A DNA stretch of 64,000 nucleotides from Nymphaea colorata (Eukaryota; Streptophyta; Magnoliopsida; Nymphaeales; Nymphaeaceae): NCBI RefSeq assembly GCF_008831285.2, contig NC_045139.1, positions 31,655,706 to 31,719,705 of the forward strand. The letters are read 5' to 3'. Below, piece by piece: positions 1 through 64,000 of this stretch; the stretch's first letter is position 1; the number at the start of each line of letters is the position of its first letter. A model generated the notes under the pieces. It was not told the origin of the DNA and ran no database searches. It was given only the letters and a program-made list of their open reading frames with translations. Position numbers and translations under genes: made by a program.

Positions 1-66
1 CAGCTTCCTTTGTCTTTGTGTTTGCAGGTTATGTAGTTAGAATCTCATGATATGTAATTGTGTTAG

Positions 67-3000
67 GTATTATATCAACTACAAGCTAATGAAAAAAAAG
101 GTCAGGCAGTATGCCCGTCAGATTCAGGATGGAGCAGAAAATCGACGTCAAGTGATGAAAGAGTTCTCCCGGATGTTAGATCACCAGGTCTGCACATCGC
201 GACTAAGTTGCATTATACTAATTTGTGTCCTTGTGGAATATGATGTTATCCTTGAATTTTGAACCTACAAGAAAATTCATGTACTGTAAGGAATCTACCG
301 GTAACCTTGTCTCCCATATGTTTTCTGGCCCAGATTGAGAAGATCGTCTTGTTTCTATTGGAACAACAAGGGATCCTTGCAAGCCGCATAGAAAAGCTAG
401 GGGAGCAGCGTGAGATTCTTCTGCAACAGCCTGCTATTGCTGAAATAGTTGAACTTCGGGAGGCATATAGAGCTGTGGGACAAGATCTTTTGAGGCTTCT
501 GTACTTTGTTGAGGTCAATGCTATTGGTCTGAGAAAGATACTGAAGAAATTTGACAAACGGTTTGGTTATAGATTTACTGATTACTATGTGACAACTCGG
601 GCAAATCATCCTTATTCTCAACTTCAGCAAGTGTTCAAGCATGTGGTAAAGTGTCCGAATTAGTTACTCAATTTTCTAAATATTACAAACAGATGGCTAA
701 TAGAAATTTTAGTAAACTTCCTTTGAACTGCAAAATAAAGGTCATATACTAAGATTCATCAGTTTAGACAATGATGGTTTGTATAGGGCATTGGAGCTGT
801 AGTGGGTGCATTATCTCGTAATCTTGCTGACCTCAAGGACCATCAGGGAAGCTATTTATCGATTTATGATCAGCCAGCTGCTGCTTTGCAGGTCTGTATT
901 TTGTGCTCTGTGGTTAATTTTCCTCACTGAATTTGGATTTTTGCTAAGGACCTTAAGTACATTATTAGATGACTCGTTAGTTTGTTATTTTCATGTTCTT
1001 TAATGTGATAATGCGTAACAGCTATTCATACCTATCTTTGATCCAATCTACAGGATCCTGTTATTGAATCCATTAAGGCAGCCGTGGACCGGCTGACACA
1101 CTCCACAAATTTTCTCAAATTCTTGGGGCAGCATGCACTTATTATTCAGGATGAGTTGCCGGCACCACCATCTGAGGAAATCATTGATGAAGAGAGATAC
1201 CATTTCATGTCATTGGTCTTGAACTTGGCAAATACATTCCTCTATATGGTTAATACCTATATTATTGTGCCGACTGCAGATGACTACTCAATGAGCCTTG
1301 GAGCTGCTCCAACTGTATGTGGTATAATAATTGGGTCAATGGCTGTTGCTCAAGTGTTCTCCTCTGTATATTTCAGTGCATGGTCAAACAGATCATACTT
1401 CAGGCCTCTTATTTTTAGCAGCATTGTTCTTCTTCTGGGCAATACATTGTATGCGTTGGCTTATGATCTTGATTCCATAAGCATACTCTTAATTGGACGC
1501 CTTTTCTGTGGGTAGGTACTTTCGATGTCCTACTCAAATGAAGGATAGCATGCAATTCTTGATTTTATGTGTTCCAAGTTTCAAGTATCCAGTGTCAATG
1601 TACCTGTTTGGGAGAAGATGTTCTCTAGCTTGAAATGTGCCTTTTTTTCCATTCCTTTTGTGGAAAGGCAGATTCAGTCAAACACATTTACTGACACGCT
1701 GAAAAACTTTTGAATGCAGAACTTTGACTTATTCTTAAATTAATTGACTTAACTGGCTCTCAGAGCTTTTAATTAACTATATTTTTTGTCTACCTGTTAT
1801 GCACTTGCAAGTCATTTTTCTTTTTTTGGCTTCATCTTGAACATGTTTGAAATTTAAATTATCAATCTGGGATTTCTTTCTGTTGTTTGGGCATGTTAGG
1901 TCTGATGCTTGTTACTAGGAAAGTTATCCATAATTGCTAACTAGTAATTGTAACTTTGGTTAAACTGCAGATTGGGTTCAGCCCGAGCTGTTAATCGGCG
2001 TTACATTAGCGACTGCGTGCCTACGAAAATACGAATGCAAGCATCAGCAGCATTTGTTAGTGCTAGTGCTCTGGGAATGGCATGTGGTCCTGCTCTTGCG
2101 GGACTGCTTCAAACAAATTTTAGGTTTTCAATGCTCACAATCAATGAAAACACTTTACCAGGGTGGGTGATGGCTCTGGCGTGGTTAATTTATCTGATTT
2201 GGTTGTGGATTTCATTCAGAGAGCCTGCTCGTGAAGCTCCACAAAACAATTCAACCAAGGAGCCTAATATTGGTACTAATCACCATCTACCTGATTCAAA
2301 AAGTTCCTCATCTGTGTTTCTCTGTGAGTTCTTTACATTTATAACCTTTGAAGTCTGTCTGCCAGTAGGTACAGAAAATATCCAATCACTGGAAAATGGA
2401 CTTGCTCAGCCCCTTCTTTCAAATGGAGATGAGAAGGTGCAGGATGAAGATGTGGATCAGGAATTTGATGGCAGTGAAGAAGCTCCAGAGGAATCTCACA
2501 GGCCCGCTACAACTATTGTGTCTGCATACAGATTACTTACTCCATCGGTGAAGGTATAGGACTTCGTCTACGTGCACTTCTGTTCTCTTGCTTGAAAGTC
2601 TTTTGCACTGTAGATTCTTCCAATTTCATTGTCTTTATTATTCTCTGACAACTATTTATATGGTCAACTTGACTTACATTTCCTATAGGTGGGAGAGGGA
2701 TTTCCCTCTGAAATTTTGGAATAAGAGCTTTAAGAATTCCCTTTGGTCTTCCCCCTGAAATTTTGAGAAAAGCATTCAGGTCCCCCTGCTTAAGTTTCTG
2801 ATTTTGCCTGCTTCTACCACACCTGTTCAGTGTTCAAGAATGTTGTGAATCTTGACTGTTTGTGCTTTGTTCTCATAAAATAGCTCCAATTCTGTATGCA
2901 CACATAGATAGTAAATTTGAACATTACGAAAGTCGTACTTGAATATGCTTTTCATTTAATCTACATGTAGTATCTTGTTTTTGCATAGGTTCTTGGTTGT

Positions 3001-3648
3001 TGGCCATCAAGTTTTTTGTTCTATTTGAGCTGTTAATTTTCTCTAACTTCTCCAGTAACACCTAAGCACTAAAAGTGCCTCTAGCTTCGTATGTGTTTTC
3101 TGTGGAATGAATTATAAAGCTGACAAGTTTACACACGGTTACATTAAAAAAGAAGCATGTGGGAGTATGTACTTGGAGCTACTATTCGCTCTCTCTCTCT
3201 TTCTTCTCTGTGTGTATATACATATGTATATTATATATATAATATACATTGATGCAATCATATTGTGTCATTCTCTTGTATATACGTCTGAAGAGGATGA
3301 TGTTCTGCGGTGTTTTTGCTTTTTGTTAATGTAACTATATTGTGTCAATCTCTTAAATTTAAATGCTTAAACCATTAGAACTAGAGTAATCTTCTTTCCT
3401 TTGCTGCAGGTGCAATTGCTGATCTATTTTATGCTAAAGTATGCAATGGAGATTGTACTGTCAGAATCAAGTGTCATTACAACATTCTACTTCAATTGGT
3501 CTACAACCAATGTGGCTATATTCCTTGCATGTCTTGGTCTCACTGTGCTGCCTGTAAATATCATAGTTGGTACCTACCTTAGCAATATGTTTGAGGAAAG
3601 GTAAAAAGTATTCTTTTCATGCTCATGCAACAATGTGTCTGTGTGTGT

Positions 3649-3681
<33 letters not shown>

Positions 3682-5530
3682 CATTGGCACACACATATTT
3701 TTGTGTGTGTAAAGTTGGACACGTGTGCACAAAATTGGATCTTCCTTGGTACTTGTCAGGCTCTTTAGTACCTGGTTTGCATCTGGTACAGCCTGCAGAA
3801 AATGGACATATAGATGCCTGAACAAGAGTCAGCCCCAGTGAGGCCTGTTGGAAATTAGGCACTTAATTTGGTTTGGCTGGTCCAGTTCTCAGGCCCCTCC
3901 CTGTAAGAGCTGGGTAGCTAGACCCTTGCCTGAGAATGGCCTGATAGACTATTGGTAATTGGGTTGTGGTAAAATTAGGTTTGGAGTGCATCTGGGCCTG
4001 CGGGGCATAGTTAAGTTAGCATGGCCATCCAATGTCCACCCCATGGTAATGTGCGGATCACAGAAAGGGATTCCTTTTTGGTTGAGCCTGGAATTATCTA
4101 ATTCGTCATGATCATGATCATCTTCTATGCTTTCAATTTTCAAACTTATTAACCTGTTGTATGTTTGTTCATTCCAATATCATTTCTTTTCTGAATATAT
4201 TATGTTTGTTCGTGCTTATATCATTTTTTCCCTGAATTTTTCCTGTTTCTAATCCCCTGTTTGAATTGAATGTTTCGCAGGCAAATTTTGCTGGCTTCAG
4301 AGATCTTTGTATTCATTGGCATCATGTTGAGCTTCCATATTATAGTCCCATATACTCTCCCACAATATGTCACATCTGCACTTATCACGTTTGTTGCTGC
4401 AGAAGTTCTGGAAGGTAATTCCTTAAAATGTGCTTCTACTGGGATACTATCAATGCTCAAATACTTGTTCAGCTTTTAGCGTTCCTAACTGTAGCTCCAA
4501 AATCCGTGTGAAAACGGTAACGCTGGAACCGTTAGAGGGCATTCGGTAACATGAATGCTGCTTCTTTGGAATGCAGTGTTCCATTTGCCCTGCTACCAAG
4601 CACCCTCTTAATGTCTGAGAACACAAATATCAGGGTGGCAAATTTTGGTTTTGCTAAACACGGAATTGCAGAGGACCACACTGATGGGCCTTTGCTTTTT
4701 TATGAATAAAAACTTGAAAAGTTTACACAACCGATTTCATTGCCTAGACAAACCTGGTCTTTACCCAGGGTTTGTGGTTTGTGAGTGGTCCCGTTTCTGT
4801 CCAGATACAGTTGAACTTGGGATCTAGACTAAAGCATCTTTGTTACCACGGACGATTTCACTGTCTAGTCTTCCCCATGTTAATGTCACGATGCTGTCTG
4901 TATTGGGTTGCAAGGAGTACATGGAACTCCTTCAATTATTTCTTCTCTATTTTCTGCCACTAAACGATGAAGCATAACCAGGATTCCAGCAGAAGCACGA
5001 GGCGGGGATAAAATAAGGCTAGCATGCCCATCCGAACCATGTGAGCCTTGTGGGAGAAGGAATTGTAATGGACGAAGTGGTTTCTTTCCTAGACAGCCAT
5101 AAAATGAAAACCAATCAGTTTCTAGAATTGTCCCTAGTGGTATTTGGACACAAAACGCAACTTTGATCATATGATATCCACAGATTTTAGATTGATCATA
5201 TCCTTACATACGATAAACGATGACTTGGTTTCTTGTCTTGATAGTCTTTAGTGTTTGAGTTTGTGATGTGTGGAACTGTCCTTATCCGCAGGTGTGAATC
5301 TGTCACTGCTCTCTCAAGTCATGTCATCGAGGCTGGCTAGGGGCACATACAACGGCGGTTTGCTATCCACCGAGGCGGGAACATTGGCTCGTGTAGTAGC
5401 AGACGCCACGATCACTTTGGCTGGTTACTTGGGTCAGAGCATGCTTCTAAACGTTACCCTCCTTCCATCGCTAGCAATATGTGTGGGCTCCTTGATTGCG
5501 ACGTTTCTGACGTACAACTCTCTCTATTGA
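67..5530 (+). CDS. SPX-MFS vacuolar phosphate transporter (PHT5/VPT type), 5' partial
   Basis: Exons read as 67-187, 334-645, 787-891, 1054-1511, 1971-2553, 3410-3600, 4281-4414 and 5292-5530; all junctions are GT-AG and keep frame. About 713 residues are visible; only the first exon (roughly 16 residues of the SPX start) lies left of the window. The SPX domain occupies about the first 180 residues ([44 protein letters not shown]); its lysine-rich helices bind inositol pyrophosphates in this family. Next comes a major facilitator domain ([37 protein letters not shown]), an acidic cytosolic loop ([17 protein letters not shown]) and a second membrane half ending TYNSLY. By family it moves phosphate into the vacuole across the tonoplast. 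One oddity is a hydrophobic insert ([14 protein letters not shown]) in the central loop. Family assignment is firm; the direction of transport is inferred from homologues. Confidence 0.95.
3640..3681. repeat. (GT)n microsatellite in an intron
   Basis: A nearly pure TG/GT run interrupted by one CTG lies in the intron between the sixth and seventh visible exons of the SPX-MFS gene. A short inverted CA stretch follows at about 3690. Confidence 0.9.
4535..4607. mobile_element. Tourist-like (PIF/Harbinger) MITE in an intron
   Basis: A 73-bp element is bounded by TTA on both sides (4532-4534 and 4608-4610), the target duplication typical of PIF/Harbinger elements. The left end reads GAGGGCATTCGGTA. 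The reverse complement of the right end reads GAGGGTGCTTGGTA: 10 of 14 positions agree and all four differences are transitions. It lies in the last-but-one gap of the SPX-MFS gene. It has no coding capacity. Confidence 0.6.
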
Positions 5531-5672
5531 TGCTCTTCCGCTTGTATCAACGTGTACATAGTAGAGCTTATCGATATCTTCGAGCGCGTTGAATTTTTGT
5601 CTGGCTCTGTCCTAAGCGGACGTCATAAAGGGTTAAATGGCGGACCTCACGTGCTTGCATCTTCATTTCTGC

Positions 5673-5678
5673 AATAAA
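5673..5678 (+). terminator. AATAAA polyadenylation signal of the SPX-MFS gene
   Basis: A canonical AATAAA lies about 140 bases after the TGA stop, in GCAATAAAATATG. Spacing and orientation suit the 3' UTR. Confidence 0.5.
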
Positions 5679-6035
5679 ATATGATATCGTCACGTGATGC
5701 CAGAGGATATTTTCAATTTTTTTCCCGGTTTTGATTACCGCAAGAACACACACAATGACAAGTTGGTAAGGCTGTGGCCGGACATTTTCCTTTTGATGGT
5801 TGTAAAAAGGAACGATAAATCAGAAAAAGCAAGCAAAAGAGTGGCGGAGGAAAACATTGGTTGAGAAAAACGTCTAAAGAAGTGAATTACCAAAGGAGTT
5901 AAAGTTGAAAACCCCCTTGTTCAGCTTGACTGCTGCTGCTTTTGGCTTTCTACTACAAGGACATGATAGTCACTTGAAAGGCGTAGCTCAGCATGATTGG
6001 TGGGTTGGTATGACAACAGGATGTCAACTGGTTGG

Positions 6036-6340
6036 GTTAAAATCAGATATATCTTTAACCGTATAGATTCAAATAAAAACAAACAAAAAAAGTTATATCT
6101 GAATCTAAAATCTGATCTTACAATTTATTTGACTCCGATTTTTGAATTAAATTTAGCTTGTTATCAAAATATAAGAGCATTTGGATGTAGAATGTTTTTT
6201 GAAAACTAAATTGGATCTTATATTCATGTTTTGCATGAATCCAATCAGATGTCATTTGTTAAATTTTGATTTGATTTTTTAATTGGTCATTTTTTTTCAT
6301 ATCTAATTTTTTCAGTAGATATCCAATCCAAATCAGATAT
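6036..6340. repeat. Dispersed AATCTGAATC-rich repeat, copy 1
   Basis: The core ATCTAAAATCTGATCTTACA near 6102 is shared, with changes, with copies near 21265, 44522 and 45478. Flanks are rich in ATCCAATCAGAT-type words on both strands. No ends or target duplication could be fixed. Confidence 0.5.
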
Positions 6341-8142
6341 ATTGATATTCTTACAAAGTGGTGAAAGTTTGGTCGTCAATTTGCTTCTTATAAGTGTTAT
6401 TCTTTTGGACAACAAACTTTGGATACACGACATTCTAGAGTAGCGGATAGATGTATTGTTCCCTATTGACATATTAAAGCAGTTCTGGATCCCAAAATCA
6501 AGAAAAAAAGGAGGGGTTTCTTTCTCTTAAGAGTATGGACATCTTAGTCGAGCTCACCCAAGGCCTGCCACAAAGTGAATGACCATTTGTTTGGAGAGAG
6601 AGTGTGACAGTTTAAATTTAGATACACTGGGGGCAGGTTTAAACTTGAGATGGAACCGGTTTCGAGCAAAGTACAACGTGCCGGAGTACGTGAATGCAAA
6701 AGAGTTAGGTCAAATGGAGGACGGACCACGGCAAGACCTTGATTCACTTTCGACGGACCTTTGCTGATTGCTTGGTTTAAGACACAGCTGTTTCGGGTTT
6801 AGGAACGTGGGAATTAAGAAGCATGGGGTACTAATTTTGAAGCTGCAAGAAACTAGTGTTTTGAAACATTCAGCAGGAATCCCACAACCGTGAGACCTCA
6901 AATAGCTTACAGAAGCACATTCTTATCAGGAATCAATTCTAGCTTGCCCTAGTTTACCTCTGATTTTCTCCGGTGGCGTTCCAAAAATCTCAGCTTCTTT
7001 GTTAGCAAAGCCAGTAGGTTGTTAATTTCGTTCATGCGCTTAGGTTGCTCATCGTTTTTGATATCTGAACCTCTGCTGTGTTACGCCGAGTTAAGTTGTT
7101 TCCGGAGAAGACCTGAATAATTTACAATGCCTAAACTAAATGAAAAGTGAAAGAAAAGAAGAGGCACCAGAACAATTATATGCTATTAGTACTCACTTGA
7201 CAACAAATCATATGTCATTCAGACTGACCGTCAAAAATGAGTACTTACGTGGTTCGGTTTAAAGAGAACCTACATCCAGAGTACACGCTAACTGCTTTCC
7301 TTTCATAACATCAGAATTTATAGCAATTTTCTGATCAGATGTATCAATTCCGAATTTTTTGGGTTCTATAACGTTTTTCTTCTTTTATCTCATTGTAATC
7401 TTCAATTTCCATGTTTATCGTCTTATCTCCAAGTTTGTAGAATCCAGATGACGGTTTGCTTTCTTCATCTTATCATAATCTTTAATAGCTTTGTTTTTTA
7501 TAAACCTCACAATAAATCACTACAAATGAATGAACAAACTTGGTATTCCTTTCTACCTTGAAACTCCTGCCAGTAGATGGCGTCAATGTCAATCCCCAGC
7601 ATACATATCATATATACATGAAAACAAAGCTTCTCGAAGAGCTACCTGGATTTTTGGCTGCGATACCGTCAAGTAGGTTCAGACACCATCCAAATCAAAT
7701 GCTTTAGGACAAGCACCCATTCTAGCTCGGACTGGCTGTATCATGGAGAGAACGACCACTAAGTTCTCATGGAGATTTATAGGAGGAAGGATGACGTGCA
7801 AGACGATTTTTACTTCACAAGACAAGATCAGAGATAAAATTTCTCTGGATCCAGTCATGGCTGGGAATTTCGATGACTAGGCACAGAGATCATACAACAC
7901 TAGTTTCAACTCGATTCAAGGAGTCACTGAACAGAATAGGAGCTAGGTTTCGTTAAAACTTCGCTCAGTTATTAGTTAAATGATTCATCACTGAGCTACT
8001 TGACTCAGATTTGCGCGTGTGTGTGTGTGTGAAGCCAGAGGCTTTAAAAAAGATATTTTAACAATTAATTTCAATAGGTTTGGTTTTTGTCTTTTACCCA
8101 CCCAAGTGGTCTGTTTTTTACCAACTTTCTTTTCTCTCTCTC

Positions 8143-8966
8143 TCTGGATATATTGAAGTGCCTTTTGATATGTTCCCATGCATCCCAATCATCACTGGTT
8201 ATCCTATTCACCCTGCTACTAATTTTGGCAGCCACGGCTGGCGTAACGTGTGTTCCAGGTGAGGTGAGAGAGAATATACAATTGGACGACTTATTCTTTG
8301 TAAAGCCTCAGATACAATTAGTATCTCGCTTGTATCTAGATCATCACCAAAGACGCAATCATGCTTCACAAAATCAACACCCCATTCAGCATATTGATGA
8401 TAGAGTGACGTCAGGAATGCTCTACCAGCTCCCTTATCAGTGTATACGGCCATAAATCCCTGTGACATCCAAGGACAGGCCCTCTCCTTTAGGCCATTTT
8501 CTTTTGCCTGCCAATGCCGCTCTGAATCGTTGTATTGACCTCCCGTGATAACATCCAAAACGAGGGTGTTGGCATTGACTGCTTGGGTGCTGATACCCCT
8601 CATGACATGAATCCCAAATTTGAAGCCTATCTTGTGAACAGCATCAGCCACATTTTTGAAACCTTTGCCACCTTTCGAAGAAGGCCACCTCTGAGGATCA
8701 GGAAGTGGCCTTCCCCATGTATCAATTACATCAAATCCTAGAGAGTTCGAGTATGCTCCTTCTACTTTCCTTCTATATCATAAATAGTCGACCACAACAT
8801 ACTTATATCCATGGGCAAGCAGTTTCTTGGAAACAACATCTGCATTATGCAAGAATTGCTCCTTTGAGATAATCCAAGATAAGGCATCGTACGAGTTCCA
8901 CCCTCTTGCGCTACCGATCACTAGTAGACTGGTTAAAATAACAAAACCAAGCACAATGGAGCTCAT
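8143..8966 (-). pseudogene. GH27 alpha-galactosidase-like (melibiase family) relic
   Basis: Reading from an ATG at 8966, a hydrophobic leader (MSSIVLGFVILTSLLVIGSA) is followed by RGWNSYDALSW and KYVVVDY. These match plant GH27 melibiase-family proteins of the type that lacks a close tie to classic alpha-galactosidases. At 8778-8780 an in-frame TGA stands where the family has Trp (VVDYLW), a TGG-to-TGA change. The frame then continues through GGKGF, FKFGIHVMRGISTQAVN and WGVDFVKHDCVFGDD, which holds the expected nucleophile Asp. After YSLSP a 5-bp tandem duplication (GGTGA twice, 8258-8267 on the plus strand) shifts the frame; TSDDWDAWEH, the acid/base region, then follows in the new frame. 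Homology stops at a (CT)n tract near 8143 and the C-terminal half is absent. No introns are seen. Almost certainly non-functional. Confidence 0.88.
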
Positions 8967-9109
8967 TCTAGTCGACCTAATGGCTATGTTAAAGCGACCT
9001 AAAACAGAGATGCCTGAAGAAAGAGAATCTGAGCACTCCCCCATCACCCTATTCATTTGCTCCAAATTTGACATGCTTTCTCCCAGTGTTTGGAGTGGTT
9101 CCATCTCTC

Positions 9110-9903
9110 AGATCTCTCCCTCTCACTTTTGGTGCAACCTGCTTTCCGTCATTCCTATTTTCCTCCGCCTTACTGACCTCTCATCGTTTGCACCCCCTTC
9201 TTGGCCTCTTTCACCTAACCGGAGTTTTACTTTTTTTTCTTGCTACCTGACTTCCTTTGATTCTTCTGTGGCTTCTCTCCCACTCCGATCTTTTTGGTCT
9301 CCTGGCCCCTCTCCTTGTGCAATTGCTTTTGCTTGGTTTTTTCTTGCTGGCCACATCAACACTTTTGACAACTTACAGCGTCTTGGCATCAGTTTAGCTA
9401 ACCAGTATCCCCTCTGTCTCGCCGCAACTGAGTCTCGGATCTACCTTTTTACATCTTGTCCTTTTTTCTTTAGTGTCATTGCCTCTGTCTGGCCTTCCCT
9501 TGTTAGTAGACTTACAGACTCACTTTTCATTCGTCTTCTTTTCCTCTTTTATCCTTCCCCCAACTTGGTTGTTTCTTGGGGTCGTGTTTGGAGGCTGTGG
9601 CTCATTTCAGCTTGGTGGCGCATTTGGGAGGAATGCAACAACAGGGTCTTCAGGAACATCTTCTCTTCGCCGGAGTCTATAGCTCGTCTTGTGCAGGGAG
9701 ATGTTCATTTTATCATTTAGTTGCGGCGTCGTCCTCTTTCTGCGGCTGGGTGATGTTGCCGTTCTATCTTTCCACCCCCTCTTATTTTGTTTTTTCTATA
9801 CGTTGTTTTGTATATTTCCTTTTTTGCTTCTGTCTTGCGGTTTGTTACTGTAACTATGGGACTTCTTGTCCCCAAATTTTGATATACATTCCCATTTTAT
9901 CGG
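9110..9903 (+). mobile_element. L1-type LINE 3' fragment (zf-RVT region and tail)
   Basis: An open frame here ends in residues typical of the C-terminal zinc-binding region of plant LINE reverse transcriptases: HINTFDNLQRLGISLANQ, a Cys near LCLAATES, then SCPF and WWRIWEECNNRVFR. About 180 bases of non-coding tail follow, running straight into a TA/GA microsatellite at 9904. The rest of the element (endonuclease, main RT) is missing, as in 5'-truncated LINEs. It lies just upstream of the GH27 relic in the opposite sense. The left limit is approximate; the N-terminal part of the open frame (before about 9000) is only antisense of the relic. Confidence 0.62.
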
Positions 9904-10371
<468 letters not shown>

Positions 10372-10535
10372 CAGGGGCGGAGGGAGGGGGGCCCGCCCGA
10401 GCCATGGCCAGCAGAAAAAAAAACTTTATATGTAAAAAATCAAATTTTTTTAGTTTGGCCCGACCTGTTTTTCCTTTTGGCCCGACCCGCGAATGGTTTG
10501 GCCCGCCCTTGAACAAAATCCTGCCTCCGCCCCTG
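10372..10535. mobile_element. hAT-type MITE with 8-bp target duplication
   Basis: The element is 164 bp. Its ends are perfect 12-bp inverted repeats: CAGGGGCGGAGG on the left and CCTCCGCCCCTG on the right. Flanks are CCTGAGTG (10364-10371) and CCTAAGTG (10536-10543), an 8-bp target duplication with one change, the hallmark of hAT elements. The interior is G/C-rich near the ends and A/T-rich in the middle, with no coding capacity. The CAGGGGCGGA terminus is common in non-autonomous plant hAT elements. Confidence 0.8.
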
Positions 10536-12148
10536 CCTAAGTGCATGTTCGTGTTTGCAAAGCTGCAAGAACCAAATGGCACGGCCAAGTTGGCCAAGTG
10601 CCTGCTACCAGTCAGCCAAGTAGCCAGTCACATTACACTCCACCTCCTCGGACAAGCCTGCTCATGTCATGTGGCCAAAGTGCTCAACGTGCCAAGCTGC
10701 ATCAGTCAAGTGCTCAGCTGCATCGATCGACCAAGTGCATGTGAACACATAAGAATTCAATGGACCTTAATATATATCAGCTGACATAAGCCCACTCCGA
10801 TCAATTTTGATGACAGTGAGTGGCATTTTGGATTTTGGTTTTTCGGCTGTACCGACTTTAATTTGGTCTTCTAATTGTTTGTATCAATATAAATCAGTGG
10901 TATTTTAATTAAAAATAGCTTTAAACTGCCAAAATTCACTGGGTCTGTGTTTGCTTCTCTCAGATTACAGATCTATGGATCCCATTCCCATCAGGGATCT
11001 CTTATCCGTTGCTTGAAAGTCACAAAGACTACAGCACAAAAACACGTAATGCATGCATTCTTTTCGGGGTAAAGATCCGGAGCATTGAAGATAAAAGGGA
11101 GTTTGGATACATGGTCCTAAAATTTTGCAGTTTGATAGAATCTTGAATTCGAGCTGAGACCCATGTCAAAGTTTATCCCGGATCTCAGGTTTGGGTACTC
11201 CAAAACCGCTCTAACGGGCCTTTGGTTAACCCCAATCTTAGTTTCACGAGTAAGCTGACTTAACAAAAAAAACCACCTTAAATCCATTGTATGCATCAAA
11301 TCCATGTATATCAAGTCAAAGTCGAACCGGTTCGACTTGAGATCTATGAATTCTTCAAGAAAGCAAGCTGGTTTTAGTGATTAAACATTAGGCCTTTCAA
11401 TCATAAGACTTCAAATCCTTGTTAAATATATTTTATAGCCTCGAATCTGAGATCTGGGGCTGATATCAAGTCTGCATTAAGGGAAATCCATGACTGAAGC
11501 AAAAAAAATAGATTTCACAACTTCAGATTTGAGATCCACCCAACATTTGTGTTGGCAGTCTTCCCAGTTTCACTTTTAAGTGTTCCAAATTATGATGTCT
11601 AGAGGTTAAATTTGTTAATTAAAGTCGTGATCTCCTTTCAAATGTTTAACTTACCGATTAAGGTTAAAATGAAAAACAAGTTAGTAGAACAACATGCGAA
11701 TAGTTTTGCCAAGGGTCCTGAGCTGTTTCGGTGTCTAGTACGGGTCCAATATACATAAATTCACATCACAATTGACACATGGACGTAGACCACAGGAATC
11801 GAGCTTGTGCCCTCAGTTCAACCAACAATCTTATGCCCTATGGGAAAGGCAAACCTCATTTAAGTAGGTTACTGCCAGAAGCTGCTAACCATTGTTAAAA
11901 GACTAAAATGGGGAGATTTTGTTTCAGAGCCACAAATGTTTAAGGAGTGAATTTGCCAATTCCTGTAAGGCAAACGTGGGCGAATCAATTGGCTACAGGT
12001 TAGACAGATACATTCTTTCCCAGGTGAAGAGAGAGAGAGAGAAAAGAAAGGAGAATAACATTAACACAAGTCCAACAAAATGTTGAACCTCAAAAAGAGA
12101 TTACATCTAAGACTCTGCTCTTCGTTCTTGTAAAAAGTTGAAGATACT

Positions 12149-12240
12149 ACCATTTCCCCATAAATTACGAGAAATTAACCATACCATTTCCCCATAAATT
12201 ACGAGACCATTTTCCCATAAATTACGAGAAATTAACCATA
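12149..12240. repeat. Three-copy tandem repeat (ACCATTTCCCCATAAATTAC unit)
   Basis: Three tandem copies of a unit starting ACCATTT and containing CCCATAAATTACGAG. Copies one and three also carry AAATTAACCAT; copy two lacks it. Copies are nearly identical, so the expansion is probably recent. Confidence 0.85.
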
Positions 12241-12713
12241 CATCATACAAAAAGAAGGGTACCATGTACTGAATTGAGATAACCTCACTGCTATAAATAA
12301 TGTCATTCTTGGAGTTCCAAATGACCCACCAAAGTGTAAACAATCAAATTCTCCAATCGTAAGTCATTTCTATTTGTTTCACTCTAACTGGTCCATGAAT
12401 CTCGTCTTGAATCATAGATATGTTTGTGACTTCACTGAGAGGCATAAACTAAGTAAGTGCATAAAGATTTTCAGACACTTGACAAAATCACAACAGGTGA
12501 GTGGTAGTTCTTTGGCACAACAACATAAATGGCACTTGCTGGCAAGGTGAAAACCAGACCTTTTGAGATTATTTTGAGTATGAATAAGAATTCATTAACC
12601 AAAATTGAGTGACGAGAAGCCACTCGAGAACAAAAAGAGGGAGAAAGAAAAAAATATATATTCGGCGATGAAGGGTATGAACGCGCCTGTCTGGTTTTTT
12701 TTTTACTGTAGTG

Positions 12714-12748
12714 AACTCGTCTGCAGTAAAGGGAACTGCAGACAAGTT
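12714..12748. repeat. 14-bp stem / 7-nt loop inverted repeat
   Basis: The left arm AACTCGTCTGCAGT (12714-12727) and right arm ACTGCAGACAAGTT (12735-12748) pair at 13 of 14 positions, with the odd pair a possible G-T. The loop is AAAGGGA. Its role is unknown; it could be a terminator-like fold, a MITE core or chance. Confidence 0.7.
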
Positions 12749-15700
12749 TTTCTCGTCATCAAACATGCCCACTAAGAGTAAACCTGCGGCAACAGAGACG
12801 GAGAGAGCCCAAACTTCTTGTCCCACAAGTCATGCTTGTCAAAATTGATTTGGATTCAAATAAGTCTTTAAAATTGCCCCTTATATTGGGGATTTTAAGC
12901 TAAACTATCTTTCTAACTTGGTCTTCTTATTGATTATACACCTCTTTCTACTACTTTGATAAATAATCCTTCAGATTCAAAAACAACTGGTAATCGCCGT
13001 GACAGAAGGGTGAGGATCAGAGGGAGGAGAGAATGAGCGGGTGGAGGTTTTCGTTCTTTTTGTTTAAACATGATAAAACTGGTAACATCTGATCTGAAGG
13101 AGATGGACGGCTTACGTGCTGTGTAGCCGTGACAAAGTGAGCACTATGCAGCGGCTCACTTTATATTATATATACAACATCGTAACACAACATGATGTTT
13201 AATCCTTTGAACAAAAAACTTGAGCTAATTTGAGTGGCTTTGAGAAAAATGCTTGGATGACAAAATCCTACCGACAAAAGCCAGCACAAACACCCATACA
13301 AAAATATCTTTACAGAAACAAGGTCTTTAGGAAGACAACCTAAATAGATGTAAAATTAATTTACAGCACTGAAGCGAATATTACACTATCATCTTGAAGT
13401 TTTTATCACAAAAAATCCAATCTCATCCAATCATAAAAGCATAGCAGTTATAATCTAAATTAAATGCACATGGAAGTGTTCTACACATTTCTTTGTCTCA
13501 TTTATTGAACAGACATGCGATTGGATTTGCTACTGCATGTTGTCGGTGCAATCCTTGGATGCTTTGCCAGCCGACTTGATTTAAATTCCCGATACTGACG
13601 ACCAAAGGAATTGGTGTATTCTTCGACTGTTGTTCAATAAAGGTGGCGAGCCAACTCGCAGCAGCTTTGCATCGGGGGACCAAAGTAAACAGAGTAAAGA
13701 AGACGCCAAAGATTGGGAAGATGCCATATTATATTATTAAGACAGTTAAGATTGTGAAGATGATTTAAAAAAAAAACGGTTTATAATTGTATGCGTCAAT
13801 GCGATTTATGAACTTGGTATGTAGCATAAAACTGAATCTGAAGTCTGAGACTGATATCTGACGGGGATCTGATAATGATGCAAGTCAGATATAGATTTAT
13901 GAATCCAACTAAACATTAGTTTTGAGAAGAATAGAGTTTGAATTCGAACTAGATTTGTGTGCATTGGTTAGGGCCGGTGGCTGGTAAGCAGCTAATTGCT
14001 GGTTCGAACAGTATGGACACAAATATAAGTTCCAACCGAGGCACAGACGCAGCCTAACCATGCGGTAAAGGGGAAGGAAGCTTTGGCTCTCATTCTGGCA
14101 GTGAAATTTTCTTCCACTCAACCAGATTTGAATCTAAATACACTGAACTAATCTGATTAAACTCAACTCGAAAGAGTATATAACTATATCTCTAGGTGCT
14201 TAAAGTTACGGAATACAATATGCTATCATGGCTGCTTACCACCGATGGAACCAGTAGTGGAGCTTACTATGTGACTGATGTGGGCCACTGCGCACGCTAT
14301 CCTTTAAAATCCTTTACTACGACTGAACTGGACGTGGGTCCAGCCACATGTGGTGCTCAAACCAGACCTATGTCAATGCCCCATATGCACTTATCTTACT
14401 AAATCAAAAACCGATTAATATCATTTAACCAAAATTTTCTGGCTCTACGATTGGATGAAACGACAGAGAAGCTTCCCCTAAGCTTTCCCACCTCTGCGAG
14501 CGTCGGTTTGAGAAATGTGCTCTGTAATTTGCTGGCATTTCCATTGCCTTTTTCCGGTGTTCCTTCCAAAATAATAGCTGACTGGCGCGTCAACAATGGC
14601 GTTATGAACACGCCGAAGGATGGTGACTGCATTAATGCCGGCCGCCGGTGAATTAAGAGACAATGACGTAGCAAGATCCAAACAGGTTGGCCGCTGCGTA
14701 GTGAAAAAGGAGTTGGCTGTCGTCCCCATAGAGTGGCCGCAGCATGTGCTTTTGTTGCTGCTTGTCGTGAGCTTTTAATCAGATTACGGCTTACGGATTC
14801 ATCGAAGTTGATTTAATCCAATGATATATTATCAGATTCATATTCAAACTCGACGATGGTCCTATGGGAACGGAACTGTCATGTATATATACATATATAT
14901 GTACGTAGATTGGATCTTTATCAGATACCCGCCGAATATCACTACCAAATTCAGACTTGGTTTTAGCTTAATAATCAGATCTCAAGTTGCTTGCTAGATC
15001 TGGCTAAAAGTTTATGAATCCGGATTGATAATTGGCAGTAATGGATTTTAGGCCCATAAAGTTATTATCCTTAATCTTACTAATTTTACATTAGATAATC
15101 CAACGAGAACTTAGCTACTGTGACATTTGAGTCTGAATAATTATATATCCAATTATAGATATCCGTCCGCTTCAGATGGGATTCGATTTCCTTGATCAAA
15201 CCTGAGAATTTGAAGTTAGATTTGAGCTGTGAATTTGATAGTGGTACCCCATTGAGAAATCAAACAGTACCAACTAACTATTTAGTTTTTTCTCGAAGAA
15301 TGTGCTGCTGTTTGTTACTGCAGAACCGATTTGGATACAAGACTTCAACTTGGGTTCAGGAAATGCAGAAAGGAAAACAAAAGCTCAAGTGATCAAAATA
15401 TTTGGAGACTCTTTCAGATTCAAAACTGTTGAACTATGGGTGCTGCAGTGGGGCAATCTCCAATTCTGATCAGGAACGAGTGATTTTTGGCTTGCTTCAA
15501 TAAATTATCAAATTTACAAAATTTTGGGACGCCTTTAATTTTTTCCTCATACAATTTGATAATCTGAATCCAATTCGAATTAACAAGATCCAGTAAGAAA
15601 TTCTTTTGCCTAATTTGCAACTGAATTCAACTTTAACATGAGATTTTCACACCAAATCCAACCTAATGTTGGCTTCTGATGGACACCCACGTTTCGTTAC

Positions 15701-17695
15701 TTGTAGAAGTTTCTATTCAGTACTGTAATTTGTATATCTAATCTAGATCTGACTCCGAATCAAATTAAATGACATCCAATTAGGCAAGTATGATTAGTGG
15801 TGAAAATGGAAATAATTTTGCCAATTATCTCATCCAATCGAGTGAGTTTGCAGGCAGATGTGGATGAAGAGGTGGATCCATTCTTAAAATTGGCTCATAA
15901 AATGGGTTTCGATATGGGGGACTGCTCGTCTACACTGTGTTTGATTGCCGCAAAAAATTGTTTGAGTGCAAAAAATTTTCAGCCAAATCTCCTTGCATTC
16001 GACTAAAAATCTGGAAAAAAATGCATATTATGTGTCGAACTTGGAGAACATGTCTAGGGTTTTTCTTAAAGCAGGTATTGCAAGTCACAGACGTGCTGCT
16101 TCTCTGACTGGTTATCCAGGCAATCAAACACACCCTTAAGGAAGTTTGGTGTGGGAACATGCTTAATCTATAAACGAGTCAAAATTTGTGACTATATGTC
16201 ACGCCAACCATAGCCTACGAAATTTTATTGAGAGTCAATTCCGATCAATAAGAACAGCTAATACATTCAATCAATGAACCTTTCTAATTTAGGTGTGATG
16301 CGATAGGGACCCCAAGCAACGCTCCAACTGCTTGCAATGAAGTAGAGGCTTTCTTGGTCGGATCACGTCTATCAAATTGTTTTGATCATCCGATCAAGTC
16401 AAGCAGCAAACGCAGGTAAATTAGAACTAGAGGGTGGTGCATGTTCGGCCCCTAACTGGGCTCGTGCTTGAGTTTTTCACATTTTTTAAAAAAGAATGGT
16501 TATTTTTGTCATTTCAAAAAAAAAAAGCCTTTTTTTTCTGACTTTATAAGAGACGGGTTTTTTAAAAGGTTGAAGCCTCTCTTTCCTCAAGCCTCATGGT
16601 TGCTTGGGTAAGATAGAGTCAGTGTACCTTCAACTTGCAGCAATTTTTATGGTAAGAGACTATGATCCAACTACTAGATACAACAATCTATTAGATAGTC
16701 TCCCTAGGCACCGAGATGCAATCATATCACATCTTAACGCGGTGTGGTGTGTATATTTCCAGGCTTTCAAAGTTTTGGCTTGTATATTCATAATGATAGT
16801 ATGAGCGCTTTGGGGCGTCCCCAAGCTCTTTACTTACATAAGGCACACGAGAGAATGTGCGTTCCATGTTATATAGCTAACATAGTATGGTATTTTCCAC
16901 CTTTTACCAAATGGGCATTTTGGTAATTCTATAGGAAAATTTTTTCGATGTTCCACTTTTGCCCTTATAGGATGAGGGTTGTCTATTTAACTAACAAGAA
17001 GGGCATTTTGGTTGTTTCCTGCCCATGGCGTAGGGCCCTTTCTTAGGAGCCATAACATGTACCCTACTTTCCCTTTTTCACACATGAAGGGCATTTTGAT
17101 CATTTCCAAACACTATGACCTCCTCCAGACCAGAACTTGAGCTTACCGTGTTCACTCTCTACAATTTTTTGGACCAATCCCAAAGTGGGTGAGATCAGTA
17201 TGCAAAATACAAACCCTGTTCATCATTCATGTGATATCTTAGAGCTCACTTCATGGGGGAATTGCCAGTGTTCTTACTAATGATGGGCTCATGTTCAATC
17301 ATGAACACTGTGACCTATCAGTTGCAAATTAAGAAGACATGGCGACTATCTCCAATGATCAAAGGCATGAAATCCTTCAAATGTCACCAATCTTTCTCTA
17401 GAACAACTTCCAACTTACTTGTAGTAGAAGAAACTGACTTCTTTACCTCATTCTTTTAGCGTGACCATGAAGAGTAGTTCATGGTTATTTGGTGGAAAGT
17501 CATGAATAAAAATGAAGACAAAGGTTTAGTTCACTAGTCAGTAACTTGCAGAATATAATAATAAGTTCCATTTTGTTCAGATGAGAAGTCACTAGCCACT
17601 CTGCTTTTCGAAACTCTCTTTTCTTACGTCCCAAAATCCCATCTACATAGTTACCTGATAAGTGCCATTTGAAAATCTTTAAATCAAACCCCTTG

Positions 17696-18031
17696 TTTCT
17701 CACGAAACTAAAAGCTGATATTTGTGATTGTGCTTCATGTTTTGTTAACTCTGCTACGTATACCACTCTATATGAATCGTTTCTCACAGAACTAAGAGCT
17801 GATATTTGTGACTGTAATCGATGTTTTGCTAACTCTGCTGCTGATACCACTCTATGTGAGTCATTTCTCACAAAATTAAGAGCTGATATTTGCGACTGTG
17901 CTTGATGTCTTGTTAACTCTGCTGCTGATACCACTCTATATGAATCGTTTCTCAAAAAACTAAGAGCTGATATTTGCGACTGTGCTTGATGCTTTGTTAA
18001 CTCTGCTGCTGATATCACTATATATGACTAC
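17696..18031. repeat. Four tandem 84-bp repeats
   Basis: Four consecutive 84-bp copies start at 17696, 17780, 17864 and 17948, each beginning TTTCTCA and containing AGCTGATATTTG and GATACCACT (or close variants). The period is divisible by three, and the minus strand stays open across the array (17500-18018), giving four 28-residue units with the core QSQISAL. No start context, domain or splice signals support a gene, so I annotate it as a minisatellite. Confidence 0.9.
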
Positions 18032-18919
18032 CAATACCATTGTCTCAACTCTCATACCAATATAAAAAAAATTTAATACAACTCTAGCACACAGAAATAC
18101 AAACAACAAACACAAAGTTGAAAGAGACTCTTGGATTGTTCTGCACTTCCATTCCCATGATATAATTTTTTTTTCTTTACAAGTTACTTCTCTAACACAG
18201 AACTGCACAAACAGACGGGGAATGAAAAATAAAGTTCAAAGCGAATGGGTTTCCTGAAAACTTGTTTTATCACTAATCGGTTAGAGTGAATGAAAGGAGA
18301 AAAGATTCATACAAAAAGAAAAGACTCACTAATATAGGTTTTATCGAGCATAAGAAGCAGAAATATATTTGCCAAGCTCTTGCCAATTTGAGGTCTTGGG
18401 TACATTTGGAACCCCATGCAGTAAATCTTTGTGGAGCCTAGGCATGCCCAAAAACAGACAAATATTTGGTTCGCAATCAACAAACTCATAGAAGCACCTG
18501 ATAGAGAAATATCAAGAAATTGGACTATCAAAGTAAAGAAGAAAAAGAGAAGAGAAAAAACAGGCTGATCAACCCGTCTATTTCAGAAATAGTCCTACCA
18601 TGTGGGTAAATATTGCAGAACGCTCCCTGCTTAGTGTTTTTTACTGCCACAATCCATCAATATTTTTTCGGGCACCTTTCCAGAAGATTTATCGAGGATT
18701 AACAACCATTATACAACACAATCACTTGTGGTGTGACCTTTCCAACACAATTAATGAGGTTGGCAGTGAAAGGGCCATCAAAAAAAAAAAAAAAAAAAAA
18801 GCGACATTTTTGTCCTTATAAAAGGCTCGTTTGTTGATTGCATAGATTTCACGTTTATGTCCTCTCAACAAGACCATTCACTTTTTAGATTAGACAAAAA
18901 AAAAATGCTGACTAGGCCT

Positions 18920-19310
18920 TGTTAGCGCACACGAGTCAAGTCGAGTTTGAGTTGGGCCAGCTCGAGCTCAACTCGAGTTCGAGTCAAACTCAACAAAACA
19001 AGCTCGTGCTCGACTCAGCGACACAATGTCAAGTTCAAACTCAACTTGTTAACTCATTTATTTTAAACAAGTATTGTTTTGTTTAACTTGATTAGTTGCT
19101 ACTTGTTTAATTATTTTCTCGTTATAATTCAATGTGTTGTATAGTCGAGCCAAGTAGAGTTTAAACGAGTTAAACAAGTCTAGTTCTTTCACTTTGAACG
19201 CAGACTCCTTTAACATTTTGAGGATACATATACATTTGAACTCGAGCTCGACTTATTTATAAATGAGTCGAGTTCGAGCTGGCTGGACTTGTTATGAAAC
19301 CCTAGGCCTT
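18920..19310. repeat. GAGCTCGA/TCGAGT-rich dispersed repeat
   Basis: Dense overlapping words such as CTCGAGCTCAACTCGAGTTC on both strands suggest a degenerate internal repeat. CTAGGCCTTG near 18915 and again near 19302 may mark its ends as a direct repeat, but this is uncertain. Confidence 0.45.
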
Positions 19311-19698
19311 GTGTAATTAATATAGTTTACACTCCAAAAAAACATATTTACTTCTATTTCAATTATTAAATCTTTCAGTATCAATATTCCCTCAAAAAAA
19401 GAGAACTTTTAATAAAGACGGCCAGCAACCACCACCACAACCACATGCAAGGTCCACAACAACAAGGTAGACCGCATTCAATACTGATGACACTATCATG
19501 ATTATTATTATTATTACTACTGTTTTTAATGTAAAGCGGCCACAGTGACTTTGTTGCAATATAAGTGAGTTTTCTAATTGCAAGAAAACGATAGCTTACA
19601 TCTACCTGCTCCCAGGCAATGGTTATGTTGGAGATAATCCTACGTTTGATCATAATGTGAACTCAAAGCTTCTTTAAAGAATCTATACTAACTTCTAA

Positions 19699-19823
19699 AA
19701 GGCTGTTTGACGAACGAAACACTATGTAATTGTAACTTAAAATGAACCAAAGATTAGAGCAGAGCAGATTCATAAAACACAGTTTACAACAGTTGCAAAC
19801 TGTTTTATTTGCCAAACAAGCCC
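19699..19823. mobile_element. Candidate Tourist-like MITE
   Basis: TAA lies on both sides (19696-19698 and 19824-19826). The left end reads GGCTGTTTGACG. The reverse complement of the right end is GGGCTTGTTTGGC, an imperfect terminal inverted repeat of the kind found in plant Tourist elements. It is short and non-coding. Confidence 0.4.
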
Positions 19824-21159
19824 TAAGGATCTCAATAATCTGAACATAATCCTGCATTTAGTTGTAATCTAGATTCAAATAGATGGATTTGCTGAGAAAA
19901 TAATATGTAAAAAGTTAGATATAGTTTTATAGTATCTAATTTCGAGTCAAATTAAGCAATATTTTATTTGCTATTACCAACTCTTCTAAATCGTTCAGCA
20001 GGCACCTGATAAGCTTTTGCGGGAATTAATGACATCAAAGTTATTGACCTTGAATCAATTTTTCCCAACGACGGCATTTTTTTGCTGAATATGCTTTGGC
20101 TTATTGGTCAAATCCCACCTTCCATCTACAAAATTAAGTAAATAAGTAAAACAAAAATATACAGTTTAGACTTCAAGCTATGCATCTTGGATTGAAAATG
20201 GTGGCATGCATGCCGAACACCCAAGTTAAGGCGTGCTCGAGTGGTAAGATCACCCAGATCTCAGAGCAGGCTTCAAGTTAAAGCACTATCTTCTTGTTCG
20301 AGGAAACACGATGTGATCATACATGTTCTTTATTAAACCAACAGTCAAATACTTGAAATAACTACATCATGTTTTATGAAATAAAAATATGATGTTGTCA
20401 TGTTTTCAAGAGACATAGCATAGCTGGTGGGGTTCGCAAGCAAACGAGAGCTCGGTCATCACGTGTTTGTTACTCCTTCAAAATATAAAGATGACAACCG
20501 CTATTCTCGAGTTGAAATGAGTAACCGTAAGTTTGTGCAGGTTTTGGTGCATATCTAAACCTTGAAAACAAAGGGGTTTTTGACCTCTCACTCATCCGGT
20601 GGGTTCCCTCACGCTCACCCACAATATGATGTTCTCATGTATCTTAAACACATAATGTTTTTTCCTAAATGCCCTCTTAGCACCCAATGCTGTTCCTATT
20701 GATATTGGCCAACTTGAATAATTGTTATTGTTTATTTTACGTTATTTTAAACTGATTATAACTTTTGCTTCCACTATTGGAGGACATATGGCTCATATGC
20801 GTACTCATAATGATAATATTGTTTGTACCTTCAACTCTGCGTGCGGGCTCGAAAGTTTGGCTATGATATCTGCCAATATCTCTTGGTAGAACTTAGCTTT
20901 CATCTCCATATATAATTCAGTGAGGTCAATGGCGCCGTTGATATATAATAGAGGGATTTTCAATTTTATCAAGGCAGATCTCGAATTAATAATAGAAGTT
21001 ACATCCCAAACGGAACTCGCATGCTTTTTATTTTAATAGTCGCCTTCATTGATGGCAACTACTCAGGAAGACTCCCCAGTTGGTTCCTCACTTGCGGCTT
21101 GTAAGCTCCTGGCATACAAGGCGCATCGATCGAGATGTCAATTAATCGTATTCCAATCA

Positions 21160-21480
21160 TATATATACTCTTAACCGTATATAAGAGTTTGGATGTTCAG
21201 AATAATAAGATTTTGGATGTTCCTCTATTCTGATTGGAATACGAAGAAAGAAAAGTTATATCAATTCGAATCTGAAATCTGACTTTACAATCTGAATATG
21301 ATTTTTAAAGTCACTAATCCGACCAATTTTCACAATGTAAGGGCCATGGATATACGACATTTAGTTATACTAAATCCAATCTGAATATGAATCCAAATCA
21401 GGTTGGATATTTATTTATATCCAAATTTGAATCTGATTGGATGTCATTTCTTAAATATGAGCCCATCACGAACTATTGGC
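21160..21480. repeat. Dispersed AATCTGAATC-rich repeat, copy 2
   Basis: The core ATCTGAAATCTGACTTTACA (near 21265) followed by ATCTGAATATGATTTT matches the copies near 44522 and 45478 with a few changes. Flanks are built of AATCCAATCTGAATATG-like words. Confidence 0.55.
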
Positions 21481-21744
21481 ATCGTACTGGTGACTTATGA
21501 AAAATAAAAAATAAAATTTTGAAATTATTTTATTTACATACAAGGCATTATGTACTTATGTCAATAGGCCGTGCTGGGCTCATTCTATGTCATAAGTGCC
21601 TTTGCAAATTAATTAGTAACCAATTTTATACTAATAATTCATATCAATCCTGTTTGAAGTGTTAATAACTGCAGCTAATACTACTTGAACACTTTGTGTT
21701 TTTGGTGGAACCAAAATTCTGCTTCAGTCCAAGAAAAGAAAAAG

Positions 21745-22080
21745 CTAGGGAGTGTTTGAATGACACCCTCCAAAAACTTGGTTTTGTGAAAACCGACTTT
21801 TTAAAAAACCTTGTTAAAAACCCAGTTTTGAAAAATTGGTTTGGATGTTTGGATGACAACTAAAAAACTTGACTTAGAGGCAAAAGTCAGTTTTGCCTGA
21901 AAAACCTGGGGGAGGCAGGTTCCGGCCCTTTATGAAAACCAAGTTTTGCCAAAACTGGGTTTTGGCAAAACCAAGTTGGAATGTCCCTAAACATTCTTGA
22001 AATGGTGGTTTGGGATAAAACCAGGTTTTATCTTCCAAAACCTGGTTTTAATTAGTCGTTCAACCACCCCCTCCCCCTCT
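21745..22080. mobile_element. Palindrome-rich foldback/MITE-like element, copy 1
   Basis: Multiple self-complementary words (AAAACCTGGTTTT, AAAACTGGGTTTTGG, AAACCAAGTTTTG) fill this stretch. The left end GGGAGTGTTTGAATGAC and the reverse complement of the right end (GGGGTGGTTGAACGAC) form an imperfect terminal inverted repeat. No target duplication was identified. Superfamily unknown. Confidence 0.5.
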
Positions 22081-22529
22081 TTTAGAAATCAACGTAGAGT
22101 AAATGCTTTCACTGCAGGATCCGCTGTGTTGCTAATCGCCCTCGTCTTGAAAGCATGCAGGTCTGCTTCATTTTAAAATCCATGGACATGATGACTACCA
22201 ACAGTATCACCAGTGTTTTCTAAAAATTGTGGATCCAACAGAAGGTCTCCAAGCAAAGTTGCCATTTATCAAGTGGCCTTCTCTTCCAGGCAGAAACTTT
22301 TATTGATTGTTTCTGCCTAGGGTAGGTTAGAAAATCATGATCCTAATTTAATGGGCTTTCCTTATTTAACTTCAGAAATTTGCTGGTCAAGGGCACTATT
22401 TTTAATTTTTTTGCTTTTAAGACATTGCCCTAAGAGTCCTGTCTAATTAGAGGACCAGTGTCTCCAGTAACTATTTTAGTTCGAAATAGAGAAGGCTCAA
22501 GGCAGCCATGGATGTGGAAAAACATTACG

Positions 22530-22790
22530 TGTGTTGGATGACGCCCTCCTGGAATCCAGTTTTGTAAAAACTAGATTTATAAACACAAAGTTCTTTAATG
22601 AATTTTAGAAACTTTGTTTTTTTTTTTTTGTTTTGGTGAAACGTCCAAAACCTGGTTTTGAATAAGCTAAAGGGGACCAGTTTTTCACTCCCTTTCACAA
22701 AACCAGGTTTTATTAAAACTGGGTTTTCTTTAAACCTAGTTTTCATGGAACCCAAACAGTCCAAAACCTTTCTAAACCACCTCAAGTCTT
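22530..22790. mobile_element. Palindrome-rich foldback/MITE-like element, copy 2
   Basis: This shares with the element 500 bp to the left the start GTTGGATGACGCCCTCC and the words AAAACCTGGTTTTG, AAACCAGGTTTTA and AAAACTGGGTTTT. Related words also occur near 44040-44350 and 44820-44990. Ends are uncertain. Confidence 0.45.
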
Positions 22791-23398
22791 TGTGTTCTTC
22801 TCCTCTTCTTTTAAATCTTGAGAGTGTGTGAAGAAATTGTCTTAACTACTTGTCGAAAACAAGGTACAAGGTGGCGACCATTATTTTGCTACATATTTAT
22901 TAGGTCGGGGCTATTTTGCTAATAAACCGCTTAAGAAAAGCAAAATCTTTGGTTTTTTTTTGTAGGTTAGAGGGTCTACAGCGCATGCACATAAATAATT
23001 GAAACAACCAAGCAGACTGCTTTAAATTCTACTGTCAGAGATCAGAAAAATTAAATACTTGTAAACCAACTTGTGGGCACCTCTGAATCTTCAATCTGAC
23101 ACCGAGGAGATAACTTGTTGTGTTTGTGCTCCATTATCCTGCCGCTTATCCTTTAATTCTCTGGTTTCACACCTTGTGCATTTCAGCAAGGAGTTAGGAG
23201 TAGAATCTTTAAATGCTACCGGCCCCAGCTACTGAATTTCCACTCAAGTAGGCCCATCCCAACTGCATGCTCAGCTAGCTGAGCTCCGAGCCCGCCGTTG
23301 GCTTCTTCAATTTAAATGCCAGGCCCTCTCGCCGGTGAATTCAGACCACCAACATCACGTTCTGCACTCTGGCTGTTCCATTTCAAGCTTTCTTCACC

Positions 23399-26203
23399 AT
23401 GGCTTTCTTGGGGAGATTGATTCTTTCTGCGCTTATCGGGATCCTCTGCTTCCATGGCTTCTGCCTCTCTGAGATGCGTAATGATCTCTGCGTTTCGTTG
23501 TCTTCTCGATATTTCTTGCGCACTAGTTTCTCCATGCTCATTGGCCAGCTGAGTCATTTCTCTGTGTCTCTTTTAGTTTACAGTTGACAATTTGGATTAG
23601 GCAACCTCATTTCCATGGATTAGACTAACCAGTTTCTGAAAAAGGTCGTCATTTTGTCATATGTTTACAACTGAAGCGGCGCCAAGAAACATATCTTGCT
23701 CTGCAAACTAGATTTTCTGCTTTATATCATCAAAAGATGTCCTTGTTTGAGATTTAGCCAACAATTACAGGTACCAATTAGTTCTGCATCTTAATCAAAG
23801 GATCATGCAACTAAAGGTTTCTCTAATCCAGCAGAAACTAGAGTCTGAGGCTGAACAGACCATTTAACAAATTGAAGTGTACAGAAAGCTTTCTTTCAGT
23901 TTGTGTGAATCTTCCCTTTTCTTCTAACATTTTCCTTGAAAAATCGCAGCTCCCAATTATTCCTTTATGCAAGAGGCGATATCTGCACCTGCAATCTCCC
24001 ACTATGACTACATAATCGTGGGTGGAGGGACAGCAGGGTGCCCACTAGCAGCGACCCTTTCTCAGAGGTTCAAGGTGCTACTGATAGAAAGAGGAGGCTC
24101 CCCATATGGCAACGCCAACATAACAAATCTCGGGTCTTTTGGGGACACCCTCTCCGACCTGTCCCCCGACTCGCCTTCCCAGAGGTTCATCTCAGAAGAT
24201 GGTGTCATAAACGCCAGAGCCAGAGTCCTGGGAGGCGGCAGCTGCCTGAACGCCGGGTTCTACACCAGGGCCGGCCGGGAATACGTCGAGCAAGTCGGCT
24301 GGGACGGGGCCTTGGTGAACCAATCTTATGAGTGGGTAGAGAAGATTGTGGCCTTCGAGCCCCCCATGCTTCAATGGCAGTCTGCTGTAAGAGATGCCCT
24401 TCTGGAAGTTGGGGTGTTGCCTTACAATGGCTTCACCTTCGATCACCTGTATGGCACCAAAGTGGGAGGCACCATCTTCGACAAGGACGGCCGCCGGCAC
24501 ACCGCTGCCAACTTGCTCGAGTATGCCAACCCCAGCGGCCTCACCGTTCTGCTGCATGCTACTGTTTCCCGCATACTGTTCAGAACTAAAGGTAGTAACA
24601 AAGAAGAATTGCAACTGCCTCATTTTCTCTCCTCCTTGTTCTGTGATCGAGAGAAGAAGATGGCAGATCACTCCCATTCTTTCAGTTTTTCCATATAATG
24701 AACCAGGAAAACGAACTAAAAATTGAAGATAGGGATGCCATCTTTCCTAAACAGAGGCGCCATCTTTCCGAAACAAAGGCAGAATTAGCAGAGCCATAGT
24801 ATTCCTTTCAAAATTTTGAAATGTAGAGGTTTTCTAAGAGCTTTTAAGACAAGCTTTATTTTTAAAATTTCAGGAGAAGAACAAGAACATTTATCTTGGG
24901 GAATTTACTTATATTTCTGCAAAATGTTCCGTTTGTAGGATGTGGGAGTGGAAAGAAAAATGGATGGAAATTTAGAGTTTTTCCATATTTAAAACTATAA
25001 AGGTCAACACACAAAAAAAATCATACGTTTTGGACATATGGAATCATTTTTATAAGTAAAAAAAATTATGGCCGTTGGTTATCAAACTTCTACAAAAATC
25101 TCACTTTCTGACTTAAAATAATGTCATTTTTATATAAATCTGTGATGTTTTGGTGGTAGATATAACTTTCGTGCGCAGATTTTACAAGAAATAATGAGTA
25201 AAAAGTATTAAAAATAGTCACGGCGGTCATTCCTTCTTTGGTTTTTAGGGAAGGGAAGGCCCGTAGCTCACGGAGTGGTGTTTAGGGACTCAAAGGGGAC
25301 CCTGCACCGGGCGTATCTCAATGATGGGACCCAAAATGAGATCATCTTGTCCGCAGGAGCCATTGGCAGCCCACAGCTGCTAATGCTCAGTGGCATCGGT
25401 CGAGCACAGAGTCTGAAGTCCCAGGGGATCGGAGTGGTGGTTGATCAGCCGCTGGTGGGTCAAGGAATGGCCGACAACCCCATGAACGCCATCTACATCC
25501 CGTCGCCGTTGCCGGTGGAGGTTTCCCTGATTCAGGTGGTTGGCATCACTCACTTCGGAAGCTACATTGAAGCTGCTAGTGGCGCCAATTTTGCTTACCC
25601 TTCTGCCTCCTCGGGCACACCTAGAAGGGACTTTGGCATGTTCTCTCCTAAGGTATGTGTGTGTATGTGCGGGCGCGCATTCGCTTTCTATACTGAATTC
25701 TTTAATATTATAAAATATCGCATGGATAGTAAATCGCTTTCTATACTGAATTCTTTAAGATTATAAAACATCGAATGGATACAACTACTATCTGCTTGAT
25801 TGATGTCAACTTATGCCCATTTGTTGAAGGCGACCTTATATGAGATTGCTGTTTTCTTGTTTTTTTCTTAGCCATCATCATGTTGGCTGTTGGCTGGAAC
25901 AACTGTGGTTAAATGGCTGGATAACTCTGAACAGGCAGAATCACCTGTCAATGATGATTAGATAATTTTTTATGAAGAAAAGTTAACTGATAGTGGGCAA
26001 GACGCATACGATCTTGGCCAACATTATTCAATTCTTTCTCCCTTTTATATATTAGGAAATAGGAATGGAAAGATCTGGTTCTGCCCTCCCCACCTCTTTC
26101 TCTTTTCCCTTCTTCTCTCATTTCTCTCTCTCTCTTTCGTCATCCACCTCCTCTCTGGCATCCACTCCCCCTCTCTTCCCCAGTTTTCCCTTCTTCTCTC
26201 ATT

Positions 26204-26234
<31 letters not shown>

Positions 26235-27209
26235 TTCACCTTCCACCTCCTCTCTCCCATCCGCTTCCCCTCTCTTCCTCAGCAATCAGGTGATTCAGGT
26301 CTTCTCATCATTTTAATGAAAAGGAAATGTAATTGGGACTTCCCTCTCTCTTTAATTTCTCCATCAAGCTCCCTCTCTCAATGAACTACTAACTCTGCAT
26401 GCAGCAAAAACACTTGTAACAAATTCTCTTGATCCTGGCAGGCAGCAGGAAATACATTTATGACAAATTAACATTGATTCTTGCAGACAGGTCAGTTGGG
26501 CATAGTCCCACCCAAGGAAAGAACGCCAGAAGCCATAGCCAAGGCCGTGGAAGCCATGGAGAGCTTGCAGGACTCCGACTTCAGGGGCGGCTTCATTCTC
26601 GAGAAGATCCTGGGCCCTCTATCCACAGGACATCTTGAGCTGAAAGACAGAAACCCTGACAGCAACCCAAGAGTCACTTTCAACTACTTCAAGGAGCCTG
26701 AGGATCTGAAAAGATGCGTGGATGGATTGAACACTATAACCAGAATGGTAGATTCCAAAGCCTTTCAGAAGTTCAGGTATCCATACATCACAGTGGGGCA
26801 GATGATAAACATGACCGTCAACTTCCCTGTCAACCTCATTCCCAAGCAGGCCAACGACTCCTCCTCCATGGAGCAGTACTGTAAGGACACTGTCATGACC
26901 ATCTGGCACTACCATGGAGGATGCCAAGTGGGTAGGGTTGTCGACCATGACTACAAAGTCCTTGGAGTTGATGCTCTTAGAGTCATCGATGGCTCAACTT
27001 TCAATGCTTCACCTGGTACAAATCCGCAGGCCACAGTTATGATGCTTGGAAGGTAAAATCTCTCTCTCTCTCTATTAACATACATAACATACATATATGT
27101 ATGCATGCATATAATAAACCATTCATTAACATGTAGCTTGTTCTTACAATACAGATACATGGGGCTGAAGATTGAGAGAGAAAGGCTTGGTATGCATGGG
27201 AGCAACTAG
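23399..27209 (+). CDS. HOTHEAD-like GMC oxidoreductase (FAD)
   Basis: Five exons, 23399-23477, 23950-24591, 25249-25652, 26487-27052 and 27155-27209, give 581 residues, close to Arabidopsis HOTHEAD. The first exon encodes a signal peptide (MAFLGRLILSALIGILCFHG). The FAD-binding motif is IIVGGGTAGCP at about residues 48-57. Further GMC signatures are ARARVLGGGSCLNAGF, EIILSAGAIGSPQLLMLSGI and, at the C-terminus, WHYHGGC (about 515-521) and DGSTFNASPGTNPQATVMM with the active-site His/Asn region. The family includes HOTHEAD, linked to oxidation of omega-hydroxy fatty acids in cutin, and mandelonitrile lyases. Sequence is closest to the HOTHEAD side, but the substrate is inferred. All introns are GT-AG and no lesion is seen. 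The start ATG is the first in frame with the signal peptide. Confidence 0.95.
25681..25786. repeat. 53-bp tandem duplication in an intron
   Basis: Two consecutive copies begin TCGCTTTCTATACTGAATTC at 25681 and 25734 and differ at a few positions. They lie in the third intron of the HOTHEAD-like gene. Confidence 0.85.
26093..26281. repeat. Pyrimidine-rich tandem duplication (about 95 bp, two copies)
   Basis: Two copies share TTTTCCCTTCTTCTCTCATT, a CT run and CCACCTCCTCTCT, each closing with CTCTTCC(C/T)CAG. They lie in the third intron of the HOTHEAD-like gene. Both copies end in a possible splice acceptor, but the used acceptor is at 26486. Confidence 0.75.
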
Positions 27210-27326
27210 AAATACATTACCGAGTTTAGTGAATGTTTCAGTTGAAGATGCCTTCAATAAGAAAAATTGAAGGAAATGTATTCTTCTTTTCCAGTTGTAT
27301 TTTGTACTGTGAAGGAGTTTTTGAAA

Positions 27327-27332
27327 AATAAA
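27327..27332 (+). terminator. AATAAA polyadenylation signal of the HOTHEAD-like gene
   Basis: AATAAA lies about 120 bases after the TAG stop. A weaker AATAAG lies closer, at about 27256. Confidence 0.5.
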
Positions 27333-27625
27333 AATATGATGCGTTTGTAGCTTGTCTGTTCTATGCTTGAAAAGCAGGAACGACTCCGAAGTATGAGAAA
27401 GGGAACTGAACACAAAATGGCAAAGCCAAGTTAACGCAAATGCCAAGGGCCGGGCCAGATTATAATAAAGAATGTTAGATGCCTAAGGCACAAAAGCACG
27501 ATCAACTAGACAATACATATAGAGAAGAATACTGGGAAAATTTTGACATGATAGGTCACTGGTTGCAGTACTAACTCTGAAATCTGAACTTAGGAAAGGA
27601 ATAAGTTCCAGTGCTTGAGTGCAGT

Positions 27626-27665
<40 letters not shown>

Positions 27666-28451
27666 CCAAGTATTGACTTGAAACTGGATCCAATTAATTG
27701 GACCAAGTAAAGAAAACTGGAGTGAATCGTATTGGACTTGGACCTGGTGTACAGAGTAAGAGATTGAATATGTTGCATGAATTCTCACATCATGATCATT
27801 CTCAAAAGATTGCTAATTGGTTGGGGACCAAGTGCATCTAATGAAGCCCACACCATGGAGCCCAGCACCATATCCTTCAACTCAGTCTGGCTACCAAAAA
27901 AGCTGTATAGCGAGAAGGATATGACCCACTCTATGGCATCAAATCTCATGCTGACCTTCTCGGAGATTTCATTAAGGGGAACAAGGGAATGTCCCCATTT
28001 CAGAAAGGAATATAAGCATCCCACTACCCTCTAGTGGGCTTCAACTACTAGACCCGCGATTCAAGTTTTGTGAGCATCAACTCTCTGTGCAAGCCGAAAC
28101 ACAACTCAACTTTGGAAGCCGAGGGACAGGGTCTCAGGTTTAATTAAATGTTAATTCAATGCTGAAAAACATCTACTTTCATTTTAATATGATTTCAAAT
28201 TTGATTTTTCTGTGTCATACCCTTTTTTAGCTAGTTAAAGGAAACAACTGTTTTCATTTAGGAATAATAAATGAGCCAAAAATTACCTCTTTAATGTGAT
28301 CGGACCCTCTTCATGGTAGGGGAGTGCATGGGTCATATTAATTTCGCAAATTTCTTTCTTTTCACATTTCTTTTTTAGAATTTAAACAGCACGGATGTGA
28401 TTCAAATCAAATTCTGTTTAATAACAATTACTGTAGCTTTGGAAAAAAAAA

Positions 28452-28477
28452 AGGGAGAGAGAGAGAGAGAGTGCGTA

Positions 28478-28572
<95 letters not shown>
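28452..28572. repeat. (GA)n-GT-(TA)n-(GA)n compound microsatellite
   Basis: A GA run is followed by GTGTGT, about 65 bases of TA and a second GA run. The same TA-to-GA order occurs at 9904-10006. Confidence 0.95.
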
Positions 28573-28673
28573 GCAGGTACTTCTAAATCTTCAAAAGCAA
28601 CTTCCTTCCCGCTATAATAAAAAACACATGGTAGTGACTAAATAAAAAATCCAGCTACGCACACGCGCACACT

Positions 28674-28675
<2 letters not shown>

Positions 28676-28719
<44 letters not shown>
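28676..28719. repeat. (TA)n microsatellite
   Basis: A pure TA run preceded by CGCACACGCGCACACTCAC, about 100 bases after the previous compound tract. Confidence 0.95.
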
Positions 28720-28722
<3 letters not shown>

Positions 28723-29633
28723 TGAAATCAGCTGGCTACCTTGTAGCCGAATGGCTATTCTTTTGTTTAGTATCATTAAAACTGCCGCAAAAGCATTCCT
28801 TCGTTAAAAACCGTGGCCAAGTAACTAGACATCACAATTGCACCTTCTGTGATAGTTTTCAGTGACACAAAATAACAAAAAAAAATAACCATCCAGCCAT
28901 AGACATAGGTGGTTGATTTTGATTTATCTATATATAAATGTATGTAAATATATAGCTTTAGCTAATGGATGCATTGAATTGGGTGGAGTCTGTGTGGCCG
29001 TATGCAACTATTAAAGCATTATGTAATTTACCAGATGGAGCGCTGAAGGCAAGCCATTGCTGTTGGCCCAGCAGTGGAATTAACAATTGGTAGATCGTAA
29101 CCAAAATTAAAGAAAAATACAAACACCTCCAACTTCGTGATGGAGTTTTGTATAGAAAAGGAACTTGAGCCTACCGGCGGCTTGAAGAGCACATTGCTTA
29201 AGAGATGCATGGCACCAAGTGGATCAAGTACAAAAGAGAGAGAGAGAACAGTATATTCACTACCTTTTACCATCCTATACACAATGTCCGGCTAATTGAA
29301 CCAGCTGATTTTTTGAAATCCAATTTCATTGATGAACTCAAAAGGCTAAAGCCTGTTCTAAGTCTTAAAAAATTGTCGACATATCCTCAAGAAATTTAAA
29401 ACACTTTAAACGCATTGATTTTAATCTTAATTACAAAATTCAATCTTTGTATCAAATATTGATCATTCTTTTTAGACCTGTACAGACTTGGAACTTTTTA
29501 AGTTCATCAAGTAAAACTTATAATACCGGCAGAAATATGACCGGACCAGCTAGACAATCATAAATAGTAGAATGCCAAGAGTGTGTATATATATATATAA
29601 GAGAGCGTCCCTAGAGAGTTGAGAATATGACAA

Positions 29634-29641
29634 GGATATGC
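29634..29641 (+). promoter_or_regulatory. P1BS-type site (GNATATNC), distal, upstream of MIR399
   Basis: GGATATGC matches GNATATNC, the binding site of PHR1-type MYB factors, about 400 bases upstream of the MIR399 TATA box. The motif is expected by chance about once per kilobase, so the context carries the weight. Confidence 0.45.
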
Positions 29642-29943
29642 TGGTGCGGGTTCCTATCGAGGCGATTCTACATGTTGTCGCACACGTCCATTCATGCCTT
29701 TGCATCTCTTCCCCATCTCCATTCTCACCTTTTCTTCTTCTACCCATGTCCTGAGAGTAAACACGCAGGAGACTGAGGCCCTTAAAGTAGACAAAATGAA
29801 CAGAAGAGATTGACGGCCGGCTACATCGCCAAAAGAAAGAAAGTGATCGTACGCATTAATGGTCAAGAGAATAAGCACTTTGGTGGCGACCCCTTCGACT
29901 TGAAAACAGCGACTCGGCTCTGCTAAAGATCAAAGGAAGATAA

Positions 29944-29951
29944 GGATATCC
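29944..29951 (+). promoter_or_regulatory. P1BS-type site (GNATATNC), proximal, upstream of MIR399
   Basis: GGATATCC is a fully palindromic match to the PHR1 site, about 80 bases upstream of the TATA box and 140 bases upstream of the hairpin. This is where PHR1 sites commonly lie in phosphate-starvation-induced promoters. Confidence 0.65.
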
Positions 29952-30032
29952 ATGGTATAACCCCCCAGCATATGCCATTATCCTCTCTCTTTCTCTCTCT
30001 CTCTCTCTACAAAGGTTGAAGGTGAAGAGGGT

Positions 30033-30040
30033 TTATATAC
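30033..30040 (+). promoter_or_regulatory. TATA box of MIR399
   Basis: TTATATAC lies about 50 bases before the hairpin, so transcription would start at about 30065. A CT-rich tract (29985-30008) precedes it. Confidence 0.6.
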
Positions 30041-30083
30041 CAACCAGTGGGTGGGTTCTCTTTGTGTAGCAGCTCGGTTGTGT

Positions 30084-30214
30084 GAGCAAACTAATTGCAG
30101 GGCTTCTCTCTGTTGGCAGATAACTGGAAGAGTATGTCCATGATCCATACTATATATGTAGAATACTTCAAAGTCATCTGCCAAAGGAGAGTTGCCCTGC
30201 AACTTGTTTTGCTC
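30084..30214 (+). ncRNA. MIR399: MIR399 primary hairpin (phosphate-starvation microRNA)
   Basis: The mature miR399 sequence is on the 3' arm at 30179-30199. It begins TGCCAAAGGAG and ends TTGCCCTG, matching the conserved 21-nt family sequence (miR399b/c type) as I know it. The 5' arm (30098-30118; CAGGGCTTCTC then TGTTGGCA) pairs with it at 17 of 21 positions plus one G-U. The stem continues outward (GAGCAAAC with GTTTTGCTC) and inward (GAAGAGTAT with AATACTTC), with a small apical stem AGTATG/CATACT. Fold, arm position and star sequence agree with plant MIR399 genes. By family, miR399 is induced when phosphate is low, travels from shoot to root and cleaves PHO2 (UBC24) mRNA, which de-represses phosphate uptake. 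A TATA box and two GNATATNC sites upstream fit PHR1 control. It is the only copy I see in the window. Confidence 0.95.
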
Positions 30215-32875
30215 AAATGGGTACATGATCACCATCACCAAGGTATGTGAAGCTACTAATTCAGCGGCTTAGGGCAATGCGTTCGATTCAAACCTCCGCA
30301 GATTGAGATCTAATAGGCATATAAGCCAGCTATCTCCTCTATGTCAAGTTTCCTGATCCACAACCGAAAGGTGATCTTTGCTATTGTTGGTTTCATTAAC
30401 TTTATGAACGTTTATTCTTCTGCCCAGAATCATCTGGACTCTTTTTGAATGTGGAGCAATTTCTGACATCTTAAGCATATTGTCTGCAAATTAAGTCCCG
30501 TTTCAATTTATTTCTAGTACATCCTTGGTGTAGATTTTCATGTTTGATGTTGGTACCAACAGGATTCTCATAATGGGGCGAACCTAGCTGTATTGCTGTA
30601 ACCTATGCCTCAATTCTCACAAGGATGGTTACTTGTGGAAACAGTCTTGAGTTGGGGAGGTGGATCTAAGGAGTTTTAAGCTGCTCTCAAGAAGGTTAGC
30701 CTTCAGTTTACCTTTCACTCATTTCAAAAATTCAGGAAAGAAAAAAAAAATGAATATTTAGGATCACTTATATCGCAGTTTTACTCCCAAAGAATAATAA
30801 AACATAAGAATAAAGGAAGCAGAACAATAAAACAGTAAGAATAAAAGAAGCCGAAGCATGTTTTTTATAACCGTGTTTATGTTCTGCTTCAATCCAACGC
30901 ACGCCTCACGCAATGGAACAATGCTGCAAATGGCATTGATTCTTCTGCCTTTAAGGGTTCTTGAGTCCTGACTTAGAGCGCCCTGTGTTTGGCTTGGACC
31001 CTTGTTGTTATAGTTTCGACAACCTCTCTCTCTCTCTCTCTCTCTTCCTCATCTTCCTTTCTTCTTCTTCGCTTCAACTGTTCTTTCCTTTGGTTTGTTT
31101 TGTTTCTGGCCAAGTTTCTGCAAAGAAGTCAGGAACTGTGCCCAGTTGGAGAATGAACAATTTCGGCCCCCATGGAAGCCATCTACGTATAAGAAAGCTA
31201 CACCTCCTGTTAATGGTACTAATTTCATATTTGGGGTGCTTAGTTGAAATAAATGGAAAGACCAGCTTTATCTTCATTCCCGCAGCTGTCAATGATGTCT
31301 CCGTTACCAAGGCCCCTGTAACTACCTAGGGATGTAAACACTAAGCAGTTCAAAGTCCGGTCAGATATAGCCTTTATAAAACTCGCTTAACCAGATTCTG
31401 TGTAAAACTGGATGCAGATTAAGACTTTTCAGACCCCATTTTATACTGAATCCTGATCCAACTAGCATAAGGTCTAAAGTTTACACATAATCGGGTTCCA
31501 CTTATAATTTTTGGATACAGATGCCATATGATAGCCAATGCCAGGACGCTTGTCGTTCTTGTCAAAAGCACAATTAAAATGAAACAGAATACAGAAACGA
31601 TAGGACAGCTGAGGTGGTGAAAAGAGTGTTTTGGAAAATACCCATTCTTTACAGACAATGATATTCAGGAAAACAGTGCAAATCAGCAGGTAAAAATGGT
31701 AGTGAATTTAGACAAAGAAAGCAGGTTTCTAACCATGGTACTAAGCTCTTCTTGTATACATGGAAAAGACAAGGATGAAACCTATATTGGCTCACAGAAA
31801 ACTGTTTACATGCAATCAAAGAATTCGATGTGTGTTATCTTAAAAAAGAACTGGCAAACTTTTCATATGAGCCAGCTTGTTCTCATGTCATGGCTACTTT
31901 ATATGCATGGTCATCGAACTTTAACGGCAATTGGAAAAGGTGACCACCTTTAGCGAGCGATGGGAATTTGACATGTCGGATAACGTCGATCTGGTTATAT
32001 CGAATCGATGGTTGTGATGACTGCCAATTCAAAAAGGCAAATGCACGTATTCCTTCTTTTAAGAGAGTTGCTCTGCACACATCTACTACTGAGTCATCCA
32101 ATTGGAATAATCTAACACTTTGAGGCAAACACACTTTAGTTTCCGTGTTTGGCAAAGATCATATTCTACATATAAAATCATTTTTTAAGAAAGATGAACA
32201 GCAAATTGTTCTTTGACTTTAAAATAAATAAATTCACAGATAGCAACGAGTCTCATGCTAATAGCTCACAAGTCTTAACGTAGGCAGTTCTTTCATGAGG
32301 GATGATAAGCATGGCAGTTTTTCGTAGATTACCAAGAGTCTCTGCAGAAGCGGCATTTGAATTGTGGGACTTCAACACGGCCAGTTTGTGTGATGCCTAT
32401 CACAACGTCGTCTGTAGAAATTTATGAAAATGCCTCTTTCTCCAAGTACAAAGGTGGTTTCGGTACAACCAGAACATCCTTTTATGAGTTTTTCATTATT
32501 TGTCATCTCTCAGAACATATACGTTGTTCCCAAGAAACAGTATCATTTCAAATGGAGGAAGCTGCAATTCGCACCAAACTAGGCACCAACACCATGCCGG
32601 ATATGGAATTGTACTAATGTGCCAGTTCAAGTATTGGGTAAAAATCCAAAGGCACCTGTCATAAGGAGAAAAGGGAATCACCGCAGTAGACAGCCTCGTT
32701 CGCATCTGCAGATGTGCTACAATCAACAAAAATGAGGAGCTAATGACCATAGCCTCCCGCACAGAGAGGGGATCAGGTGACACCATTTCATGCTGTACAA
32801 CTAGGTTTTCACCTGCCAAAACACCCTCTTCTACACTTTAAAAGAAAAAATCTGGACAAATAAATAAGAGAAAAA
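30215..32875. other. Spacer between MIR399 and the Der GTPase gene
   Basis: The first part may be the rest of the pri-miR399 transcript. A 122-codon open frame at 30961-31329 has a CT-rich beginning and no known domain, and several shorter frames (31883-32155, 32357-32617) are equally unassigned. The right end should contain the 3' UTR of the minus-strand GTPase gene. Confidence 0.5.
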
Positions 32876-35800
32876 CTAAGCAGCTTCAAGAGGTGATTCT
32901 CTGGACAACACTCTTTTGTCTGAGGCAACAGCTTTTACAAACTTTGTCGTTCTAGGACCTGATTCCTTAAAGGTGTGTCCCGTTTTCCGGGGAATGTTTC
33001 GCTGAATAATGCGGATAGGAATGCCACCCATGTCAAAGTCTTCTTTCAAAGACTTCATCAAAAACCTGATGTCTGTGTCTGAGAGCTGTACTGATCCACT
33101 TGTGAAAGCAACAAAAGTAGGTGGACGAGCCTTAACCTGTGTGAAGTACTTAATTTTTGGTTGGGAAGCTAGATCTTTCCATGAATGCCTGCTCATGACC
33201 TATGAAACCAACACAACAGACAAGACAACATTCAAAATCATGAGGCAGCGTTGATAAACGCAACTCTTTATGTGAAATAAGATATCATAATCTAACAGTA
33301 ATAGAGTGAACGAAAAGCCAATCTTCCTGACCAACAATATGAACCTCTAAACAGCAACAAGATTGTTTTGTATCTTTTAATGCAGGTGTGTGCACTGCTT
33401 CATGTGGCGGCCAAGCAACTAGAACCAGTTAAAGTAGAACAATAAAGCTCCTATTTTGCGGTTGCTCTGGAGAGCATTAATAATTCCACACCACAGGATG
33501 TCATGGGCATGGTAGCGCTCTAGTGATACCAGTTCAACAAAGATAACTGCCACTGTCATGATAATCATATTCTAGTTAGTTCAATTTTCACTTTCATACA
33601 AGAATCGGGTGCACTATTTTCAAAAGTATATTCATTGTTCATGCCAAAGCATTTTGACTGACATAGTTGGATAGTGATGTATATCATAACAAAGGAGTGT
33701 CATGGAAATCTTTAACTTGCATAGTTCCAGTCACCGAGTTATTCAGCAAAAACAACGATAGTTTGCAGCACTAATAACTGCTGAAACTGAATTTATCTTT
33801 GTTCAAGCGTAACCAATTTCAATTGATTCTCTGCTTACGCCCATAATTTTAATCTCCCACAAATCCTACACATGGCAAAAGATTAGTAATACTGCTGCTA
33901 TTACTGCTGATCCTAGTGAAAAGAATTGCATATTGTTTTCCAATTAGGGAAATACATAAGAAATTAGAAGTGATAATAAATATGCAAACATGAACATGTA
34001 GGAATTTATCAAAATGAAGCCAAGAAATACCTTTCGGAGCCAACGGTTAAGGCGTGCAGTTGGTAACCTTAAACACCATTTCTCATAAGTATCAATTACC
34101 CTTCTCATAACTGCCATTCGGCCTCTCCCTTCCAACGCTGAAACAAACACAACAGGTATGCCTGTGACCTGCAAAATAGAGGAAGAGAGAGATGGGAGAA
34201 GGAATATATGCTAATCAGATTCTGTTCTATAACATCAGAATAATCGTGACTTTATTAATAATCAAGCAGGAAAACGGAAAAAAGGGATCATATTATGGTT
34301 TTCTATTTTTCTATTTATGAAGGGAAAGGCGCCTTTGTATCACAAAGCTAGCTCCAACAAAATCTACGATTTCATTTTCAAGAAACCAGATCTAAGCACT
34401 TTTAAAGTTTAAACCACCCATACAGAGGGAATTTTTCTACTCGATCATACATCTTTCGTTTCTCTTTCTCCTGATGACTTTTCCTGTATACAACCTGCAA
34501 AATTTTATCAGAGCAGTTTCCAAGAGAACATTGACGATATTCACTGCTATGACAAAAATATCGCCAACCACTACAGCTTCAGCCATCTTTTCAAATTTTC
34601 ATTCGTAATATAGCTCAAAAAGGCAGTAAAGTTTGTCATTGATGTTTTTTCCCTTTTCAAATGGTCCCCTTTTCTATTATTATCAGCAAGGAAGACCCCA
34701 ACCAGATTATGCCAAGAAATGCACCCCGATGACTCAACTCTTAATGTCCTACAAGTCTACAGCTTGACTGTCTTAGGTTCAAGCCTAGTAGGCAAAAAAA
34801 AAGTAATTTCTTTTGCCATTAGCTTTACATAGCTGATTTCAGTTCATATCAGTCAGCACATGAGCTGCAAGGCATTTGCAGTGCAACAAAAAGTCTCCAA
34901 CCGAGTCAGCTCCATAGAGAACCTATGTTGTCCACTATTTCAGTTAGTGGTCCACAGAATATCACACAAACATTATAAATTGAAAAAAGAAAAATAGAAT
35001 CATATACATCCAAACTGGAAAAATAGATTTCATATATAACATGTTAGTCCTGGCATTACCACTCATTTATATCTAATCATAGTACAATGTTCATTTGTGT
35101 ATAGTAACCAACCATCTACAAGAGATAACAAACATAAAAAAAATGATTCAAGGAAAAATTTGGAGAAAAATCATATACAGTAAGAAGCAACATGGAGTGT
35201 AGCATGCTGCAATTTATAGGAAATCAACAAACCTGAGGCAGAACTGTCTGAATCTCTTCACGCACAGCTGTGATTACCTTTTCAGATAACTTTGGATCTT
35301 TTTTACCTCTCAGGAGATCCATCTTGTTCACAACCACAACCAGCCCTCTTCCTTCTTCAATTGCACGGCGGGCTATGACGACTTCAGCATGTCTCATGCT
35401 GCATTTGGCTTTAGCAATCTGCATAGGTGCACAAGCAAACTTTATAACATGGTGGATACAAATGAATGCATCGAAATTTATATTAGGCATTCCACAATTT
35501 GTATTTAACTAGGCAACACAATTTTTTCCTTATTTGCTGTTGAATACTCATTCACAAGGCAATACAACTAACTCAGTTTGTTATAATCAAGCAACTCATG
35601 GCCACCTTGGAAGCTATAAAGCTAAGAAATTTTCACTTTTCCATGTGATCGTAAGGGGTAAAAAACAACATAAAGAAATTTCCCTTTATTAGGGTACATT
35701 AATATTTACATTAATACATTTCCCTTTTCTACCTGTAGTTACATGGAGAAATTTATGGAGCATAACCATTTTAACAAAAACAAACTGAAGACGTATTGCT

Positions 35801-38800
35801 AGTTTTACAAAAGCGTAAATAAAAATACTACCAAGTTAAAAAAATAATAAGAGTTAGACAGTTATGAATGCCAAAAAGGAGAAATACACTTCAACAAGAA
35901 CATAAGGTTATTGATTTTCTGAAAGATGGTTTGCATGAAGCCAGCCATTCGGAGTCCTAAAGGACGGATTGAAGCAAAATAACAATCATATATTGTTCTT
36001 TTGCTTCCATGTTCTTGTTTTCTTTCCATTGTTCAGACTCTTCTCTGTTGGTGATCATGCAACAAATAGCTAGAGCCTGTACCTTTTAATGCATTATAAA
36101 ATAGAAAGTGCCTGCCCATTCTCCTTATGGTGTTGCATGACTACCACTTAGTTGTATCACAAACAGTTGCTTTATGTAAGTTTTACTCCATGCACGATGA
36201 TCAGAACCTCTCATCACATCTTTGATCTTTCTCATCAACTGCACATTTTTATAAGCTTGTGGTAAGCAGAGACTGTCCGTATGAATGGGAACCAGATTAT
36301 CTTCCACCACTTGAAACTATGAGCATGCACACTTGCACATTTGTTGAACAGTGTGTTAGATTAGATGGATAGGGTAGTCTCTACATGCATATTGTTTGGT
36401 GAGTACCATTCATGTACATGCATATTGTTTGGTGAGTACCATTCATGAATTCCAAAATCCAAACATTATGGAAGAATAAAAATAAATGCATCTTCAGACC
36501 ATGACACAGAAACATACGACCACAGTACACCAGCTTGCTATGACTTGGAATGAACTCTTAAGTCTTACACAATATTTCAAAGTCAACAATAGGATCTTCC
36601 ACTAATTTAACATGGACATCCCATCTTCGCCAGGCACTTACATTTTCATAGAAGGTCAAAAATAAATTGTCATATAAATATTCCATGCCCACACTTTCTG
36701 GCCCCTCCTATTCCTTATTAACCCATCCTTACCTAGCTCCTTGGTATCCAAAAGTTCTAGCAAAAAGAAAAAATTATTAACTCAAAAGAATGAGACCAAC
36801 TAAAGAAACTATAGTGAAAACAAGGTGCATACTGACACGTTCACTTAAGAAAGGGCTGCTAACTACTAATGGATTAATTGTCCTAGAAGAAGCCATATTT
36901 AGCAGGGGGGGGATTATAAAAAGTATAGTCTTCCAAACAAAAATTTAATTGCAATACATATCATCAATTCCTTGTCAAAAAGCAGGTGTAACTCATTACT
37001 TTTTTCCATCACAACAAAGCCCAAAAGCATTTCCATAAAGCATGAAATCATTGTTGCAAACCTCTTCTGCATCAAGCACTAAAGCAACAATATTTGCCCT
37101 CATAAGGTGTTTTCTTGATTGTACAATACTCAAGGATGCAGGTCCTCTCTCTTGTTTTGTTCTCTGCAGCCAACCTGCAGTATCTACCTGTACCATTATC
37201 AGCAATGGACATATAAGAGCAATAAAAGATACCTATACAACCAAAAGAGGGGGACAAATAGAGGAACAGAGAAAGAAAATAAAGAAAGCATGTCCATAGT
37301 AATTCAAAACCTTCTCTTTATTTCCGTTACTTTATCACCAATTTATTTTATGAGTTGGGTGTTTGTCTGTCTACTCACCACAATCAGATGGTCCACAACA
37401 TTTTAGGCATATTTCAGCAAAAATATCCCTTTCCACGGGTTATGAGCAATAGCTTTTAGGGTGCAGGTCAAATGAATGGTGCATGCCGAAGCTGCACAAG
37501 AAATATAGTCAGGCAGGTGCCCAAACAAAATGTTTCAAAAGTTGATGAGAATAAAAGGCAGATGATCATGTCTCTTTATCAAATATATGCAATATCTTAG
37601 TTGAATATGATCGAGTCCACCTTGGCTACAGATATGGACTGAAAAAAGAAAGACAAGGCAATTTAAAAATAGAGCATGTTGGCATTTACTTAGGTCTTTG
37701 AATTTCAAATGTATGTAACAGTGCCCGACACTCCAAGACATCCTTGGTACTTTCAAAAATGTAAAGTACATAGATTAACCATGTTAGTGTCTTCAGGTAA
37801 AAGGAAATGATGAATAGTAGCTTAACTGCATCCATGAAATTTTTGCAGATTGTCTAGAGAATAGAATTGAACGAAGGACACCATTGCCGAATTTGACAAG
37901 CAAAAAACGAAGAGAAAGGGAGGAAGTTTTTTTTTATTGCTAAAAGGTCTTAGTACAAGGACTGAAGTGCAACATGCTCCAAGAATAGAGACAAACCAGA
38001 TCACAAGTTAATCATAACAATTTGTAGAGTCTTACCAAGTATATTTTTCTCCCCTGAAAGTAAAAATGAGCTCTAATTGAATCTCTGGTCAAGCCAGACT
38101 CAGGTCCCACTAAAACGCGGTCATCTAACAGCAAAGCATTTAGCAAAGTGGACTTGCCCACGTTCGGGCATCCTACTATTGCCAACTGCAGTGGTGCATC
38201 ACCATCCTCAGTATTTGAGACGTTGTCCAGGGGTGTGAGGTTGTCTGAAACACAGAACTTTAAAAGACTAAACAACAGAATTGAAAAAAGGGTATACAAT
38301 TGCATTATGCAATTACACCTTGACAGAGACTAAAATTATGAAACATTATGTTCACAGCAAGCATATAAAGCTCTAGCAGGGCCTCAATAGAAACTGAGGC
38401 TCGAAATAAGATGGATTCTCCAACAATTGAAAAGAAAAGGGTAGTAAGTAAATGCTGTCTGATTTATTCATGAAAATCCGTCCATAAACATCAATTCAGA
38501 AAGTCACAAACATGACATTGAACTGACAATTACACCATGAATAGTAATAATCAGAAATTCCATTTTCTATTCTCCAATGCACCCTTCAACATTTCGAAGG
38601 AATGTCCATATGTAGGAAAAGTATATATACGTGACAATCAAATTAGCATGATGACTGTCACTTTCACAAGCCACTGGACTCTGGTATTCAATATCAAGAA
38701 ATCTCCCAAAGATATATCGCAAATAAAGGAAACTTAAAAGCATGAAGCACCTGGTTCAAGTTCCACACTCAATGTAACAAACATTTCCAAATTATATACA

Positions 38801-40363
38801 GAATTACATAAGAGCAATTTTGCAAATGATGGAAGCTTAATAAGTGGCACCTCCTAAACCAAATAATGCAATTTGTGCTCTATGGTAAGCTTGACAACAA
38901 CACAGTCGTTTCACCAAAATGCTCGCTTCTAGGGTCCTCTTATTCAAGAAATCAAGAACTGTCATGTATAAACATGGTGCCACACATAACTACATAATAT
39001 GTACAACAAAAAGAAAAAGGGAGCATCACATTGCATAATCCTGTTTCTGCTGTGTTTGCTTTATTCCAGACACAAGGCCTGCTTCCACCATAACACAGTT
39101 TTGTGAACGATACCTTGCCATGACTACATTGAAACAGAGTTTTGTGGATAATGACTTACCGTGATAGTTCTGATTATTCTGAAGCACATATTCTTCAAGC
39201 AAAGGATGAAGTATCTCATAAAGATCGGCCATCCCCAACCCTGTCTCGGCAGAAATTGGTAGAGGTTCTCCAAATCCTAATGCATGAGCCTCCCCTGCTG
39301 CTGCAGCAAGAGATCCACTTCCATCATCAAGTAACTCAGATTTGTTCATCGCAAGGATGATCGGGGTTCCAGATGGAGCATGCTTCCGCAACCACTTCCC
39401 AACATCCATATCCAATGGTTGCAGTCCGGCCCTACCAACATGACCGGAATATGATTAACTAAAGATTTTGCAGCCACTCATCACTGGCAAAACTCCCCAT
39501 ACCAACAATCAAACCGGCTACACTAAATCTATATTTTAATTAAATTTTTCAATACAGGATAAAAGTTCGATCAAATGTAGCACCAAACACGAGTCTAGCA
39601 GAATTACTAGGAAAAGTTAGAAACTGAATCAGGAAATACAGCTACCAAAAAACGAACCAACCTTGCATCAATCAGAAATATAGCAGCAGCCGACTTTGGA
39701 AGGACTTTCCGTGTCATCTCCGATGTCCTCATGAGAATGTCGACAGGAGATGAAGCCGTCTCCAGTCCAGCCGAGTCCAGCACCTTGAATCGCAGATCCC
39801 CCAGCTTGGCGACCCCTTCCCTGATGTCTCTAGTGACATGTCCAGCAGGAGTGTTGTACACAAGAGCTTCCCTTCTTTTTATCAAACTGCAACGGTCTTA
39901 AGAAAAGGTGAGGAACTCAAATGCCCACAATTGGCAATTGGAGCTCGCCAAGAGAGTGGAGTTCTTACCGATTGAACAACGCAGACTTGCCCACATTTGG
40001 GCGCCCAAGGATCACAACAGTTGGGAGCATATCCACTTCTATTGTTCGGAAGTCCACCCTCTTCAACTTTGCTTGGGTTCTCTTTCCTTTTGTTTCCTCC
40101 ATTTCTTTGCCATGATGGGAATCAAACTCTACTTTGGTCTCATTTGAGTTGGACAAGCTCGACGAACAATCCGAAGGCGGAAAAGAGACTAGAGAAACAG
40201 AACTAAATGCCCTTGGAGGAAGAATATCATGGAAGCTTCGAAGCTTTGAACCTCTATCATTTCTTTCGAAATTTGTGGCAAATCTTGATGCCGGAAACTG
40301 TCGTGACCAAGATGAGAAAATGAGTAGCCATGCCTTCCTCTTTGCAATCGAACAGACGGCCAT
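32876..40363 (-). CDS. Der/EngA-type double GTPase, organelle-targeted
   Basis: Eight exons in order: 40363-39969, 39886-39662, 39431-39160, 38244-38036, 37187-37062, 35418-35233, 34168-34031 and 33199-32876. All are GT-AG and in frame, giving 624 residues. The ATG at 40363 is the first in frame after a stop; it starts an Arg/Ser-rich presequence of about 100 residues, typical of mitochondrial or plastid import. G domain 1 has GRPNVGKS (120-127), DSAG and NKSE. G domain 2 has GCPNVGKS (322-329), GLTRDSI, DTAG (369-372) and NKMD (440-443). A KH-like C-terminal domain follows (about 500-600; [17 protein letters not shown]). Der GTPases assemble the large ribosomal subunit, so a role in organellar ribosomes is inferred. 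Domain 1 carries NKSE where bacterial Der has NKxD. The resemblance is to the plant Der paralogue of the At5g39960 type, not the plastid EMB2738 type; this is from memory. Confidence 0.94.
36382..36447. repeat. Perfect 33-bp tandem duplication in an intron
   Basis: Two identical 33-bp copies beginning TACATGCATATTGTTTGG lie head to tail in the Der gene intron between its fifth and sixth exons. Perfect identity suggests recent origin. Confidence 0.95.
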
Positions 40364-40367
40364 ATAC

Positions 40368-40417
40368 TCAAACAATCGCTGCTCCAACACCACTCATGAT
40401 ATGATCAAGCAATTCAT
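40368..40417 (-). other. Two overlapping short uORFs in the Der leader
   Basis: Upstream of the Der ATG are a 7-codon uORF (40417-40394) and a 9-codon uORF (40397-40368). They share an ATGA overlap, and the second stops four bases before the main ATG. They matter only if the transcript includes this region, which continuity with the coding exon makes likely. Confidence 0.5.
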
Positions 40418-40920
40418 AGAAGGAGGAACCAATGTAGGCAACGCAAAGCACTATGCCTATGAAGCAAGGCAAAAAGAACCAGGGCGAAGCAAGGTGTAAG
40501 CTTTAGGACTAAAACCATGAAGTATATAATATCCATAAAAATAATGTCAAAATCGGGAACAAGTATTAAACTAACAAATATGTAAGTAAAGAACAATGTG
40601 AAAAAACATATTTAAACGTGCTAATCATTGTTCATAGCTGCATACAATCAACTTCATATATAATTCAAATAAGATCAAGCAACATGGATAAGCTAATCTA
40701 CTAGCATTTACACATCCCTAGTGTGCATATAACTTGAACATACATAATAGAAAACAAATTTTATTATAAACCACATCAACTCTAAACATGAAAGAGGAGA
40801 AAGAAGCAAACATTTAATGAATAAGAGAAAAAATATATTTTTTGACTGAAAACCATTCTAAGCGGCTCCATTCTACAAAAAAAAATAACCGATTCATATT
40901 GGAAAACTACGATATAGCAG

Positions 40921-41906
40921 CTATGTTGTCAAGGCACCCATGCAGGTAGCACTTAGTCCCTAGGCAAAAAATGAAAAAAGGTGACCATTTTTCTAAATTT
41001 TTTTAGTTATGTTAATACGTCAAGTTTTTTTGGTTAACTATTACTAATATTTGAAACGTGGAGAGTAGTAATATAACAAGCACAATCAACTTAAACAATC
41101 AAAAATTAATTGTTGACTTCAATGAATATGCAAAATCAGTATAAGAAGTTTAATATTACTCATTAGTACAATAAACCAAAAAAAAAAAAACTAAATCTAA
41201 TCTCTAGAAGAAGGAATGTGAATCTACAAGAAGGCATTAATCCATCTGTACTTAAAGAGAGACATAATATAAGAAAAAATACTAACAGTACATAATAGTA
41301 TACATATAAGTACACAACAGTAACAATACATATAAGTACATAACCATAATGTATACATATAACAAGTACCACAATACTACATATTATATAACAAGTTAAT
41401 AGTATATACTATATACATATAATAGGTTCATGCAACACTATACAACAGGTACAATAGACTGTACGTAATAGTACATACATATAACACATATTACAATACA
41501 ATTTAACATAATAGTATATACATATAAGTTTATAATAGGTATAAGAAATTAACAATACATATGCCTGTATGATATAAGTATGTAACATAACTATACTGAT
41601 GTATACATATAACAGGTATGATGTATCCCAATACTATATAACAGACTAAGTGACTAACAGTACATAAATATAACAGTATACATATAACAGCATAATCAAC
41701 ATAACAATACATAAAAATACGTAATCAATACAAAATAAAGTAAATAAAAATATATACTCAATTAAGAAACTTTAATTGAAAGGGAAGGTGTCTTTTCACT
41801 TTCCCATGGACCAGGCATGTTGACGCCTAGGCTAGCCTAGGGGAACCTAGGCACCAACACATATCCCGTCGCCTAAGTGGTGGACTTAAGCACCTTAACA
41901 ACATAG
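40921..41906. mobile_element. Non-autonomous TIR element with AT-rich tandem interior
   Basis: The left end CTATGTTGTCAAGGCA and the reverse complement of the right end (CTATGTTGTTAAGGTG) match at 13 of 16 positions. CCTAGGC words occur near both ends, a pattern I recall in dispersed plant repeats. The middle (about 41280-41760) is a degenerate array of TACATATAACAGTA-like units. No transposase or clear target duplication is seen. It would lie inside the proposed leader intron of the Der gene. Confidence 0.55.
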
Positions 41907-42856
41907 CATAACAGTAATTACCACCATTGTCCAATCCCTAAAATTTAAAACAAATCATATCCAATTAGAAAGTCACTAAAGAAAGAAGTGTTTATCATCA
42001 TGACCACGCCAAAGCTTTCAGTTTCATGAACCAAAAGTTCTGCACAAAATATCAAGAAAATTTCTTCAAGGTCCCTTGGAAAAGGACTCAGGACAAAAGA
42101 TGTAGCCTGACAACATGGGAGATTTATTATAATACCTTCATTCCTCCTAACTTAGAAAATTATGCATGTTTTCATATGGCATCTTAGAGTTTACAATAAT
42201 GAATAATGAGAAACTTATCAAACAAATTTATTGATGATGAGGAGTCCAAATTTTCTCGTAGAACAACGGTTTCTTAAATTAGCTATTAAGTTATCAAGTA
42301 ATTGCACTAACACACAAAATTATGTTATTTGTGTAGATAATTACGAATAGTATGCTTGCCCTAATGTTTCACTTGGTGTCAATAACTAGAAATTGTTGAA
42401 AAAACTTGCAATTTGCAAACAATTCTAACCTTCCTTGTCCTACTCTTCAGCAATATGCTGTGGCATATCAAGAATGGGAGCTTTTTCTTGAAAAGATAAA
42501 ACAGTAGAGACCTAGCTCCGGTGCAACTCTAGTTATGATGACAAATATATAGTTCATCCTCGGTTTGATGAATGAAACAAAAAGCAATTTAACTAGAAAA
42601 ATCACATAACTGGTGAATGTAGTCAAATGTACTTAACAAGCATGTTCACACACACACATCGATTATCATCACATCCTCTCCTCAACAAATCTCTCACAAC
42701 TTTTTGCCTGTTACCCACCATGGATTCATCAGAATTAAGTGTCTAGTCGTAAATACAATGGTTAAAGTCTCTAGGAGACGGCCGCCAGCAAGCGGCCCTC
42801 GTTACACGTTTGCAGCAGATAGAGAGAGAGAGAGAGATTAAACCTGAACAACTCAC

Positions 42857-42990
42857 CTGCGCAACCGGTATCGTAGAATAGAGAGGATCGCGGGATTTCG
42901 TCGTCGATTGGACAGCGTGGCCGTTGTTCGTCACATACTGGAGAGGGCTCACTCAGAAGGGCGCCGGCGTAGCCGTCTTCTCTTCGGACA
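42857..42990 (-). other. Putative non-coding first exon and promoter of the Der gene
   Basis: On the minus strand this less AT-rich stretch ends in GCGCAG followed by GTGAGT, a strong splice donor at 42856-42851. A possible acceptor (TTCATAG) lies at 40457, just before the leader of the Der coding exon, giving a leader intron of about 2.4 kb. Directly inferred; transcript data are needed. Confidence 0.4.
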
Positions 42991-43497
42991 GTCGGAGAGT
43001 GAAAAGTGAAGGGTTTTCCCAGTTTGGAAAGGGGTTCAGGAGTCGAAACAAATCATTTGAAAACGAAGAGGCTGCGCACGCATCAAGCGATTGTGCGCCT
43101 CACTTAACAGCGATTTGGTGTCTGATGCGCTCCGAGAGGCGCATGCTCTACTCCTCGAAGCGCATGGGGTATCTTAAAAAACCGAACTCACACCGGAAAT
43201 TAACTTGTCCGATAATTTTTATAGATAAAAAAGAGCGTATGCTTCATAAGAATAAGACGGTTTTTTTTTTCTCTCATAATATTGAAAGATTTTGTCTTAA
43301 AAATCTGTCCTCCTCGTCGGACTTGTCAGGCCCACACCTTGGCTGGATAATAATAATGGCAATAACAATAATAACATTCAACTAATTACAATTTCAACTT
43401 TTTTCGATAATTTACACATACAGATCACATATACCTGATGGGTCGGTTTTGAATTATCAAGTGTTAAATTTTTATAAAGGATACTATCAATATATGT

Positions 43498-43680
43498 AAG
43501 TTGAGGCATATGAAGAGCATCATTCTAAAACACTGAAAGCATATTTAATACCATAAAAAATGAGATAAAGGTGTTACGTGAATATTTAAGTTGAAGCATA
43601 ATAACAAGAAAGTCACTTTAAAACACTGAAAGCATATTTAATATCATAGAAAATGAGAGAAATGATGAGGGCTTCAGTTT
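43498..43680. repeat. 90-bp tandem duplication, two diverged copies
   Basis: Both copies start AAGTTGA(G/A)GCATA and contain AAAACACTGAAAGCATATTT. Copy spacing is 90-93 bp, with small indels. Confidence 0.75.
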
Positions 43681-44439
43681 TTTTATTGATAATTTTGCCT
43701 ACCACAACAAATACAAATGTTCAAAACTAGTTGTAGAAGTAAAGTAGTAAACATTTTTTGATTGACAGACAGCCGCACTTCAATTTGGAGCTCAAGTACA
43801 TGGAATAAGTAAAGGATTGTGAGTCATAAATATTATAAGTACCGAGTTTGTGTATATTTTGTGTAGGCAATCTTCCACCGTCGAACATATGTCCTTTCAT
43901 GCATTTAGAATGTAACGGTTTTCTTACCAATATGGCATTTCAGCCCATACACGTATCATATTTTTTTATTTAAAAATACTTAGTGAGTGTATTATAAAAA
44001 TACCAACATACAAATAATACATAAAAACAGGTCAAGTGGCTTGAACTCGAGTTACCAAAGTTTCCAACACGCCCAAAAATGGGTTTCAAAGGCAAAATGA
44101 TGTTTTTGGTTATGGTTTTTAGGTTTATTCAAAACCCAGTTTCATGAAAATCTGAATAAAAAACCAGGTTTTGTATAAACCTGAATGAGGGTTTTTTTCA
44201 GGCCTAAACGATGCTTTGGGCATTTGGAGCAGCCAAACTCCATTGAGGCAATGTGATTAATGTTTTCAGTGGGAATGTGTTGCTCCAACAAGAAGAATGG
44301 ATGATTCATCGATGTTGGACCTCTGCATGGATGATGAGAATGGATCATTCATCGGCCCAGTTATTTAATGTTATTATTTATTATTTGCATTGATGTGCCT
44401 CAATTAGGGATGCCAATGGATCCGATATGTCCTTAATTG

Positions 44440-44700
44440 TATCCGCTTTTTCAAATATTCACATGTTCAGAATCAAATTCGAATTCGGATTCGAATAAAA
44501 AAACTCATATCCGAATTCAAATCTGAAATCCAATTTTACAATCCGAATTTGATTTTTATATTTACACCTGAATGCGAAACTGAATTTTGAACCAGATTTT
44601 ACCAATTTTCAAAATTTAATAGCATTAGATACAAGATATTTGTTTAAAAATTAATCTGATTCAAATCCAAATCTAAATCTAATCGAACATTTATAAATAT
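44440..44700. repeat. Dispersed AATCTGAATC-rich repeat, copy 3
   Basis: The core ATCTGAAATCCAATTTTACA (44522 on), followed by ATCCGAATTTGATTTTTATA, is nearly identical over about 48 bases to the copy at 45478. Confidence 0.65.
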
Positions 44701-45114
44701 ATATATATAGTTTCCACCTCCAATATGTGTGCAATTTCTATTAAACTTGCATTTTTAAATTAACTAACTATAAATCAACAGCCATTCAGCCGAATTCATT
44801 TTTTGAAGCACCTTCAAAACTCATTTTATGTCATCCAAACAAAAACAAAGTTTTAAGAATCATGCTACCCGAGCACTAAAACCAGGTTTTCAAAACTAAT
44901 TAAAAGAAATGTTTTTTACAAACCCAAGTTTTAACAAAGAATCATTTTTTAAAATAGTTCATCCCAACACTGCCTAACCCTTTTTTTTTAGTCACATGAC
45001 AGACAGATTTTGGCGAAGTTTTTAAATTTTGACTAGAGCCAAAATATCATTTTTCAAAATTTTTGCATAGAACAAGTGAAATTTTTTAAAATTTACATAT
45101 AATTTTTTTTTTAA

Positions 45115-45165
45115 TTGAGGTGGGCCAGGGCCCATGCAGAGCCCTACCTTAGTTCCGCCCCTACC
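45115..45165 (-). repeat. GGGGCGGA-ended repeat fragment
   Basis: Read on the minus strand, AGGTAGGGGCGGAACTAAGG followed by TGGGCCCTGGCCCACC resembles one end of the hAT-like element at 10372. A matching second end was not found, so this is probably a truncated or related repeat. Confidence 0.35.
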
Positions 45166-45469
45166 TGACAGTGACACGTGCGCCTTTAGTGTCGCGCCTT
45201 TTCTGCTTGGCATATGTATATACATACTGCTGTCACCTTTCTCATTCATGCTTGAGGTTTTCCCCTTCCACATCATTGTCAAAAGAAAGAAGACTTTTCT
45301 CCTCTCAGCCACACCAGAATAAGATGGGTTACTTTTTTTTGCCCTTATTCATGTGCATGTTCCTACCAATTGAAACTGGGCAACTGTGGAGGGAGTTGAA
45401 ATTTTTTGTTTTTGTTGGTAATGTCAACAAGCAGGATTTTCTTGAGGAGCGGGCCGGCAGTCTGACATC

Positions 45470-45560
45470 TGAATCCAAATCTAAAATCCAATTTTACAAT
45501 CCGAATTTGATTTTTATATTTACACCCTGAATCTGAATCTTTTGAACCAGAATTTACGAA
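45470..45560. repeat. Dispersed AATCTGAATC-rich repeat, copy 4
   Basis: From 45478, ATCTAAAATCCAATTTTACA and the following 28 bases differ from the 44522 copy at about one position. This copy is short and lacks the flanks of copy 3. Confidence 0.65.
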
Positions 45561-46889
45561 CTGCAAAGCAAAAGAAACCAGATTTTACCACATGCAAAGC
45601 AAAAGAACGTTCCTGAGTTAACAACTAGAAAAACGTCTTTTACATTATGTTTGATAGCCTTGAATATGGGAGACAAACCTCATCATCTCAAATCCGACAG
45701 TGAAACCCACTGCTGAAACAAACAGTAGATTTTCCAACCGCGGATTTAAAATCCGCATTTCGTTATTGAAACCATGGATCTATAGTTCCAAGGGCTGTCT
45801 CAAGCGGTTTTAGAAGGTGATCCAACAAGTTGAATTTACTTTCATTAGGACATCGACAACTTGGACCCGCCGATTGAGTGACTCGAATTGCTGCGCAATT
45901 CACCCAATAGCGGCTGTTCTTACACTTTATTGTTATTATTGTTGTTGTGAAAAACAAGTTTACTACGTCTCCATGAAATTCTCTATTTGAAACGCATAAT
46001 GTGGGTAGCTTTTTTGCTCGTTTACGACCAAAAACAACCTTTAGTTAAGAAAAAGTATCGACCAATTTAAAAACAGAAGAAAAATGAAATTTGGAAACTA
46101 GCTATGATAGAGGACCTTAAGAAGAAAGTAAAAATGTATTCGGGAAAGGTTTTGGCTGGAACATCATAACGTTAACGTGTGGTTCTTGTCTTCAAAAGGA
46201 TAGAAAAACAAAAAATTATTGACAGTACATAGCGCAATCAGAGGCTAAGGTGACATGTATTCAGGAAATTCGAGGTTGAAATTGTGTGGTTGCTGTCATG
46301 CTCCACTATGTAACTAATTTAGATTACAAACGGTGGTTTCTTGAATGATAAATGATATTGAGAAGGTCCATGTTGGTTTAAAAGAAAAACAAAAAACCTT
46401 GTGAGTGGACGACTTTGTCATTTTTCAATCAAGCAAGTTATGGCAGTGGCAGGTCGTAGTTGGAATTTATGGTTTCATGGAAAGACAGGAAGATTGCATC
46501 GAGCCATGAAAATAATGTCTTTTCAAAAGGTTTCCTAGATTTCGAGGCCAAATCGTCGGCCAGCCAGATCGCCGGAGATTGTCCTTTTCCATTCACTCTG
46601 CACCAAACAGTCTCCCGTGGTGGGGAGGGAGAGAGAGAGAGAGGGAAAGGTGCTCTTTGCTCCTCCGGAGAAGTCGTGAAAGGAGGAGAGGGCGGATGCC
46701 CCACGCACGCTGGCAGTGCTAGTTGGCTTCTCTCTCTCTTAGCTTTGCATGTGGGGTGTGGCAGTTCCTTCTTTGTCCACACCCCTTTCTGTCTGACTGT
46801 CATCTCTCTCTCCTGCATCTTTATTTATGTGTACTCTCGCTACTTCTTCGGATGCCAGCCTGCCACTATCTCTCTCTCTCCCTTCCTCC

Positions 46890-47029
46890 CTCTGGTATAT
46901 ATATATTTATTTATATATATATATATATACACACACACAGAAGAGGAGGAAGAGGAGAACCACCTTTCTCTTCTTCTTCTTCTTCTCTTCTTGCCATCGT
47001 GATTTTCTGGTTTCGATCGAGGAAAAGAA
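46890..47029 (+). promoter_or_regulatory. Core promoter / pyrimidine-rich leader of HMG-CoA synthase
   Basis: A TA-rich stretch (about 46897-46930, TATATATATATTTATTTA) is followed by a purine block and a (TCT)n leader ending about 25 bases before the ATG. TATA-like DNA followed by a CT-rich 5' UTR is common in plant genes. The start of transcription is not defined. Confidence 0.4.
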
Positions 47030-50000
47030 ATGGAGTCGCAGAGACAGAACGTGGGGATCCTCGCAATGGATATATACTTCCCTGCGTCATGTGTCCAACA
47101 GGCAGCAGCCCTCTCTCTCTCTCTCTCCCCCCACCCGTCTTCGCGTTTTTGACATATTTGTTGCATTTTGATTGTTTTATTTGCTGCTGGTTTGGTAGCT
47201 TTTTCAGATTGATGGTCGTTTCCTGTAAAATATACTCATCTCTTCTTTGTTTCTTTGTATCGGCAATACCAGTCCTCCCCTTCTTTCTTAGATCCAGTGA
47301 CGATTTGTTCTTCTGATGACTTATGATGGATTGCGTGGTCCTTCAGGAAGCTTTAGAGACGTACGATGGCGCGAGCAAAGGAAAGTATACGATCGGGCTG
47401 GGGCAAGAGTGCATGGCCTTCTGCACAGAGCTGGAGGACGTGATCTCCATGAGGTTTTGAGCTGTTCTACTTCTTATTATTATTCTTCTTCTGCGTTTTG
47501 CTTCCACGTGGGGATTGCTTTCTTCACTAATAATGCTTCTAATAGCGTGAACTCTAGCCGGGTGAGGTAGGAAAAAGTTTGGCTCGATTTAGTCTAAAAT
47601 ATACAGATGTACTCTGTCCTCTTTCTGGGGTGATTTGTTGTGTTTAGCTCGGAAAACAGACATGAGTATCCTGCCTCTCTTCTTAATGACGAATGGGAAG
47701 ATGTCTTTGGCTAAACTCGTGTTTGCGGTTGTGGTTTCTACAATCGTCTAATTTCATTTTGTAGGCGGACTACAGCTCAAGAATTTGAAAATTGGGCCAC
47801 TTTATGGAGTTCGGAAGATACGTATCTTGAGGTTCAGATCTTGTAATCATAGATCAATGGGCTCGTATCTTGATCATGGCCAGCCAAACTGATTTATGTT
47901 GCCCATTTGTGGCAGAGCCTCACTTTTTGCCATTGAAGCTTGATTATTTAAAGCACAATGTTCTGCATATGTACAGTAGTTACTCTCCTTGCCAAAATAT
48001 CACTCAGTATCACCTCAAAATATGACCAGTTGACTGCTATGCACGGGTGGATTCTGTTTCTGTACCCATCTATGTTTCTAGTTTTCTATTTGGCTTAGAG
48101 TTCATGTTTTTATCAATTTGTCCTCGTGTTCTCCCATCTGTACGTATTCTTTTAGACTTTTAGTGAGTTCCCGATGCTCTTTTAAGGATTTGTGTTGTTA
48201 TTCTAACGTCGTCTATCTTACAAAGGGGTAAACAGACCGCCAAGTTCTGATGATTGTTCATACTTTTGGAATTATATGTGGCATTATGACTGCAGTGTCA
48301 CATAGAACCTTGATCACATGGCTTATCCTCTCAACTCAGTATCCAATTCATTAGTTGGAGAAACATATTTATCTAGCAGGCTTGAATATCTACTCTTTGG
48401 ATTTCTGAATGTCAAGCTGTTTGTTTCATTCAACCACTATGATCCTGCAGAACTAATTATTTTAATTGTAATGTGGGATCTGTGTTTGTTACTGCCCATT
48501 CTGGCAGTGTCAAGTGACAGCAGTTGAAAATTACTCAAGTAATTACTTTGTGTTCTGCACTCAGTGAGTCAGTGTACAGTGTTAATTCTTAATAGGTAAC
48601 TTCACATAGTTTAGCAGATTTAGGATACTTAGAATTACGGTCTAGAGACATGTACAATCAATTTGGATGGATGTATATAGAAATCTAGGTAGTGAACCTG
48701 ATCTTGATCTGTATCCATCCACAACAACATCCTACCATGATTTTGAGTGGATCCCAGGCTTGATTCCCTGTCCATATTTCGGGTTTGATTCATTGTCACA
48801 TATATCTCCTTTTTTCGAAAAGGAACCCAATATTTATGTTAAAAATGCTTAAAATGAAAAAAGAAAAAAAATGCTTTTTTGGAAAAAAACACCAAAATAA
48901 ATTTAACTTGTTTTTTCTTTCCATTTTTTTCATGTTATTTTTACACCATTCTTTGCATTGAAGTTTAAAAGCTAAATTAAAGTATTTATCTTAATTTCTA
49001 GCATTACTAAAGCATTATTTTATCTAGTTAGTTTTTTTTTGTGTTTTCTTATTAGTTTCTCATTTATTTGATTTTTACCCATTTTTTAGATTTTTTAAAA
49101 TTATGAAATTTTCCTGAGAAAAATCCTCGCCATTTAGAACTTGATACGATATTTGTGACAATGATTTAATTTAATTTTAGATCTCTCTGCAGTATAGATC
49201 ATCTAGATGTGATTTGCCTCCTCCCTCATAGGTAAAATATTCCCTTCCCATTTTTTATTTATATAAAAGATCAATCTCCTGTGGAGTGTCGTATCTCACT
49301 ATTTCTGGGCCATCAGGTTGCGATCTGCATGAAACATGAAGCATGCGCTGCTAGATCCTATGTTCTGCATCAACTAGGTCTTGTGCTTAGATGAGGTAGG
49401 AGTAGGACACAAACTTGAATTCTCAATTCTTCCTGTAGCCACATTGAAATTAAGAGTTAAATAGGTAAGGAAAACATGGACTCAAACATAGTTCACCATC
49501 ATGATTAACTTATACTACAACTTGGCATAAAGTATCTTGGTGTTCTTATGCCTATTTGATAAATACTGCCTAGGTTGTTGACTCAACTCAACATTTGAAT
49601 GCAAGTATGGAACCATGTCAGATTCTTGTTCTAGGTATGGTTCTAACATGGGCTAGCTGCAGCCTAATCACTGGAGGGGTAGTATCAACAGTTCTTTTCT
49701 CTCTAGAACAATCCCTGTGTTCTGAAGTTGGTGGAATATGGTTCACATTAGGTGAGCATATTCCTGATGCTAGTGCTTGATTATCAAATAATCTACACTT
49801 TTACTGTTTGTTCTTCCACATTTTTCATGACTTGCTGTGCTTTTACCAAACTTCCTCCTCTTTCAACTGGTTGCATTTGATTTCATGCTCAAACACGACT
49901 CTTGTCAGTTTGACAGTTGTCACGTCCCTTCTTGATAAGTATGGGGTTGATCCTAAACAAATTGGGCGCCTAGAAGTAGGCAGTGAAACTGTGATTGACA

Positions 50001-53000
50001 AGAGCAAGTCCATCAAGACATGGCTTATGCGCATATTTGAGGTTGTATTCTTAACCTTTAGGGCACTACTTTAAGTTTTCCTTTACATCTTTGCTCAAAC
50101 TGCATGTAAGCAACTGCCTGTTGCCTTCACATGCACATAAGTTTTTTCATTTCTGTGACCAAAGTGCTTATTGCCCATGTAAATGAACAGGATTGTGGTA
50201 ACAGTGATGTTGAAGGAGTTGACTCTACAAATGCATGTTATGGAGGAACTGCAGCTTTATTCAACTGTGTGAACTGGGTAGAAAGTAGCTCATGGGATGG
50301 ACGCTATGGCCTTGTAGTATGCACTGATAGTGCGGTACAAACTTTTAATCTTTTTGTGTATCTGTCAGTTAGCATTTTTGTATTCAAAAGTTAGCCACTT
50401 GATGCTCTGGGTTTTCATGCTTGGTGGCACTTTGATTCTTTAGTTTGAATGCTACCTGTAAGTGATAGAAGACAAGTTCCCCTGCGCATTTACTTGTATG
50501 ACGTATTATTGTTCATCGTTTCAAAACTCAAAAGAAAATTTGATGAAAGAAATGTTTGATATCGACTCATTCACACGTGCAAGTGAAGACTGTCAAAATG
50601 TAAATCATGATACTGTGGCTTGAAGTTATCAGAGTAGTAAATAAAAATTATAGTTGATGTAGATAAATATGAATTAGAAAAATGACATGAGGTCTTCTTC
50701 GTCGAAGTATGGCAGCTTAGCTTGCCTCAGACCCCAATGATGCTGACCATTTCATATCATACGTGTGTTCTTTATATCATAAATATGATTCACAATTAGT
50801 ATCTTCACGAACAGGCTCTTTCATGGTAATTGACTTTAGTTTTGGAACTTCTTATTTCGTTTTAAATATTTAATTTTTTGGCATTTCATTAATTTCTGTT
50901 ATTGTGTTAACCCTAGTTTTTCAGTCACTAAACTGTAAACATGAAGAGTGATGCTCACCCTCTGTTGAGATGAAATGAACTCTTAAGCTATGAAGGCAGA
51001 TAATTTCTATATGGCTTTGATGATCACTGGTTTTAACTGTTTGTTTGCTATCTAGATGTAGAGAGTAGGGAATTGTTCTGTCCTGCACATAGGCGAACAT
51101 GGTTTGAATACATTAAGGCTTGAAACAGGAGTAGGTATATGGCCTCTCCATACGTATGCTGGTACCCAAGCATGAGTATCATATCTTGGGCAGTCTCATC
51201 TGCCTCGTCCAGCAACATGAGATAATAGAGATACGCTAACGCTAATTTGGATCTGGATGGTGTAAGGCCTAAATTTTCATGCAACCTATTCTGATGAGTT
51301 TAGGTTCAGGCACAGATTCTGTTGTTTACAAAAGTGAGCACCAAATGAGCTAGCAATTTGAATATGCTCATGAGCACCACAGTTAGTAGTGCCAACCACA
51401 TAGTATTTGTAATTTTGTATGACTTCCAAGTGAAACAGTGCTTTATCATTCATGGAATGGTTAAATTTGTCATGTATATAGATTGGTGTAGTTCAATGAT
51501 ATGTTTTGCATATACAACATGTCAAATCAAATTTGTCTGTGCAGAACTGCTATTCATTGCTCAATCGCCTACTGCTTGTTAGATGCTATGTGAAAAACTG
51601 TTGACTTTCCTCTGCATCTTGCCTTTATATCGTACTCTGCACTTAACTGCAGCTTTACTTCTAGGTTTATGCAGAAGGGCCTGCGAGACCCACAGGGGGT
51701 GCTGCTGCAATTGCAATGTTGATTGGGCCCAATGCTCCTATCGCGTTTGAGAGTAAATACAGGGGAACCCACATGGCTCATGTTTATGATTTCTACAAGC
51801 CCAATCTTGCAAGTGAATACCCAGTATGCTTCTCTACCGTTCATCAGTGTATATCTAGTCAGAGTTGATTGTGATTATGCTCAAATTAATTTGTTCTTCA
51901 ACATCCTCGGATTGTTGAATCTGGCTTGCCAGGATAAAACTCTGTTAGTTTATACTGATTTTCATTTATTCTTTTCTCAGAATGGCATAATTGAAATTTC
52001 ATTTGAAAATACTTTGTCCTTGGCACCCATCTTTATTTTTGGTTTCCCAAATGCTTTACTGGAGAACATTATGGAACCTTTAGTAGTAAACAAGACTAAA
52101 CTGCATGATTGGATTTAGAGCTGGCTGCTTTTATTTATGTTTTGTTCACTCATATAGGACCTGCTCTGATCTACTAAGTGGCATTTTCATTTTCTTGGCA
52201 CATATATATTTCACTTGTTGATTTATCATTTCTGATATGCAAAAACTCTCTTATTGTTCTTCAGTTCTATTAGTCTTGTCGTCAAACCTCATTTGATGTT
52301 TTATTCTCAATAAAAGGAAGAAGCTAATTTGTCGAATATACCTCTATTCATGACAACTAATTTTCTGCTTGATGCCTTTAGTTTGGCTGATAGTATGCTG
52401 CTTAAGCTTTTGAACAAGCTCTTGTGTTGAGCCAAATAAAATTTGCTGACTCATATAAGGTGGAGAAATATAGTATTAGAAAGTCAAATTTTTGCTATCT
52501 ATTAATCGCAGACTGAATTTTAGGGATTTTAATGTGTCATGGACAAGTCAAGGCGATGCATTTGTGGTCACTGACCAGGCAGACACATGTACATAGTCCC
52601 CGATGCTGTTGAACATTCACAAGGCACAACACCAAGTCACCTGATCTGCAATCTAGCAGCCCTCATGAGATAGAAGTGTAACATCAGCATAATCCAATGA
52701 AAGATGCTGGGATTTAGGATCCCCACCCTTTTATTGCAAAGGAATTATATATATGAGAAAGAACAATGCATCAGCACAACCGAAAAGAAAACAGCGGCAC
52801 AACATCAGCATATTCAAGCACACTAATTCTAATAAGAAAAAGGTTTTTTTACTGCACAGACCACACTGCTGTATTTCTCAAACATTAATTGATCTTTTTT
52901 CCTTATTCTGGTTTTTCCAGATAAATGTGTGTGCTTTTGGAAGTTTTGTTGATTTTTCTTTCTTGAGCTAATTATAAAAGGTGATTCTTTGAAGTAACTT

Positions 53001-56000
53001 AGAATTTTGATTTTGTTATCAACCCATGCTGGTTATTGGTAGCTGTAGGCCCTTGAGAGGCCCTGGTCAACCTGGTTGTGATTTGAAAAATAATTCAGAA
53101 ATTTAACTTAGGATTTTGAACGATAACTTAAGAAATTTCTTATTGGTATTAGCAACTTCAATCTTTGCTTTACAAATGTTTTATACTAGCCGAGATAGAT
53201 TTATGAGTTTTAGGCTTTTAGCTAATAGCTTGTTTGAAGTTTTGAACAGTATGGATTGACAATAGAACCTCGTGAGGGAATGACTGGTTTATCTAACTTA
53301 TTCTGATGCTTATGAATATAATTTTCTCTAGTGGAAATGTATATGGAAATTGGAATATGTACAATGAATGAATTTAGTTTTGTAGAGTCATCCCTTTGAA
53401 ATATAATCACACTTTTCTGTTCTATCTTTTGTTGTTGGTGAAGCTTTCCTTGCATGTACATTTTTTTTTAACTTGATATACGTTTTATATTGTTATTTGT
53501 TTAGGCATACTATGTTGCTTCTTCCTGTGTAGGTTGTGGATGGGAAGCTTTCACAGACTTGCTACCTTATGGCAGTAGACTCTTGCTATAAAAGATTTTG
53601 CAGCAAGTATGATAATTGATAGGATCTATTGGACGTTTCATTTCTTAGTTTCTCGCCTCATTTTCGAACTATGATCATCTTGTTGCTTATAATTTTTTTT
53701 CAGATACGAGAAATTTGAAGGGAAACAGTTCTCTGTTCTTGATGCAGATTACGTAGCCTTCCATTCTCCCTACAACAAGGTATTTTGTTGTTAACTTATA
53801 TGATATTTCTTTGTAGCTTGTTCATTTTTTATCTGTTAAGTTTCCGAGCTTGTATAAATTAGTGGTAAAATATTGATGCAGCTTGTGCAGAAAAGCTTTG
53901 CCCGACTTGTTTTCAATGACTACTTGCGGAATGCCAGGTTCGAACCATGTGTACATAAGCCTTTTATTATGCATCCAGTTTTCATTACCTATGGGTTGAA
54001 ATGGATGATATAGTCTATGTGGTTATATATGCTTAATTAGTAGGTGGTGTTGCGGCCTGCCTTTGTAGACATTTTTTCCTGCCCTACTGCATATATTTAT
54101 GCAGTTTGCATTGCTCGGTAATTTTTTGCTTTCCTGTAGGTCATAACTACTCTACTGTGATACATGAGAGTTGTTAAAATATAAATCCTTCACCAGCACG
54201 TTGAAGAGGAGTCTCTTAGGATTCCACCTCCTTGTAGAATGTGTTAAGATATTTAATGTCCTTGTAACATGTGAAGAGTCTCCTAGGATTCTATGTTGTA
54301 GTTAATATCCTTGTTATATGTGAAGTCTCTTAGGTTTCTATGATGTAATTAATGTCCTTGGAGCTTGTGAAATCTCCTAGGATTCTACGATTGGAGACTC
54401 TTAGAATTCTGGAAATGGGATTATAAATAGAGGCCGTGCAAACCATTTTGGCTACGGCTTCTTCTCCTCAGTTTCTTCTTGTTTTCATTCTCTCTTTCCC
54501 TCTCTCTCTCTCTCCCTCTCTCTCTCTCTATCTCTATCTTCCTGCGTGAGTGCTGTTTTCTGGTTACAGATATTGGTGCTAGATTTCTATCATGGTATCA
54601 GAGCGCCAGGTTACGTTATCTCTACCAAACGAAATGCCCAAACAGGTCTGATCTGGTTAGAACTCTTTTCTCATCTTGTCTCTATCCTGAATTTACTTTT
54701 TTCTTGCGCAATTCTTGTTCCTTTTTCTTCTTGCTTACCCAAGGACACATCTTGTTATATCGTGTCTTCTTTCCCTCTCATCTTCTACCTATATACCATT
54801 CCTTTCTGCTGTCATGGAAAACCTTTCGCATTCTAGCATGTCCTCAAGTTTTCTTCCTCACCTTATTACCGAAAAACTCAACCATGAGAATTATCTGATC
54901 TGGAAAAGGCAAATCATGCCTTTCATAAGAAGTCATGGCCTCTTTGGACATCTCGATGGTTCAACAAAGGCTCCACCAATATCCGTCTTACAGGAAATAA
55001 AAAATGAGGCAGGAGAAGTTATTGCTGTTCATGAAGACAACAATCCTGAACATGCTATGTGGATGAGACGTGATCAAAGTCTGGTTGCGTATATTTTGTC
55101 CACTTTATCTCAACAAGTGTTACTTTCAGTTTCTGATGATTGTACTGCAGAAGAATTATGGGAAACCCTTGCTGATACCTTTTCCCAAATATCAGAAGCT
55201 TGAATTATGTACTTAAAGAAAGAATTTCAGAATTTGAGCAAAGGTTCAACGTCTATCATGGATTATTTGGGGCGTATTAAGGCCGTCGCAGACCAACTTA
55301 CTGCCTCAGGGAATAACATTTCTGATAAGGAAAAGGTGCAGCAAACCTTGAATGGACTTGGGCATGATTATCATGCTTTTATTACAGCTCTTGAGGTCCT
55401 TCCTGTTCTGCCTTCCTTCAACGAACTACAAGGTAAACTTCTCCAACATGAAATGAATATGAAAAGAGTCATTGAAAGGACTGATCAAGGGAACTCCCAA
55501 AATGTATTGGCTATGAATGTAAAGTTTGGTAAGAGCCATGGGAACTCCAACCATGGTGGTCGTGGCATTCTACCAACACCACATAACCAAGGTATGTCTC
55601 CTTTGGACACTTCAAGAAAAATACCAATTTGTTTTCAGTGCAACAAGAAAGGACACATGAAGGCACAATGTTGGTTTAATCCTCAAAATAAAAACAAAGG
55701 GGTAAGCCATGATTATAAACAAGGAGGACAAAGTTCTAAATCCACCGCTGAAGATATGCAACAGCTATTGATGACCGCATTCTCAAAGATGACTATAAAG
55801 CAAAATGAGCAAGGAGAATGGTTCTTGGATTCAGGTGCAGCTACCCATGTGACAGGAAATGCAGGTAAATTGACTAACTTATCCCCTCATTACGGTAGAA
55901 GTTGCATTATAACAGGTGATGGAAAATCTCATCCTATTACACATATTGGAAATGCACATATTCCATTGTCATCCTCGTCTTTATCACTGTCTAATGTTGT

Positions 56001-59000
56001 TCTTGCTCCCAATATCAAAAAGAACATCATATCCATTTCTAAACTCATTGATGATACAAGCTCTTCTGTTGAATTCACACCTTCTTCTGTCTATGTCAAG
56101 GACCTCCAAACGAAGAAAATGTTCGCTAGAGGGGAGCGTCAAGGGAATATGTACGTCCTCAAGGAATGTCTACCCAAGGATTCATCCACTTTTGATATAG
56201 GATTGAAGACATTTTCTCTTTCTCATAATGCGTCATCAGTGCCAAGTTCTTGCCATTTTCAATCAAAAGTAAGGGGCCCTAACCAATTTTTGGAGTCTGA
56301 TTTGTGGCATAGTCGGCTAGGACACTGTGGTCGACATTTCATTGAAAAACTTGTCACAGATAGTCTCATTCCAAGATCAAGTTTACCTCTTACTTCAAGT
56401 GTCAAAAAATGTTAAGTTGTGGACTTTGTAAGAGTCATGTTTTACCTTTCCATAATATAAATCAAAGGGCTTCCAAACCTTTTGAAACTATTTTTTCTGA
56501 TGTATGGGGGCCAGCCCCTATTGATTCCATGTCTGGGTCAAGATATTATGTCTTATTCATTGACTCTTACTCACGTTTCACCTGGATTTACTTCATGAAA
56601 CACAAATCAGAAGTACCTCACATATTTCGAAACTTCTATGCCATGATTCAAACTAAATTTTCATCCAATGTGGTGCATTTTCAATGTGATGGAGGGGGAG
56701 AATATTCCTCGCTTGATTTTATTGAATTTCTACGTGAAAAAGGGATAACTAGACAAATTTCCTGCCCTTACACACCACAACAAAATGGTGTAGTTGAGCG
56801 GAAACATCGACATATAGTTGAAAGCGCCATGAGCATGATGCATGATACTAATGTGCCCATTTCCTTGTGGACTGAAGCCTTCCATACTGCTGTATACATA
56901 ATAAATTGTTTGCCTATGACACTCTTGATGTCTAAATCGCCATATTTTACACTCTTAGGCAAACAACCTGATTACAAGAACTTGAAGGTTTTTGGTTGTG
57001 TATGCTATGTTCACGTTGATACTGCCTTGAGGAACAAGTTTCAAGACAAAGCTATTCAATGTAGATTCGTTGGATATGCTGATGAATATAAAGGTTTTCG
57101 ATGCTATGATCCAACAACTAAACGTATCAAAACTTCAAGAAATGTCATTTTTGATGAACATAGTTTTGATAATACAAATGAAATGCCTATGACCATTGAA
57201 TCTTATGATCCCTGGACCAGTACACAGTTATTTAATGCAGATCCTGTTATAGAAAATGATGTGCCTCAAAGTGAAGATTCAGAGAGAGCAATACAACCGT
57301 CGGATATGGCTCAAAGTGAAAATCAAGAAGATCCAACACAGTCATCAAGTCATCATGAAAACAATAATGAAGAACAGAGCAACGATGCACATCGGTATTC
57401 GGGTCTTATCTACAGTCGACGACTAAGGGACAGAGATGCTCACAGTGAAGAAGACAACATGCCCCACCTTAGAAGATCCCAACGCATTCGTCATCCCATT
57501 CACAGGTGGGTTAGCTATGATTCTTTATCACTTGATTTTCAGTTATTCATGGCAAAAGTTGGCAAGGAGGAAGAACCTACTTCATTTGATCAAGCATCAA
57601 AATCACATCATTGGAGAAAGGCTATGAAAGAAGAAATGGATGCCTTGCATGAATGTGGAACATGGGAGATCGTTCCGAGGCCACACGAAAAGAACGTAGT
57701 GGGCTCCAAATGGGTATACAAAATTAAATACAAACCTGACGGCAGCATAGAAAGACACAAAGCAAGGTTAGTAGCAAAAGGGTTTACACAACAATATGGA
57801 GAAGATTATGATGAGACATTCAGTCCTGTGATCAAAATGGGAACAATTCGCGTGATTATATCATTGGCAGTTGAATATGGATGGAGACTACATCAAATGG
57901 ACGTGAAGAATGCTTTTCTTCATGGTGATTTAAGGGAGGAAGTATATATGGAACAACCTCCAGGATACACGAAAGGAGACTCTCATGCATGGGTTTGCAA
58001 ACTAAGAAAATCTATTTATGGACTTAAGAATGTGGTTTTCGGAGATGTCCTCTAGATCACTCTCTTTTCATTTATCGAAAGGAAAACATATTTACTTTAC
58101 TTCTTATATATGTTGATGATATTGTTATCACAGGCAATTCAGAAAAACACATAGAAGAAGCTAAAGTTTTGATGATGCAAAACTTCAAAATGAAAGAGCT
58201 TGGTGATTTACGATTCTTTCTTGGAGTGGAGATTGATAGGGACAATAATCGCCTCACATTGACACAACAGAAATACACGTTGGATCTGCTGAAAAAGTCA
58301 GGTATGTCTGATTGTAAGCCTGTTGGAACTCCTAGTGTTCTAAATCAAAGACTAAGTGCTCAAGATGGGGAGTTATATGAAGATCCTACGCAATATCGAA
58401 GTATTGTTGGGGCACTTCAATATCTTACATTTACTAGACCAGATATTATATATGCTGTGAATCAAGTATCTCAATTTATGCATGCACCTAAAGATACTCA
58501 CATGGATGCTGTCAAAAGAATATTAAGATATCTTAAAGGGACAGCAGGAGATGGCTTAGTTTATGGTAAGAGTGAAAATATAACTACTGGACATCAACTT
58601 ATGACATTCACAGATGCAGATTGGGCTGGAGATCCCGATCAAAGAAAGTCCATTTCTGGTTTTTGTATTTTCATTGGACGTAATCTTGTGTTTTGGAGTT
58701 GTCGAAAGCAAAAGGCAGTAGCAAGATCCAGCACTGAAGCTGAATACAGATGCATGGCTGCAGGTACTGCTGAAGTTACATGGGTTAGACATTTGCTAGA
58801 AGACATTGGAGAAAAGATTAAAACATCAATGTTAATGTGCGATAATCAAAGCGCTATTAACATTGCCTTTAATCCCGTACAACATGGTCGAACAAAGCAC
58901 ATTGAGATTGATCAACACTTTGTTAGACAAAAGGTGGAAGACAAGGAGATTCAGCCTATTTATGTTCGTACAGATGAACAAGTTGCAGACTTATTTACAA

Positions 59001-61710
59001 AAGGATTAACAAAGGAACGATTCTGGTTTCTAAAAGGCAAGTTGTACATGGTGCAAAACCATGCACAACTTGAGGGAGGGTGTTAAAATATAAATCCTTC
59101 ACCAGCACGTTGAAGAGGAGTCTCTTAGGATTCCACCTCCTTGTAGAATGTGTTAAGATATTTAATGTCCTTGTAACATGTGAAGAGTCTCCTAGGATTC
59201 TATGTTGTAGTTAATATCCTTGTTATATGTGAAGTCTCTTAGGTTTCTATGATGTAATTAATGTCCTTGGAGCTTGTGAAATCTCCTAGGATTCTACGAT
59301 TGGAGACTCTTAGAATTCTGGAAATGGGATTATAAATAGAGGTCGTGCAAACCATTTTGGCTACGGCTTCTTCTCCTCAGTTTCTTCTTGTTTTCATTCT
59401 CTCTTTCCCTCTCTCTCTCTCTCCCTCTCTCTCTCTCTATCTCTATCTTCCTGCGTGAGTGCTGTTTTCTGGTTACAGATATTGGTGCTAGATTTCTATC
59501 AAGAGTTAGTCAAAACAACAAGATCTTGGAAAAAAGAAATTCGGAACATTGTTCACTTGAATTATCATTTGATTTTATCCTGAGTTTGGTTTCATGCACT
59601 TGAATATGTGGGGTTGCCGATTAGTTCCTAAATTTTATTTTCCTTTAAAGTATCCTGGAACTCTTAAATATGTGTGTATTTCCATTTCGGGATCTCTTAA
59701 TATGTATCCTTGCCGAGAACTTCCCAACCGATACTTTTTCTTCTCTTAAGGCAGCCCCAAGTTATTGGCAGAATCTACTTAAATTTCTCCATGGATATCC
59801 CCTTGTTGAGAAATTCTTGAATGATGCCTTTAGCAGAGAATTCGAATGTCAAATGTGGCCTTTAATGTTTTTTTTTTTAATTGTGCTGCAAAATGTAGTA
59901 TTAGACTGCATTATTAAGTTCATTCTTCTTCATCTATTCATAGGTCTGTGGGGGAGGATGCGAAGGCAAAATTGGCACCATTTTTAGCTCTGAATGGTGA
60001 TGAGAGTTATCAAAACCGTGATCTTGAAAAGGTTTTTTTTTAACCTTTATAAGTTTATAGACTTTAAGACTGTGTGGGGCTGAACTCCATCCATGGCTCT
60101 ACTATTTGTCACGTTTGTGTTTTTTTTTTTTTTCCCAGAGATCACATTGATAGTCATAGTTTCATTTATCTGTACTAAATTGATATCCTTCCATGTTGCC
60201 TTTTAGGTATCTCAACAAGTGGCCAAACAACTATATGATATGAAAGTGCAACCATCAACCTTGTTACCAAAGCAAGTTGGCAACATGTATACTGCATCTA
60301 TTTATGCAGCTTTTGCATCTATTATTCATAACAAGCACAAATCCTTGGTAAATCTTTTGTTTGACTCTCTCTCTTCTTGGACATGAATGCAGTGTGCTTA
60401 CAATTGGTTAACTAATTGCAATATCTACAGGAAGGGCAAAGAGTCTTGATGTTCTCCTATGGCAGTGGTCTTGCTTCAACCATGTTCTCCTTGAAATTAC
60501 ATGATGGTGAACTTCCTTTCAGTTTATCAAACATTGCCAATGTGCTTGGTCTCTCCAAAAAGCTGGAGTCCAGACATGTGGTATGTCCATCACTTGTTTG
60601 TCTATTGGGGCGTTCATTTTTTCATACTTGTTCATCACTGCAATTTTAAAGATGATTTTGGTAACTTCTTTTTTTCTGATTCTGAATGTGGTCTGAGATT
60701 GGTCAAGAAATGAATGGGCTGTCTGACAAGCAATGAGTTGGGTTCTTCTTAGTCATGTAGAACTATCTGCATACATTTCGTCATGCTAATTTTCCTTAGT
60801 GGTAGCATACCCTTTGAAGTTTTGGTTGAGTACATAACTGGTTCGTCAACTTCATTTTTTCCTGAATCTATGTATTCCCTTGTTACATTCGTATTTTAGT
60901 ACTTTGTTGTTGGTTATAAACCTAAGCAAGCAGAATTGTTCCACGTGCTGGACAAGTCGGTTGTCAACTTAGGCTTTCTTGCAAAACCGACATAATTGAA
61001 ATAAGTTAGATTTCATCCTTGGTTTGGTTCTTCTCTGTAAAAGCACCAGGAATTGTCAGTTCTCAGCAAGTATGAGTGCCATCACTCCATCCCGTATTTC
61101 AAATTGGAAGCAAAAATTTGAGAAGGGCTTTTGGTCAAGTGCGTCTTTCAGAAAACCAGCCTTTCTCAAAAGTTTATGGACGGACATTCTACCACCATAA
61201 ATTTTGTCTGTATCAGGCCATAATATTATGTTATTCTTGCTCTGCCCCCATTCCTGTGGAGCCTATTCTAGTCTTGTTCAATAGTCCGTACATGGATTTT
61301 TCTGCTTTATAGTGCACATATTTGCTTGGGTACACAATTTGCCTCGCTGCACCATAAAACACAGCCACATCTACACTTGGTAATATTTCCTTGTTTTCAT
61401 GTTTAATTTGTCTTGCTTGTCTAGAAATTTGATGTTCTTAACTGCCTCTTTTGTTGCTATTCTTCTTTTTTTCTTTTATCTTGGGGGCCAGTTTTCACCA
61501 GAAAATTTTGTTGAAAATATGCATCTGATGGAACACCGATATGGAGGTAAAGGATTTGTTACGGGTGGCGACAAGAACTTGTTGTCCAATGGAACATTCT
61601 ACCTAACGGAGGTCGATTCTGCGTACCGGAGGTTTTACGCCAAGAAGTCGGAAACTGGGGTTGCAAATGGAACGACCATCCATGAAAATGGCATTGCCAA
61701 TGGTCACTGA
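47030..61710 (+). CDS. HMGS: Hydroxymethylglutaryl-CoA synthase (mevalonate pathway)
   Basis: Twelve exons: 47030-47101, 47347-47453, 49909-50041, 50191-50334, 51665-51823, 53533-53606, 53704-53779, 53882-53937, 59944-60031, 60207-60347, 60431-60580 and 61492-61710. They give 472 residues, the usual plant length. The enzyme condenses acetyl-CoA with acetoacetyl-CoA to HMG-CoA in the cytosol, the step before HMG-CoA reductase. Catalytic residues are all present: Glu82 (GRLEVGSET), Cys120 ([11 protein letters not shown]) and His250 (AFHSPYNK); the CoA-side motif is [14 protein letters not shown]. The C-terminus carries an extra Asn/Gly-rich tail ([15 protein letters not shown]). The first intron seems to use a GC donor (CAG then GCAGCA). 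Intron 8 holds a full-length Copia element in the same sense, stretching it to about 6 kb. Coding sequence is intact. Confidence 0.97.
54172..54592 (+). repeat. 5' LTR of the Copia element
   Basis: 421 bp from TGTTAAAATATAAATCC to GATTTCTATCA. U3 holds several degenerate tandem units built on AGTCTC(C/T)TAGGATTCTA. A TATA box (TTATAAATAG, 54421-54430) and a CT-rich R/U5 follow. Confidence 0.97.
54593..54604 (+). promoter_or_regulatory. Primer-binding site (initiator tRNA-Met)
   Basis: TGGTATCAGAGC immediately follows the LTR. It is the complement of the initiator tRNA-Met 3' end, used by most plant Copia elements to prime minus-strand synthesis. Confidence 0.9.
54814..59086 (+). pseudogene. 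Copia gag-pol polyprotein, three lesions
   Basis: From the ATG at 54814: gag domain, then a TGA at 55201-55203 where a CGA Arg codon is likely (SEA, stop, IMYLKKEFQ). Next come zinc knuckle [14 protein letters not shown] (from about 55630), protease [13 protein letters not shown], and pre-integrase [10 protein letters not shown] one-base frameshift lies at the A6 run 56404-56409. The integrase core follows ([29 protein letters not shown]), then RT ([23 protein letters not shown]). At about 58029 a small deletion removes roughly 17 codons after YGLK and shifts the frame. RT YVDDIV and RNase H ([21 protein letters not shown]) follow. The final stop lies inside the 3' LTR. Confidence 0.93.
59066..59080 (+). 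promoter_or_regulatory. Polypurine tract of the Copia element
   Basis: TTGAGGGAGGG ends exactly at the 3' LTR. Such tracts prime plus-strand DNA synthesis. Confidence 0.85.
59081..59501 (+). repeat. 3' LTR of the Copia element
   Basis: 421 bp, identical to the 5' LTR except T for C at 59343. The polyprotein stop TAA falls at its positions 4-6. Confidence 0.97.
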
Positions 61711-62060
61711 ACCACCCTTGGTCTACAGTTGGCTGTGTGGAGGTACTAGTTTGCTCATGTATGTTTTAGAGAGGTTGTTTTAGAGAGGTTGTAGCTCAAG
61801 CTGATAATATATTTTTTTTTTCAAACATGTCGCTGAACTGCTCCAAAATATCAAACTAATTTATGTTAACATGGGACCTTCTTATCTTCTGATTAGTGAG
61901 AGTGGTTTACTCTTTGTTCCTCTTGTTCTTTTCCTTTTTCTTTTTTGGTTGGGGAGATCATGAAACCTTTCGAATTCCCTAGACGGTGGAGGTTCATGTT
62001 TGTTGGTTCTTTGCATAGCTCCTTTTAGATGAAGCTCTCACCTTCGAATCACAATGCAAA

Positions 62061-62066
62061 AATAAA
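62061..62066 (+). terminator. AATAAA polyadenylation signal, HMG-CoA synthase
   Basis: AATAAA in GCAAAAATAAAATATGG, about 350 bases after the stop. It is the best plus-strand candidate in the 3' flank. Confidence 0.4.
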
Positions 62067-62802
62067 ATATGGCGGAATGCTGAAAAATGGATTGTTCCAT
62101 GTTATATGTAGAGTGTTTGTTTGCGCCCATATGAGGTCATTTAATAAGAAGAACATTGTGTTATAATTCATTATTTAAAGAAACATAGTATGATTATGAA
62201 TATCATTTCGAGATTCAATAATCAAACACTGAACATAATCGTACTAGAACGGTGTTTTCGAAGCAGGCAAGGACAAAGTTCTTATCAAACCCTTCTTACC
62301 ATGCCACACGACAAGGCCACGACATTCTGCCCTTCTCTTGGATGCGGTGGGACTTTGGAGTTTACTAAACAAAAACTTAGAAGCGAAATTCTTGTAATCG
62401 GAGAAAAAAGATCCGCAGCTCTTTTCAACCTCACTTTCAACGATAATTTACTTTAAGTTTCTATTCGATAACTTTTGTTATGAAAAATACAGAAACCAGT
62501 TTTAGAATTAAAATGTTTCGAAGCCTGAATACTACACTACATACTTTAATTTGGGACTTGCTCTTGTCAGCATTTATAGTCCAAAAGAAGTAATGAACCA
62601 GACCTCTTAAATGTGAACCTCCTTACAGCACATTTATCCCATAACAAATTCGATTTTATATTCTGTAGAGTAATTTTTCTTTTAATTACTAATTAAAAAA
62701 AGCTTAAAAAAAAAGAAAAGAAAAAAAGAACAGCGGAGCGTTGCTGCGGGCCCCGCAGCAGAGAGTGGCCCCCACGAGCCAACTATAAACCGGCCTCTCC
62801 GT

Positions 62803-63171
62803 GTGGGCCCCAGGAAAGGAGGGGAAACGATGGGGGACCAGGAGCAACGCGTGGGAGGGTAAAACGCAAAGGCCGAACCGAAGGAGACGACGTTTAGTTT
62901 AAACGAGGGGGGTCCGGCCGCTAGCCTGGCCTGGCTCCCTTTTTTTTTTTCGTGGATATGTTGTGGGACCCAGAAGGTGGGGCCCTTTGGGAAAGCCCCT
63001 CCAATCAGCGAGTCACGTGACTGCAAAATGGCCAACCCCCAACCCCCCCCTTCTTTCCTCTGTGGTCCCCACATACTTCCCCCACCCGACCAGACCCAGC
63101 ACGGGCAAAAGCTGGGCCCCACCCCTTCCAACCCCGCTTTTCCACAACGTACACCACCCCCGAGGCCCCAC
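62803..63171. promoter_or_regulatory. Cluster of five class I TCP motifs (GTGGGNCC/GGNCCCAC)
   Basis: Exact matches lie at 62803-62810 (GTGGGCCC), 62963-62970 (GTGGGACC), 62977-62984 (GTGGGGCC), 63115-63122 (GGCCCCAC) and 63164-63171 (GGCCCCAC). This is the binding consensus of class I TCP factors. The cluster is about 350-700 bases beyond the stop codon of a class I TCP gene. GC-richness raises the chance rate, and function is unproven. Confidence 0.4.
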
Positions 63172-63409
63172 CTTATTCCCGTCCGTCCATCCAATCATCA
63201 CCCGCCGCGTGTCGGCTCGCGCTCTCTCGGACCCCATCTAACCGCTCCCACGCGCACTGCCCTCACGCTTCCCCGAACCGATGAGGGAAAAACTCAAAGG
63301 ACCTCGTATTTCCTCATATTACCTAAACGCCATTCGCAAACGCCATTCCGTTGCAGCAATACTTGAGAAAAAGGAAAAAAAATAAAGAAGAGAGAAAGGA
63401 GAAGAAGCC

Positions 63410-63415
63410 TTTATT
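63410..63415 (-). terminator. AATAAA polyadenylation signal of the TCP gene
   Basis: On the minus strand AATAAA lies about 100 bases after the TCP stop codon. Several purine-rich runs follow. Confidence 0.4.
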
Positions 63416-63516
63416 TCGGGAATTTCCACCTTTTTTCTGGTTAATAGCTTAAAAGGCCTTTCTTTTTCTTTGTTTACACGAGAGGTTAGGTTACAGAGGG
63501 AAGAAAGAAATAAGGT

Positions 63517-64000
63517 CTATTCCCGGAGGGCAGTTTCGGAAGGCTCGTGGCCGTCGTTGCTGCGCCCGTCCTGCTGCTCTCCCATGAATTGGTGGAGCTC
63601 CGCCTTTGCGCCATCCCCGGAATCTTCCGCAACTGAGGGCGGGGACGCTGAATGAGGAGGAGGCGGCGGCGGCGAGATGGAGGGGTCGATGGTCGCGGCG
63701 AGGTTGAGGTGGGGCATCAGGAGGCCGTTGGCCGCAGCGGAGAACAGGCCGGAGATGGGGCGGCCGGGCATGTTCACGAGGGAGGGGACGGGCGGGGCCG
63801 GGAAGGTCCAGAGCTGCTGTCCCGGCGGGACGGAGGACGGTGGCGCGTGGGCGCCGACAGGGACCATCCAGACGGTTCCGGCTACGGCGTTGGGCAGGAC
63901 CCTCTCCCCGCCGACGGCCCACACGGGCCCGCAGATGCTGTGCGACATCATCGAGGAGCAGAGCGGAACGACCAGGGGCTGGTGACCGTTGGTGGTGGCA
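63517..64000 (-). CDS. Class I TCP transcription factor, C-terminal part
   Basis: The minus-strand frame is open from the window edge to a stop at 63517, giving about 160 residues. The ATG at 63951 is probably internal, because the codons before it (ending VVPLCSS) continue the same style. The sequence resembles the C-terminal part of class I (PCF-type) TCP proteins: MMSHSICGPVW, AGTVWMVPVG, QQLWTFPAPPVPSLVN, GRPISGLF, a proline run and QDGRSNDGHEPSE. The basic helix-loop-helix TCP domain that binds GTGGGNCC DNA would be beyond the right edge, so the class is inferred from the C-terminal motifs only. The coding region is GC-rich, as is usual for these largely intronless genes. Confidence 0.82.
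   Translation of the reverse strand, partial: ATTNGHQPLVVPLCSSMMSHSICGPVWAVGGERVLPNAVAGTVWMVPVGAHAPPSSVPPGQQLWTFPAPPVPSLVNMPGRPISGLFSAAANGLLMPHLNLAATIDPSISPPPPPPHSASPPSVAEDSGDGAKAELHQFMGEQQDGRSNDGHEPSETALRE

Follow-up and report, generated by a model that had tools for sequence, protein, structure and literature searches.

A MIR399 gene of the water lily Nymphaea colorata, its SPX-MFS neighbourhood and its predicted place in the miR399-PHO2 pathway

Overview

The 64,000-nucleotide stretch of Nymphaea colorata DNA analysed here (the window; contig C2, positions 31655706-31719705) very probably carries a MIR399 gene that is intact and autonomous, would act in the miR399-PHO2 pathway as proposed below, and corresponds to Arabidopsis MIR399B in its mature sequence and neighbourhood. 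The gene is a real and ordinary member of a known family. An earlier note on this DNA had read 30084-30214 as an intact MIR399 locus, and this reading is supported by the sequence, the fold, the Rfam model, the promoter, a duplicate on contig C9, a PHO2-like target and IPS1-like mimics. It is indeed, as that note held, a non-coding gene that ORF calling misses; the default Rfam scan misses the same gene, and a real regulatory gene is thereby lost to annotation. Expression of the miR399 and its exact 21-nt ends are predicted from the sequence. The points of interest are the age of the neighbourhood and the preference of the mimics, both put forward as hypotheses. The order Nymphaeales is an early-diverging angiosperm lineage; the genome scanned comprises 407.8 Mb in 783 contigs. 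A Nymphaea colorata marker primer assigned to chromosome 12, Ny-12.1 F (PMC9601493), has a single exact match in it, on C12; the reverse primer follows downstream and delimits a 172-base product whose TC and TA runs resemble those of the marker.

Table 1. Features of the MIR399 locus and of the linked SPX-MFS gene, in window coordinates
Feature	Position	Strand	Evidence or remark
SPX-MFS gene	56..5531	+	exons assigned from seven blocks that are conserved in C9
Additional distal P1BS-like motif GGATATGC	29634..29641	+	
P1BS motif GGATATCC	29944..29951	+	24 bases before the 29968 motif; aligned C9 bases GGGTATCC, motif not kept
P1BS motif GCATATGC, PHR1-type	29968..29975	+	211 bases before mature start; GCATATGC also in C9
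TATA box TTTATATACC	30034..30039	+	C9 has TTTATAAACA at the corresponding position
MIR399 stem-loop, pre-miRNA and lower stem	30084..30214	+	fold; Rfam RF00445 over 30088-30209
miR399*, 5' arm	30100..30120	+	pairs with the mature strand when folded; 20/21 identical in C9
Terminal loop and upper stem	30121..30178	+	fold; 15/58 identical in C9
Mature miR399, 3' arm, UGCCAAAGGAGAGUUGCCCUG	30179..30199	+	exact sequence; 20/21 identical in C9

Mature sequence and hairpin

The 3' arm of the hairpin carries the exact miR399 sequence UGCCAAAGGAGAGUUGCCCUG (TGCCAAAGGAGAGTTGCCCTG in DNA letters), and the conserved 21-nt miR399 that had been placed at 30179-30199 was right to the base. It fits what we take to be the 3'-arm mature sequence of the MIR399 family, UGCCAAAGGAGARUUGCCC.., and is presumably identical to ath-miR399b/c; the same 21-mer is already printed in the literature (exact-string match). 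By arithmetic, the chance of an exact 21-mer in 64 kb on both strands is ~3e-8. The 19-base core of miR399 matches at up to 3 mismatches at this sole place on both strands of the window, with 0 mismatches observed, and a match within that limit arose in 7 of 100 shuffles of the window.

The folding energy of the hairpin 30084-30214 is -60.4 kcal/mol, whereas its shuffles average -29.6 (sd 3.7); this gives a z of -8.3 with none of 500 shuffles as low, and a single one of the 1966 131-base tiles on both strands of the window is as stable, elsewhere and on the minus strand. The longer fold of 30060-30240, for which a stable hairpin had been predicted, has a z of -5.8 (0 of 200 shuffles as low). 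Plant miRNAs are recognised by a hairpin with few and symmetric mismatches in the duplex and by a star with a 2-nt 3' overhang. At this locus 17 of the 21 duplex positions form Watson-Crick pairs and one a G-U pair, precisely the count given earlier, while three are unpaired, with as many unpaired bases on one arm as on the other. Allowing for 2-nt 3' overhangs, the star occupies 30100-30120. The stem extends past the duplex on both sides, as claimed: an upper stem lies within 30121-30178, and a lower stem of ~15-16 nt ends at an internal loop in the fold of 30060-30240. By the rule known for such processing, this is the geometry of base-to-loop cutting.

The fold is moderately backed by an alignment of nine paralogous hairpins, which are related rows, with the stem of the window imposed on them (the copy at C13:8389297 was entered as L013:1500-1611). 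Paired cells make up 79.3% of 299 (shuffle mean 73.5%), the covariation score is 0.234 (mean 0.146) and the cells changed on both sides number 24 (mean 12.2), with none of 500 shuffles as high in any of the three; slid versions of the stem pair in 31-52% of the cells. Two other measures show no excess over the shuffles: 59 of 500 reach the observed 10 pairs that vary on both sides, and 288 of 500 reach the observed 23 further pair types. In this alignment the lower stem of the C13 copies pairs poorly.

MIR399-like loci of the genome

The Rfam model RF00445 (MIR399) matches the locus over its full length, 30088-30209, with 52.7 bits and E 1.5e-11. A scan of the whole window at gathering scores returned no match, because 52.7 bits lie 4.3 below the gathering score of 57; matches under the threshold were read on 29900-30400. 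The gathering score is a listing cut-off and not a biological criterion, so that the locus cannot be called Rfam-listed but can still be called a MIR399 gene. On the reverse strand the score is 44.1 bits, as expected of a hairpin. Matches to mir-3146, MIR2593 and mir-55 at the locus fall far short of their cut-offs and lie on this hairpin too, and were set aside as hairpin resemblance, together with the weaker ones to snoZ247 and bxd_5.

Across the 407.8-Mb genome, RF00445 gave 17 matches at at least nine places (the window, C9:22414056 and seven on C13:8364474-8389401), a lower bound with 45 of 22311 candidates scored. Three of the nine exceed the gathering score, and six fall below it, namely the window and five of the other eight; all nine hairpins were folded. 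The seven of the C13 cluster lie inside 25 kb, three on the minus and four on the plus strand. In one of them (L013, C13:8389297-8389401) the mature sequence is changed to UGUCAAAGGAGAAUUGCCCGG at miRNA position 3, and a G to A change in the star matches it, so that the pair is kept by a compensated change. Its form pairs ~2.7 kcal/mol worse with the PHO2 sites and mimics described below than that of C13:8384890, from which it differs only at position 3.

Promoter

The P1BS motif, GNATATNC, marks promoters of the phosphate-starvation type. By motif presence, the motifs at 29944 and 29968 place the window gene in this class, and from the usual TATA spacing transcription would start near 30065. 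GNATATNC occurs 25 times in the whole window against 13.3 expected; because the motif is so common there, its presence alone says little and the argument is one of position. All nine MIR399-like loci found have it at -201 to -265 of the mature start, which does not amount to nine independent draws because the loci are related, and a 65-base stretch would hold ~0.025 motifs at the window's own rate (arithmetic). Motifs paired at 24 bases from start to start are found here and also in two copies of the C13 cluster (L009 and L016), where GCATATGC stands first.

The C9 duplicate and rival readings

A comparison of 70 kb of C9 with the window gave 17 blastn pieces, all in the same order and on the same strand: seven of them fall in the SPX-MFS gene, two on the promoter and hairpin of MIR399, and eight further on. 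Collinearity of this kind is typical of segments that arose by segmental or whole-genome duplication. Next to the identities given in Table 1, the two copies agree at 24/31 positions of the lower stem, 33/41 of the P1BS region, 13/18 of the TATA region and 34 of 86 bases downstream. The mature strand, the star, one P1BS and the TATA box were thus kept while the loop and the downstream flank diverged, which indicates selection after the duplication. This pattern also speaks against the reading that the copy in the window, though structurally intact, is silent and a relic beginning to decay, with the C13 cluster and C9 supplying all miR399. The eight other loci would allow for such a relic, and one of the two paired P1BS was not kept in C9, so that promoter turnover would be continuing; however, the mature sequence of the window is the canonical one, presumably that of ath-miR399b/c, whereas that of C9 has one change, and we consider silence unlikely.

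Still less likely is a small peptide as the product, encoded on the minus strand (85 aa), on the plus strand (38 aa) or as a miRNA-encoded peptide, with the hairpin being secondary. Open frames do exist. The sole ATG frame of at least 20 aa that covers the whole hairpin has 85 aa on the minus strand (29978-30235), and two more frames overlap it in part, one of 38 aa on the plus strand (30134-30250) and one of 28 aa on the minus strand (30091-30177). However, none of the frames over the hairpin is common to the C9 duplicate, which has other ones, one of them of 112 aa, and the first plus-strand ATG past the presumed start (~30065) is at 30134, inside the loop. The earlier description of the covering frame as a shadow agrees with the lack of a counterpart of the 85-aa frame in C9. 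An inverted repeat or MITE-like element that resembles miR399 by chance is already contradicted, and its probability is negligible. The locus is an inverted repeat, and Rfam scores both of its strands; but the 21-mer is exact, the score is higher on the expected strand, the position in the collinear duplicated block is equal, and the places found in 408 Mb number nine (as a lower bound, from the 45 of 22311 candidates scored). An intact, autonomous MIR399 gene hence remains by far the preferred reading.

The SPX-MFS neighbourhood

The SPX-MFS gene at the start of the window, whose first exons probably lie upstream of it, is by name presumably PHT5/VPT-like, of the vacuolar phosphate transporter type. 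One exon matches Pfam SPX over the cut-off (E 8.7e-8), and another MFS_1 at E 3.6e-8, with 33.2 bits against a cut-off of 33.4. A 157-aa exon compared with the genome has two matches, the window and C9. MIR399 lies downstream of the SPX-MFS gene by ~24.5 kb in the window, with other genes between, and by ~11 kb in C9. Both SPX-MFS genes found therefore have a MIR399 gene nearby, and these linkages count as one observation because both stem from one duplication.

Arabidopsis may provide a second case, in AT1G63005 and AT1G63010: consecutive gene numbers denote neighbours by the numbering convention, by which the two would be adjacent, and chance may also have produced this among several MIR399 and SPX-MFS genes. 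AT1G63005 is miR399b (PMC7909446) and AT1G63010 is an SPX-MFS gene (PMC6162444). No title or abstract opening in a literature search describes the SPX-MFS/MIR399 linkage, which may still be in print. The neighbourhood may be as old as the flowering plants, and may be functional or merely old. If ancestral, it would be a long-lived neighbourhood that joins the microRNA of the miR399-PHO2 pathway with a target gene, of the miR827 type, from a second phosphate pathway. It would also allow single MIR399 genes to be followed as orthologues, for which their sequences are almost too short.

For miR827, no site was found inside the window. MiR827-like sites lie upstream of both SPX-MFS genes, at C2:31654301-31654320 (~1.4 kb upstream of the window start) and at C9:22396170-22396189, with 3 mismatches each; the next best has 6. 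A MIR827-like hairpin is present at C8:5444008-5444085, where the candidate pair folds, and MIR827 candidates on C4 and C14 were rejected as having no clear hairpin fold. Other candidate places for MIR827 are on C10, C12 and C386.

Further along the window, a GMC oxidoreductase gene (23940-27053) resembles hydroxynitrile (mandelonitrile) lyases and, more closely, the GMC oxidoreductase chain 8s2y; it has no match in the compared 70 kb of C9. A Ty1/copia-like LTR element occupies 54253-59448. The same repeat arrays stand at its ends (54253-54539 and 59162-59448), 4909 bases apart, and enclose an RVT_2 match, so that the insertion may be recent. At 17695-18027, inside an open minus-strand frame of 175 codons (17503-18027), an 84-base unit is repeated in tandem four times (87% matches).

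PHO2-like target and mimics

A MIR399 gene is expected to find its target in the same genome. At C1:38060000-38069999, frames encode a UQ_con domain and SH3 domains of the UBE2O type, in a gene that we take to be PHO2/UBC24-like. Upstream of these frames are two sites, at 3027-3051 and 3108-3132 of locus L018, that agree with the complement of the 19-base core of miR399 when any base is allowed at position 13, and they are complementary to miRNA positions 1-12. Judging from the sequence, these sites would be in the 5' UTR and cleavage would take place there, opposite miRNA positions 10/11. The C1 loci L001 and L002 were rejected as a tandem MIR399 pair, as they are the antisense target sites upstream of the PHO2-like gene.

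The IPS1 core occurs genome-wide at up to 3 mismatches in three places: C4:24134404 (1 mismatch), C12:17341010 (3) and C2:3314481 (3). P1BS motifs stand 353-444 bases upstream of the C4 and C12 sites; the C2 site, with no P1BS in its 3-kb locus, was set aside as a likely chance match. With the C4 mimic, all 21 nt of the window miR399 are paired and a 3-nt bulge falls between miRNA positions 10 and 11. Full pairing with a 3-nt bulge at this point is the canonical mimic design.

The copies differ at position 13, which is G in the window and in C9 and A in all seven C13 copies, one of which has C at 14. Pairing with the C4 mimic is computed at -33.7 kcal/mol for the window form, -30.7 for that of C9 and -23.6 to -27.7 for the five distinct C13 forms; with the C12 mimic the values are -30.3, -27.3 and -20.7 to -24.7. 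The A13 forms thus pair with both mimics 5.6-10.1 kcal/mol worse than the window form and 2.6-7.1 worse than the C9 form. At the two PHO2 sites the energies are -36.8/-37.2 (window), -33.8/-34.2 (C9) and -30.8 to -36.8/-33.3 to -40.7 (C13 forms), the A13 forms being as good as the window form or better in five of the ten form-site combinations and 1.6-6.0 worse in the other five. As a yardstick, 3000 random pieces of 26 bases were drawn from the window; the best two (-32.2 and -30.1) fall on the star arm of the hairpin itself and the next reaches -23.9. By computed pairing, both mimics favour the G13 type that is linked to SPX-MFS, the margin of C9 over the best C13 form being narrow (~3 kcal/mol); the PHO2 sites do not clearly favour it.

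A wider interpretation, which we regard as possible but doubtful, is that flowering plants have two old MIR399 lineages. One would lie near SPX-MFS/PHT5 and carry G13, with the IPS1-type mimic tuned to it, and the other would be a tandem A13 cluster that pairs worse with the mimics. The linkage would then mark a phosphate module that has persisted from the common ancestor of water lilies and Arabidopsis, and the mimic could restrain the two pools to different degrees. The predicted split in mimic sensitivity is testable.

Proposed mechanism

Under phosphate starvation, a PHR1-type factor would bind the P1BS motifs at 29944 and 29968, as their sequence and position suggest, and transcription by RNA polymerase II would begin near 30065, downstream of the TATA box (30034). 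The transcript is predicted by folding to form the hairpin 30084-30214, and from its geometry Dicer-like 1 would cut ~15-16 nt above the base of the stem to release the 21-nt duplex 30100-30120/30179-30199. The 3'-arm strand would guide cleavage or repression of the PHO2/UBC24-like mRNA through the two sites, for which the pairing is computed and cleavage is presumed. An IPS1-type mimic RNA, of which candidate sequences are present, may buffer the miR399. The window gene would act as one of two copies in the duplicated collinear SPX-MFS segments, apart from the C13 cluster of seven hairpins.

Comparison with known systems

Measured against Rfam RF00445, the locus is a full-length match (E 1.5e-11) and yet stays 4.3 bits below the gathering score. 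Arabidopsis MIR399B (AT1G63005) presumably shares the mature sequence (that of ath-miR399b/c), and its probable SPX-MFS neighbour, AT1G63010, matches the arrangement found here. The distance from SPX-MFS to MIR399 is ~24.5 kb (window) and ~11 kb (C9) in the water lily; Arabidopsis is likened to it by gene numbers. In grapevine, Vvi-MIR399b and c stand singly on different chromosomes and have one mature sequence in common, besides a group of five loci on one chromosome (PMC10931670); the text of that paper has no words on synteny, collinearity, tandem arrangement or duplication. The water lily likewise has two single loci and a cluster, here of seven, but unlike those described for grapevine its single loci differ by one mature base.
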